Shown: positions 1 to 48,030 of the stretch, one piece after another
Position numbering within the stretch: position 1 is the first letter of the stretch
How the letters are laid out: each line of letters starts with the position of its first letter
Source: Campylobacterota bacterium
GTDB lineage: Bacteria; Campylobacterota; Campylobacteria; Campylobacterales; Sulfurimonadaceae
Direction of reading: 5' to 3'
DNA length: 48,030 nucleotides
Assembly (NCBI GenBank): GCA_023379705.1
Contig: JAMCPS010000133.1
Location: 1-48,030, forward strand
Notes under the pieces: model-generated
The model's database searches: none
What the model was told of the DNA's origin: nothing
Seen by the model: only the letters and a program-made list of their open reading frames with translations
Position numbers and translations under genes: made by a program

Positions 1-29
1 ATCATAGCAGATGACATAAAACTTCCTTA

Positions 30-2543
30 TTAGCCTCTTTTTGCATATTCCATCCATTTGTATCCCTCTTCGAGTATGAATATTGCTACTAATGCAATCC
101 CTACATATCCCATCATCTGTGCATCCGGCGATACGACATGAAACCATTCAGGAATAACAAATAAAGCCACGCCTTGCAAAACGATTCCCAGTGAAATTCC
201 TCCCCACAACCATGGATTGATCGTGATACTGCGACGGATGTTTTTCAAAAACGGTTCAGACTCTTTTTGAATCAGAAGCGCATTGAGCCATTGCGCAGCA
301 ACAACAGTGGTAAAAGTGACGGTAACCACCTCATCATAAGAATAATCAGTTTTCAACAGGTAGGCGAACATAATCATCGTTACGGATGCAATAGAAAAAG
401 CGAACCATACCAAACGAAGCAACATGGGACGATCAAAAAATTGTTTATTGATTAATCGAACTTTTTGTTTCATAACATCCCCCTCTTCAGAACACATTGG
501 AAAGGTTTTGTCGCATGTCCCGTCGGTAACAACATTGATCCATATAATTTGAGTAGGATGAAGGGGCAAAGGAAATCCCATTAATATTGCCATGCTTATC
601 AGCATAATTTGTGATAAATTGGTCGATAGGAGATATAAAACCACTTTTCTAAGATTGTTTGCAATCACTCTTCCTTGGCGGATTGCGTCAATGATAACAC
701 TCAAATTGTTATCGACGAGTACCATTTTAGAGGAGGCTTTGGCCGCTTCTGTGCCATTACCCATGGCTATTCCTAAATCAGCCGCTTTGAGAGCAGGGAC
801 ATCATTGACTCCATCTCCTGTGACGGCCACGATTTCACCTTGTTTTTGGAGGAGCTTAACAACACGGTATTTGTTCTCAGGCATGGCACGTGCGATGACG
901 GAGGTATGTTTGAGTTGTTGTTGAAGCTCTTCATCATTGAGAGCATCGATCTCTTGACCGGTGAGTATTTTTTCACCTTTGCGATCCAATCCCACTTCTG
1001 CGGCAATGACACCTGCGGTGATGGGATTGTCTCCGGTAATCATGATAATTCGTATTCCGGCTTGTTTGGCCAGTGCAATGGCTTCGGCGGCATCGGCTTT
1101 TGGACGATCGGCAAAAGCGATCAGACCGACAATAAATACCGGTGCCTTCTCGGGTACTTCCCAATGGTGATCACTCATCCCAAATGCCAAAACGCGCAGA
1201 CCTATGGATGCCATCTGATCATGGCTTTCTTGGAGTTGTTGCAACTGCGAGGCACTGTTTGTTGAGAGTGCGAGAAGGGTTTCGTAGGCACCTTTGATGT
1301 AAAGCTTTTGGGTATCATCGATTTGATTGACCGTTGCCATCATCCGTGTGGTTGGGTCAAAAGGGTGATCGAAAATCCGTTTGTAAGATTGTTGGGTGGA
1401 AGCGAAATCATCACCAAGCCATTTGGCTAGTGCCACATCGATACTGTCCCCTTTTTCATCATGGGTGTCGTTGCACAAAGCGGCACATCGATAGAGCTCC
1501 TCTTTATCCAAGGCAAAAGTCTCTTTGACCGATAAAACTCCTTCTGTTACGGTTCCTGTTTTATCTGTAGCAATGAGCGTTGCACTTCCCAGTGATTCGA
1601 CTGAGGGGAGGTGGCGAACCAAAACTTTGTGTTTGCTCAGGCGAGATGCGCCGATTGCCAAAATAAGGGTAATGACAATAGGTAGTCCCTCTGGAACCGA
1701 TGAAACAAGTTGGGCGATTAAAAACGAGACCATCTCTTCAATACTGCGACCTTGTAAAATAGAGATCATGCCCAAAAGTGTTAATATGGCTACAATGGCG
1801 ATTAGAAGCTGCTTGGAAAAACGTTGCATTAATTTCGTCAATGGAGAGTCGGGCGATCGTTGTTGTGCCGCTTCAGCGATTTTGGCAATGACGGTGGAAG
1901 AGCCAGTAGCGCAAACGAGTGCCAACGTTTTCCCTCGTAAAATCGAAGAACCTGAGAAAAGAGAATTGTGCCGTTCATACAGCGGGGTATCTTCAGATGC
2001 CAATGTTTCGGCACTTTTTTCACGAGAAAGCGATTCACCGGTGAGTACTGCTTCATCTACTTCGAGGGCATACGATTCGATCAAACGTAAATCAGCGGGG
2101 ACAAGATCTCCCTCCCCCAGCAGGACAATATCACCGGGAACTAAATTGTGAGATGGTAAAGTTGTCTGGATGCCATTACGCAAAACTCGAACATGATTTT
2201 CGGTTAAACGTTGCAATGCCCGGATAGAGGTTTCGGCTTTGAGTTCTTGATAAAAGCCCAATAAAGAGTTGATGATCAAAATGGCGGCAATAATAATGGC
2301 GTCTTTGGTGTGACCCATCGATAAACTGATGAGGGCCGCAACAATCAAAATGAATACAATAGGACTTATAAACTGCCCCACAAAGATTGAGAGCTTGGAA
2401 CGTTCTTCAGATGTAAGAGAATTTGGACCGAATTTTTCAAGGCGCCGGTCGGCTTCGTTGGCATCCAAGCCCTCACGAGACGTTTTTAAACGGTCGTAAA
2501 GATGGTCGATTGTTTTTGCCCAGGGTGTTGTTATGATTTCCAT
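30..2543 (-). CDS. P-type cation-transporting ATPase (type II-like)
   Basis: An inner-membrane ion pump of 837 residues that couples ATP hydrolysis to cation movement. The family landmarks appear in order: an N-terminal cation-ATPase domain (about 1-70), the actuator TGES (168-171), PEGLP in TM4 (284-288), the phosphorylation motif DKTGT with Asp327, a KGAY nucleotide-binding motif (417-420), TGDNP (503-507) and the hinge GDGVND (576-581). The C-terminal membrane part carries NVVTDG (670-675) as in Ca2+ and Na+/K+ pumps. After it the usual LPA is replaced by TCDKTFPMC, and a Gln stands near where SERCA has the Ca2+-binding Glu771. The transported ion therefore cannot be named. It is the last visible gene of a minus-strand run with uspA, a CPA2 antiporter and nhaA, which suggests a role in ionic or pH stress. 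The family is certain and the substrate is not. Confidence 0.93.
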   Translation of the reverse strand: MEIITTPWAKTIDHLYDRLKTSREGLDANEADRRLEKFGPNSLTSEERSKLSIFVGQFISPIVFILIVAALISLSMGHTKDAIIIAAILIINSLLGFYQELKAETSIRALQRLTENHVRVLRNGIQTTLPSHNLVPGDIVLLGEGDLVPADLRLIESYALEVDEAVLTGESLSREKSAETLASEDTPLYERHNSLFSGSSILRGKTLALVCATGSSTVIAKIAEAAQQRSPDSPLTKLMQRFSKQLLIAIVAILTLLGMISILQGRSIEEMVSFLIAQLVSSVPEGLPIVITLILAIGASRLSKHKVLVRHLPSVESLGSATLIATDKTGTVTEGVLSVKETFALDKEELYRCAALCNDTHDEKGDSIDVALAKWLGDDFASTQQSYKRIFDHPFDPTTRMMATVNQIDDTQKLYIKGAYETLLALSTNSASQLQQLQESHDQMASIGLRVLAFGMSDHHWEVPEKAPVFIVGLIAFADRPKADAAEAIALAKQAGIRIIMITGDNPITAGVIAAEVGLDRKGEKILTGQEIDALNDEELQQQLKHTSVIARAMPENKYRVVKLLQKQGEIVAVTGDGVNDVPALKAADLGIAMGNGTEAAKASSKMVLVDNNLSVIIDAIRQGRVIANNLRKVVLYLLSTNLSQIMLISMAILMGFPLPLHPTQIIWINVVTDGTCDKTFPMCSEEGDVMKQKVRLINKQFFDRPMLLRLVWFAFSIASVTMIMFAYLLKTDYSYDEVVTVTFTTVVAAQWLNALLIQKESEPFLKNIRRSITINPWLWGGISLGIVLQGVALFVIPEWFHVVSPDAQMMGYVGIALVAIFILEEGYKWMEYAKRG

Positions 2544-2556
2544 TTGGTGATTATCC

Positions 2557-3384
2557 TCAAAATTTAAATATCAAGACGTCATGATGTGATTCTTCCAAAA
2601 GGTCCAGTGCAAAAAAGCTAAAATCTCCGCTGGTATGAATACTTACCATATTGATTTCCAGAGAGTTTGATACTTCTAAAAAGAGTTGAGGACTTAGTGG
2701 CCCTTTTTGAGTAATCATTTGTGCTTTTTCTTCATTAAGAGCAAGAGTAGAACTAAAAGCTTGGGTAGAAATTTCATGATTTTTACGAATTTGCATTTGA
2801 TAGTTCATGATATCTGAACCATTAAATCCATAAAAACTCAATCGCCCTTCAAAAGGAACATCAAAAAAACTGAGCATCAAAATTTTTGCTTCAGGAAATA
2901 GCTCAGCTGTGTTATGGATGGTCATTTTTGAATTCTCGGAAAGATCGGTAGGGATTAAAATCCTCTGCGGATTCAAGGGTTCATTGTTTTTGATTACCAA
3001 TATTGGAAGAGTAGTATTTCGGATGATATTTTTTGTGGTTGAGCCTACTAAAAAATCTTTGAATAGATAATTTTCACCGCTGCTTCCAATGATAAGGAGC
3101 GTAGCGCCGATGCGTTCTGCCGTTTCAAAAATTTTGCTGACAATATTGCCCCCAAGACAATGAAAGTTATTTTTTTGAAGGGTTGAAAAAGTGTTTGACA
3201 AAGCCTTCCAGCTGTGCTCACGAATGGCTTCAGTTTCTTGCCTAACTGTGTACCATGGGGCATCTATAATGTGAACAATATGCAAATCAGCCTGATGCGA
3301 TTGGGCTATCTCGAGGGCTTTACGTACTACTGTCATACCGGTTTTGGAAAAATCGGTTGCGACTAAAAATGTTGGGTGTTTCAT
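2557..3384 (-). CDS. Universal stress protein, tandem UspA domains
   Basis: A cytoplasmic protein of 275 residues with two Usp folds. The first (about 1-135) starts with the typical FLVATDFS strand and ends with an ATP-binding signature, GSSG (100-103) followed by GST (114-116). The second starts near residue 145 with ILIPTDLS but has lost the glycine-rich nucleotide loop, so probably only one half binds ATP. The gene lies between the CPA2 antiporter (3 bases away) and the P-type ATPase (13 bases away), so the three are probably cotranscribed. Tandem Usp proteins beside antiporters are thought to sense or modulate transport under energy or ion stress; that role is inferred here from position only. 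Confidence 0.9.
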   Translation of the reverse strand: MKHPTFLVATDFSKTGMTVVRKALEIAQSHQADLHIVHIIDAPWYTVRQETEAIREHSWKALSNTFSTLQKNNFHCLGGNIVSKIFETAERIGATLLIIGSSGENYLFKDFLVGSTTKNIIRNTTLPILVIKNNEPLNPQRILIPTDLSENSKMTIHNTAELFPEAKILMLSFFDVPFEGRLSFYGFNGSDIMNYQMQIRKNHEISTQAFSSTLALNEEKAQMITQKGPLSPQLFLEVSNSLEINMVSIHTSGDFSFFALDLLEESHHDVLIFKF

Positions 3385-3387
3385 GGT

Positions 3388-5022
3388 TTATCCTTGGGTA
3401 AGTTTGTCAACCGCTTCGTTGGCCGCGTCACGGTAGGGGATTAATATTTCATCGGCTCCATAACGTTGAAGATCTTCATATTCGCCTTCACAATGGCAGG
3501 ATACGGCAACTTTTCCTCCGTATCCTGCCTCCTTGAGTGTTTTTATTATCAGAAGGGAGAGGTTTAAATCCCGCACGGTACAAACAATCCACTTGATGTG
3601 TTCAAAATTGAGGTGAGAAATAAAATCCGGGTTTTCAATGTCGCCGTATTGCACATGAAAAGGGTAAGTTGTGGATGGGTGAATCAAATCCGGATTAAAA
3701 TCGATACCAACGACATTTTTTCCTTTTTTGTGTAGCCCATTGGCGATTAACATTCCAAATCTTCCTAAACCAAAGATAATTGTATCTGGATGCAGGGCAT
3801 CGGGAGTGTCGCCTAAAGCAATTTCACGATAGGGAATGGTGCGTTCGAAAAGGTTTAGATAAGGAGAAAGAATGTCATAGATACGGTGAGAATATAAAAT
3901 CATATAGGTGGATGCAGAGATGGTGATTAATCCGACCAATGTAACAAGTCCCACCTCTTCATGGGAAAGATGACCTAAAGTGTAACCCAATGCGACAAAA
4001 ATCAGTGAAAATTCACTGATTTGAGCAACGGTAAATCCTGCAAGCAAACTGGTTCTTTTGCGATATCCCATGTAGCCCATGATAACCATGACAATTAACG
4101 GATTGCCCACGAGGATAAAGAGTGAAAAAATAAGGGCGGGAACGATTTGTCCTCCTAGTAACCCCAGCTCAAGGCTTGCTCCTAAATTGATGAAGAAAAA
4201 GAGGAGCAAAAAATCCCGTAATCCGACAAGACGCGCAGCGACCATGTCTCGAAACGGGGTCGAGGCGATGGTAATACCGGCTAAAAATGCCCCGACTTCT
4301 TGACTGAATCCCAGCCATTTTCCGACCGAAGCACCTAAAACAGCCCATGCTATGGCAAATAGTATGAGCATTTCCGGTGATTTGGCAATCCATTGAAGCA
4401 AAGGAGGCACTACGTATTTCATTAAAATCGCAACGCCGATGAGCATTGCGATTCCTTTGCCTACTATTTCTAAAATTTGTGTTCCCAAGGTCAGGTCACT
4501 GCCATTTTGCCCTCCCATAGCGGCGAGAACAATCATCGCTAAAATTACAGCAATGTCTTGTACAATCAAAAATCCAATAGCGATTTTGCCGTGCAGGGTA
4601 TCGAGCTCTCGTTTATCGGAAAGAAGCTTGACAATAATAATGGTGCTTGAGAATGTCAGTGCCACGGCGATGTAGACGGATGGGATAATATCAAATCCAA
4701 GAGCAAGCGAAATAAAGAAACCAAAAACGGATGTAAAAACAACCTGTCCCATTCCCGTAGCCAAAGCGACGAGCCCCATATTTTTGATAATATGGATGTC
4801 AAGCTTAAGTCCTACGACAAACAACAATATTGCGATTCCGATATGAGCCAGAAGATCGAGCTTATCCCCGCTGTTAACAATGTCTAAAACAGAGGGGCCG
4901 ACGATGATTCCAACAGCAATAAACGAAACAATGAGCGGCTGGCGAAGCTGCAAACCTAAAAAGCCGACGAGTGCCGATATTCCTAAGAGTAAACTAAATT
5001 CGAGAAAAACGTTTTCCATCAT
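3388..5022 (-). CDS. CPA2-family cation/proton antiporter with TrkA-N domain
   Basis: An inner-membrane protein of 544 residues. Residues 1-390 form the Na+/H+ exchanger fold of the CPA2 (KefB/YbaL/RosB) family with about 12-13 hydrophobic segments, including the conserved Gln155-Asp156 pair expected at the ion site. From about residue 410 a Rossmann-type TrkA-N/RCK domain begins with GLGRFG (418-423), a dinucleotide-binding loop, and runs to the C-terminus. This layout fits K+/H+ or Na+/H+ exchange gated by a nucleotide. Substrate specificity cannot be read from sequence. The gene sits 3 bases upstream of the Usp gene and about 54 bases downstream of nhaA, in one directional block. Confidence 0.92.
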   Translation of the reverse strand: MMENVFLEFSLLLGISALVGFLGLQLRQPLIVSFIAVGIIVGPSVLDIVNSGDKLDLLAHIGIAILLFVVGLKLDIHIIKNMGLVALATGMGQVVFTSVFGFFISLALGFDIIPSVYIAVALTFSSTIIIVKLLSDKRELDTLHGKIAIGFLIVQDIAVILAMIVLAAMGGQNGSDLTLGTQILEIVGKGIAMLIGVAILMKYVVPPLLQWIAKSPEMLILFAIAWAVLGASVGKWLGFSQEVGAFLAGITIASTPFRDMVAARLVGLRDFLLLFFFINLGASLELGLLGGQIVPALIFSLFILVGNPLIVMVIMGYMGYRKRTSLLAGFTVAQISEFSLIFVALGYTLGHLSHEEVGLVTLVGLITISASTYMILYSHRIYDILSPYLNLFERTIPYREIALGDTPDALHPDTIIFGLGRFGMLIANGLHKKGKNVVGIDFNPDLIHPSTTYPFHVQYGDIENPDFISHLNFEHIKWIVCTVRDLNLSLLIIKTLKEAGYGGKVAVSCHCEGEYEDLQRYGADEILIPYRDAANEAVDKLTQG

Positions 5023-5076
5023 TGAGGACCTTTAGCTGTGTTATTAGAAGAATCATATCCAAAAAGAGTGAATGAG

Positions 5077-6405
5077 TTATCGATCTGCATTGGCCTGTGC
5101 TTCTTGTTTACCCGTAAAGTAACGTAAAACGCTGTAGCCAGCAATTCCTGATATCACAGAAGCGACAAAAATAGCTCCTTTGGCACTCTCTTTGAGCATC
5201 GGATCCTCAAAGGCCAAAACAGAGATAAAAATGGACATCGTAAATCCGATACCGGCGAGTAAACCTACTCCTGCTACTTGTGCAAACGTAAACTCAATTT
5301 TAACGATTCCCAGCCAATGGGCCAGATAACTAAAGGCAATAATTCCCAAAGGTTTTCCGATGATAAGTCCCAACATAATCCCTATTGATGCGGGTGATGA
5401 AAAAGCGGAAAGATCAAAAATAAACCCTGCATTGAACAAGGCAAATAAGGGTAAAACGTAAAAAATATTCCATGGATGAAAATAAAGTTCCAGTTTTTGA
5501 AGCATGGACATGGAGGCATAGCTGGTTTCGGAAATTGCATGCAGAGTTTTTGTTTTTATCTGAGCATCGCTGCTGTCGATCAATTCGTTGATTTTTTCTT
5601 TGAGCTGTTGGACCCATGTGAAAAGTTCTTTTTTAGATAAATCGGGGGTGCTGGGAGCCATAAGTCCCAAAAGAACTCCAAGAAGCGTAGAGTGAATTCC
5701 AGACGCCAGAAGAAAAGACCAGCTTAAAGCAGCAACCATAAAAAATACCAAAAGATGACGCACCCCTATTCGATACAGTACTACCATGATTGTCAACATG
5801 GCAATGGCAAAAAAGAGAGCAATCGGATCGAATCCATGAGAATAAAACAGGGCAATAATGACAATGGCACCAATATCATCCGCTACGGCCAAGGTGAGCA
5901 AAAAGACTTTGAGCTTGACAGGGATTCGATCGGAAAGAAGCGCCATGATACCTACCGCAAAAGCGATATCGGTGGCTGCTGGGATTGCCCATCCGTTACG
6001 CGATGCATCGTCGCTTGCCAGTAAAAAAAGAAGGGCAGGAATAACCATTCCGCCAATGGCTGCAACAATCGGTAAAGTCGCTTCTTTGGGATTACGAAGT
6101 TCACCCTCGACAAATTCTCGTTTGAGTTCAAGACCGATAATAAAAAAGAAAATACACATGATAGCGTCATTGACAATATGCAACAGTGTTGTCTCAAATC
6201 CAAAAGCGCCGATAGACACACTCAAAGTGAGATGAAGCATCTCAAAATAGCTTGAGCTAAATGGGGAATTGGCCCATACGAGAGCGATGAGGGCAAATAG
6301 AAGTAAAACAAATCCGCTTGCCGCTTCCAAATGTAAAAAACTTTCAAGTTGACGTGAAAGTGCAGATATAGGGGTTGTTGATTGATCGGATAATGGGGTA
6401 TTCAA
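5077..6405 (-). CDS. nhaA: Na+/H+ antiporter NhaA
   Basis: An electrogenic sodium/proton antiporter of the inner membrane that exports Na+ in exchange for protons and controls internal pH. Diagnostic residues are present: PAATDIAF with Asp146, equivalent to E. coli Asp133, and VADDIGA with Asp176-Asp177, equivalent to Asp163-Asp164 of the ion site. About 12 membrane segments follow a short hydrophilic N-terminus. I place the start at a TTG at 6405 because an AGGAGAGG Shine-Dalgarno begins 10 bases upstream of it. The longer frame to an ATG at 6504 adds 33 residues unlike the family and runs through AT-rich, promoter-like DNA. The resulting 442 residues are close to other Campylobacterota NhaA proteins. 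The gene is probably first in the minus-strand ion homeostasis cluster and is divergent from a second CPA2 antiporter. Confidence 0.92.
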   Translation of the reverse strand: MNTPLSDQSTTPISALSRQLESFLHLEAASGFVLLLFALIALVWANSPFSSSYFEMLHLTLSVSIGAFGFETTLLHIVNDAIMCIFFFIIGLELKREFVEGELRNPKEATLPIVAAIGGMVIPALLFLLASDDASRNGWAIPAATDIAFAVGIMALLSDRIPVKLKVFLLTLAVADDIGAIVIIALFYSHGFDPIALFFAIAMLTIMVVLYRIGVRHLLVFFMVAALSWSFLLASGIHSTLLGVLLGLMAPSTPDLSKKELFTWVQQLKEKINELIDSSDAQIKTKTLHAISETSYASMSMLQKLELYFHPWNIFYVLPLFALFNAGFIFDLSAFSSPASIGIMLGLIIGKPLGIIAFSYLAHWLGIVKIEFTFAQVAGVGLLAGIGFTMSIFISVLAFEDPMLKESAKGAIFVASVISGIAGYSVLRYFTGKQEAQANADR

Positions 6406-6512
6406 AGCCTCTCCTGTTTTGCAAAATGATTTTATTGGATTATAAAAATTATAGCGGAAGATATTAAACGAATGGGTGCTCTTGTTCGCTAAAAGATGGG
6501 GCACTTATCGGG

Positions 6513-6518
6513 TATAAT
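6513..6518 (+). promoter_or_regulatory. Probable -10 box for the 6551 antiporter gene
   Basis: A perfect TATAAT lies 32 bases before the ATG of the antiporter gene at 6551, inside the divergent region with nhaA. No clear -35 element is visible, as is usual in Campylobacterota, where sigma-70 promoters are dominated by the -10 box. Confidence 0.5.
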
Positions 6519-6550
6519 TACCATAAAATACGTAATTCTTAGGAAGTGTC

Positions 6551-8140
6551 ATGTTGGCGATTATTGTATCAGCACTTTTTTTATCTCTCGCTATTAATGT
6601 GATGATTAAAAAATTTCAACTCCCAACCATTATAGGTTATATTTTAACGGGTACAGCTATTACCTATGGATTTGATCTGCATCAAGCCGTTCATAATCAT
6701 GAGCTAAAAGAAGTTGCCGAGTTTGGGATTGTTTTTTTGATGTTTACGATCGGATTGGAATTTTCTCTGGAACATCTGAAGAGAATGAAAAAAGAGGTGT
6801 TCATAACCGGGACATTGCAAATTCTACTTACGGTATCAGTTGTCTATGTATTTGCCTATTACGTATTGGATATTGAACAAAACAGTGCTTTTATTATTTC
6901 TCTTGTTGTGGCGCTTTCTTCTACGGCCATTGTCCTCAAAACACTTAATGAGAGCGGTGAAATTAATCGAAGACATGGCCAACGCTCACTAGGAATTTTG
7001 ATCATGCAAGACATTGCTGTCATTCCTATTTTGTTGGTTATCGGTTTCATGAGCACCAGTGAGAGCAATATTTCTCATGTACTGTTGGAGATGCTAGGGA
7101 GTGCTATTGTTTTATTAACACTTTTGTGGGTGAGTGGAAAATATTTATTGGAGCCGTTTTTTACTCAAATTCTCAAGACTAATTCGGATGAATTATTTGT
7201 CGGAACCATTTTGTTTTTAGCCATTGGGGCTTCGTATTTGGCAAATGTTTTAGGGTTTTCGTATTCTTTGGGTGCGTTTATTGCAGGAATGTTGATTGCG
7301 GAAACAAGGTACAAATATCAAGCCGAAGCGGATCTGATACCGTTTAGGGATTTGTTGCTGGGTATCTTTTTTATCACTGTAGGTATGCAAATTGATGTGT
7401 CGGTCATCGTTGCTAATATGGATACGATTCTTCTGCTTCTTGTGGGGGTTATGATATTAAAATTTGTCATCATATTTGGCTTACTAAAGATCAATGAAGG
7501 CAAACGAGTCAGCTTGAAAACAGCATTGAGTTTGGTACAAATCGGTGAATTTTCATTGGCTATTTTAGAACTTGCCAGAACCAATGGTCTTATGGAAAAG
7601 TCTTATGGACAAATTATGATTGTGACGATTGTTCTGTCGATGATTTTGACCCCTTTTATTTTGAAACATTTGACGTTCTTAACCGATCTTTTTTTTAAAA
7701 CCGAAAAAGATTTTGAAGAAAAATTTAGTGCGGATGTTTTAAAAAACCACATCGTCATTCTAGGATTTGGCGAATTTGGCCAAAATGTTGCGAAAATACT
7801 CAAAGGAAAAGGTGAGTTTTATTTGGCGATTGAAAATAATGTGAATACTTTTCGTGCAATAGAACAAATGGGAGAACCTGTTATCTTTGGAAATGCATTA
7901 AAAAAAGAGATACTTAGAAAAGCGAATATAACATCGGCAAAATACATTATAGTAGCGATTGATAATCCTAAAAAACTGTATCATGTATGCCAATGCGTAC
8001 AGGAGTTTGTTGAGAGTTCTAAAATCATCGTAAAAATTCACAGCCAAGATGAAAAGAATCTTATTTCAGAGCTTGGAATAACCAATATTATTATTGAGAA
8101 TGAGATTTCAAGCCATGTGGTAGCTAAAATGGTTTTATAA
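6551..8140 (+). CDS. CPA2-family potassium/proton antiporter with RCK domain (KefB-like)
   Basis: An inner-membrane monovalent cation/proton antiporter of 529 residues. The N-terminal about 385 residues are the exchanger domain with the Gln153-Asp154 pair, and the sequence TIGLEFS near 67-73 is typical of the KefB/KefC branch. From about residue 400 an NAD-binding RCK/TrkA-N domain opens with GFGEFGQ. No TrkA-C domain follows. It is a different subfamily from the antiporter at 3388-5022, so the two are not recent duplicates. It is transcribed away from nhaA from its own promoter (TATAAT at 6513-6518). The family is clear; assignment to K+ is an inference from KefB resemblance. Confidence 0.92.
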   Translation: MLAIIVSALFLSLAINVMIKKFQLPTIIGYILTGTAITYGFDLHQAVHNHELKEVAEFGIVFLMFTIGLEFSLEHLKRMKKEVFITGTLQILLTVSVVYVFAYYVLDIEQNSAFIISLVVALSSTAIVLKTLNESGEINRRHGQRSLGILIMQDIAVIPILLVIGFMSTSESNISHVLLEMLGSAIVLLTLLWVSGKYLLEPFFTQILKTNSDELFVGTILFLAIGASYLANVLGFSYSLGAFIAGMLIAETRYKYQAEADLIPFRDLLLGIFFITVGMQIDVSVIVANMDTILLLLVGVMILKFVIIFGLLKINEGKRVSLKTALSLVQIGEFSLAILELARTNGLMEKSYGQIMIVTIVLSMILTPFILKHLTFLTDLFFKTEKDFEEKFSADVLKNHIVILGFGEFGQNVAKILKGKGEFYLAIENNVNTFRAIEQMGEPVIFGNALKKEILRKANITSAKYIIVAIDNPKKLYHVCQCVQEFVESSKIIVKIHSQDEKNLISELGITNIIIENEISSHVVAKMVL

Positions 8141-8249
8141 ATCCAGTCAAGAAAAGCTATATCCAAAATTAAACTACGATGAGGTATGATTTCATCAATA
8201 TAAAGGATTTTCATCCCTCTTCAAAATATCTTCATCCAAAGGCTTACCC

Positions 8250-9794
8250 GTGAAAGAAGTCAGTATTATCGTCCTTGATTTCGGCTCTCAGTACACTCAG
8301 TTGATTGCACGCCGTTTACGCGAAGAAAAAATTTACTGTGAAGTATTGCCATACCACACTAAGTTGGCGGCAATAGCTGCAAAAAATCCAAAAGGGATTA
8401 TTTTAAGCGGCGGTCCTTCATCGGTTTATAATAAAGATGCGTATGAAGTGGATCAGGGTGTTTATACAATGGGTATTCCTGTTTTGGGTATTTGTTATGG
8501 TATGCAACGCATTGCCGCAGATTTCGGCGGATCAGTCATTCGCAGTGATCATCATGAGTACGGCAAAGCGGAGTTGACGATCGATCAAACGAAAAAGTCT
8601 CCCCTCTTTGATAATTGTGAAGATGAGCGTATTGTGTGGATGAGCCATTCCGATAAAGTCGATGTTCTGCCTGCGGGATTTGCTCCTATTGCAACTTCTG
8701 CGAACTCTCCGTATGCAGCAATCGCCGATGAAACACGCCGTATTTATGCAATGCAGTACCATCCTGAGGTTAATCACTCCGAAGAGGGGTATTTGATGCT
8801 GCGCAATTTCGCCCGTAAGATTTGCGGCATCACGGAAAAATGGGATATGGGACATTTTCTCAAAGAACAGATTGTTAAAATCCGTGCGCAAGTAGGGGAG
8901 GGCAAAGTTCTTTGTGCCCTTAGCGGCGGCGTTGATTCGTCGGTAGTTGCGGCATTGCTGTATGAAGCAATCGGAAAGCAGCTGATTCCGGTATTTGTTG
9001 ATAACGGGCTTTTACGCAAAGGTGAGCGCGAATCGGTCGAAAATATTTTTAAAGTTCATCTTCAAGTACCTCTTGTGGTTGCGGATGCTGCGGAAAATTT
9101 CCTAGGTAAACTTGCGGGTGTGACCGATCCTGAGGAAAAACGTAAGATCATTGGGCATACGTTCATCGAAGTGTTTGAACAAGAAGCTAAAAAGCATGAC
9201 GGTATCAAATTTTTGGCGCAGGGGACACTCTATCCGGACGTTATCGAATCGGTATCCGTTAACGGGCCTTCAGTCACCATCAAAAGCCATCACAATGTAG
9301 GCGGATTGCCTGATTGGATGGATTTTGAACTGATTGAACCGTTGCGGGATTTGTTTAAAGACGAAGTTCGAAAACTGGGTCTTGAGCTGGGTCTTCCTGA
9401 TTATCTGGTCAATCGCCACCCTTTCCCGGGACCGGGTTTAGGGATTCGTATCATGGGTGAAGTGAACAAACCTGATTTGTACATTCTGCGTGAAGCCGAT
9501 GCCATTTTGCTCGATGAACTCAAAGCCAGCGGCTATTACGCAAAAACATGGCAAGCATTTGCCGTGCTTCTTAATGTTAAATCGGTCGGAGTTATGGGTG
9601 ATAACCGTACGTATGACAATACCGTGTGTGTTCGTGTTGTTGAAGCCGTTGATGGTATGACCGCAACGTTTGCCCATTTGCCTCACACATTGCTAGAGCG
9701 CATCAGCCGTCGTATTATCAACGAAGTAGACGGTATCAACCGTGTTGTGTACGACATCAGTTCCAAGCCTCCCGCAACGATCGAGTGGGAATAG
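8250..9794 (+). CDS. guaA: GMP synthase (glutamine-hydrolysing)
   Basis: Cytoplasmic enzyme of 514 residues that aminates XMP to GMP with glutamine and ATP, the last step of GMP synthesis. The N-terminal class I glutamine amidotransferase domain has the nucleophile Cys82 in GICYGMQ and the His/Glu pair in YHPEVNHS. The central ATP pyrophosphatase domain has the P-loop SGGVDSS. The C-terminal dimerisation domain ends in KPPATIEWE, the family's typical end. The start is a GTG at 8250, preceded by an AAAGG ribosome site. A possible -10 (TATGAT, 8185-8190) lies upstream. hemD follows 12 bases after the stop and is probably cotranscribed. Confidence 0.98.
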
Positions 9795-9806
9795 GAAGGT
9801 CGCTTT

Positions 9807-10448
9807 TTGCGCCCCATTTATCTGATCTCTAAAACTCCATCACCTGATACGATGGACGTTGTTCATGTCCCCATTCTTTCCATCCATTTTTTTACTCCTG
9901 AGATTGATTTTAGCCTTTATGAGGGGATAATTATCACGTCCAAACAAGCTGCCCAAGCCCTTAAACATTATTCGCCAAATTGGGATAAACTTCAGGTGAT
10001 CTGTGTTGGTGATGCAACTGCTGCAACGGTTAAAAAGCTAGGGGCATGTCATATAAAAATAGCCGATGGATATGGGATGAGTATTGTGGAAACACTATCG
10101 CCTCACGAAGGAAAATGGCTCTATCTACGACCCAAAATGATTGCCTCATCTTGGCCTTCACGTGCACGACAATTGGGAATAACGGTAGATGAAGTGATTA
10201 TTTACGAAACGAGGTGCAATAAAGATATGCATAAAATAGAGATTGCAAAAAACGGTGTGCTCATTTTTACATCGCCCTCCAGTATAGAATGTTTTTGTAA
10301 GAGAGCCGATATTTTGCCGACACACGATGTCGTCGTTATTGGTACAACCACTCAAAATGCTTTGCCCCCAGAGATAAAATCAACGATTAGCGCGCAAACC
10401 AGTGTCATTTCCTGTATTGAAAAAGCGCGTGAAATAGCAGCTGGGTAA
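9807..10448 (+). CDS. hemD: Uroporphyrinogen-III synthase
   Basis: A 213-residue HemD-family protein. The enzyme closes and inverts ring D of hydroxymethylbilane to give uroporphyrinogen III for haem, sirohaem and cobalamin synthesis. The family is poorly conserved. What is visible is the characteristic two-lobed pattern of Rossmann-like strands: IIITSKQAAQAL (about 41-52), a VICVGDATA strand-turn, a YLRPK element, and the C-terminal FTSPSSIECF and VVVIGTTT motifs, in which the serine-rich loops bind substrate. The start is TTG with AGGAAGG upstream. It lies 12 bases after guaA and ends just before the 6S RNA candidate. HemD is the best reading, given length and motif order. Confidence 0.88.
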   Translation: MRPIYLISKTPSPDTMDVVHVPILSIHFFTPEIDFSLYEGIIITSKQAAQALKHYSPNWDKLQVICVGDATAATVKKLGACHIKIADGYGMSIVETLSPHEGKWLYLRPKMIASSWPSRARQLGITVDEVIIYETRCNKDMHKIEIAKNGVLIFTSPSSIECFCKRADILPTHDVVVIGTTTQNALPPEIKSTISAQTSVISCIEKAREIAAG

Positions 10449-10480
10449 AATTTTATTATTCCTATTAAGCTTTTTGAGGT

Positions 10481-10486
10481 TATAAT
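10481..10486 (+). promoter_or_regulatory. -10 box of the 6S RNA candidate
   Basis: A perfect TATAAT stands 7-8 bases before the first strand of the long hairpin starting near 10494. This is the right distance for transcription to begin at the predicted 5' end of the RNA. Confidence 0.6.
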
Positions 10487-10493
10487 TATCTTT

Positions 10494-10685
10494 ACCTGGG
10501 CGCAGCGAGTAATCGCATTTGAGGGTTCTACATATACACTTAGTGGTATCGGTAGTCACCTTGGTGTGTCGGTGGTCTCGTTTGAGCGCGAAAGTGCGAG
10601 AGATTGCCGCCGGATGGGTGCTCGATCTGCTTAATTACGCTTTGAGAACCAAAGCTACTGCGAAAACGCCCGCCTGGGCCTTTAC
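10494..10685 (+). ncRNA. ssrS: 6S RNA candidate upstream of purD
   Basis: This stretch lacks a convincing gene but folds as one long interrupted rod, the shape of 6S RNA, which binds the housekeeping RNA polymerase holoenzyme as a mimic of open promoter DNA. Pairings I can trace: GGGCG (10498-10502) with CGCCC (10667-10671); CGCA (10514-10517) with TGCG (10659-10662); GGTTCT (10524-10529) with AGAACC (10645-10650); then an AT-rich open region forming a central bubble; ATCG (10548-10551) with CGAT (10623-10626); CACC (10557-10560) with GGTG (10617-10620); CGGTGG (10570-10575) with CCGCCG (10607-10612); and an apical stem closed by a GAAA loop. It follows a perfect TATAAT. In Campylobacterota the 6S gene is, as I recall, found next to purD, matching this position. 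Length (about 190 bases) also fits. The exact ends are estimates. Confidence 0.78.
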
Positions 10686-10722
10686 CTTTTTAAAATGTCA
10701 ATTTTTTGGTATTTTAAAAGGG
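10686..10722 (+). terminator. AT-rich hairpin between the 6S RNA candidate and purD
   Basis: CCTTTT(T)AAAAT (10685-10696) pairs with ATTTTAAAAGG (10712-10722) with one bulged T, around a T-rich loop. It could end or attenuate the RNA transcript before purD. It has no T-tract after the second arm, so it may instead be a processing or attenuation structure. Confidence 0.35.
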
Positions 10723-10749
10723 TATTATTTTTATTCAAACGGGGTGCGC

Positions 10750-12018
10750 ATGCGTGTAATGATAATCGGTAGTGGTGGACGTGAGTTTTCAATTGGAAGA
10801 GTGTTGACGCAAGACAGTGCGGTTGAAAAAGTCTATTTTGCTCCCGGTAACGGCGCAACCCCAATGCTCGGAGAAAATGTTGCTTTGAGTGATTTCAATG
10901 AGCTCGCGCAATTCGCTCTTGATAACGCGATTGATTTAACGATTGTCGGCCCTGAGGGTCCGTTGAGCGAGGGAATCGTCGATGTGTTTAAAGCAAAAGG
11001 ACTCGTTATTTTTGGTCCTAGTAAAGCGGCAGCACAGCTAGAGGGTTCAAAAGTGTACATGAAAAACTTTTTGGCCAAATACGGCATCCCAACTGCACGT
11101 TATATTGAAACAGGTCACATTGAAAAAGCCTTTAAATTTATTGACAGTTTACCTCTTCCGATCGTAGTAAAAGCCGATGGATTGTGTGCGGGTAAAGGGG
11201 TCATTATTGCACAAACTTACGATGAAGCAAAAATAGCGGTATCTGAAATGCTCAGCGGAAAATCGTTTGGGGATGCTGGAAAACGCGTCGTTGTCGAAGA
11301 GTTCTTGGACGGTTATGAGCTCTCCATGTTCGCCTTATGTGATGGAAAAGACTTTATCTTACTGCCTGCGGCACAAGATCACAAACGTCTTTTAGACGGT
11401 GATGAAGGACCTAATACGGGCGGTATGGGAGCCTATGCCCCCACCCCTCTTGTGGATGATCTGATCTATGAAAAAGTTAAAGAGCGTGTTGTACGTCCAA
11501 CGCTTAAAGGGATGCAAGAGGAGGGAGCACCGTTTGAAGGGGTTCTCTTTATTGGAATCATGGTCGTGAACGGTGAGCCCATTACATTGGAATTCAACGT
11601 CCGTTTTGGAGACCCTGAGTGTGAGATTTTGATGCCGCTGCTTAAAACACCGGCAAGCGAACTGTTTTACAAAGCGGCAACCAAACAGCTCGACACGCTC
11701 AATATTGAATTTCATGATAAATACGCAGTGGGCGTTGTGATGGCGAGCAAAAATTATCCTTATGACAATTCGGTACCTGCTGAGATTGTGGTGGATGAAA
11801 TTCATCATGACGAGATTGCACAAAATACTCACATAGCCTATGCGGGAGTGAGTACGGAAGATGGCAAACTTTATGCCAATGGTGGACGTGTTCTCGTATG
11901 TGTCGGTGTAGGTGACAGTATCAAAAGTGCACGTGATCGTGCCTATATGCTCTGTGGTCAAGTCCATTTTGCCGGTAAAAAACTGCGTACCGATATTGCC
12001 TATCAAGCCCTTCGCTAA
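10750..12018 (+). CDS. purD: Phosphoribosylamine-glycine ligase (GAR synthetase)
   Basis: Cytoplasmic ATP-grasp enzyme that joins glycine to 5-phosphoribosylamine in purine synthesis. The start at 10750 gives 422 residues beginning with the standard [12 protein letters not shown]; a longer frame from 10519 would read through the 6S RNA candidate and is rejected. Visible landmarks: the N-terminal glycine-rich [22 protein letters not shown], the ATP-grasp [42 protein letters not shown], and the metal-binding [11 protein letters not shown]. The stop overlaps the start of the RDD gene by one base (TAATG), indicating translational coupling. It heads the purD-RDD-lptD-mlaD-pnp run. Confidence 0.97.
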
Positions 12019-12467
12019 TGAATGAACAGCTCGATGACGTATTGGATCGTGAACATCTAACAATTGCATCGCTAAGGGCACGTTCGGCAGCTTTCGCAAT
12101 AGATGAAATACTAATTTCTATTCTGCTTTTTATTGTTTTGTGGGACAGTATCACAGCGGCAAAAACGACAGAAGCTATTATTGGTCTAACAAATCATTTT
12201 TTACTTGAATTTATGGCGATTAAAATTGTGTATCAAACTTTTTTCACGATGCAGTACGGTGCAACTTTGGGAAAAATCGCAATGAAAATTCGTGTTATCG
12301 AAGTAAAAACATTATCCAATCCAAGCTTTTTTTCAGCCTTTAATCGAGCAGTCTTTCGCATTGTAAGTGAAGCATTATTGTATCTTGGATTTGTATGGGC
12401 TCTTTTGGATCCGTATCGACGAAGCTGGCATGATTTTACGGCTAAAACAATGGTTGTAGATGCGTAA
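12018..12467 (+). CDS. RDD family membrane protein
   Basis: A small inner-membrane protein of 149 residues with three or four hydrophobic segments. The RDD hallmark appears in variant form: ASLRARSAAFAIDEIL, with Arg and Asp in the first segment, and YGATLGKIAMKIRV, the conserved G-x-T-x-G-K block after the second. The protein ends with the usual RRSWHDFTAKTMVV. The function of RDD proteins is not settled; some act as Na+/H+ antiporters or export helpers. It overlaps purD by one base and lptD by eight, so it is embedded in the operon. A similar gene sits beside purD in other Campylobacterota, as far as I recall. Confidence 0.85.
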   Translation: MNEQLDDVLDREHLTIASLRARSAAFAIDEILISILLFIVLWDSITAAKTTEAIIGLTNHFLLEFMAIKIVYQTFFTMQYGATLGKIAMKIRVIEVKTLSNPSFFSAFNRAVFRIVSEALLYLGFVWALLDPYRRSWHDFTAKTMVVDA

Positions 12468-14631
12468 ATTGGTTCTTACAAGCATTGTTGCATGTAGTGC
12501 TTTGTTGGCTGATGACCGTGTTGAGCTTTTAAGTGTCAATGCAGATACGAACGGATCGGTAGTACACGCTTACGGAAACCCTGTCATTATCTATCAGGAT
12601 AAAATCTTAACTGCCGAGCACCTTTCATACGATCGCAATACGAGTATTGTTGAAGCCGAAGGAAACGTTACGGTTTTTGGACAGGGAAAGTATCATGCAA
12701 TCAGTGATTATACAAAACTGAACATGGATACCGATACCCGTATGTCACGTCCTTTTTACATGATTGATCACACGAGCGGATTGTGGATGAATACACAGCA
12801 ATCCGATGCCTGCGAAAGTCAAATAGATTTGGCAAGCGGAATGGTATCGGGATGTAATTCGACCGATCCTTTGTGGAAAATCCGTTTTAGCAGTGCCGAT
12901 TACAATACCGATAAAATGTGGATGAATCTGTACAATGCCCGTTTGTATGTTGAAAACGTTCCCCTCTTTTATCTCCCTTATTTTGGATACCCTACCGATA
13001 AAACACGCCGAAGCGGTTTGCTTGTCCCTGAATTTGGACTTTCAAGAGATCAGGGATTTTTCTATCAGCAGCCCATTTACATTGCCCCGCATAATTGGTG
13101 GGATGCAGAGCTTCGTCCTCAAATACGTACCCAGCGTGGATCGGGGCTTTATGGTGATTTTCGTTTTGTGGATACGGCATCATCTCACGGTTCTGTACGC
13201 TTTGGATACTTTAAAGAACAAGGGGAGTATGCTCTTAAAAATAATTTAGCCAACATGAAACATTACGGCTATGATGTTAAGTATCAGCACAGTGCATTTT
13301 TAAGAGAGTGGTTTGATCTAAAGCTCGATGGCGAATCGGGACTTTATGTTAGTGGTAGCTGGATGAACGATGTAGATTACCTCAATTTGCAACAAATCGA
13401 TGAAACGCGAAACACTACCTCGAGCCAAATTCTTTCACGAGTTAACGCTTATTACAACAATGAAGACGATTATCTAGGGGTATATCTCAAACATTTTCAA
13501 CGTCTTGATCTGCCTGATAAAAACGATAAACAGATTCAAACACTGCCTACCTTGCATTATCATCACTATTTAAAGAACTTTTTAGACGATCATCTTCTTG
13601 TAAATGCCGACATAATGGCAAACAACTTTTACAGACCGAATGGAAAGCGAGCAGTTGAAGGAAATATGAATATTCCTGTGACGCTTCAGGCGGGATTCTT
13701 TGATAATACCCTTGATGCGAGTTACAAAGCAAATTTAAGCGGTCGTTTAATCAGCTTTTATGGCAATGCAATGAATCCATTTGTTGAACGTGGTGATTTG
13801 ATTGTTGATAGTGACGATAGATATGAATCGGGACAGTATGCTCAATTGGATCATACTTTTAAACTTTCCAGTACGTTGGTTAAACCCTATGGCGAAACAA
13901 CGCACGTGGTAGCTCCTGAAATCGCTTATACGCTTGCGGGAAGTCGCTATTACGAGGGGTATTACGATCGTTATCATAATGAAGAGTGCGTTCCAGGAAC
14001 ACTCAGCACGCCATGGTGTGATTATAACACTCTTCAAGACCCAAGTGACTCTCTTTCGCTGGGGATCAATAACTATCTTTTTGAAAATGGAAAGCAGACG
14101 TTGGTTGATCGTCTTTCCCAAAGTTTTCGTTATGATGATACAGGAAACTATTACGGTGAATTGACAAATGAACTGGAATGGCAGATCGTGCAAGCCGTTT
14201 CGTATTACAATGTGACCTCTTTTAATCACGATCGAAATCGAATCACTCAAGAGCGTAATACAATACGGTATGATGATAAAGTTGTAACGGCAGCACTCAG
14301 TCATTACTATTCAGATGAACTGCGTAATGGTGTAAATATTTATTCTAGCTATTGGTCTGCCGATGCTTCGTATCAATATGATCGGCATTATCGTTTTTTT
14401 GGCCTTATTGCGTATGATTACCGAGAAGATCTTATGAAACGAAGCGAAATAGGCTTTTTGTATTCTCAAAGATGTTTGGACATAGGATTGCGTTTTGTAC
14501 AAAACAATCGGCCAGTATTAACCGGTGCCAATACTGGGAATGCTATCAATGACTCTTATGTTTTTTTTACTCTGATTCTAAAACCGATCGGCGGTTCTGA
14601 ATTTAATTACAAAATCACCAATAATCAATAA
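12460..14631 (+). CDS. lptD: LPS-assembly protein LptD
   Basis: Outer-membrane beta-barrel protein of 723 residues that, with LptE, inserts lipopolysaccharide into the outer leaflet. A signal peptide is present (residues 1-17, ending in LLADD). The periplasmic LptA/OstA-like jellyroll follows (about 20-130; YGNPVIIYQDKILTAEHLSY and VEAEGNVTVFGQG). The LptD barrel domain starts with ARLYVENVPLFYLPYFGYPTD and continues with alternating aromatic strands to the end. Two cysteine pairs (in SDACESQ / SGCNST and EECVPGTLSTPWC) could form disulfides. The gene overlaps the RDD gene by eight bases and is followed nine bases later by the MCE gene, so LPS assembly and lipid trafficking genes are together. 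Confidence 0.93.
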   Translation: MRKLVLTSIVACSALLADDRVELLSVNADTNGSVVHAYGNPVIIYQDKILTAEHLSYDRNTSIVEAEGNVTVFGQGKYHAISDYTKLNMDTDTRMSRPFYMIDHTSGLWMNTQQSDACESQIDLASGMVSGCNSTDPLWKIRFSSADYNTDKMWMNLYNARLYVENVPLFYLPYFGYPTDKTRRSGLLVPEFGLSRDQGFFYQQPIYIAPHNWWDAELRPQIRTQRGSGLYGDFRFVDTASSHGSVRFGYFKEQGEYALKNNLANMKHYGYDVKYQHSAFLREWFDLKLDGESGLYVSGSWMNDVDYLNLQQIDETRNTTSSQILSRVNAYYNNEDDYLGVYLKHFQRLDLPDKNDKQIQTLPTLHYHHYLKNFLDDHLLVNADIMANNFYRPNGKRAVEGNMNIPVTLQAGFFDNTLDASYKANLSGRLISFYGNAMNPFVERGDLIVDSDDRYESGQYAQLDHTFKLSSTLVKPYGETTHVVAPEIAYTLAGSRYYEGYYDRYHNEECVPGTLSTPWCDYNTLQDPSDSLSLGINNYLFENGKQTLVDRLSQSFRYDDTGNYYGELTNELEWQIVQAVSYYNVTSFNHDRNRITQERNTIRYDDKVVTAALSHYYSDELRNGVNIYSSYWSADASYQYDRHYRFFGLIAYDYREDLMKRSEIGFLYSQRCLDIGLRFVQNNRPVLTGANTGNAINDSYVFFTLILKPIGGSEFNYKITNNQ

Positions 14632-14640
14632 GGGCGAAAG

Positions 14641-16035
14641 ATGAAATTAGAAGCGAAAATAGGTCTTTTTGTCATAATGGCGCTGGCGGCTTTGCTCATA
14701 TTGTCAACACAGGTTACATCACTTGGAAAATGGGGACAAAGTGGCTATCCAATACAAGCTTATGTAGATGATGCTTCAGGGCTTCAAAAGTATACACATG
14801 TGATGATGAACGGTGTTAAAATTGGGGAGGTTCAAGAGATCACGATAGAAGGAAAGCGTGTTCGTCTTAGTCTTTTGATCAACGACGATGTTAAGATACC
14901 CGATGACTCTGCTGTTATTGTAGTGCAAGAATCGCTTTTAGGATCAAAAGTTTTAAACATTGTGGTAGGCGATGCGAGCAGTATGTTGAAAAAAGGGGAT
15001 GTGCTTGTTCAATCCAAACGATACGCATCCTTTGATCAAACCAGTGATTCGGTCAATGCTGCTGCCAAAGAGATGGAATTGTTACTGCACGATTTTAGAG
15101 AAACCTTGGACGATGAACACCGCAAAGCGATACAAGAAGCCATAGTTGCGTTTCGTGATGTGGGAGTCAACTTAAACGGGGTGATTGGTGACAATCGCGA
15201 TAATCTTCATGCTGCGATTGCCAATTTTAGAGACATGAGTGCGGGATTCACTCAAACAGCCAATACGGTTAACAAAGATTTGCCTGAAATTATGAATCGT
15301 GTCAATTCGTTAACAACCCGTTTGGATAATATCAGTGGCTCTTTGGAACATAATCTCCCTGAAGCAGTCGATAAATTTGTAACTATTGAAGATAATGTAA
15401 GTGCGATATTAGCCGAAAATCGTGCCGGACTCAAAGGGACAATTACTTCAGCCGAATCCTTTTTCAAAAGCGGCGAAGAGGCATTTGGCAAAGTGGATAC
15501 GATGCTTTCCAGTTTTACAACCAGTGAACTGCAAGTGGCAATGCACACCGATTATATGATGCGAGATCAATTCGGAAAAGTGTATTTAGGGATTAATTAC
15601 CTCCCGAATCCGACAACGTACTATATGTTTGATCTTGTGAGTACGGATGACTATTCAAAATACGGCACTCCAGGTAAACATGTTAAGGGTTCAACTTTTT
15701 ACTCGCTTCAATACGGAAAACGCTTTGACAACTTGTTATTACGTTTTGGAGCGATTGAATCAACAGGAGGGGTCGGTTTTGATTATTTCATGAATCATGA
15801 TCGACTTAAGTTCAGTGGTGAAATGTTTGATTTTAATGCGGTTAATGATGTTAGAGGTGATCGAGTTCACATGAAAGCACAAGTGCGCTATCAGATGTTA
15901 AAACATCTTGAGCTGTACGGCGGATGGGATAACTTTATGAACCCTGGGGCACAAAATATTTTCTTAGGGCTGGGACTGCGTTTTATCGACAATGACTTAA
16001 AATACACTTTTGGTGCCGCATCGATGACACGATAA
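14641..16035 (+). CDS. MlaD-like MCE domain protein with a barrel-like C-terminal region
   Basis: A 464-residue lipid-trafficking protein anchored in the inner membrane. Residues 1-25 form one N-terminal membrane helix (LFVIMALAALLIL). Residues about 38-125 form a single MCE domain (YVDDASGLQKYTHVMMNGVKIGEV, then SLLGSKVLNIVVG). A helical coiled region covers about 140-300, where a hydrophobic conduit would be expected. The last 150 residues look different: repeated short aromatic strands such as FGKVYLGINYLPNP, LLLRFGAIESTGGVGFDYF and LELYGGWDNFM, ending in LGLGLRF. This resembles outer-membrane beta-strand repeats. No mlaE or mlaF is adjacent. The name Mla-type is from the MCE family; the role of the C-terminal part is unknown. 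Confidence 0.85.
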   Translation: MKLEAKIGLFVIMALAALLILSTQVTSLGKWGQSGYPIQAYVDDASGLQKYTHVMMNGVKIGEVQEITIEGKRVRLSLLINDDVKIPDDSAVIVVQESLLGSKVLNIVVGDASSMLKKGDVLVQSKRYASFDQTSDSVNAAAKEMELLLHDFRETLDDEHRKAIQEAIVAFRDVGVNLNGVIGDNRDNLHAAIANFRDMSAGFTQTANTVNKDLPEIMNRVNSLTTRLDNISGSLEHNLPEAVDKFVTIEDNVSAILAENRAGLKGTITSAESFFKSGEEAFGKVDTMLSSFTTSELQVAMHTDYMMRDQFGKVYLGINYLPNPTTYYMFDLVSTDDYSKYGTPGKHVKGSTFYSLQYGKRFDNLLLRFGAIESTGGVGFDYFMNHDRLKFSGEMFDFNAVNDVRGDRVHMKAQVRYQMLKHLELYGGWDNFMNPGAQNIFLGLGLRFIDNDLKYTFGAASMTR

Positions 16036-16062
16036 AAGGGTGTGAAAATTAATGGAGAAACA

Positions 16063-18240
16063 ATGAAATACGATATCGAATTAGCATTAAAAAATAAGCA
16101 AGAGTCTTATGCACTCAATCAAGTAGCGGCACAAGCCAACGGTGCCGTATGGCTCAAATCGGGTAATACCGTTATTTTAGCAACGGTTGTCATTGATGAG
16201 ACCCATTTTGTGGATGAAGACTTTTTACCCTTGACGGTACAGTACATCGAGAAAAGCTATGCAGCAGGTAAATTCCCTGGTGGTTTTATCAAACGGGAGA
16301 CGAAACCCAGTGATTTTGAAGCATTAACCTCACGTATTATTGACCGTTCATTACGTCCTTTATTTCCAAAGGGCTTTGCTAATCCGATACAAATTTCTGT
16401 TTTGGTATTGAGCGCTGATACGGATGCCGATTTGCAAATCTTAGGACTTAATGCTGCATCGGCTGCTTTGTATCTTTCAGATATTGATATTTTCAATTCG
16501 GTGACGGGCGTGCGTGTTGCAAAAATTGATGGCGAGATAGTGTTTAATCCAAAACACAGCGATTTAGAGCGAAGTACTTTTGATTTGTATCTTGCAGGCA
16601 GCAAAGACGATATGCTGATGATTGAGATGCAAGCGCTTGGAAGTGACGAAGCCCAAGTGATTGAACTAGGTCTTGCTGATCCTTTTGTGGATCCGTTAAT
16701 GGTATCTCAAACGGTTACTATGCGTCAATCCAATGCGATGGGTGAAGATGAACTCATTGAAGTACTAGCGCAAGCGCAAGCCGTTCTTTTGGAAGCCAAT
16801 ACGATGTATGAGAATGCTTTTAAACCGTATGCTAAAGCTCCGTTTGAATTGCAATGCGTGATAAAAGAGATTGATAGTGAGATGTGTGAGTATGTTGTTC
16901 AGCATCATACCGATGATTTGAAACGCGGTATCAGCCAAATGGCAAAAACAGAACGTTCCACGGCACTAAGAACCATTCGTAAAGCGGTCATGGCAGAAAT
17001 GCCGCAATGGGATGAGCATGAACTCAAAAAAGCGATTGAACAGGTCAAGCGCTCTATGGTACGTGCTCAAATTTTAGAGGACAATGTACGAGCAGATGGA
17101 CGAAGTTTACGTGAAGTGCGTCCTATTTCGATTGAAACCAATGTTTTGCCAAGTGCACATGCGTCCGCTTTGTTTACGCGTGGTCAAACGCAAGCATTGG
17201 TGATATTAACGCTTGGCGGTCCAAAAGATGCGCAAATGTTTGAGGGACTGACGGATCGCGGTACGCAAAACGAAGCCTTTATGGTGCATTACAATTTCCC
17301 GGGTTTCAGTGTAGGAGAGGCATCGCCCATCGGTGCACCGCGTCGTCGTGAATTGGGTCATGGAAATTTGGCTAAACGTGCTCTTGAAGGTGCTACGGTA
17401 CGCAACGGTCAAACCATCCGTCTTGTGTCTGAAATTTTGGAGTCGAACGGTTCATCGTCAATGGCAACGGTATGTGGCGGTTATATGGCGTTGCGTGCAG
17501 GAGATATTGATGTGTGTGATCCGATTGCGGGTGTTGCCATGGGTATGGTCCAAGAGGGAGATCGTCACGCGATATTGACCGACATCATGGGTCTTGAGGA
17601 TCATGATGGGGATTTGGATTTCAAAGTGGCAGGTTCCAAAGAGGGGATCACCGCGATGCAAATGGACATCAAGCTAGGGGGAATTCATCTGGATGTCCTA
17701 AAAGAAGCGTTGTATCAAGCCAAAGAGGCACGTGCCCATATCATTGATATCATGATGGCATCGGAAGATACGATAGAGCTCAACGAGGGGACATTGCCAA
17801 GTACCGATTTATTTCATGTTGATCCGAGTTTCATCAGTGATATCATCGGGCAAGCGGGTAAAACCATTCGAGAGATTATTGAGCGTTTTGATGTTGCGAT
17901 TGATATTGACAAGAAAAAAGGTTCTGTCAAACTCACCGGCAAAAATCGTGAAGGTATCAAAGGGGCGCGTGATCACATCGAAGGGATTACTAGCGGCTTA
18001 ACCCCGTCAGAAAAAGTGGAGTACAAAGTAGGCGATATCGTACAGGGAAAAGTGAAAAAGATCGTTGATTTTGGTGCGTTTATTGAGCTTCCAGGTGGAA
18101 TTGACGGTCTTATTCATATTTCAAAACTCTCAGATGGACATGTAGGTCGTGTGAGCGATGTGATCAAAGAGGGCGATGAGTTGATGGTAGAGATCGTTGA
18201 ATTTAAAGGCAACAAAATAGGCTTAGGTAGAGCTAAGTAA
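16063..18240 (+). CDS. pnp: Polyribonucleotide nucleotidyltransferase (PNPase)
   Basis: Cytoplasmic phosphorolytic 3'-5' exoribonuclease and degradosome-type enzyme, 725 residues from this start. Domain order is canonical: first RNase PH domain (about 5-225), helical linker, second RNase PH domain (about 310-550, with LPSAHASALFTRGQTQAL and the active-site region near DIMGLEDHDGDLDFKVAG), KH domain (DIIGQAGKTIREIIE), and S1 domain (KKIVDFGAFIELPGGIDGLI). I chose the ATG at 16063, since GGAG sits five bases before it. The GTG at 16042 adds seven residues but has its purine run only one base away. It lies 27 bases after the MCE gene, in the same run. Confidence 0.97.
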   Translation: MKYDIELALKNKQESYALNQVAAQANGAVWLKSGNTVILATVVIDETHFVDEDFLPLTVQYIEKSYAAGKFPGGFIKRETKPSDFEALTSRIIDRSLRPLFPKGFANPIQISVLVLSADTDADLQILGLNAASAALYLSDIDIFNSVTGVRVAKIDGEIVFNPKHSDLERSTFDLYLAGSKDDMLMIEMQALGSDEAQVIELGLADPFVDPLMVSQTVTMRQSNAMGEDELIEVLAQAQAVLLEANTMYENAFKPYAKAPFELQCVIKEIDSEMCEYVVQHHTDDLKRGISQMAKTERSTALRTIRKAVMAEMPQWDEHELKKAIEQVKRSMVRAQILEDNVRADGRSLREVRPISIETNVLPSAHASALFTRGQTQALVILTLGGPKDAQMFEGLTDRGTQNEAFMVHYNFPGFSVGEASPIGAPRRRELGHGNLAKRALEGATVRNGQTIRLVSEILESNGSSSMATVCGGYMALRAGDIDVCDPIAGVAMGMVQEGDRHAILTDIMGLEDHDGDLDFKVAGSKEGITAMQMDIKLGGIHLDVLKEALYQAKEARAHIIDIMMASEDTIELNEGTLPSTDLFHVDPSFISDIIGQAGKTIREIIERFDVAIDIDKKKGSVKLTGKNREGIKGARDHIEGITSGLTPSEKVEYKVGDIVQGKVKKIVDFGAFIELPGGIDGLIHISKLSDGHVGRVSDVIKEGDELMVEIVEFKGNKIGLGRAK

Positions 18241-18259
18241 TTTTTTAGCTCCTCCCCAT

Positions 18260-18265
18260 TATAAT
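18260..18265 (+). promoter_or_regulatory. -10 box of the atpE promoter
   Basis: TATAAT lies 68 bases before the atpE ATG in the gap after pnp. A separate promoter is expected because the c subunit is needed in many copies per ATP synthase. The long leader holds no other obvious motif. Confidence 0.5.
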
Positions 18266-18332
18266 TCCGTCTACAAAGTGATAAGTAGGGAAACTATCCG
18301 AACAGACTTTGACTTAAATACGGAGATTACTC

Positions 18333-18710
18333 ATGAAAAAAGTTCTATTTCTTATGACTGCACTTGTTGCTGCAGCATTTGGTGCTGAAGACGCTGTAGC
18401 AGTTGTTGAAACTGCTGTTGAAGCTGCACCTGCAGTAGCGGCTGCAACTGGTGATGTTGCAAACCAAACTCTTAAAGCGTACTCAATGATCGCTGCGGGT
18501 GTTGGTCTTGGTTTGGCTGCACTTGGTGGTGCTATTGGTATGGGTAACACTGCTGCTGCAACTATCGCAGGTACTGCACGTAACCCAGGTCTTGGCGGAA
18601 AATTGATGACTACTATGTTCATCGCTTTAGCTATGATCGAAGCACAGGTTATCTATACATTGGTAATCGCTCTTATCGCTCTTTACGCTAACCCTTATTT
18701 AGTAGCGTAA
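18333..18710 (+). CDS. atpE: ATP synthase F0 subunit c
   Basis: The proton-carrying ring subunit of F1F0 ATP synthase, 125 residues. Two membrane helices form the hairpin: AAGVGLGLAALGGAIGMG (about 52-69) with the glycine-rich packing motif, and the second helix with the proton-binding Glu in MIEAQVIYTLV (about 97-107). The conserved RNPG loop is present. The protein is longer than the usual 75-80 residues because the first about 20 residues read as a signal peptide (MKKVLFLMTALVAAAFGAED), followed by an Ala/Val-rich stretch. Helicobacter c subunits have a comparable leader. The gene is separate from other atp genes and next to pnp. Confidence 0.96.
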   Translation: MKKVLFLMTALVAAAFGAEDAVAVVETAVEAAPAVAAATGDVANQTLKAYSMIAAGVGLGLAALGGAIGMGNTAAATIAGTARNPGLGGKLMTTMFIALAMIEAQVIYTLVIALIALYANPYLVA

Positions 18711-18726
18711 GTTCGGCTTTCTTTTA

Positions 18727-18746
18727 GAATCAGCTTTTGCTGATTC
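18727..18746 (+). terminator. Hairpin after atpE
   Basis: GAATCAGC (18727-18734) pairs perfectly with GCTGATTC (18739-18746) around TTTT. It lies 17 bases after the atpE stop and just before the tRNA gene. The following bases (ACCTTTCTTAT) are only moderately T-rich, so termination may be partial. Confidence 0.6.
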
Positions 18747-18757
18747 ACCTTTCTTAT

Positions 18758-18842
18758 GCGGTCGTGGTGGAACGGTAGACACGCTACCTTGAGGTGGTAG
18801 TGCCTTACGGGTGTGGGGGTTCAAATCCCCCCGACCGCACCA
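18758..18842 (+). tRNA. tRNA-Leu (anticodon GAG)
   Basis: A complete 85-base tRNA gene with encoded CCA. The acceptor stem GCGGTCG (18758-18764) pairs with CGACCGC (18832-18838), and CCA is at 18840-18842. The anticodon stem CTACC/GGTAG encloses the loop TTGAGGT with anticodon GAG at 18791-18793. A long variable arm, as in class II leucine tRNAs, precedes a T-arm with the loop TTCAAAT. The 3' end of this gene is duplicated at 29955-29981, which marks it as the likely integration site of a genomic island. Confidence 0.96.
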
Positions 18843-18850
18843 TCTTTTAA
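18834..18850 (+). repeat. Putative att site, tRNA-side copy
   Basis: ACCGCACCATCTTTTAA, covering the end of the tRNA acceptor stem, CCA and eight flanking bases, is repeated exactly at 29965-29981. The match extends upstream with AATCCCC (18824-18830) after three mismatched bases, giving 24 identities in 27. Direct repeats of a tRNA 3' end at both edges are the classical mark of site-specific integration. Confidence 0.7.
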
Positions 18851-18880
18851 ATTTAATATACATTCTTTTTTTCCCCATAC

Positions 18881-19100
18881 TTAATTGGTAACGATCTGTT
18901 CATCTGTTATCTCTTTAAATTCTTTCTCTTTTTGGAAATATTCCTGTACCAATCCATTCGTATATTCATTCAGCACTTGTTCCCATGACTGGTATGGATG
19001 TGCAAAGTAGAAATTAGTCTTTTGAACTTTGCTGATAGGCAAACTTTTTAGGAGTATCACTCGTAATGATGAGGGCATACTGCTTATCGGTTTCATCAGG
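18881..19100 (-). pseudogene. IS30-type transposase remnant, frameshifted
   Basis: The C-terminal end of a DDE transposase resembling the IS30 family. One frame holds NFYFAHPYQSWEQVLNEYTN followed by GLVQEYFQK and ITDEQI, matching the usual block that contains the catalytic Glu. Just upstream, in another frame, the codons read ALIITSDTPKKFAYQQ, equivalent to the ITSDNGKEFA block that contains a catalytic Asp. The change of frame around 19030-19040, with loss of the segment between the blocks, and the absence of the N-terminal two thirds show that it is dead. It lies 38 bases from the tRNA-Leu gene, inside the edge of the putative island. Inverted ends of an IS were not found. Confidence 0.75.
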
Positions 19101-19146
19101 TCAGGGATGGCTTGTTATACATTTCGTAACATAAGCGTAATAATTT

Positions 19147-19159
19147 GAATGTAACATTC
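19147..19159. promoter_or_regulatory. Palindrome upstream of the TonB2-like operon
   Basis: GAATGT-A-ACATTC has perfect 6-base arms around a single central base, 24 bases before the start of the first gene of the operon. It is a possible repressor site. No clear -10/-35 pair can be assigned; TAATAATTT at 19138-19146 just before it is a candidate -10. Confidence 0.35.
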
Positions 19160-19182
19160 GCAAAATACTTTCTGGAGTACAA

Positions 19183-19962
19183 ATGTTTGAAAATAAAAAA
19201 AAGGGTGTTGTCTCTTTAGCACTGAGTTGTTTAATGCTTTCATCTCCCCTGTTAGCCGTACAAAGTAATGAAGAGATGGTTCAATCCGTAATGAAACTGC
19301 GTTCCGAAGTAGAATCGCTTTATTCTAAGATCGATGAAAACAAAGAGAACTATAAATCTCAAATGAAATCGCTCTCTTCTCAAAGCTCAGATAATAAAGC
19401 ACAGCTCAATCGTCAAACAACTTCTAAGAAGTTAGCTCAACTGGAGCTTTCCAAGGTGAAGTCCAATATAGCTATGGCATCTGGGAAAAATATTGAGCTG
19501 ACACCTTTGTTAGAAAATGGAATGGCTTTACTCAAAGAGAATATTCGTAATGGAATCCCGTTTAAAGTAGAAGAGCGCCTTGCTGGTGTGAACAAAATAC
19601 AACAACAGCTTAATGATAAGTTGATCACTCAAGAAAAAGCACTATCATTGGTGTGGGCAGGGTTTGACGATAACCTACGTATGACCAAAGAGATCGGAGT
19701 GTTCAAGCAAGAGATCGTTTTGGATAATAAAAAAGTACTATGTGAAATCGGAAAAATTGGGACAGTTATGATGTTTTTTGCTACAGCCGATAATCGTTTA
19801 GGTTATGTCGTCAAAGAAGGTAACAGTTACAAATATAAGGTAACACAAGATAAAAACGAGAAAGAAAAAATTGCTGCATTGTTCAATGCGTTGAAATTGC
19901 AGATTCGAACAGGGTATTTCCAACTTCCAAATGCCTTGGTAATGATGGAGGGTGGAAAATGA
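19183..19962 (+). CDS. DUF3450 family periplasmic protein of a TonB2-type system
   Basis: A predicted periplasmic protein of 259 residues with a signal peptide (VVSLALSCLMLSSPLLAVQS). A long coiled coil follows (about 30-95; RSEVESLYSKIDENKENYKS), then a globular part with RNGIPFKVEERL and a C-terminal RTGYFQLPNALVMMEG. Length and pattern match DUF3450, which occurs as the first gene of TonB2 energy-transduction operons in marine Gammaproteobacteria. Here too it is followed by a TtpC-like channel protein whose start codon overlaps its stop (ATGA). It probably works with that partner in the periplasm; its precise role is not known. Confidence 0.83.
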   Translation: MFENKKKGVVSLALSCLMLSSPLLAVQSNEEMVQSVMKLRSEVESLYSKIDENKENYKSQMKSLSSQSSDNKAQLNRQTTSKKLAQLELSKVKSNIAMASGKNIELTPLLENGMALLKENIRNGIPFKVEERLAGVNKIQQQLNDKLITQEKALSLVWAGFDDNLRMTKEIGVFKQEIVLDNKKVLCEIGKIGTVMMFFATADNRLGYVVKEGNSYKYKVTQDKNEKEKIAALFNALKLQIRTGYFQLPNALVMMEGGK

Positions 19963-21278
19963 ATAAATTAGTAACAGCCATATTAGCGGCAGCTTTAGGA
20001 TTTGGATCAGCACATGCGGACGAAATTACCAATGCGTATGCAAAAGAGTATGCGTTTTTGAAAGCACAAAAAACTGAATTGCAAAATCGCCTGCAAAAAG
20101 AGAAAAAAGAGCAAGATTTACAAATCGCAAAGCTAAATCAAGAAGTCAGCGGACTTCAAGAACAGTATATTCAAGCAACACGATCCACGGATGCATTGCA
20201 AATGGACGTAAAAAAAACATCAGAAACACTTGACGATGCAACCGGTAACAAGGAAATCGTTTCAAGCGTAGCAATACAGGTAAAAACAGCACTCAGTGAC
20301 TATGGTAGCCCTATTAAAAATGAGTCTATTTCCGATTTGGCCGCAATCGAGCTTGCTTTTAGCGAATCATCACGATTATTTAAAGAGCTTTCGTCGATCC
20401 GTAAAACAAAAGGAGAGTTTTTTCTTCAAGACGGCACCAGCGTTTCAGGCGAGATTGTTCGTGTCGGGAATGTAGCCGCATATGGTATTTCGGCACAAGG
20501 AGCAGGAACGCTTGCTCCGGCGGGGAATGGGACATATAAGCTTTGGAATAAACAAGGACCACAAAGCGAAGCAAAAATGTTAGCCGATGGCAAAATGCCG
20601 GAAGAATTGAATATATTTATTTATGAAACATTAGATAAAGAAGTTGAATTTGAAAAAGAAAAAACATTAAGTGATGTATTAAAAGCGGGTGGTCCAATTG
20701 GGTATTCCATTGTCGCACTTGGATTTTTAGGGTTGTTTTTAGTCATATTACGAGCGCTATTTCTTTACCGTGCAGGTTCTGATGATAAAAAAATTACCCA
20801 GATTGTTTATGAAAAACTAGAAAATGAAAATGCACAAAAAGCTCTTGAAGCGATTGCTTCTTACAAAGGTTCAGCTGCTCGTGTAATTAAATCAGCACTA
20901 CGAAATGTTGGTAGAGATCGCGAACATGTCGAAGACATTGTTATGGAGAGTATTTTAAGTGAAAGTGCTCCACTGGATCGCTTCGGTGGATTTATTTTAG
21001 TACTTGCATCTGTTGGACCATTGTTAGGATTACTTGGTACGGTTACGGGGATGATTGCTACATTTGATAGCATCACTGAGCATGGAACAAGCGATCCAAA
21101 GCTTTTATCCGGTGGTATTTCTGAAGCGTTAGTAACGACTGAATTGGGGCTAATAGTGGCAATACCGTTGCTATTGTTTGGAAACCTGCTCAGCGGATGG
21201 GCAAATAACATTAAAGATGCCATGGAACACGGTGCACTGCATGTAATTAATCTTTATGAGAAAAATCAGGCAAAATAA
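19959..21278 (+). CDS. TtpC-like MotA/TolQ/ExbB proton channel protein with long periplasmic domain
   Basis: A 439-residue member of the ExbB/TolQ superfamily with an N-terminal extension. Residues 1-20 are a signal peptide (AAALGFGSAHADE). Residues about 25-110 are strongly coiled coil. A periplasmic domain continues to about 235. The channel part begins with the helix GPIGYSIVALGFLGLFLVIL (about 246-265), then a cytoplasmic loop, and ends with GPLLGLLGTVTGMIATFD and ALVTTELGLIVAIPLLL, the conserved ExbB helix pair. TtpC of Vibrio has this layout and is essential for TonB2 function. It overlaps the DUF3450 gene by four bases and the next exbB by one. Confidence 0.9.
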   Translation: MNKLVTAILAAALGFGSAHADEITNAYAKEYAFLKAQKTELQNRLQKEKKEQDLQIAKLNQEVSGLQEQYIQATRSTDALQMDVKKTSETLDDATGNKEIVSSVAIQVKTALSDYGSPIKNESISDLAAIELAFSESSRLFKELSSIRKTKGEFFLQDGTSVSGEIVRVGNVAAYGISAQGAGTLAPAGNGTYKLWNKQGPQSEAKMLADGKMPEELNIFIYETLDKEVEFEKEKTLSDVLKAGGPIGYSIVALGFLGLFLVILRALFLYRAGSDDKKITQIVYEKLENENAQKALEAIASYKGSAARVIKSALRNVGRDREHVEDIVMESILSESAPLDRFGGFILVLASVGPLLGLLGTVTGMIATFDSITEHGTSDPKLLSGGISEALVTTELGLIVAIPLLLFGNLLSGWANNIKDAMEHGALHVINLYEKNQAK

Positions 21279-21898
21279 TGGAGCCTATTTTTCAGAGCTT
21301 AACGTTTTTTGTTACGTTTATGAACAACGGCGGGGGGGCGATTATGTGGCCCCTTTTTGTACTCAATTTTATTTTATGGTATGCGATTGGACACCGTTTC
21401 CTAGTTTTACGGCGGGGGAGACAAGGAAATGTACGTTACTTGATAGAAAAGTATGAAACTAAAAAAGAGGAAGAAGAGATTAAGGGAATAGTTGATTGCG
21501 TTGTAATTGACTCCTTGAATACCTATGAAGAGGTAAAAAATCTGAACTTATTACCTCGTCGTCACATTGAGGATGCGATGTTTCCGTATGTACGCGGAAT
21601 ACGAGAATATTCGATTTTGATTAAAACAATTGTTGTTTTGGCACCATTGATTGGGTTGCTTGGAACCGTTAGTGGGATGATCGAGACGTTTGATGCGCTT
21701 CAATCAAGCAGTGGATTGTTTGGACAGGGGGCGAGTATCTCCAGCGGGATATCCAAAGCGCTTTTCACAACTGAGCTGGGATTGGTTGTGGCGGTTCCAG
21801 GCATTATTTTAGGAAAAATATTGGATAAAAAAGAGGAAATGTACTCTTTGGAATTTGAACAAATAAAAGACATTATATGCACAAAGGATAATTCATGA
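21278..21898 (+). CDS. exbB: ExbB2-like biopolymer transport proton channel
   Basis: A 206-residue inner-membrane protein of the ExbB/TolQ family. The first helix lies at about 20-38 (GGGAIMWPLFVLNFILWYAI). The cytoplasmic domain follows, and the conserved two-helix block is at about 118-185 (VVLAPLIGLLGTVSGMIETF and LFTTELGLVVAVPGIILG). It would form the proton channel with ExbD that energises TonB. The start codon overlaps the preceding stop by one base (TAATG), and its stop overlaps exbD by four bases, so translation is tightly coupled. Having a second ExbB-type protein beside a TtpC-like one is the signature of TonB2 systems. Confidence 0.92.
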   Translation: MEPIFQSLTFFVTFMNNGGGAIMWPLFVLNFILWYAIGHRFLVLRRGRQGNVRYLIEKYETKKEEEEIKGIVDCVVIDSLNTYEEVKNLNLLPRRHIEDAMFPYVRGIREYSILIKTIVVLAPLIGLLGTVSGMIETFDALQSSSGLFGQGASISSGISKALFTTELGLVVAVPGIILGKILDKKEEMYSLEFEQIKDIICTKDNS

Positions 21899-22299
21899 GA
21901 CTGCGACAAAAAAATCATCACGTGGATTCGTTGGATCTGTCACCGTTAATTGATATGGTTTTTATCTTGCTTATCTTTTTCATGGTTACGACGACGTTTG
22001 TCAAAGACATGAAAGTGGATCTCAACCGTCCTGCAGCGGCTTCAGCTTCAGCATCAGACGCTAAAACTATACGTGTTTATATTGACAGTGCCAATGAAGT
22101 GTATGTGGACAATCAACCTATAAAAGTGTGGGCTTTGCAATCCAAATTACGAGACATGCTTCGTTCTTCCACAGAGAAATCGGTTTTAGTGGTTTCAGAT
22201 TCCAATATACCAGTCAACTCGCTGATCGATGTAGTGGATGAGTGTCGTATGAGCGGTGCAAAAGAAGTTGCTGTTTCGACGACCAAAGAGATAGGGTAA
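21895..22299 (+). CDS. exbD: ExbD-type biopolymer transport protein
   Basis: A 134-residue protein with a short cytoplasmic N-terminus, one membrane helix (about 18-36, SPLIDMVFILLIFFMVTTTF) and a periplasmic domain. The Asp in LIDMVF is the conserved residue that carries protons in ExbD and TolR. The periplasmic part contains IRVYIDSANEVYVDNQPI and VLVVSDSNIPVNSLIDVVDE, as usual for the family. It sits between exbB (four-base overlap) and tonB (three-base gap), in the order of TonB2 operons. Confidence 0.94.
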   Translation: MRLRQKNHHVDSLDLSPLIDMVFILLIFFMVTTTFVKDMKVDLNRPAAASASASDAKTIRVYIDSANEVYVDNQPIKVWALQSKLRDMLRSSTEKSVLVVSDSNIPVNSLIDVVDECRMSGAKEVAVSTTKEIG

Positions 22300-22302
22300 A
22301 GA

Positions 22303-22929
22303 ATGATTTACAACAATAAAAAAACGAAATCAATTTTTCCTGTTTTTATTGGATTAATTGGCTCGTTGGTGATGGTTTTATTGATCGTGGTACTTAATCG
22401 CCCAGTAGATAAAAAAGAAGAAGTGATAGTAACTAAAAGCAGGATCTTGGATGTAAAACGACAGAGTCAAATACAACAAGCTCAGGCTAAACCTGAGCCT
22501 AAGCCTGAACAAAAACAGGCTCAAGCGAACAATAATGCACTTCCAAATATTGGCTCTATGCTTGGGGGAATTGCGATGAATATTCCAGAACTATCTTTTG
22601 GAGGCTTTATGCAAGATGCGGCATCACTGCTGGAACAAGCTGGAGATGAGAGTGAGGGAAATGCTGATACTCCACCTAAAGTGGTTACGCGTACCGAGAT
22701 GGAATATCCAAGCAATGCTGCTAAAGAGGGTCTGCACGGGTATGTTGTAGTCAATCTTTTAATCAATACTGATGGTAATGTTGAGATGGTTAAAGTACTG
22801 GAGTCTCAGCCGTCAGGCGTATTTGATGAAGCAGCAACCAGAGGGGTAAAAGATTGGAAATTTACACCTGGTAAAAATAAAGGAAAACCGGTTAAGTTGT
22901 GGGCAAAACAAAAGATCAAATTTAATTAG
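22303..22929 (+). CDS. tonB: TonB-family energy transducer
   Basis: A 208-residue protein that would transmit the proton gradient to outer-membrane receptors. It has a short cytoplasmic start, one helix (about 14-32, VFIGLIGSLVMVLLIVVLN), a Pro/Lys/Gln-rich linker (AKPEPKPEQKQAQ), a Gly/Met-rich middle part, and a C-terminal TonB domain (about 128-208) with YPSNAAKEGLHGYVVVNLLI, LESQPSGVFDEAA and DWKFTPGKNKG. The linker is short, as in TonB2 proteins. It is the fifth gene of the operon and distinct from the TonB at 32829-33512. Confidence 0.93.
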   Translation: MIYNNKKTKSIFPVFIGLIGSLVMVLLIVVLNRPVDKKEEVIVTKSRILDVKRQSQIQQAQAKPEPKPEQKQAQANNNALPNIGSMLGGIAMNIPELSFGGFMQDAASLLEQAGDESEGNADTPPKVVTRTEMEYPSNAAKEGLHGYVVVNLLINTDGNVEMVKVLESQPSGVFDEAATRGVKDWKFTPGKNKGKPVKLWAKQKIKFN

Positions 22930-22938
22930 GACTGTATT

Positions 22939-24210
22939 GTGATAAAAAAAATTCTACTGGTATTGATGCTAATGGTGTGTGCAAATAGTGCAGATGAAAA
23001 TACCAAAACAGGTGAAGTTGATCATATGGCTATTGCGATAGCAATGGTTTATGATGGAAAATATGATGCTGCTAAATCGGAATTGGACCTAGTCGATATC
23101 AATTCTTCAGAGTTGGATCGTGCTAAATTTTATACAATAAAAGGGACGTTGGCATCTAAAACAAACCTGCATGAACAAGCCGTAGAAAATTTTATTAAAG
23201 CGATTGATGAAACCAAAAAATTGGTGTATTTTTCCCCTAAAGAAGCTCAAGATAAAAAGCGTAAGTACCTTTTTAAAATCGGCAGCAAATCAAAGGTAGT
23301 GCAAGAGATCAAAATTGATCCTGAGTTTGAACGTAATAAAGAAATAAAAATTGAACGTCTATATGCCTATATTTCACAATCTTATTACAAATTAAAAGAG
23401 TATAAAAAAAGCGTTGAAGCGCTCGATTTGTCTGGTGAAAATGGACGAAATAAGTCTGGATTATTTGCTTTTAGGGCAGATTGTTATTGGAAAGTTGGTG
23501 AGCATTCTAATGCGATGGAAGCGCTCAATTACGGTTATAAAAAATTCTCTGATGTTCAATTGCTTAAACAAAAGTATTTTTATTTGTCTGAACTCAAGCT
23601 ATATAAGGCAGCAGTAGAAACAGCCAAGGTTTACATTGATAAAGCAGGAAAAAAAGAAGATGATTATCTTTATCTTGCACAAATGTTAATACAGGCCAAA
23701 CAAACAGAAGATGCGATAATGATTCTTGAAGAGGGGAAAATGATTTTTCCATCCAATCCAACATTTGGACTTATGTTGACCAATGTGTATCTTAAAAAAG
23801 AGATGCCTCACACTGGTGCAACGATCTTGGAGAACACTGCCAATATAGATCAAAAATATCTTAAAGACTCTGTTGAGGCTTTTCGCCAAGTCAAAGATTA
23901 TTCGCATGCTTTATATCTTAATTTACATGTAGTAGATCAAAAAGACAACATTAAACAAAAAATTGCGATGCATTTAGAGAGAGGTGAGTTTGAGCAAATT
24001 ACCGGTCTAAAAGACGCGATGATGAGAAATGGGATGCATGATGATGAAAATATGATCTATGTACTAGCCTATTCATATTATATGGTTGGAGATTATGAAA
24101 ATGCAGAGATATACCTGCAGTTGATAAACGATAATGATCTGTTTCAAAAAGCGACAATTATCCGAAAGAATATTGAAAAATGTAAAGTTAATCCAAGGGA
24201 GTGTGTCTGA
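22939..24210 (+). CDS. Tetratricopeptide-repeat protein of the TonB operon
   Basis: A predicted exported protein of 423 residues. The signal peptide is MIKKILLVLMLMVCANSADE, starting at a GTG. The rest is helical with TPR-like repeats, for example IAMVYDGKYDAAKSELDLV, LHEQAVENFIKAI, YKLKEYKKSVEALDL, LYKAAVETAKVYIDKAGK and the last YMVGDYENAEIYLQLI. TPR proteins recur as the last partner of TonB2 clusters, probably as periplasmic scaffolds. It follows tonB by nine bases, and its stop overlaps the receptor start (TGATG), tying it to the receptor. Confidence 0.87.
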   Translation: MIKKILLVLMLMVCANSADENTKTGEVDHMAIAIAMVYDGKYDAAKSELDLVDINSSELDRAKFYTIKGTLASKTNLHEQAVENFIKAIDETKKLVYFSPKEAQDKKRKYLFKIGSKSKVVQEIKIDPEFERNKEIKIERLYAYISQSYYKLKEYKKSVEALDLSGENGRNKSGLFAFRADCYWKVGEHSNAMEALNYGYKKFSDVQLLKQKYFYLSELKLYKAAVETAKVYIDKAGKKEDDYLYLAQMLIQAKQTEDAIMILEEGKMIFPSNPTFGLMLTNVYLKKEMPHTGATILENTANIDQKYLKDSVEAFRQVKDYSHALYLNLHVVDQKDNIKQKIAMHLERGEFEQITGLKDAMMRNGMHDDENMIYVLAYSYYMVGDYENAEIYLQLINDNDLFQKATIIRKNIEKCKVNPRECV

Positions 24211-27200
24211 TGAAACGATTGTTCGGTGCTATTTTTATCGTTTTAGGGGTAGTATCGCCCCTGTTTGGTGATGCTGTTGGAACTTTTAGCCTTTATATAT
24301 TTAATCAAGGAACCGCATTGGCGAACAATGAGGTACGACTTGATAGACAGAACAGCTACTATACCGATAAGGATGGTAGTTTAAGAATAGAGCTCTCTTT
24401 GGGTAAGCATCAAGTTGAGGTGTTTGCAAAAAATAAACAAGGAAGCAATCTAGGCTACTCGAAAAAACAAGTGGAGATAAAAGAGGGAAAAAATACCCAA
24501 TTGATTGTCTCATTTGAAAATGAAAAGGAACCAAGTCTATTACTTGAAACACCGGATGATAATAAAGAGAGCGGAATTAAAAAAATAGATACAACGAAGA
24601 TGGGAATACTAAAAGGGGTAGTATTGAGTGATGATAAGCGTCATCCTATTGCTAATGCTCGCCTATTTGTCAAAGGGACATCTATTGATGTGCGAAGTGA
24701 TACGAATGGCCATTTTTCTTTGTCGATTCCTGCGGAACAAAATATTTCTATATCGGTAGTGCACTCTGAGTATAGTTCAAAAACATTGAATAATCTTGTT
24801 GTAGCAAAAGGTGTTGTAAAAGATCAAAATGTTTTATTAACACCTGCTAGTGTTGAACTTGAAGAATTTGTGGTATTGGCCCCTAAAGTCGGCGGATCTA
24901 TCAGCAGTGTTATGCTGGAAGAAAAAGAGAGTCAATCTATTTCGAACATCTTAAGTTCTGAAGAAATGTCGAAAAAGGGAGATAGCGACGCTGCTGCGGC
25001 ACTAAAACGTGTAACGGGAGTCACTCTTATAGGTGGAAAAAGTATTTATGTACGTGGTCTTGGGGATCGTTATTCGAATATCGAGATGAACTCCATGCCT
25101 ATTCCATCACCGGATCCTACTAAGCGTGTTGTTCCGTTGGACATCTTTTCATCAGGTGTTATTGAATCAATGAAGGTACAAAAAAGTGGTACACCTGATG
25201 TTCCAGCCAGTTTTGGTGGTGGATATATCGATATACGTACTAAACATGATGCGAACGACAACTATCTTAGAGTCTCAATGGAGACTAAAGGCAATTCAAA
25301 TACGGGGAAAAGTGTTGATGGATATCAAGGTGGAGGATCGGACTGGAAAGGGTTTGATGATGGATACCGAGCAATACCGGCAGAGATTTTAAATAATTCT
25401 CAGGTTGTGGTAGGAGAGCGTATGAAAGCCTTTACTACATCCTATTTTACGCAAGATGAGTTGTCAAAATTTACCCAAAATTCTCTCACAAGAAATTATG
25501 ATGTTACTCAAACTAAACTTCCTTATGGGTTTAAGGGTTTTATTGAAGGGGCCTACAAACTACAGCTTGATGATAAGAACAAAATCAGTTTTTTTGGAAA
25601 CTATGGATATGAGCAGGATCATAAATTTAGAGAAGAGTCGTATGCACGGTATGAATATGACCAAGCTACGGGTGAACTCGAAATAGAGCCACAACAGTAT
25701 GGTACGTTGCGCAATACCACAAGTAAATATAAGCATGCTGCCTTATTCAATCTTGGATATAACTATGATGATGTGTTGAAGCTTCAATACACTAAACTTT
25801 ATTCGCATAATGCGGATGATTCTACTAGGATAGCCAGTGGGATCATGGGATCAAATGATGAAAATATGACCAGATACTATTTGGATTGGGAAGAGCGTAC
25901 ACTTGATGTCAATCAGATCAACGGGACATTTGATTATCTTTTATATGACCATCCATCGACTTTGACATTTGGTATTGAGGAGGCTGCTTCTAAGCTCTAT
26001 CAACCGAATAATTATCAGTATGTCTATCGAAATGAAGGGGTGCCGTATTTGGATAATAGAATATCCAATAATATTGCCAACAATCTTCAATCCGATGATG
26101 AGGTTTCAGCTTTTTATGTTACTAATAAATTAAACTATGAAATCTTTTCACCTGAAGATTATCTTGAAGTGGGTATTGCAGTAAGCAGTAAACAACGCAA
26201 ATCCCGACAAAACAAATATTATTTGCGTAAACTTGGTGGTTCTTCGATAGTGGATGATATTGATATGACGGGAAGTATCGAATCAATTTATGATGAATAT
26301 GTTCGTGCAGATATTCCCTATAATGAGAGACCGTTTATTGTAGGGCAGTTATTTAATCCAGCAGATTATTTTGACGCTGAGGTGGATGAGAAAAGTTATT
26401 ATGTAAGTGCATTTTTGAATCCTACGAAACAGATTGAAATGCTGGTTGGATTTCGCGATGTCGGATTTGAGCAAGTCGTGTATCAGTATAAAGAGGATCG
26501 TGAAAATCCTGACATGACAAAGCGCCGTCTAATCCAAAGGATACCCGAATCGTTGACTTTAAATGGTATTTTTCCAAGTATAAGTTTGAAATACAAAGTG
26601 GATGATAAAAACCATATCGATACGGCGATTTCAAAAACTTATATTGTTCCTGATTTACGGGAGTTTACGGATGGCGAATATTTTCACCCTTATGATGTTG
26701 CAACGGTTGTAGGTAATCCTGAACTTAAAAACACCAATATATATAGTATCGATTTGAAATACAGCCATTTTTTCTCCGATACGGAAAATATTAAATTTGG
26801 ACTTTTTTATAAATTGTTGGATAAACCGATAGAAGATGTTCAAATTCCATCTTCTTCATTACCCATCTATTCCTTTGACAATGCCGATTCGGCTACTCTG
26901 TATGGATTTGAAGTCGATGGACGGAAAGAGCTTGATTTTATTTCTTCTATGCTGAATGGGTATTTTATTTCAGGAAATTTTTCTTACACCGATTCAGACG
27001 TAACGCTTAGAAAAGAGCAAGAGGCTATCTATACCAATAATCATCGACAGCTACAAGGGCTTTCTCAAACGGTTTTGAACTTTTCATGCGGCTATGAGAC
27101 ATCGGAGCGCTCGGCAGTCTTTTCATACAATCAAATGGGAGAACGTATCCGTAAAGTTGGTATGATTGATGATATTGAACGTTTTCCTGATATTTATGAG

Positions 27201-27377
27201 TTTCCAGCGTCGGTATTAGACTTTGTTTGGATGGAGAAATTCACCCCATCCTTCAGTGGTCAACTTAAACTTCAAAATATTTTAGATGAAGAGACCATAT
27301 GGAAACAAGGCGGTCGTGTTACCAACCGTTATAAACTTGGTCAAAATTTTTCTTTTGGTATCACTTACAAATATTAA
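24210..27377 (+). CDS. TonB-dependent outer-membrane receptor
   Basis: A receptor of 1055 residues. After the signal peptide (MKRLFGAIFIVLGVVSPLFG) comes an Ig-like peptidase-regulatory segment (about 15-100), then a second carboxypeptidase-regulatory-like domain (about 130-215, with GVVLSDDKRHPIANARLFVK). The plug follows (about 220-345; AAALKRVTGVTLIGGKSIYV, then SGTPDVPASFGGGYIDIRTK). The rest is the 22-strand barrel, ending in the aromatic GITYKY. I chose the ATG at 24210, which overlaps the TPR stop and has AAGGGAG upstream, over a GTG nine bases earlier. Two N-terminal domains and a long barrel are typical of receptors for large or polymeric ligands, but the ligand cannot be read from sequence. 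Confidence 0.94.
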   Translation: MKRLFGAIFIVLGVVSPLFGDAVGTFSLYIFNQGTALANNEVRLDRQNSYYTDKDGSLRIELSLGKHQVEVFAKNKQGSNLGYSKKQVEIKEGKNTQLIVSFENEKEPSLLLETPDDNKESGIKKIDTTKMGILKGVVLSDDKRHPIANARLFVKGTSIDVRSDTNGHFSLSIPAEQNISISVVHSEYSSKTLNNLVVAKGVVKDQNVLLTPASVELEEFVVLAPKVGGSISSVMLEEKESQSISNILSSEEMSKKGDSDAAAALKRVTGVTLIGGKSIYVRGLGDRYSNIEMNSMPIPSPDPTKRVVPLDIFSSGVIESMKVQKSGTPDVPASFGGGYIDIRTKHDANDNYLRVSMETKGNSNTGKSVDGYQGGGSDWKGFDDGYRAIPAEILNNSQVVVGERMKAFTTSYFTQDELSKFTQNSLTRNYDVTQTKLPYGFKGFIEGAYKLQLDDKNKISFFGNYGYEQDHKFREESYARYEYDQATGELEIEPQQYGTLRNTTSKYKHAALFNLGYNYDDVLKLQYTKLYSHNADDSTRIASGIMGSNDENMTRYYLDWEERTLDVNQINGTFDYLLYDHPSTLTFGIEEAASKLYQPNNYQYVYRNEGVPYLDNRISNNIANNLQSDDEVSAFYVTNKLNYEIFSPEDYLEVGIAVSSKQRKSRQNKYYLRKLGGSSIVDDIDMTGSIESIYDEYVRADIPYNERPFIVGQLFNPADYFDAEVDEKSYYVSAFLNPTKQIEMLVGFRDVGFEQVVYQYKEDRENPDMTKRRLIQRIPESLTLNGIFPSISLKYKVDDKNHIDTAISKTYIVPDLREFTDGEYFHPYDVATVVGNPELKNTNIYSIDLKYSHFFSDTENIKFGLFYKLLDKPIEDVQIPSSSLPIYSFDNADSATLYGFEVDGRKELDFISSMLNGYFISGNFSYTDSDVTLRKEQEAIYTNNHRQLQGLSQTVLNFSCGYETSERSAVFSYNQMGERIRKVGMIDDIERFPDIYEFPASVLDFVWMEKFTPSFSGQLKLQNILDEETIWKQGGRVTNRYKLGQNFSFGITYKY

Positions 27378-27395
27378 TAGTCCTATTGTTTTATC

Positions 27396-27429
27396 GGCCA
27401 GATAGAGTGTCATCTGGCCATTTGATTCT
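27396..27429 (+). terminator. Terminator-like hairpin after the receptor gene
   Basis: GGCCAGAT (27396-27403) pairs perfectly with ATCTGGCC (27412-27419) around an eight-base loop, 19 bases after the receptor stop, followed by ATTTGATTCT. It probably ends the TonB2-like operon. Confidence 0.65.
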
Positions 27430-27508
27430 GCATAACACTTCATATTCTGAATAAGCTGTCAAGTTACATTTAATACATAACATGAAAATAAATTAAAGTC
27501 TAAATCAC

Positions 27509-27514
27509 TATAAT
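27509..27514 (+). promoter_or_regulatory. -10 box of the small lipoprotein gene
   Basis: TATAAT lies 47 bases before the ATG at 27561, in an otherwise AT-rich gap (27430-27560) in which nothing else stands out. Confidence 0.45.
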
Positions 27515-27560
27515 ATTTTTGTGATCTCTTTACAATATTCAAATAAAAGGGGGGGATATT

Positions 27561-27731
27561 ATGCCTCTAATCAAAATTGTTTTACTTATGTCTACAGGTT
27601 TAATACTTATAAATGGGTGTGCATTAGCTAATATAGGTTCTACAAGAGATAATGAGTCTAGTTCTAAAATAACTAAAAAGGGATTAACTGAAAAAGATGG
27701 GGGAGAAGTCTGGACTCATTTTGCTCAATAG
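27561..27731 (+). CDS. Small predicted lipoprotein
   Basis: A short gene of 56 residues. It starts MPLIKIVLLMSTGLILINGC, a basic start, hydrophobic core and lipobox ending in Cys20, so the mature protein would be a 37-residue lipid-anchored peptide rich in Ser, Lys, Thr and Glu. A strong purine run (AAAAGGGGGGGAT) precedes the ATG, and TATAAT lies 47 bases upstream. I recognise no family. It lies alone between the receptor operon and the convergent beta-helix gene. Confidence 0.62.
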   Translation: MPLIKIVLLMSTGLILINGCALANIGSTRDNESSSKITKKGLTEKDGGEVWTHFAQ

Positions 27732-27863
27732 ACGATCGATTATATCGATTCTAACTAGTGAATAATTCCGAATGAACTTGTCAGCTGCCATTGTAATTTA
27801 ATGAAATAGATCAATCATAAAAAAGATTTACGAGGTAAGATGAAATAATGAAGAAAAGACATA

Positions 27864-27889
27864 TTCAGATCACCTATTTGTGATCTGAA
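27864..27889 (-). terminator. Terminator of the beta-helix gene
   Basis: TTCAGATCAC (27864-27873) pairs perfectly over ten bases with GTGATCTGAA (27880-27889), with a six-base loop. Read on the minus strand it lies 14 bases after the stop of the beta-helix gene and runs into a T-rich tail (TATGTCTTTTCTTC). Confidence 0.75.
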
Positions 27890-27903
27890 GTTGACGTGAT
27901 AAA

Positions 27904-29142
27904 TTAAGCTACTACGATACCAGTATCGACAACAGCCGAAAGACCTACTAAAGTAACATTACCTGTTCCTGCAGTAAATTGTGCTTGTAGTGCAGTTGCT
28001 ACAGGTCCAGTGAAATCTGCATCAGTTGATGTACCTTTGATAGTAACATTTGTGAACGTTGTTCCAGCCGTATTGGCACCTGAATTATCAGAGTGAATCG
28101 CTCCATATTGAGTCGTAGAGCTAACATTATCAATAATCGTTGCATTTTTAATCGTACCACCGATGCCGGCACCTTTAAAGAAGATACCACCCTCTTTGTT
28201 AGAGGCATTTTGAGTAATTGTCAACCCATCAAATGTCGCTGAAGTTGTACCGGACATTTCGATTCCAGCATTTCCAGATGTTTGTGTAATTGTTAAATTC
28301 GTAACAGTTCCAGAGTAGCCATCATCGATATCGAAGTGATCATCCGTAGCACGAGTGATCGTAATGTTACTAAGATTAACTGTTCCACCCCATTGTTCGA
28401 TACCATCATCATCGGAATTGTCGATAGTGATATTGCTAATCGTCGTTCCAGAACCAACACCTACAAGGCTAAGACCATTGATCTCTTTGTCTTGCTCCAT
28501 TGTGATACCGGAGTTATAAATTTTAACGTGATTAAGAATACCCGAGTTATCTGCCAAATTACTTGTACCAGCCGTGTAAGCTGTATTAACTTCATAAGCA
28601 TTTACTTGTGAATTACCGGCGTTTCCGATGATTGTGACACCACCCCATTGTCCTACAGCTGCTGCAGCACCATCGTGTGCTTTTTCAGAAGTGAAAATAA
28701 TAGGAGCCGTTGCCGTTCCCTGTGCATCGATTTTTGACCCTTTATCGATGATAAGATACGATGTTGCTGATCCTGTCCCGTCTTTACCTACGATTGTAGT
28801 ACCTGCTTGGATTGTCAAAGTAGCGCCGTTTTTAACAGCTACTAGTCCATCCAAAACCCATACTTTATCATTGGTTAAGGTCATACTTGTAGTAATATCG
28901 CCTGATAAAGTTTGTTTTGTGTTTACAGTGTCCAAAACACCAAAGCCTAGATTATTTTCTTGCCAAAACTGCTTCACAACAGAAGCGTTTACATTTACAA
29001 TTTCTCCAAGCATATCGTTTGTTACACCAAATGTTTTGCATGTATCAAATATTGTTGATGGATTTGATATATTGCTCATAATGTAATCATAAGCTTGCTG
29101 GACTGTAACACCTTTACTTGCTAAATGCGTTTGTGCTGACAT
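27904..29142 (-). CDS. Right-handed beta-helix repeat protein, probably secreted without signal peptide
   Basis: A 412-residue protein from the ATG at 29142, chosen because AAGGTGAAG precedes it (the longer GTG start adds three residues). Residues about 1-60 are a compact helical domain (GVTVQQAYDYIMSNISNPST and TFGVTNDMLGEIVNVN). From about 75 it becomes a Thr/Asn/Gly/Ser-rich beta-helix with motifs of a widespread surface-protein type: GTTIVGKDGTGSATSYLIID, GSKIDAQGTATAPIIFTSE, GQWGGVTIIGNA, IDNSDDDGIEQWGGTVNLSN and the acidic DDHFDIDDGYSG. There is no Sec signal or anchor. The hydrophobic end (AVVDTGIVVA) would suit type I secretion, but no exporter is adjacent. Lysine is scarce, as in exported proteins. 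Function unknown. Confidence 0.83.
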   Translation of the reverse strand: MSAQTHLASKGVTVQQAYDYIMSNISNPSTIFDTCKTFGVTNDMLGEIVNVNASVVKQFWQENNLGFGVLDTVNTKQTLSGDITTSMTLTNDKVWVLDGLVAVKNGATLTIQAGTTIVGKDGTGSATSYLIIDKGSKIDAQGTATAPIIFTSEKAHDGAAAAVGQWGGVTIIGNAGNSQVNAYEVNTAYTAGTSNLADNSGILNHVKIYNSGITMEQDKEINGLSLVGVGSGTTISNITIDNSDDDGIEQWGGTVNLSNITITRATDDHFDIDDGYSGTVTNLTITQTSGNAGIEMSGTTSATFDGLTITQNASNKEGGIFFKGAGIGGTIKNATIIDNVSSTTQYGAIHSDNSGANTAGTTFTNVTIKGTSTDADFTGPVATALQAQFTAGTGNVTLVGLSAVVDTGIVVA

Positions 29143-29368
29143 GATCTTCACCTTTTTTTTTTAAATTTCAACATAATTGTATATTTTTAATATTACAGCG
29201 GTGTTACAGTGCAATTTGTATATTGACATCCACATAAGGTTACTTATATTTGTTCTCTAAAAAATCTTTTTATCATATTTGTGTAAAAAAAATGTAAAGA
29301 GATTAAGGAAATACTTTAGAGATAGTAGGTAGAATTAACCAACAAAACAAACTCAAAGGAAGAAATAC

Positions 29369-29956
29369 ATGACAAAAACAATACTTTCAGTGTTGCTATC
29401 AACACTAACGGTTATGCTAATGAGTGGATGTACCACAATGGGGAATATGATGTCTATGGCACCAGCATTTGCAAGTTTGGAATCAAATACACAAGCGTCA
29501 TATGTGAAAATGTTGGATGTGGTTGATGAATCGGGTGATCCTGCTAAAGCGATGATGATTGAAGAAAAAATCTTAGATGATGTTTCTAATGATCAGGCAG
29601 TAGATTCGATTAAAGCCATTACAGAAGAGCGTAATATGGTGGTAACGGGTGACGTTAAAATGTACACCAAAGCGGATGCAGGACCAAAAGAGGTTAAGCA
29701 TGCACGTATTATCTCTGTATGTAATTTACAAACTGCAAAAATATTTTTAAATCATTCCCGATATTACGGCGGCTTTATGCCATGTCGAATTATGTTGGTT
29801 GAATATGGTAATGGTGAGCGCTTTTTGGTTACCATGGACTTGACATTAGCAATTTATGGTGGTAAACCACTTCCTCCAGAGATGTTAAAACAAGCTCTTG
29901 TTGTTAAAGAAACAATGGAAACCTTAATCGCAAAAGGAGCAAAAGGGGATTTCTAA
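29369..29956 (+). CDS. DUF302-domain lipoprotein
   Basis: A predicted lipoprotein of 195 residues. The signal LLSTLTVMLMSGC ends in a lipobox with Cys21. The C-terminal half matches the DUF302 pattern: ISVCNLQTAKIFLNHSRYYG (about 114-133) followed by PCRIMLVEYGNGERFLVTMD and a Pro-rich LPPEM. DUF302 folds can bind small ligands, but the role is not defined. A good ribosome site (AAAGGAAG) precedes the ATG. The last codons overlap the second copy of the tRNA 3'-end repeat, so this gene marks the right edge of the putative island. It is divergent from the beta-helix gene; the 217-base gap between them is AT-rich and carries no other gene. Confidence 0.82.
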   Translation: MTKTILSVLLSTLTVMLMSGCTTMGNMMSMAPAFASLESNTQASYVKMLDVVDESGDPAKAMMIEEKILDDVSNDQAVDSIKAITEERNMVVTGDVKMYTKADAGPKEVKHARIISVCNLQTAKIFLNHSRYYGGFMPCRIMLVEYGNGERFLVTMDLTLAIYGGKPLPPEMLKQALVVKETMETLIAKGAKGDF

Positions 29957-29981
29957 TCCCCTTAACCGCACCATCTTTTAA
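29955..29981 (+). repeat. Putative att site, distal copy of the tRNA-Leu 3' end
   Basis: AATCCCC, three differing bases, then ACCGCACCATCTTTTAA repeat the tRNA-Leu end at 18824-18850 with 24 of 27 bases identical. The preceding GGGGATTTCTAATCCCC even resembles a T-arm. The two copies lie 11,131 bases apart in the same orientation. The copy begins within the stop codon of the DUF302 gene. Confidence 0.7.
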
Positions 29982-30061
29982 TACTCCATTCATAAATAAA
30001 AATATCCTTCTAAGTCCATTTGGGTTACCATCTAGCAATATTACAGCTTAAAGGTAAATTG

Positions 30062-30970
30062 ATGAAGAAAATAATCATATTGTGTGCATTGGCCGCAGTC
30101 CATCTGTTTGGTTGGGACGCATTGCAAAGCACAGCACAAGTGGCAAGCCAGTTAAATGATCCCAAAGTCATTATTATCGATGTATCAGAGGCTGAAACGT
30201 ACAGCAAAGAAGGGCACATTCATGGGGCTTATCATACCAGTATCGGGCAGTGGAGAACTCTGCATGAAAAACACTTTTTGATTAAAACTCCGGATGAAAT
30301 ACAAACTCTTATACGTTCATTAGGGATAAACAGCGATTCGAATGTTATCTTATATGGGCATCTAGGCTCCGCAAAAGATTTGCTTGCAAGTACCTATATT
30401 TATTGGGCGATGAAATATAGCGGTGTTCAAAATGTTGCCATTATGGATGGTGGACTGGAGCAATGGAAAGCTGAAAAACGTTTTGTGGTAAGCGACAATC
30501 CAACAGCTTCTGTAGGAAATTTTACCGTAAAGAGCACACCTGAAATGGTAGCCAATTTAGCATACGTCAAACAAAATATTGGGAAAATTCCGATGTTGGA
30601 TGCGCGTCCCGCGGAGATTTATTTTGGAGTAACGGCATCCAGCGGGGTTGAAAAGTTTGGTCATATTCCAGGAGCTATGAGCTATTTTTGGACTTACAGT
30701 ATCACTCCAGAATTAAAAGTGAAGCCATCTGAAACGCTTAAAAAGATTTTTAGCGAAGGATTTGGTTTGAGACAAAATCAAGAAATACTTGTTTATTGTA
30801 CCGGTGGTCTTGAAACCTCTTTTAACTATTTTGTTTTGAGCGGTATTTTGGGCTATACCAATGTACGATTGTACGACGGATCGATGCGCGAATGGGGTAA
30901 TCGACAAGATACCCCAATGGTTCAGCATAAATGGGAAACGTTTCATCCTACGATTGAAGTGATCAAGTAG
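30062..30970 (+). CDS. Periplasmic sulfurtransferase, double rhodanese domain
   Basis: A 302-residue exported protein with a signal peptide (MKKIIILCALAAVHLFGWDA). The N-terminal rhodanese domain (about 20-145) has the fold motifs VIIIDVSEAETYSKEGHIHG and IMDGGLEQWKAE, but its active-site loop (YGHLGSAK) has no cysteine. The C-terminal domain (about 155-295) carries the catalytic Cys246 in VYCTGGLETS. The enzyme would move sulfane sulfur between carriers such as thiosulfate and thiols. I chose the ATG at 30062 with AAAGG upstream; a TTG at 30020 adds 14 residues in front of the signal peptide. It is the first gene outside the putative island. Confidence 0.9.
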   Translation: MKKIIILCALAAVHLFGWDALQSTAQVASQLNDPKVIIIDVSEAETYSKEGHIHGAYHTSIGQWRTLHEKHFLIKTPDEIQTLIRSLGINSDSNVILYGHLGSAKDLLASTYIYWAMKYSGVQNVAIMDGGLEQWKAEKRFVVSDNPTASVGNFTVKSTPEMVANLAYVKQNIGKIPMLDARPAEIYFGVTASSGVEKFGHIPGAMSYFWTYSITPELKVKPSETLKKIFSEGFGLRQNQEILVYCTGGLETSFNYFVLSGILGYTNVRLYDGSMREWGNRQDTPMVQHKWETFHPTIEVIK

Positions 30971-31002
30971 GGGAAAATTTGAGGAATTTTTAAAGGCTTT
31001 GG

Positions 31003-31008
31003 TATAAT
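31003..31008 (+). promoter_or_regulatory. -10 box for the acidic-protein/exonuclease pair
   Basis: TATAAT lies 28 bases before the ATG at 31036, with GAGGAG as ribosome site between. Confidence 0.55.
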
Positions 31009-31035
31009 AGTACACTTACAATACGAGGAGCAATT

Positions 31036-31380
31036 ATGGCTTATATTGAGCAACTAAAGCATTTAATAGAGAATGAACTTATTCCTGACGTTGAGGATCA
31101 CGTTGACGAACTTTTTGAGGGAATCGCATCGGCAAAAGATGCAACTACCGATGAGCGCACACAGCTAGAAGATATGCAGGCGCTTCGCGATGAGTATAAA
31201 GAATTACTTAAAGAACTCAAAAGCGGCGATATTGACGAAGAAGAAGCGGAACAGCTGTATACGGAACTCACGGCAATGCGCAATGTGGGGGAAGACGATG
31301 ATGACTATTATGACGAGGAAGAGGAAGAAGACGAGGATGATTACGATATCTTCGACCACGACAATAACGATCAGTACTAA
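31036..31380 (+). CDS. Very acidic small protein of unknown function
   Basis: A 114-residue protein with no family I recognise. The first 80 residues are helical and charged (IENELIPDVEDHVDELFEGI; YKELLKELKSGDIDEEEAEQ). The last 30 are almost only Asp, Glu and Tyr (DDDDYYDEEEEEDEDDYDIF). It has its own promoter and a GAGGAG ribosome site, and ends two bases before the exonuclease gene, so the two are probably made together. The acidic tail could mimic DNA or bind a basic partner or metal; that is speculation from composition. Confidence 0.78.
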   Translation: MAYIEQLKHLIENELIPDVEDHVDELFEGIASAKDATTDERTQLEDMQALRDEYKELLKELKSGDIDEEEAEQLYTELTAMRNVGEDDDDYYDEEEEEDEDDYDIFDHDNNDQY

Positions 31381-31382
31381 GG

Positions 31383-32135
31383 ATGGCGAAATACATACTT
31401 CTAGATACTGAAACAACAGGAACCGGGGAAGCTGACCGTATTATTCAGCTGGGTTTTTTGGTTCTCAACGGTAAGGCTGTTGATGTCTATAATGACTTCT
31501 GTTTTACGGACGTTCCTATTGCTTATCCTGCAATGGAAGTACATGGTATTACACCTGAAATGATTCAAGGAAAGCCTGTATGTGTTGATACGAGTGCGTT
31601 TAAAGCACTTGGTGAACTCAATACTCCCGACAATGTTCTCATAATCCATAATGCCCCATTTGATTTGGGGATGCTATCCAAAGAAAATTTCACTTCAAAA
31701 ATGCGCCTCATTGATACGCTTCGATGTGCTAAGCATCTTTTTGAAGATGAAGATGCGCATCGTCTTCAATATTTTCGCTATCGTCTGGAACTGTACAAAC
31801 AAGAAGAGGCAGAAGCCAGTGCTTTAGGCATTGTGGTTAAAGCACATGATGCGATTGGGGATGTACTGGTTCTCAAGCTTTTCTTAACCGAGTTGCGTAA
31901 AAAACTGGAAGAACGTTTTGGCAGTATTAATCCGATAGATAAAATGGTTGAACTCACCCAGACCCCTGTATTTTATACCAAACCATTAAAGTTTGGTAAG
32001 CACAAAGGAAAAACGCTTTTTGAAATCGTGACTGCCGACAAAGGATACCTGACATGGATGTTGGGAAACATGGATGGCCTCGACGACGACATGCGCTACA
32101 GTATCGAAAAGGTGTTGGCTTCCTATTGTGCTTAA
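31383..32135 (+). CDS. DnaQ-like 3'-5' exonuclease with C-terminal DUF3820 domain
   Basis: A 250-residue protein. The DEDDh exonuclease domain (about 1-180) has Exo I DTETTGTG with Asp8 and Glu10, Exo II HNAPFD, and Exo III HDAIGD with the catalytic His and Asp. After about residue 195 comes a short second domain, KFGKHKGKTLFEIVTADKGY-LTWML, which matches DUF3820, a small fold often attached to such exonucleases. It probably trims single-stranded 3' ends of DNA or RNA. It is separate from the polymerase III epsilon subunit. The neighbour upstream is the acidic protein, two bases away. The 170 bases after it (32136-32305) hold nothing I can name. Confidence 0.88.
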   Translation: MAKYILLDTETTGTGEADRIIQLGFLVLNGKAVDVYNDFCFTDVPIAYPAMEVHGITPEMIQGKPVCVDTSAFKALGELNTPDNVLIIHNAPFDLGMLSKENFTSKMRLIDTLRCAKHLFEDEDAHRLQYFRYRLELYKQEEAEASALGIVVKAHDAIGDVLVLKLFLTELRKKLEERFGSINPIDKMVELTQTPVFYTKPLKFGKHKGKTLFEIVTADKGYLTWMLGNMDGLDDDMRYSIEKVLASYCA

Positions 32136-32305
32136 GGTGTTTTGAAATGGACTTCTTTTGGTATTTATCTTGGAATAATGGATAATGAGCTGACATCTAT
32201 AGTTTTAAGGATATTTTAGATCCTTATTTGAACCATAAGATAAGGCGGAATAAGTCTGGTTATTAGAAAATAGACGATGAATAACAATCATAGTTTGTAT
32301 CCATC

Positions 32306-32749
32306 TTAAGCATTTTTGATGACTTGGGAGCTTTCTAATACACTATTATCCATATTATGATCAAGGGCATACGAGAGAAGATCAAACAGATCATGAATGG
32401 TTTGAAATTCAGTATTATTGGAATTAACTGTGACAACTGCCATATAGAGGTATTTGGTAAAACAGATGTTTTGGATGAAATAGAGAAGATTCTCAGCTGC
32501 TTTTAATCCTTGCTCTTCATTGGTATCATCAAATATAATAGCATATAGGTTGGTTTGGATAAAAATTATTTTGTCACTTTCGCGAAGATGTTTTTCAAGT
32601 GTATCAAGGCTTACACTTGTTTCGGCAATATAGACTAATGAGATAGAATAAGGAGTATGATAACGCGTGAAACGATAATGATATCCAGAGACGTCATTGA
32701 GTAACTGCTCTTGAAAGTGTTTACGGTGCTCCTTGAAAATGTCTATCAT
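32306..32749 (-). CDS. Degenerate GGDEF-like protein, paralogue A
   Basis: A 147-residue cytoplasmic protein with no membrane segment. It shows the outline of a nucleotide-cyclase (GGDEF) fold: YRFTRYHTPYSISLVYI in the place of the first strand, RESDKIIFIQTNLYAIIFDD in the place where the GGDEF turn lies (no GG[DE]EF present), then GLKAAENLLYFIQ, and a C-terminal helical tail LDHNMDNSVLESSQVIKN. It is clearly homologous to 33532-34014, which lies on the other side of a TonB gene. Without the catalytic turn it cannot be a diguanylate cyclase and may sense, bind or act as a partner. The GGDEF link is inferred from pattern only. Confidence 0.75.
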   Translation of the reverse strand: MIDIFKEHRKHFQEQLLNDVSGYHYRFTRYHTPYSISLVYIAETSVSLDTLEKHLRESDKIIFIQTNLYAIIFDDTNEEQGLKAAENLLYFIQNICFTKYLYMAVVTVNSNNTEFQTIHDLFDLLSYALDHNMDNSVLESSQVIKNA

Positions 32750-32828
32750 TATATTTTCCTATACAATTTTGATTGATTATATCATAGTAATCAAAAGTTT
32801 AAAAGGCTGTTTTAGTAGATATGGCTTC

Positions 32829-33512
32829 TTAGCGTAGCAGATAGCTCAAAGGGATACTGAGACTGATATTTTTTGTTGGTTTTGGGAATTGCGGTGCTGT
32901 GTTTTTAATCAGTGCTTTTGCGTCCTCATCCAGCAGTTCAAACTCTGAACTTTTAACTACCTCCACATTTTCGACGCTTCCATCACTTTTGAGACGAAAA
33001 CTAATACGAACTTCCCCTTGCATTTTTAGACGTTGCGCATTCTTAGGATATCGAAAGTTTTGGATGAGCAGGGCTCGTATTTCCCCCAAATGAGCATCCA
33101 AAAACTCTTTTTCTATATTCACACTGGATGCTATTGGGGTATGTACTGTTTCTTCAGGTGGTGATAATGGCGTAGTTGGTGCGGTAACATTTGGTCGAGA
33201 AACCGGCTGTGAAATCGCTGTTGGAGTTCGCTGAGCAGTTGGGACGGGAGTGAATGCTTTTTTGATTGCTGGAGTTTGGGTAATGGGGGTTGCTTTTTGT
33301 ATCGGTATTGATTTGATTTCTTCGGTTGGTTGTGGCGGAATTTGTTTTTTTACTAATGCGGGGCTGAGGGGCGATGACAGCGAGATCATTTGCAGCTTTA
33401 AAGATGTTTTGGATTCTTTTTGTGGAGTATAGGTAAAAGCGAAAATAAATACACAAAGTAAAAAAATATGAATGAATAATGAGTAAAAGAGAGGGCGCAT
33501 ATGTGATATCAT
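32829..33512 (-). CDS. TonB-family protein (second TonB)
   Basis: A 227-residue protein with an N-terminal helix (MRPLFYSLFIHIFLLCVFIF), a long Pro/Thr/Lys-rich periplasmic linker (about 50-135), and a C-terminal TonB domain with YPKNAQRLKMQGEVRISFRL, VVKSSEFELLDEDA and FPKPTKNISLSIPLSYLL. No exbB or exbD is adjacent, so it must use channel proteins elsewhere. It lies 19 bases downstream of paralogue B and upstream of paralogue A on the same strand. Either of two ATGs (33512 or 33500) could be the start; neither has a clear ribosome site, suggesting coupling to the upstream gene. Confidence 0.87.
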   Translation of the reverse strand: MISHMRPLFYSLFIHIFLLCVFIFAFTYTPQKESKTSLKLQMISLSSPLSPALVKKQIPPQPTEEIKSIPIQKATPITQTPAIKKAFTPVPTAQRTPTAISQPVSRPNVTAPTTPLSPPEETVHTPIASSVNIEKEFLDAHLGEIRALLIQNFRYPKNAQRLKMQGEVRISFRLKSDGSVENVEVVKSSEFELLDEDAKALIKNTAPQFPKPTKNISLSIPLSYLLR

Positions 33513-33531
33513 TTGCAGATTATATCGCTTA

Positions 33532-34014
33532 CTACTTTTGGATTACTTGATAGTGCTCCAGTAAAATATTGTTCATATTGTGTTTGATGGCATAGTCAAG
33601 TAAATAGAAGAGTTCATGAATCATTTTTGAATCCGCTTCATAATTACTGGCAGTTACAATGGTAAAATATAAAGGTTTCGAGAAAAAGTTGCCTTGAAAT
33701 TTGGTTAAAAGATTATTAGCAGCTTTTGTTCCGCGCAGTTCATCTGAGCAATCAAGAATGATAGCACAGGTGTTATGGCTTAAGACAATAAATCGGTCCG
33801 TTTCCCGAATGAAGCCTGATATTTGACTTAGATCAGTATCTTCGGGTGTGTGACCGATTGCGATGGAATAATTGATTTTATAGCGCTTAAAACGATAGGC
33901 AAAATCTTTAACGGCCTGAGAGAGTTTCTCTTTCATCAGGGAGTGCTGTTCATGAGTAAAAGCTGACATTCTCTGAAGCCTTTTTGTAAAGTTTAATTCT
34001 GTGAAGTATAGCAT
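33532..34014 (-). CDS. Degenerate GGDEF-like protein, paralogue B
   Basis: A 160-residue cytoplasmic protein homologous to 32306-32749. Shared blocks: FAYRFKRYKINYSIAIG, RETDRFIVLSHNTCAIILDC, RGTKAANNLLTKFQ and LLDYAIKHNMNNILLEHYQV. The overall pattern resembles a GGDEF fold that has lost the signature turn. The translation may start at an internal ATG (MSAFTHEQ, 15 residues later), which better matches paralogue A in length. It is first in a likely three-gene run B-tonB-A. Function unknown; the linkage to TonB is the main clue. Confidence 0.75.
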   Translation of the reverse strand: MLYFTELNFTKRLQRMSAFTHEQHSLMKEKLSQAVKDFAYRFKRYKINYSIAIGHTPEDTDLSQISGFIRETDRFIVLSHNTCAIILDCSDELRGTKAANNLLTKFQGNFFSKPLYFTIVTASNYEADSKMIHELFYLLDYAIKHNMNNILLEHYQVIQK

Positions 34015-34087
34015 ATACTAATAAACAGAAAATCTTTTAGGTTTTGGTGTTAATGGATATTAAATAAATTAGGATTGAGAAAACGGT

Positions 34088-35329
34088 ATGATTGAAAATG
34101 CATTAAAGATTTTAGAGAATTCGAATCTTTTTATCACCGGAGGGGCAGGTTCTGGAAAGACAACGCTGACACGTGCTATTATTGAACATACGCATACTCA
34201 TGGAAAGAAAGTGGCATCGCTCGCCTCAACAGGGATGGCAGCGACACTCATTGGAGGGCAAACGCTTCACAGTTTTTTTGATTTAGGGATTGCAAATTCT
34301 CAACAAGAACTGGAGCGTAACGGAAAGTTGGAGTGTTCCAAAAAAATACACAAACTAATTCAATCGATGGATTTGATTGTGATTGATGAAATTTCCATGG
34401 TGAGCGCACCGGTGTTGGACATGATACGCCTTCGGCTTTTGCAGGCTGAATTTAACGGAAAGCTGGTTGTCATAGGCGATTTTTTACAGCTTCCTCCCGT
34501 GGTCAGAGGAAATGAGACGATTTATTTTGCCTTTGAATCTTCGAGTTGGGAACGTTTTGCTTTTGAGACGATTCATTTAAAAGGTTCTTTTCGTACGCAT
34601 GAGGAAGAGTTCCTGAATTTATTGGAGAAAGTTCGTCATGCCTCCATTGGGGAAGAAGAATCGCGTTCTTTGGATGCACTGATACGTCCGCTTCCCGAAG
34701 ACAAGAGTATGATTACATTGCTCTATGGAAAAAATTTAAGCGCTCAAAACCATAATCGCGCTCAGTTGGCCCATTTGCATGGAGATGAAATTGAAATTTC
34801 TACTTATGTTTCGGTACATGATAAAAAAATGCAGGATCGGGATATTGAGCGGTTTATGAGTGAGAGCCGTATTGAACCTGTAATGGTGTTCAAAGCAGGA
34901 GCCCCGATTCTCTTTACCCGTAATGCATGGAACTATTACAACGGTGAGCGCGGGCGAATAATGTCCATTGAAGAAGATATCGTATGGGTCAAAAAAGAGG
35001 ACGGGAAAATGACCAAAGTAGAACGGGTAGAGACAACAAAGACCCGATGGGTAGAAAAGGGGAAAGCTATGCATGAAGAAAAACTTATGACGTTGAGCCA
35101 ATTCCCTATCACGCTGGCATTTGCGATCACGATTCATAAATCACAGGGGATGAGTTTGAGTGATTACGTCATTGAGACGAATGAGATATTTGCTCCATCG
35201 CAGTTTTACGTGGCGCTTTCTCGATCTATCTCCGCGCATCGGGTGACGCTGACAAAGCCAAACCGTTCATGGGAACGGCTTTGTTTTATCCACCCAAAGG
35301 CATTGGGATTTGTACAGAGGATGGACTAG
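34088..35329 (+). CDS. PIF1/RecD-like superfamily 1 DNA helicase
   Basis: A 413-residue ATPase. Walker A is GGAGSGKTT (18-26), Walker B IVIDEISMV, motif III VVIGDFLQLPPV, followed by the SFRT block. The C-terminal UvrD/RecD-like part ends with ITIHKSQGMSL (motif V) and FYVALSRS (motif VI). This is the pattern of bacterial PIF1-like 5'-3' helicases, which unwind forked or G-quadruplex DNA. It is divergent from the GGDEF-like/TonB group and converges on the porin gene; the two stop codons share CTAG at 35326-35329. Confidence 0.9.
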   Translation: MIENALKILENSNLFITGGAGSGKTTLTRAIIEHTHTHGKKVASLASTGMAATLIGGQTLHSFFDLGIANSQQELERNGKLECSKKIHKLIQSMDLIVIDEISMVSAPVLDMIRLRLLQAEFNGKLVVIGDFLQLPPVVRGNETIYFAFESSSWERFAFETIHLKGSFRTHEEEFLNLLEKVRHASIGEEESRSLDALIRPLPEDKSMITLLYGKNLSAQNHNRAQLAHLHGDEIEISTYVSVHDKKMQDRDIERFMSESRIEPVMVFKAGAPILFTRNAWNYYNGERGRIMSIEEDIVWVKKEDGKMTKVERVETTKTRWVEKGKAMHEEKLMTLSQFPITLAFAITIHKSQGMSLSDYVIETNEIFAPSQFYVALSRSISAHRVTLTKPNRSWERLCFIHPKALGFVQRMD

Positions 35330-36573
35330 AATTTATAGTCGAGTTCAATCCAAAGAATGTCTTTGTCTTTGGTATACCCAGTTACATCTCCAGCAGTATA
35401 AAAAGCAGCTTTTAGAAGTCCGTTAAGCCCTTTTACACCCGGAATTGCGTTAGAGTATTGGAGGTCAAGCTCGTGGCCAAGATCACTCTTGCCACCCATT
35501 GCAACATCGGTTTTAAAGGTGTGATAGGTAGCCAAGGCCTTGCCCAGTCCAGCAGCCCCGTAACCCACAGTTGCGTAGGTATCAATCAAACCGCCAGTTG
35601 GGGTTACGAGAAACATATCTGCGGTACCGTTGAATTTATGAAGCGTTGCTAGAGGAGTTTGGAATTTTGTTTTTCCATCACTTCCGCTTGTCCCACTGAG
35701 AAGTTCTTGTCCCGCTCCCAGCGAAACTCCCATCATGCTGGCCGTTGCTTCTATATTGTAATAGGTTGCATCGTTTTGAGTTTTGATATTTGTCGTTGTT
35801 GTCGCAAATGTTGCATCTGTTTGTTTGGCGTACTCACCGTGATAGGAGATTTTAAGTGGTCCTGCAGGAATATCACCTGTTAAAGAGATGCCATAAGTAT
35901 CCGCTGCAAACTGACCTCTTTCCAGTGAGAGCATGTAATCGTATGCGGTGATTTTTAGCATGTCACTGACTTTGTAACTCCCGTTTAGGATAATCGATTT
36001 ACTGTCATAGGTTCGCTCATTAAATATTGTTTCATAACTATAGACATAAGCACCATAGAGATATAGACCAGGAACAGATGTGTTAGCGATAGACACGGCA
36101 TCCAAGCTTAGTGGCATTTGTCTCCAGTCAACCGAACCGATAAAACGCTGAGCATCGAGGTTGGTGAGTTGACGTCCCACTTTGGCGGATGTTGCTCCCA
36201 TTTTATACTGTAGGTAGGCTTGAGTAAAGCGAGTTTGCTCTGGATCGGCAACAACGTCGTAATTGGTAAATTTTGTTGCTGAAAGGTCATTGTATTTTGT
36301 CCCTCCAAGAGTCTGTACGGTTGTCCCATCAACTTTCATGGTTAATCCATCAATGCCCAGTAAATTAGCTTCAAGACCTAGCATCAGTCTGACGGTATAG
36401 GCGTTGGCTTGCTGTACGGCATTGTTTTGATCATCAACGCCCTCATAACGTGCTTTTACTTCGCCATTGAACTTAGCGTTGCTAAAAAGAGTGAAATCAT
36501 CTGCACTGAGTGTGCTTGAAAAACCGCCGGCCAAAGAGAGAACAGTTACTGCTGATAACGTAATTTGTTTCAT
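35326..36573 (-). CDS. Outer-membrane porin of the Campylobacterota type
   Basis: A 415-residue beta-barrel. The signal peptide is MKQITLSAVTVLSLAGGFSS-TLSADD. The mature start FTLFSNAKFNGEVKARYEG and the alternating strands (LMLGLEANLLGIDGLTMKVD; KVGRQLTNLDAQRF; ILNGSYKVSDMLKITAYDYM) end in LWIELDYKF with a terminal Phe, as needed for barrel insertion. It resembles major porins and OprD-like porins of this phylum. It lies 27 bases after the nitrate ABC ATPase gene, so it is probably last in the nitrate uptake operon and could let nitrate cross the outer membrane. Confidence 0.88.
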   Translation of the reverse strand: MKQITLSAVTVLSLAGGFSSTLSADDFTLFSNAKFNGEVKARYEGVDDQNNAVQQANAYTVRLMLGLEANLLGIDGLTMKVDGTTVQTLGGTKYNDLSATKFTNYDVVADPEQTRFTQAYLQYKMGATSAKVGRQLTNLDAQRFIGSVDWRQMPLSLDAVSIANTSVPGLYLYGAYVYSYETIFNERTYDSKSIILNGSYKVSDMLKITAYDYMLSLERGQFAADTYGISLTGDIPAGPLKISYHGEYAKQTDATFATTTTNIKTQNDATYYNIEATASMMGVSLGAGQELLSGTSGSDGKTKFQTPLATLHKFNGTADMFLVTPTGGLIDTYATVGYGAAGLGKALATYHTFKTDVAMGGKSDLGHELDLQYSNAIPGVKGLNGLLKAAFYTAGDVTGYTKDKDILWIELDYKF

Positions 36574-36600
36574 ATTATTTTCCTTGTATATTTTAGTTTT

Positions 36601-37398
36601 TTAATCATCGTGTTTAGCGAATTTAGAGTACAAAAACTCTACAATCGCTCCACGACATCTTAGATATTCTTCATTATGCTGTAACATCAGACGCTCACGG
36701 GGACGGGGAAGGTTTACTTCCAATACTTCACCGATAGTAGCTTCTGGCCCATTGGTCATCATGATGACGCGATCACTTAGCAAAACCGCTTCATCGACAT
36801 CATGGGTGATAATAATGACGGTATTACCCGTTTGCATCTGAATACGCATTAAATGATCCTGCAAATTAGCACGGGTCAGTGAGTCGAGTGCTCCGAACGG
36901 CTCATCCATCAAAAGCACTTTTGGCTCGATGGATAGCGCTCGTGCGATTCCGACACGCTGCTTCATCCCTCCGCTGATTTCACCTGGATATTTATCTTTG
37001 GCATGATTCAGATTGACGAGTTCGATGTATTTCATAACATGTTCTTTAACCTCTTTAGGATTGAGATCATCGCGTACTTTTTTAACCGCCATCTCGATGT
37101 TTTGATAGACGGTGAGCCACGGTAACAGTGAATGGTTTTGAAAAACCACCGCACGCTCAGGTCCCGGGGAATTGATCTCACGATCCTCGAGTAAAATCAC
37201 ACCCTCTGATATGGTGTCAAGCCCTGCAATCATGTTTAGAAGCGTTGATTTACCGCAGCCTGAGTGTCCAATGATCGAAACAATCTCATTTTCACGGATT
37301 TCGAGTTTGACATCCCGCAACGCTACGTACTCTTTTCCTTTTCCCAAAGGGAAGATTTTATCGACATGGTCGATGTTTAAAAAAGGTTTTGCACTCAT
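36601..37398 (-). CDS. nrtD: Nitrate/taurine-type ABC transporter ATP-binding protein
   Basis: A 265-residue ABC ATPase of the NrtD/SsuB/TauB group. Walker A is GHSGCGKST, the signature motif is SGGMKQR, and Walker B is VLLMDEPFGALD with the following D-loop. FQNHSLLPWLTVYQNI is the usual Q-loop region. The C-terminal extension that makes NrtC a regulator is absent. The gene overlaps the permease gene by four bases. With the permease and the binding protein it forms a complete importer. The symbol is by analogy with cyanobacterial nrt genes; other oxyanions cannot be excluded. Confidence 0.88.
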   Translation of the reverse strand: MSAKPFLNIDHVDKIFPLGKGKEYVALRDVKLEIRENEIVSIIGHSGCGKSTLLNMIAGLDTISEGVILLEDREINSPGPERAVVFQNHSLLPWLTVYQNIEMAVKKVRDDLNPKEVKEHVMKYIELVNLNHAKDKYPGEISGGMKQRVGIARALSIEPKVLLMDEPFGALDSLTRANLQDHLMRIQMQTGNTVIIITHDVDEAVLLSDRVIMMTNGPEATIGEVLEVNLPRPRERLMLQHNEEYLRCRGAIVEFLYSKFAKHDD

Positions 37399-38177
37399 AC
37401 GCGACCTCGCTTGCGATAATCAAAATGATCGGCGATAAACCCCATGAGAGTGTCTAGGATATACCCGACCACACCAATGAGGATGATTCCGATGATAATA
37501 TGGGAGTAGTTAAGATTGTTGTATTCATCCCAAATCCAAAACCCGATTCCTAAACCGCCAGTGAGCATCTCTGCTGCGACGATAACCAGCCATGCAATCC
37601 CCAACGATAAGCGCATCCCTGTAAAGATAAACGGTACTGCAACAGGAAGAATAATTTGAAACACTTTTTCAAAAGCACTGAGTTGCAATACTTTGGCCAC
37701 ATTGAGATAATCTTCGCTGACACTGCGTACACCCAAAGCCGTATTGATGATAATTGGCCAGATGGAGGTGATAAAGATGACGAAAATCGCCGTCGCATTA
37801 ACATCTTTGAACACAAATAACGCCAATGGCAACCACGCAAGCGGGGATACCGGTTTTAGAATCTGAATGTACGGATTAAAAGCGGTTTGCACTATTTTAG
37901 ACATACCGATCAACAGCCCTACGGGAATACCCACAGCGATTGCCAATGCAAACCCACCGAATACACGTTTGAGGGAGCTGAGCAATTGCAGTGCAATCCC
38001 TTGATCTCCTGCTCCATTGTCATACAGCGGATCTGAGAGGACGACGAGCAGTTCGCTCCATACTTCCATTGGAGGTGGAAAGCCTGGAATTCCATTGGCT
38101 ACCGTTGTCCATACAGCGATAAGGACACCAAACAGCAATGTCGGAAGGGCTACGGTGTTGATGGTTTTTAAGAGCAT
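37395..38177 (-). CDS. nrtB: Nitrate-type ABC transporter permease
   Basis: A 260-residue inner-membrane permease of the NrtB/SsuC family with six or seven helices. The cytoplasmic coupling (EAA-like) loop is RSVSEDYLNVAKVLQLSAFE followed by KVFQIILPVAVPFIFTGMRL, where the ATPase docks. The end of the gene overlaps the ATPase gene by four bases, and it starts 16 bases after nrtA. It would form the channel of the importer as a dimer. Confidence 0.88.
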   Translation of the reverse strand: MLLKTINTVALPTLLFGVLIAVWTTVANGIPGFPPPMEVWSELLVVLSDPLYDNGAGDQGIALQLLSSLKRVFGGFALAIAVGIPVGLLIGMSKIVQTAFNPYIQILKPVSPLAWLPLALFVFKDVNATAIFVIFITSIWPIIINTALGVRSVSEDYLNVAKVLQLSAFEKVFQIILPVAVPFIFTGMRLSLGIAWLVIVAAEMLTGGLGIGFWIWDEYNNLNYSHIIIGIILIGVVGYILDTLMGFIADHFDYRKRGRV

Positions 38178-38193
38178 AAATGCCTCCTTGTAC

Positions 38194-39474
38194 TTATTTT
38201 ACTGTCCATTTATTGACTTTTGCCAATGCTGCTTTAGTGATTTTTGGCGATTTGATAGGTGCGTTAAAGATGTAATCCACCGATTTGTTTGGATCAAACG
38301 TCACACCGTCGATAAACTTGTTCTCTTTTTTCCATGGTGATGTTGGAAGAGCGTATTTAACCTCTTTTGCAGCTGCTACAAACAAATCAGGACGATAGAC
38401 ACTTTCAACTACTTTTTTCATATCAACAGCATGATCCAGTTGTCCCCAGCGGATCATTTGGGTTATTTGCCACAATCCATGTGAGTAATAGGGATAGAGA
38501 GCGTTTCCTTTTGCGAAACGGTTAAAGTTTGGCATCGGTGTGACGACACCATTGGTAAACATAAATGTTCCTGTCATAGAGTTGTCGATAACATCGGTTG
38601 GAGCGTTGACGTAGGATTTGCTTGATAATATTTTAGATGCCTCTTTGCGGTTGTCCCACGATGCATCAAGCCATACGCCGGCTTCGATCACCGCTTCCAT
38701 CATTTGTTTGGTCGTTTCTGGGTATTTTTCTTGAAACGATTTTTGGACACCGAGTACTTTTTCAGGCCCATCTTGCCAGAGTTGATACCCCGTTATGAGT
38801 GTTTTTCCAACGTTGCCCATCACTGCACGTTGATTCCACGGTTCACCTACACAAAATCCATCAATGTTCCCAGCAGTCATGTTCGCGACCATTTGCGGTG
38901 GTGGAACGACCTTGAGTGCTACATCGACATCGGGATTAACTCCGGCTGCACCCATCCAATAGCGGATATGATAATTGTGCGTACCCGTAGGGAAGGTCAT
39001 ACCAAACTCTGGAACGCCCATTGTTTTTGCCGCGATTACTTTTTTAAGGGCTACTGCTGAACCTTTTTTGGTTGCAACTGGATCGGCTGCCATCATAGCA
39101 TCGTACATTTTATTAGATACCGTAATCGCATCGCCATTTTGTCCCAATGCCATCAGTGCCAGCATCTCTTTTTTCGTACTTCCGACACCCAATGTGGATG
39201 CGATCGGCATTGCCGCAAGCATGTGTGATGCATCAAGTTCGCCTACCGTCATTTTGTCACGGACGTTTGCCCATGATGCTTCTTTGGAAAGTTCCACATT
39301 GAGACCATGTTTGGCAAAAAAACCTTTTTCTTTTGCGATGACGAGCGCCGCACAATCGGTAAGAGGAATAAATCCGATTTTGAGATCTTTTTTCTCAACA
39401 ACTGCTGACATAGCAACGGAGGCTGCTAGCGAGAGTAGCAAAACACTTTTTCCAAGAACATTCATACTTTTCAT
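38194..39474 (-). CDS. nrtA: Nitrate-binding periplasmic protein of an ABC importer
   Basis: A 426-residue protein of the NrtA/CmpA family. It has a signal peptide (VLLLSLAASVAMSAVVEKKD). The mature part opens with LKIGFIPLTDCAALVIAKEK-GFF, then DASHMLAAMPIASTLG, PTGTHNYHIRYWMGAAGVNP, VPPPQMVANMTAGNIDGFCV and GEPWNQRAV, which are the ligand-pocket blocks typical of nitrate-binding members. A strong AGGAG lies eight to twelve bases before the ATG. It is first in the nrtA-nrtB-nrtD-porin run. No lipobox is seen, so it is probably soluble rather than lipid-anchored, unlike the cyanobacterial protein. Confidence 0.9.
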   Translation of the reverse strand: MKSMNVLGKSVLLLSLAASVAMSAVVEKKDLKIGFIPLTDCAALVIAKEKGFFAKHGLNVELSKEASWANVRDKMTVGELDASHMLAAMPIASTLGVGSTKKEMLALMALGQNGDAITVSNKMYDAMMAADPVATKKGSAVALKKVIAAKTMGVPEFGMTFPTGTHNYHIRYWMGAAGVNPDVDVALKVVPPPQMVANMTAGNIDGFCVGEPWNQRAVMGNVGKTLITGYQLWQDGPEKVLGVQKSFQEKYPETTKQMMEAVIEAGVWLDASWDNRKEASKILSSKSYVNAPTDVIDNSMTGTFMFTNGVVTPMPNFNRFAKGNALYPYYSHGLWQITQMIRWGQLDHAVDMKKVVESVYRPDLFVAAAKEVKYALPTSPWKKENKFIDGVTFDPNKSVDYIFNAPIKSPKITKAALAKVNKWTVK

Positions 39475-39523
39475 ATTGAAACTCCTATTTAAGATTAAAA
39501 AATCTGAAATAATTGTAATGGAA

Positions 39524-39529
39524 ATTATA
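39524..39529 (-). promoter_or_regulatory. -10 box of the nrtA promoter
   Basis: On the minus strand TATAAT stands 50 bases before the nrtA ATG. Transcription would start near 39517. The palindrome at 39545-39569 would then be centred about 40 bases upstream of the start. Confidence 0.5.
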
Positions 39530-39544
39530 AATAAATAGTGCTAC

Positions 39545-39569
39545 TTATTGATTAAAAATTAATCAATAA
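39545..39569. promoter_or_regulatory. 25-base palindrome in the nrtA promoter region
   Basis: TTATTGATTAA (39545-39555) and TTAATCAATAA (39559-39569) are perfect 11-base inverted arms around AAA. It lies between the Rrf2 gene end and the nrtA start and overlaps the expected -35 region. The 11-base arms resemble in size the sites of NsrR-type Rrf2 regulators; FNR-like proteins also use TTGAT half sites but with a four-base spacer, unlike here. Confidence 0.55.
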
Positions 39570-39603
39570 AGTGTTTCTTATTTAAATTTTCTAAAAGGAG
39601 GGG

Positions 39604-40029
39604 TTAGATACGTTTGATTTTACGAAGAAGGACGTCGTCGGTTATTTCATTGAGGCGCATAGCACAATACATTTCTTGCATTTCAGTACGCCATTTTTCC
39701 CATTGTGCGTGAAGCGCACACGGTTTTTCATCTTCACAATCACCGATTCCTAGTACACAGGCATCAAAAAAAGTGCTTCCGTCTACGGCGTCAATCAAAG
39801 ATATAAGGGTAATATCGCAACTTGCCCTTGCAAGTTTCACTCCGCCGTTAGCACCTCTGCGAGAGACCAAAATATTACACCGCACGAGTGTTTGAAGTGA
39901 TTTTGCTAAAAAATGGTAGGGTAAATTAAGGGCATCGCTGATGGTTTGAATATGGTGATATTCATCTTGCGGTTTTGTCGAGAGCCAAACGGCCGCTCGA
40001 ATCGTATCTTGACAGGCAGAAGAGAGCAT
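39604..40029 (-). CDS. Rrf2-family regulator with three cysteines
   Basis: A 141-residue DNA-binding protein. The winged helix (about 1-80) contains IQTISDALNLPYHFLAKSLQ as recognition region and SRRGANGGVKLAR as wing. Cys91, Cys98 and Cys104 (C-x6-C-x5-C) follow, the arrangement that holds an Fe-S cluster in IscR and NsrR. NsrR senses nitric oxide; a role in nitrate/nitrite metabolism fits its place just upstream of the nrt genes. Its start overlaps the end of the PDC-sensor gene by one base (TAATG). No isc genes are adjacent, which argues against IscR. Confidence 0.88.
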   Translation of the reverse strand: MLSSACQDTIRAAVWLSTKPQDEYHHIQTISDALNLPYHFLAKSLQTLVRCNILVSRRGANGGVKLARASCDITLISLIDAVDGSTFFDACVLGIGDCEDEKPCALHAQWEKWRTEMQEMYCAMRLNEITDDVLLRKIKRI

Positions 40030-40886
40030 TATTCTTTTTCCGTTTTGCGAATGATATAGACGAATATCGCAAAAACAAGCAGTAAGAAAGACAAAGCCGC
40101 AACTAAAGTAGAAGCGTAAGGTAAATCTTTGTAGTCATGCAGTGAAATTTTAAAGACCACCAAGAGTGCTTCAATTAACAAAGCAATGATAATGGAGACG
40201 GAAAAATTAAGCAATGTTTTAGGATTGAAAACATCGCTTACATGCTGAGTTTTCGGCAGTACCTCTTGCTCTACGATGGTTTTTCCCAAATCATAAACAG
40301 CCAACCCCAATGTCAGTGCAATGATCGGTTTAAAGACCGCATCAATGGAGAGTTCCGCGCTTCCAAATAAATATCCTGCAAAGGTGTAAAAGCCATAGAG
40401 TACAACGAAAACGCCAAAAAAGAGAAGCCCTCCACCGATGATAGCATAGGAAGTACGGTTAAGGAATTTAAACACGTCATTTTTTTCGATTAGATCAAAG
40501 CGTTCCAAAAGTTTACGAAGCCGAAAGTCTAAAAAGAGATATCCATCTCCTACTGCATAAACCACCGTAATGCATAAAAAACCTGTAGCAGTTGAGATAT
40601 AGGGGTCACTGATGTAGTGCCCTTTTTGAATTTGAACCTCATTGATGAGATAGGCTCTGTCTACTCCAATGTGATTGTTTTCTTCACGATTGAGATAAAT
40701 ATTTGGTGAATTTTGGACAAACCCTTCATCGGTTTTATAAAGCAGTTCCAAACTTGGAAATGTTTTGTAAAGACGCTCGATTAATTGTACATTTAAGATT
40801 TTAAGATTTACGTTTCCTAAAGTAGAGAGGATAAAATTTTGGATGAGCGGAGCATTTGCTGCATAGCTTCGTACTAAATCTTGCAT
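40029..40886 (-). CDS. PDC-sensor-like multi-pass membrane protein
   Basis: A 285-residue protein. The N-terminal about 115 residues resemble a PDC/Cache sensor: LIERLYKTFPSLELLYKTDE, RAYLINEVQIQKGHYISDPY and ISTATGFLCITVVYAV. Four C-terminal membrane segments follow (about 148-172, 185-205, 228-250, 260-280), with a short soluble linker between. No histidine kinase, GGDEF or chemotaxis domain is attached. It is translationally coupled to the Rrf2 regulator. The sensor reading is by resemblance only; the ligand and output are unknown. Confidence 0.75.
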   Translation of the reverse strand: MQDLVRSYAANAPLIQNFILSTLGNVNLKILNVQLIERLYKTFPSLELLYKTDEGFVQNSPNIYLNREENNHIGVDRAYLINEVQIQKGHYISDPYISTATGFLCITVVYAVGDGYLFLDFRLRKLLERFDLIEKNDVFKFLNRTSYAIIGGGLLFFGVFVVLYGFYTFAGYLFGSAELSIDAVFKPIIALTLGLAVYDLGKTIVEQEVLPKTQHVSDVFNPKTLLNFSVSIIIALLIEALLVVFKISLHDYKDLPYASTLVAALSFLLLVFAIFVYIIRKTEKE

Positions 40887-40963
40887 GGTTGACTCCTTAT
40901 TTATGAATGAATTGGTTAAGAAATTATAGTTTATAAAAGAATCATACAGTGATTAAAATATAA

Positions 40964-41704
40964 TCAAACTTTAGAAAAAACCGCTGCAAAAATAATTCGA
41001 TATGAAAAGAGCATGCTAAATGCAGCCGCCAGCAGGGATACAGCCACCATCATGTACATAACGGCGAGTTGATAGGATATGGCCATGAGGGGATCGGCAC
41101 CTGCAAGAAGCATACCTGTGGTGATCCCTGGGATATGAATAATCCCAACGGTTTGGAGCATATTGAGAGTGGGGATCATGGCCGCTTTGACCGATGCTTT
41201 AGTAGCTATGCTAAGAGCCTCTTTGAGAGGTGCCCCTAACGCAATCATCCCCTCAATTGTCTCTTTCGTATTGTTCACTTCTCCTTTGAACCGTTCAATG
41301 CTTTGGGTGTAAATATTCAAAGCGTTACCGATGATCATCCCGCCGATGGGGATCATTTCATTGGGTACCATATGGATGACTCCAAACACCATCATGGAAG
41401 CAAAGACAATTCCTGATGATGCCCCCAGAGTATAAAATGCGATGCGAAAACTATCATCCCCAAGAGGAGAGCGTTTTTTGGCCGTATAAGCACCAAAAAG
41501 AAGCATCCCCAGCAAAACAAAAAAGAGCAAGGACGGATGAGAAATTTTAAAGAGATAGACGAGTGCATATCCCAAAAGTCCCAGCTGTACCATCGCCAAT
41601 ATAGAGTTAGTAAGGATCTGTTTTTCAAGACCAAAGTGTTCTTTGCGTGAATACCATAGAGCAAAGAGGATAAGGGCATAAGAGGCTAAGAAAGAGTATT
41701 GCAT
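40964..41704 (-). CDS. FetB-like ABC permease (UPF0014)
   Basis: A 246-residue inner-membrane protein with about seven helices. Family marks: SRKEHFGLEKQI after the first helix, MIPIGGMIIGNALNIYTQSI, KETIEGMIALGAPLKEALSI and IHIPGITTGMLLAGADPLMA. E. coli FetB with the ATPase FetA exports iron and raises resistance to peroxide. No fetA-like ATPase gene is adjacent, so the partner must lie elsewhere or the annotation as exporter may be too specific. It stands between the PDC-sensor gene and the peroxiredoxin gene, all on the minus strand. Confidence 0.86.
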   Translation of the reverse strand: MQYSFLASYALILFALWYSRKEHFGLEKQILTNSILAMVQLGLLGYALVYLFKISHPSLLFFVLLGMLLFGAYTAKKRSPLGDDSFRIAFYTLGASSGIVFASMMVFGVIHMVPNEMIPIGGMIIGNALNIYTQSIERFKGEVNNTKETIEGMIALGAPLKEALSIATKASVKAAMIPTLNMLQTVGIIHIPGITTGMLLAGADPLMAISYQLAVMYMMVAVSLLAAAFSMLFSYRIIFAAVFSKV

Positions 41705-41762
41705 AAAGAAAGGATAGAGCTTTTTGAATTAAAAGAGGCTTCCCCAGAAGGGGAAAGGTAGA

Positions 41763-42359
41763 TTATAATTTATCTGCGTGTTGTGCAAGATACTCAGCAA
41801 CACCTTCGGTGCTTGCTTTCATACCAGCATCACCTTTTACCCAACCCGCAGGGCAAACTTCGCCATGCTCATCAGTAAACTGCATCGTATCAACCATACG
41901 GATCATCTCATCGATGTTACGTCCCAATGGAAGGTCATTGATAACTGCGTGACGAACCACACCTTTAGCGTCGATCAAGAATGAACCACGAAGTGCAACA
42001 GAATCACCGAAAAGAACATCATAGTCTTTTGAAATTTGCTTGCTCAAGTCTGCAACCAATGGAAATTTAACGCGACCGATTCCACCTTTGTCAATTGCAG
42101 TTTCTCTCCATGCGAAGTGTGAAAACTGGCTGTCAACGGATACACCGATAACGTTTACGCCACGACTTGCGAAATCGTCAATTCTGTGTGAGAACGCGAT
42201 GATCTCTGATGGACATACAAATGTAAAGTCCAATGGATAAAAGAACAAAACAGTCCCTTTTTTCCCTAAGTTTTCTGATAGTTTGAATCCATCAACGATT
42301 GTTCCATCTGCTAAAACAGTTGTAGCTGTAAAATCTGGAGCTTGTTTAGTTACGAGCAT
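41763..42359 (-). CDS. Typical 2-Cys peroxiredoxin (AhpC/TSA family)
   Basis: A 198-residue cytoplasmic thiol peroxidase that reduces hydrogen peroxide and organic peroxides. The peroxidatic Cys49 lies in DFTFVCPSE and the resolving Cys169 in GEVCPAGW. KGGIGRVKFPL resembles the GGLG loop of overoxidation-sensitive Prx, but the C-terminal YF motif is not present (the end is AEYLAQHADKL). I chose the ATG at 42359, with AAGGGAA upstream and the standard MLVTKQAPDF start; 15 residues of the longer frame are not expected in the family. It is followed by the FetB-like gene. Confidence 0.95.
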   Translation of the reverse strand: MLVTKQAPDFTATTVLADGTIVDGFKLSENLGKKGTVLFFYPLDFTFVCPSEIIAFSHRIDDFASRGVNVIGVSVDSQFSHFAWRETAIDKGGIGRVKFPLVADLSKQISKDYDVLFGDSVALRGSFLIDAKGVVRHAVINDLPLGRNIDEMIRMVDTMQFTDEHGEVCPAGWVKGDAGMKASTEGVAEYLAQHADKL

Positions 42360-42392
42360 AGTATTCCCTTGTGTTATTTTTGTATTAGGACA

Positions 42393-42431
42393 ATTGTAAC
42401 ACACGAAGTTTAATCATAATTACACTTCGTG
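42393..42431 (-). promoter_or_regulatory. Promoter region of the peroxiredoxin gene with inverted repeats
   Basis: On the minus strand a -10 (TACAAT, 42398-42393) is preceded by an inverted repeat with eight-base arms, CACGAAGT (42402-42409) and ACTTCGTG (42424-42431) on the plus strand. Between the arms GTTTAATCATAATTA (42408-42422) matches the PerR-box consensus TTATAATNATTATAA at 10 of 14 fixed positions (read on the minus strand). Peroxide control by a Fur/PerR protein is plausible but unproven. Confidence 0.4.
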
Positions 42432-42490
42432 AGTTAGTGTATGGATATAAAGGATTTTTTTTGAATGAAAAATGCATTAAAGCTTTGAAA

Positions 42491-42530
42491 TATGACTCAC
42501 ATAGCATTTGGATTGAGTATGTGAGTCATA
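42491..42530 (-). terminator. Terminator hairpin after metE
   Basis: TATGACTCACATA (42491-42503) and TATGTGAGTCATA (42518-42530) are perfect 13-base inverted arms with a 14-base loop, starting six bases after the metE stop on the minus strand. The tail (TTTCAAAGCTTT) is partly T-rich. Confidence 0.7.
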
Positions 42531-42535
42531 AAATA

Positions 42536-44767
42536 TTATAAAGTAGCGCGAACTTTTTTGGTTGCTTCTACCATATTGACTAAAGCGGCTTTTGTTTCAC
42601 TCCAACCACGTGTTTTTAAACCGCAATCGGGATTGATCCAAAGCTGCTTGGCTGGGAGTACTTCCAGCAGGGCATGGATTTGTGTTTGCATCTCCTCAAC
42701 ACTTGGAACACGAGGTGAGTGTATGTCATAGACTCCAGGTCCTACTTCTTGAGCATAACCGGTTTCTTTAAAAATACGCAGCAGTCGGTTACCACTTCGG
42801 GAGGTTTCGATAGAGATAACATCGGCATCCATAGACTCGATCGTTTTGATGATATCGGTAAACTCACTGTAGCACATATGCGTGTGGATTTGAGTCTCTT
42901 TGTGGGCAACTGCGGTGCTAAGTAAAAAACTGTCCAGTGCCCATTGCTCATACAAGGCACGATTTTCACGTCGTAAAGGGTACCCCTCTTTGAATGCTGC
43001 CTCATCTACTTGGATCATGGTGATACCATTGTTTTGCAGATCGTCTACTTCGTCACGAATAGCCAGAGCAATTTGTGTTGCACATAGAGATCTTGGCTGA
43101 TCATCACGTACGAAACTCCAGTTTAGAATTGTAACTGGGCCTGTTAACATTCCTTTCATCGGTCGTGTTGTCAAGCTTTGTGCGTATTGGCTCCATTGAA
43201 GTGTCATTGCTTTTGGACGGCTGACATCTCCATATAAAAGAGGAGGTTTTACGCATCTGCTGCCGTAGCTTTGGACCCAGCCATTTTGGCTAAAAGCAAA
43301 TCCGTTTAGCTGTTCTCCAAAATACTCCACCATGTCATTACGCTCAAATTCTCCATGGACTAAAACATCCAAATCAACAGATTCTTGAAATGCTACACAT
43401 GCGGCAATCATTTCTTTCATGGCTTCATCGTAAGCATCTTTGGAGAGTAATCCTTTTTTAAATTCTTGACGAACTTTTCGAACTTCGGCTGTTTGAGGGA
43501 ATGATCCAATGGTTGTTGTGGGTAATAGGGGGAGATTGAAATGATCGTGTGCGGACATTTGACGCACCGAAAAGGGATGTGAGCGCTTAAAGTCATTAGA
43601 CGTTAATGCATCTAGCCGTTTTTGTACCGCTTCATCCACGCTGGTTTTTGGATGTGCTGGAAAGGTTATGGTTTCTCCAGAGAAAAATGCATTTGCTAAC
43701 AGTGTTAGTTCCTCCAATTTTTCTTCGGAAAAAGCTAAGAGCACTTTGACCTTTGAGTCCAATTTTTCTTCATTCTTTAGAGTATATGGGACATGTAATA
43801 GGGAACATGACATACCAATGGACAATCTATCTTTTGGAATATAGGTGGCAATGTGCTCCAGTGTCTGGAGGGATTGTTGAAGGTTGTTTTTCCATACATT
43901 ACGCCCATCGATAATTCCTATGGTTACGTGTTTATTGCTTTTACCTAGTATCTCTAGAGATTCACCATTTTTTTGGCCATGCACGAAATCCAGGATTAAC
44001 CCTTTTATCGGGGTATGAACCAACACCGCGGTTGCTTCATTGGAGTGCTCAAAATAGGTGGCAACACTTAGAGAGGGAGAAAGTGCGGCTAGTTGATCAT
44101 AGGCGATTTTAAGTAACGAAAGTTGTCGTACATTTGTATCGAGACTCAGAAATGGCTCATGAATTACGATCTCAATATTCATATCTAAAACAACTATTTC
44201 ACGTATAAGTTTAGAATATTGTTCCAATAGGGGATCAAACAGCGCATGCGTAACAAGTGTATCACAGCGACTAAGCCCCAAAAACGTCATGGGGCCAATC
44301 AACTGAATTGCTCCCTTAAATCCATTTTCCTGAGCTTCACGGTATTCGCTTAGTATCTTTTGCGTACTGATTTCCCCAAATTCAAACGTGGCTGAAAGCT
44401 CAGGGACAATGTAGTGATAGTTGGTGTTAAACCATTTGGTCATTTCCATAGCGGTATGCGTTGCATCTCCTCGTGCCATAGTAAAGTAACGCTGATTTGC
44501 ATCATGTATGTCACGAAACCGCTGAGGTTGAGCTCCTAATGCAATCATGAGATCTAAAGTGTTGTCGTAAAAGCTAAAATCATTAACAGCAACGGAGGTA
44601 ATGCCCGCACTACGTTGTAGCGTCCAATGTTTTAAGCGAAGTTGCGATGCGAGAGCATTGAGTTCATCTAGGGAAGTAGTCCCTTTCCAATAGTTTTCGA
44701 GGGCTTTTTTCAACTCTCTTTTTTCACCAATTCGTGGAAATCCGAGCACTGCTATTTGGTTGTTCAT
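42536..44767 (-). CDS. metE: Cobalamin-independent methionine synthase
   Basis: A 743-residue cytoplasmic zinc enzyme that transfers a methyl group from 5-methyltetrahydropteroyl-triglutamate to homocysteine. The N-terminal barrel starts with VLGFPRIGEKRELKKALE. The C-terminal barrel carries the catalytic blocks LPTTTIGSFPQTAEVRKVR, VLVHGEFERNDMVEYFGEQL, IQVDEAA, and the zinc ligands in THMCYSEF (His and Cys) and in WINPDCGLKTR (Cys). Length matches the family (about 750). The cobalamin-independent enzyme often stands under regulation by methionine or B12; no B12 riboswitch is visible upstream, but a small ORF precedes it. Confidence 0.97.
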   Translation of the reverse strand: MNNQIAVLGFPRIGEKRELKKALENYWKGTTSLDELNALASQLRLKHWTLQRSAGITSVAVNDFSFYDNTLDLMIALGAQPQRFRDIHDANQRYFTMARGDATHTAMEMTKWFNTNYHYIVPELSATFEFGEISTQKILSEYREAQENGFKGAIQLIGPMTFLGLSRCDTLVTHALFDPLLEQYSKLIREIVVLDMNIEIVIHEPFLSLDTNVRQLSLLKIAYDQLAALSPSLSVATYFEHSNEATAVLVHTPIKGLILDFVHGQKNGESLEILGKSNKHVTIGIIDGRNVWKNNLQQSLQTLEHIATYIPKDRLSIGMSCSLLHVPYTLKNEEKLDSKVKVLLAFSEEKLEELTLLANAFFSGETITFPAHPKTSVDEAVQKRLDALTSNDFKRSHPFSVRQMSAHDHFNLPLLPTTTIGSFPQTAEVRKVRQEFKKGLLSKDAYDEAMKEMIAACVAFQESVDLDVLVHGEFERNDMVEYFGEQLNGFAFSQNGWVQSYGSRCVKPPLLYGDVSRPKAMTLQWSQYAQSLTTRPMKGMLTGPVTILNWSFVRDDQPRSLCATQIALAIRDEVDDLQNNGITMIQVDEAAFKEGYPLRRENRALYEQWALDSFLLSTAVAHKETQIHTHMCYSEFTDIIKTIESMDADVISIETSRSGNRLLRIFKETGYAQEVGPGVYDIHSPRVPSVEEMQTQIHALLEVLPAKQLWINPDCGLKTRGWSETKAALVNMVEATKKVRATL

Positions 44768-44810
44768 TTAGGTATCCTTTAAGATTAAAATAAGTAATGG
44801 CTAAATTGGG

Positions 44811-45155
44811 TTAAACAATCAAATTAGGAGGCGAAAGGTCCGTAAAGTAGTGTCGAAATAAAAAGCGAAGTTTTGGACGTAAAGCAGAGAGGAGGAGGGC
44901 ATTTTTGGCGCGTAAGCGAAAAAAGCAGTTACAGTGGCACTGACAACGAGACACCTTTGGTGCAAAAGGTTCAATGGCTTCTAGGAGTAACTCATTGGGA
45001 TCAGGCGGACTCTCATCGATAGAGTCATCTGTAGGAGAAAAGCGTTGAGTATGGCAATGGCGTGTGCGTACAGCATTACGCTGTAGTGTAGTTGCATTGA
45101 CAGTGGCGGTGATTGCTTGAAGCGAAAAATACTTTCCGCCAAAACCTTTTGCCAT
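44811..45155 (-). CDS. Small Cys/His-rich protein upstream of metE
   Basis: A 114-residue frame that I do not recognise. It has a GAGGAA ribosome site four or five bases before the ATG and a TATAAT about 30 bases before it (45191-45186), so translation is likely. It contains TRHCHTQRF and, later, RCQCHCNCFFRLRAKN, two clusters of cysteine and histidine that could bind metal, for example zinc or cobalt. It ends 43 bases before metE and is probably cotranscribed. It could be a leader or a regulatory metal-binding protein; a chance frame remains possible because the C-terminal half has an unusual composition. Confidence 0.5.
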   Translation of the reverse strand: MAKGFGGKYFSLQAITATVNATTLQRNAVRTRHCHTQRFSPTDDSIDESPPDPNELLLEAIEPFAPKVSRCQCHCNCFFRLRAKNALLLSALRPKLRFLFRHYFTDLSPPNLIV

Positions 45156-45185
45156 GGTTTCCTCATATAGCTAGTTTATGGTGCA

Positions 45186-45212
45186 ATTATACTGGAAAAA
45201 AATCGATATAAT
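45186..45212. promoter_or_regulatory. Divergent -10 boxes for the metE leader ORF and the ABC exporter
   Basis: TATAAT on the minus strand (45191-45186) serves the small ORF and metE; TATAAT on the plus strand (45207-45212) serves the exporter at 45239. They are only 15 bases apart, so the two promoters overlap and may compete. Confidence 0.5.
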
Positions 45213-45238
45213 CGCCTTACTAAAATTTTGGAACTATC

Positions 45239-47002
45239 ATGATTACTTTTAAAACTCTTTTTAGCATGATGCTGCGTTATAAACGTTCGCTGCTGTGGGG
45301 AAATCTGATTGCTATAATGGCTACGATAATCTCTATCCCCGTCCCCTTACTGATCCCTCTCATGGTCGATGAGGTACTGCTCAAAAAAGGGGGAGGGATT
45401 ACGAGTGTGATTGATAGGTTCACGCCACTGCACGAACCGTTACTGTATATTGGCATTGTGTTGGCGATGACGATCACCTTGCGTTTTCTCTTTTTTCTCC
45501 TTAGTGTTACGTCACAGCGTTTCTTTATCACACTCTCTCAAGAGCTGAGCTTCGCGATACGGATTCAGGCACTGGAACATCTCAAACATGTCTCAATGAG
45601 TGCCTATGAGCGTTTAGGCAGCGGTAAAGTCATTACTCATCTTATTACGGATATTGATACCATCGAGCAGTTTTTGGGCGGAGCTCTCTCAAAACTGATT
45701 GTTTCGGTGGCGACGCTCATTGGTGTGGCGGGGGTGTTAATCTGGATCAATCCGCTTTTTGGGGTATTGATATTGATTTTTCAGCCTATGATCATGATTG
45801 TCACCCGTAAAATATCGGGACGGGTAGGTAAGCTCAAAAAAGAGCAAAACCGTACAATCGGTGTCCTCTCTGATACGCTGACGCAAATGTGTGATCTTTT
45901 CGGGCAGATTCGTGCGAGCAACAAAGAGGGGCGTTTTATCGACGATGCGATAGATCAGTCCCAAAGCCTCAAACAAAGTGCCAGTGTCTACGGGATCAAA
46001 GCATTGTATGGAGAGCGCTATTCGTATACCCTCTTTTTGAGTGGATTCGAGATTTTTCGCGCCCTTGGATTGGTGATGGTACTGTATTCGGATTTGAGTA
46101 TCGGACTGATGTTTGGGATATTCGGCTATCTATGGTTCATGATGACTCCGGTGCAAGAGCTGTTGTCACTGCAATACAGCTTTGCCAATGCCAAAAATGC
46201 TCTCTCTAGGCTCAATGAACTTCTCTCTTTGCCGACCGAACCCTCCCAGCCTGTTCACTCTATAGCATTGCCATCAAGCGGCGCGCTGTCAATACAGACC
46301 AAAGACCTTGTATTTGGTTACGACCCTGCCGAGCCGATACTCAAGGGGCTCAACCTCCATATTAAAGCAGGGAGCAAAGTGGCGATCATCGGGGCCAGCG
46401 GGAGCGGAAAAAGTACCCTTTCCCAATTGCTAGTCGGATTTTACCCTCCGACATCGGGAGATATTTTCTATAATGGGATCAGTGTCGCAGACATTGGTTT
46501 CGCACGGGTACGTGATGAGGTATTTGTGGTGTTACAACAGCCGTTAATGTTTAATGATACGTTGCGGTTTAACCTAACGATGGGTGAAGCTTTAGAAGAT
46601 GATGTTATTTGGGAAGCTCTTAGAATTGCACAGTTGGATACGTTCGTCCATTCTTTAAGTGATGGATTGCAAACGCAGGTGGGAAAATTTGGTATTCGCT
46701 TATCAGGCGGTCAGCGTCAGCGTTTGAGCATCGCACGGATGGTTTTGGCTAATCCAAAGGTGGTTATTTTTGACGAATCGACTTCCGCATTGGATGTCCA
46801 TACGGAAACCGCACTTTTTGAAGCTTTGGAAACGTTTTTAAATGAAAAAACCATCATTATTATTGCACATCGTCTCAGTACGGTGGACAGAGCCGATTAT
46901 ATTTACGTATTAGAAAACGGTATGATTTTAGAAGAGGGATCGCGAGAACAACTCGAAACAGTGGATGGAAGCTTTAGTTCTTTTGTAAACAGACAACAAT
47001 AG
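45239..47002 (+). CDS. MsbA-like ABC exporter (fused permease and ATPase)
   Basis: A 587-residue half transporter that works as a homodimer in the inner membrane. Six helices lie in residues 1-320. The ATPase domain (about 345-585) has Walker A GASGSGKST, Q-loop VVLQQPLMFNDT, signature LSGGQRQRLSIAR, Walker B VVIFDESTSALD and the H-loop IIIAHRLSTV. Substrates of this group include lipids, peptides and drugs. The sequence gives no further hint, and the gene stands alone apart from the AI-2E family gene 32 bases later. Confidence 0.92.
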   Translation: MITFKTLFSMMLRYKRSLLWGNLIAIMATIISIPVPLLIPLMVDEVLLKKGGGITSVIDRFTPLHEPLLYIGIVLAMTITLRFLFFLLSVTSQRFFITLSQELSFAIRIQALEHLKHVSMSAYERLGSGKVITHLITDIDTIEQFLGGALSKLIVSVATLIGVAGVLIWINPLFGVLILIFQPMIMIVTRKISGRVGKLKKEQNRTIGVLSDTLTQMCDLFGQIRASNKEGRFIDDAIDQSQSLKQSASVYGIKALYGERYSYTLFLSGFEIFRALGLVMVLYSDLSIGLMFGIFGYLWFMMTPVQELLSLQYSFANAKNALSRLNELLSLPTEPSQPVHSIALPSSGALSIQTKDLVFGYDPAEPILKGLNLHIKAGSKVAIIGASGSGKSTLSQLLVGFYPPTSGDIFYNGISVADIGFARVRDEVFVVLQQPLMFNDTLRFNLTMGEALEDDVIWEALRIAQLDTFVHSLSDGLQTQVGKFGIRLSGGQRQRLSIARMVLANPKVVIFDESTSALDVHTETALFEALETFLNEKTIIIIAHRLSTVDRADYIYVLENGMILEEGSREQLETVDGSFSSFVNRQQ

Positions 47003-47034
47003 TGCTACAATCGTACTAAAAATAAGAGGACACA

Positions 47035-48030
47035 ATGGTAAAACAAAATTATTTTTTGGGATGGATGGGAGTGACGGCATTTGTTATTTTCATATGGTTG
47101 CTGTTCCCCTTTTTAAAAAGCTTTTGTGTCGCACTGCTTTTGGCAATGGCGATTTTGCCTCTGCACAGAACTTTAGAGCTTCAAATACAACGCAGTGAGT
47201 CATTGAAACTTTTTGCTTCTCTTATTGCAGCTGGTATTGTCACTCTTGGTCTTTCGCTGATTATTTTTCTGCCTATTGTTATTTTCTTTTTTCAGCTTCT
47301 TGATGAACCTGCTCATACCATTGAAATGATTCGTTCAATCGCGAATAAAATGGATATTCTAAGTACCTATTTGCCTTCCTATCTCACATGGCTTAAAGAG
47401 CCTTTTGAGAGTTTATTTGCATTGGCGCAACTTCATAAAGACGAGATCATTGCTTTTTTGGCAGGGTGGCTTGGCAATGGCCTAAAAATGTTTATGGTAA
47501 TGCTGGGCGAAATGAGTATGATTGTTGTCTTTTTCTTCTTTTTAACGTGGTATGGTCGACGGCTTACATTGTTTCTTCTTCCTATTATTCCATTAAGCCG
47601 TTCTATAAAACGAGAATTTTTGGAAGAGATGACAATAACGACGGCTGTGGTCTTTTATACACTGTTGGGAGTGATGATTGCACAGGGGCTTGCTTTTGGA
47701 ATTTTTATTGCATTTTTTGAAGGCTACAATCCTTTACTACTGGGATTTTTAACCGGGATTTCTGCTATTATTCCTGTTTTCGGTACGGCTTTGATATGGA
47801 TTCCCGTTGCGGTTAATGAGTATGTTCAAGGGCACTTTATGAATGTATTGATTATTGCATTGTATTCGTGGGCAATGATGGCATTTTTCATCGATAATAT
47901 TGTGAAATTAGTCATTTTAAACTTTGTGAACCGAACGCTTAGCAAAGGAAAAAAACGGCTTAATGAGTTTATTATTTTCTTTGCAATTGTAGGCGGTTTA
48001 GCAACCTTCGGATTTTGGGGAGTTATTTTG
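47035..48030 (+). CDS. AI-2E family transporter (PerM-like), 3' end cut by the window
   Basis: A partial gene of 332 codons without a stop before the window end. It starts MVKQNYFLGWMGVTAFVIFI after an AAGAGGA ribosome site. The pattern is that of the AI-2E exporter/PerM family: several N-terminal helices, an amphipathic middle part (about 90-140), then VVFFFFLTWYGRRL, LLGVMIAQGLAFGIF, the conserved GFLTGISAIIPVFGTALIWI and an Asp-Asn motif (FFIDNIVKLVILN). Some members export autoinducer-2 and others move Na+ or polyisoprenoids. Only a few residues of the last helix are likely to be missing. Confidence 0.9.
   Translation, partial: MVKQNYFLGWMGVTAFVIFIWLLFPFLKSFCVALLLAMAILPLHRTLELQIQRSESLKLFASLIAAGIVTLGLSLIIFLPIVIFFFQLLDEPAHTIEMIRSIANKMDILSTYLPSYLTWLKEPFESLFALAQLHKDEIIAFLAGWLGNGLKMFMVMLGEMSMIVVFFFFLTWYGRRLTLFLLPIIPLSRSIKREFLEEMTITTAVVFYTLLGVMIAQGLAFGIFIAFFEGYNPLLLGFLTGISAIIPVFGTALIWIPVAVNEYVQGHFMNVLIIALYSWAMMAFFIDNIVKLVILNFVNRTLSKGKKRLNEFIIFFAIVGGLATFGFWGVIL

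What the first reader, a model, noticed from the sequence alone, without database searches (positions are those of the whole stretch)
18824..29981. An 11.1 kb segment bounded by a duplicated tRNA-Leu 3' end: a probable genomic island carrying a TonB2-like system
The 3' end of tRNA-Leu(GAG) recurs 11,131 bases downstream in the same orientation: ACCGCACCATCTTTTAA exactly, plus AATCCCC after three mismatches (24 of 27). The segment between holds a dead transposase and accessory genes only, while synteny on the left (purD to atpE) is housekeeping. Integrases typically recombine at tRNA 3' ends and leave such direct repeats. No integrase gene is left, so the island would be fixed or mobilised in trans.
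Basis: partly seen in the sequence, partly recalled or inferred. Interest (0 to 1): 0.85.

Follow-up and report, generated by a model that had tools for sequence, protein, structure and literature searches.

The report
TonB gene island, tRNA repeat misread
A block of outer-membrane transport genes beside a tRNA gene in a Sulfuricurvum genome really is foreign, but it appears to have been swapped in from another Sulfuricurvum species by ordinary recombination of the surrounding DNA, and the repeated tRNA end that seemed to mark its borders is left over from an older insertion.

Summary
The repeat is real: ACCGCACCATCTTTTAA occurs exactly twice in the genome, at 18834 and 29965. The segment is strain-variable, low in GC, and holds a TonB2-like cassette (ttpB-ttpC-exbB-exbD-tonB-ttpD plus an Oar-like receptor). 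But the repeats are not the two ends of one integrated island. (1) Window and Sulfuricurvum sp. 17-40-25 (G005) are 99.5% identical over about 18175-29255, against about 80% on both sides; this tract starts upstream of the tRNA and ends before or within the start of DUF302. (2) G005 has the cassette but no right repeat. (3) The sister genome G032 has DUF302 and the right repeat (one mismatch) but no cassette. (4) Real integrated elements at this tRNA, including a filamentous-phage prophage in G017, repeat 20-23 bases of the tRNA; here only 9 tRNA bases match. So the cassette most likely arrived by double homologous recombination from a G005-like donor, and the right repeat is a scar, probably of an older DUF302-bearing insertion. 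The tRNA-Leu(GAG) interval is an integration hotspot in the genus. This is a known kind of event, cleanly dissected. One side lead may be new: a beta-helix protein accompanied this TonB cassette in all 45 testable loci.

The parts
18088..29255 (.). Recombined tract shared with G005 at 99.5% identity (outermost limits; core 18175-29171): end of the core gene before atpE, atpE, tRNA-Leu, TonB cassette, beta-helix gene
   Evidence: identity profile and difference positions
18758..18842 (+). tRNA-Leu(GAG), integration hotspot
   Evidence: ARAGORN; elements at the same tRNA in relatives
18834..18850 (+). Left copy of the 17-mer (9 tRNA bases plus 8 downstream); lies in the tract shared with G005
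18890..19120 (-). Remnant of an IS30-family transposase C-terminus, with stop and gaps
   Evidence: tblastn of the G032 IS30 transposase, E 3e-11
19183..19962 (+). DUF3450 protein (TtpB-like)
   Evidence: PF11932; order as in Vibrio tonB2
19959..21278 (+). Long MotA/TolQ/ExbB protein (TtpC-like)
   Evidence: PF01618
21278..21898 (+). ExbB
   Evidence: PF01618
21895..22299 (+). ExbD
   Evidence: PF02472
22303..22929 (+). TonB
   Evidence: PF03544; TIGR01352
22939..24210 (+). TPR protein (TtpD-like)
   Evidence: TPR families
24201..27377 (+). Oar-like TonB-dependent receptor with N-terminal CarboxypepD_reg domain
   Evidence: PF13715/PF13620 and PF07715
27561..27731 (+). Small lipoprotein-like ORF, counterpart after the receptor in G031
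   Evidence: read in sequence; no family hit
27904..29151 (-). Right-handed beta-helix protein, leaderless here
   Evidence: PF13229; AlphaFold2 pLDDT 85
29369..29956 (+). DUF302 protein; older resident, also in G032 and G031 without the cassette
   Evidence: PF03625
29965..29981 (+). Right copy of the 17-mer: scar of a tRNA 3' end, also in G032 with one mismatch, absent from G005
30020..30970 (+). Rhodanese gene, first gene to the right; next to the tRNA in empty sites of G029 and G033
   Evidence: PF00581

Best explanation
The 3' side of tRNA-Leu(GAG) is an integration hotspot in Sulfuricurvum where elements accumulate in layers. In the common ancestor of this genome and its sister G032 the site already held DUF302, followed by a tRNA-3'-end scar (the right repeat). 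Later, DNA from a lineage very close to Sulfuricurvum sp. 17-40-25 (G005) recombined with the chromosome by two homologous crossovers, one at the 3' end of the core gene before atpE and one just before or in the 5' end of DUF302. This replaced atpE and the tRNA and brought in the TonB2-like cassette with its receptor and beta-helix gene. The two repeats therefore come from two lineages and only look like an attL/attR pair. Shown: tract edges, identity jump, absence of the cassette in G032, absence of the right repeat in G005. Inferred: direction of transfer, route of entry (for example natural transformation), and IS30 as the agent that first brought the cassette to this tRNA. Function (inferred): the cassette energises an Oar-like outer-membrane receptor through its own TtpB/TtpC-ExbB-ExbD-TonB-TtpD motor, with the beta-helix protein handling the substrate.
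For: Identity window/G005 79.7% (8100-18087), 99.5% (18175-29171), 81.1% (30020-41760). G005 has the cassette but no right copy. G032, nearest relative outside the tract (92% over 1-18087), has DUF302 and ACCGTACCATCTTTTAA but no cassette; G031 has tRNA-DUF302-rhodanese. DUF302 body is nearest G032 (96.3%), its promoter is G005-like. The atpE haplotype of the tract is not sister to G032. Elements at the same tRNA repeat 20-23 tRNA bases ending at CCA, a different register. Empty sites G029, G033. No G005-like second copy of the flanks in the bin.
Against: Both genomes are metagenome bins (window bin: 7.9% contamination), so a chimeric contig is not fully excluded. Short exact shared stretches (44 and 83 bp) at the borders would serve an assembler as well as recombination. 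Direction rests on a poorly resolved tree. The origin of the right scar in a DUF302 insertion is inferred.
Confidence: 0.8

Rival explanations
1. One reading: the whole 11.1 kb (TonB cassette plus DUF302) is one island that an integrase inserted at the tRNA 3' end, leaving the 17-bp repeats as attL and attR; the integrase was lost, the sister G032 lost the cassette, and G005 got it from this lineage by recombination.
For: A 17-bp repeat of a tRNA end unique to this locus; integrated elements at the same tRNA in G017, G025, G032, G040; low GC.
Against: Needs extra loss in G032; the tract shared with G005 includes a foreign atpE haplotype in the window; the repeat register differs from the integrase-bounded elements; G005 and G031 have DUF302 without the right copy.
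Confidence: 0.1
2. Assembly artefact: the contig joins a G005-like strain's segment to the window species' chromosome.
For: Bin has 7.9% contamination in 183 contigs; near-identity to another bin's segment with sharp borders.
Against: Only one atpE-tRNA-Leu(GAG), one DUF302 and one such rhodanese gene in the bin; no G005-like flank sequence in the bin; clustered differences within the tract (22746-23421, 25742-25841); a second, older tract near G005 at 41965-45100, 94.9%.
Confidence: 0.1
3. The right copy is a chance resemblance and not a tRNA scar at all.
For: Part of the wider match (AATCCCC) overlaps the DUF302 stop codon; TCTTTT follows this tRNA in several genomes, so it is not a signature of one integration.
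Against: A 17-base match is expected about 3e-6 times in 48 kb; the copy is kept in G032; the sequence to its right resembles the tRNA-to-rhodanese junction of empty sites.
Confidence: 0.08

Closest known systems
[quoted passage not shown] 2017, PMC5635113)
   Same: Accessory block between core genes, no integrase, tract of near-identity running into the flanking core gene.
   Different: Here the exchange is between species about 80% identical in the flanks, one arm is an accessory gene (DUF302), and the site is also used by integrases.
TonB2 system of Vibrio (ttpB2-ttpC2-exbB2-exbD2-tonB2-ttpD2; PMC6957404)
   Same: Six genes of the same families in the same order; DUF3450 protein first, TPR protein after tonB.
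   Different: An Oar-like receptor and a beta-helix gene are attached; sequence similarity to the Vibrio proteins, iron regulation and substrate were not tested. In Vibrio TonB3 the receptor is at the start of the operon.
Oar/PopC system of Myxococcus (PMC6434023)
   Same: Receptor with CarboxypepD_reg extension plus Plug, served by a dedicated TonB system.
   Different: No protease partner; the beta-helix protein is the only candidate cargo and nothing shows that it is exported.
HxuA/HxuC of Haemophilus (PMC4873976)
   Same: A beta-helix protein next to a TonB-dependent receptor.
   Different: HxuA is exported by a two-partner system and acts on haemopexin; no HxuB here and no sequence match to any solved structure.
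tRNA-integrated filamentous phages (for example Pf phages; PMC7549136, title and abstract only)
   Same: The G017 element at this tRNA has tyrosine integrase, Rep, pIV-like secretin and Zot-like protein, bounded by a 23-bp tRNA repeat.
   Different: The window's segment has none of these genes; only the site is shared.

Membership tests
tRNA-integrated genomic island (attL/attR) | Direct repeats at both ends of the unit that is present or absent | tested here: not met
   Cassette ends before DUF302; G005 has cassette without right copy, G032 right copy without cassette
tRNA-integrated genomic island (attL/attR) | Repeat register as in other elements at the same tRNA | tested here: not met
   20-23 tRNA bases in G017 and G032; 9 here
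tRNA-integrated genomic island (attL/attR) | Integrase gene | tested here: not met
   None among the ORFs of the segment; integrases next to the tRNA in G017 and G040
tRNA-integrated genomic island (attL/attR) | Empty site in relatives | tested here: met
   G029, G033 and others
Hotspot cargo exchanged by flanking homologous recombination | Near-identity tract with borders in homologous flanks | tested here: met
Hotspot cargo exchanged by flanking homologous recombination | Flank haplotype groups with the donor, not with the sister | tested here: inconclusive
   Window and G005 identical over 18175-18760, both 92.9% to G032; tree weakly resolved within the clade
TonB2 (Ttp-type) system | Six-gene order ttpB-ttpC-exbB-exbD-tonB-ttpD | tested here: met
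   Pfam families and order against PMC6957404
TonB2 (Ttp-type) system | Iron (Fur) regulation and siderophore uptake | not testable with these tools
   Needs experiments
Oar-type TonB-dependent transporter | CarboxypepD_reg extension plus Plug domain | tested here: met
   Domain table; definition in PMC6434023

The most novel reading that the evidence does not exclude
The beta-helix protein is an undescribed fixed partner of Ttp-type TonB systems with an Oar-like receptor: a surface protein that binds or handles the substrate (as HxuA does), or is itself exported through the receptor (as proposed for PopC). It lies beside the cassette in 32 of 32 Campylobacterota-type loci and 13 of 13 mostly gamma- and deltaproteobacterial loci with enough upstream sequence, with an invariant acidic cluster (D248, D249, E252, D270, D271, D274). 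In Sulfuricurvum it has lost its lipoprotein signal and moved behind the receptor.
Probability: 0.4. Interest if true: 0.6.

Novelty: new member of a known kind. Interest (0 to 1): 0.4.

Why it matters
It shows how a convincing tRNA-end direct repeat can mislead. Comparison with a close sister and with another carrier of the same cargo separates an old attachment scar from the real borders of a transferred segment. It also documents recent exchange of a complete outer-membrane transport system between Sulfuricurvum species about 80% identical in the flanks, at a tRNA site used by filamentous phages, and it points to a conserved beta-helix companion of this transport system that deserves a test.

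Tried and rejected
Att-pair model for the two repeats: rejected on the G005/G032 pattern. tRNA-Arg(GCG) repeat around the G031 copy of the cassette: no second copy of that tRNA end found. Solved relatives of the receptor and the beta-helix protein: none by sequence; Foldseek gives only generic right-handed beta-helices with TM-scores below 0.4 to the query. NCBIfam gave no above-cut-off name except the TonB C-terminal domain. Literature: no held paper pairs beta-helix, TtpC and lipoprotein, and none of the hits for Sulfuricurvum plus genomic island looked, by title and abstract, to concern this site.

Full report
OBSERVATION. The repeat exists as described. ARAGORN places tRNA-Leu(GAG) at 18758-18842; ACCGCACCATCTTTTAA is at 18834 and 29965 on the same strand and nowhere else in the 2.30 Mb genome as an exact match. 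Across 41 genomes of the genus, allowing one mismatch, it occurs in only three: the window's genome (these two plus one unrelated place), G005 (once, at its tRNA-Leu) and G032 (once, at the counterpart of the right copy, ACCGTACCATCTTTTAA). The genus is Sulfuricurvum: G005 is Sulfuricurvum sp. 17-40-25 by its 228,728-base contig. Composition supports foreign DNA: GC 37.4% against 40.6-42.9% in 50 control windows of the same length, and a larger tetranucleotide distance than any control.

CONTENT. The segment holds an IS30 transposase relic; a DUF3450 protein, a long ExbB (TtpC-like), ExbB, ExbD, TonB and a TPR protein; a receptor with CarboxypepD_reg and Plug domains; a small lipoprotein-like ORF; a beta-helix protein on the other strand; and a DUF302 protein. 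The first six match the Vibrio tonB2 operon in families and order (PMC6957404). There is no integrase.

A TRUE HOTSPOT. In the genus, the interval between this tRNA and the next conserved gene (31036 in the window) is 109-304 bp in about 15 genomes and from about 1 kb to over 14 kb in others, with unrelated contents. G017 carries a 9.7 kb element bounded by a 23-bp exact repeat of the tRNA end, with integrase, Rep, pIV-like secretin and Zot-like protein, that is, a filamentous-phage prophage. G032 has a 20-bp repeat 5.1 kb downstream. G025 has a remnant with a 13-bp repeat, and G040 has the same kind of integrase in the same position. In G017 and G032 the repeat covers 20-23 bases of the tRNA and stops at CCA. 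The window's pair covers 9 tRNA bases plus 8 bases beyond, a different register.

THE REPEATS ARE NOT THE ENDS OF THE ISLAND. Four facts decide this. First, the window and G005 are 79.7% identical over 8100-18087, 99.5% over 18175-29171 and 81.1% over 30020-41760. The last dense differences on the left end at 18087, followed only by 18132 and 18174; on the right divergence returns from 29256. The shared tract thus includes the end of the core gene 16042-18240, atpE, the tRNA and the cassette, and stops before or within the start of DUF302. Second, G005 has the cassette but a different sequence after DUF302, with no tRNA-end copy. Third, G032, the nearest genome to the window outside the tract (92% over 1-18087), has DUF302 and the right copy with one mismatch but no cassette; G031 has tRNA-DUF302-rhodanese and no cassette at this site. 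Fourth, over 29413-29956 the window is closer to G032 (96.3%) than to G005 (91.7%), while the DUF302 promoter is G005-like, which places the right crossover there.

ORDER OF EVENTS. The simplest reading is layering. The empty state is tRNA-rhodanese (G029, G033; 92-96 bp) or, further out in the genus, tRNA followed by the 31036 gene. DUF302 came in next to the tRNA; in the window/G032 line its far end is marked by the tRNA-end scar. The cassette arrived between tRNA and DUF302 in the G005 line, or in a line close to it, and was passed to the window's line by two homologous crossovers. In the atpE part the shared haplotype does not group with G032, so the window is the more likely recipient; this step is inferred. 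The IS30 relic ends where cassette homology to G031 begins (19120), so IS30 may have helped the first insertion; this too is inferred. G031 has an 80%-identical cassette about 1.2 kb after a different tRNA, tRNA-Arg(GCG), a site that lacks it in G005, where the same right-hand gene follows the tRNA by about 0.9 kb. The cassette has thus come to rest near two tRNA genes, without a repeat of the tRNA end at the second.

CHIMERA CHECK. G005 is a metagenome bin, and the window's assembly has 7.9% contamination in 183 contigs. It has one atpE-tRNA-Leu(GAG), one DUF302 and one such rhodanese gene and no G005-like copies of the flanks tested. The tract also has clusters of differences from G005 at 22746-23421 and 25742-25841. 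A second tract near G005 (41965-45100, 94.9%, with a cobalamin-independent methionine synthase gene) suggests another, older exchange. A chimera is unlikely, but only reads can exclude it.

FUNCTION. By family knowledge the motor genes feed proton-motive force to the receptor. The substrate is unknown. The beta-helix protein is the most informative clue: it lies next to the cassette in 32 of 32 Campylobacterota-type loci (all upstream, same strand) and in 13 of 13 others with at least 3 kb of upstream sequence. These loci were picked by similarity to the ExbB, so they are one subfamily. Most Campylobacterota homologues begin with what looks like a lipoprotein signal; the window's copy is leaderless with a different N-terminal domain found in tandem in another protein of the genome, and G031's has RTX repeats. 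AlphaFold2 gives a confident beta-helix from about residue 81 to 400; Foldseek finds only generic beta-helix matches. A surface partner that handles substrate for the receptor, as HxuA does for HxuC (PMC4873976), is my preferred guess; export through the receptor, as proposed for PopC (PMC6434023), is the alternative. Both are inference.

VERDICT. It is an ordinary but well-resolved case of hotspot cargo exchanged by flanking recombination, with one side lead worth following.

Noticed in passing
L146 (G017:C6:148300-168200), about 1102-10762; also L166 (G040) and a remnant in L148 (G025): Filamentous-phage (inovirus-like) prophage integrated at tRNA-Leu(GAG) with a 23-bp repeat: integrase, Rep, pIV-like secretin, Zot-like protein.
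   Followed up: partly
window 27904-29151; loci L064-L142: A beta-helix protein, mostly a lipoprotein, is next to the Ttp-type TonB cassette in 45 of 45 testable loci; it is leaderless in the window and fused to RTX repeats in G031.
   Followed up: partly
L209 (G031:C12:58000-77500), 5384-17126: A second, 80%-identical copy of the cassette sits about 1.2 kb after tRNA-Arg(GCG) in G031, without a tRNA-end repeat; its second ExbB is only 54% identical to the window's, while the receptor is 82%.
   Followed up: partly
window 41965-45100: Second tract unusually close to G005 (94.9% against about 80%), covering a cobalamin-independent methionine synthase gene; not found at this place in the fetched region of G032.
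   Followed up: no
window 22746-23421 and 25742-25841: Clusters of differences from G005 inside the otherwise near-identical tract, in tonB/TPR and in the receptor gene; may be small later recombination patches.
   Followed up: no
window 32306-34014: Another TonB C-terminal protein (32829-33512) lies between two related unknown genes (32306-32749 and 33532-34014), a small variable cluster just right of the hotspot.
   Followed up: no
L203 (G000 contig C94), 1090-1770 minus strand: A 226-aa protein has two copies of the N-terminal domain of the window's beta-helix protein separated by a long acidic run.
   Followed up: no
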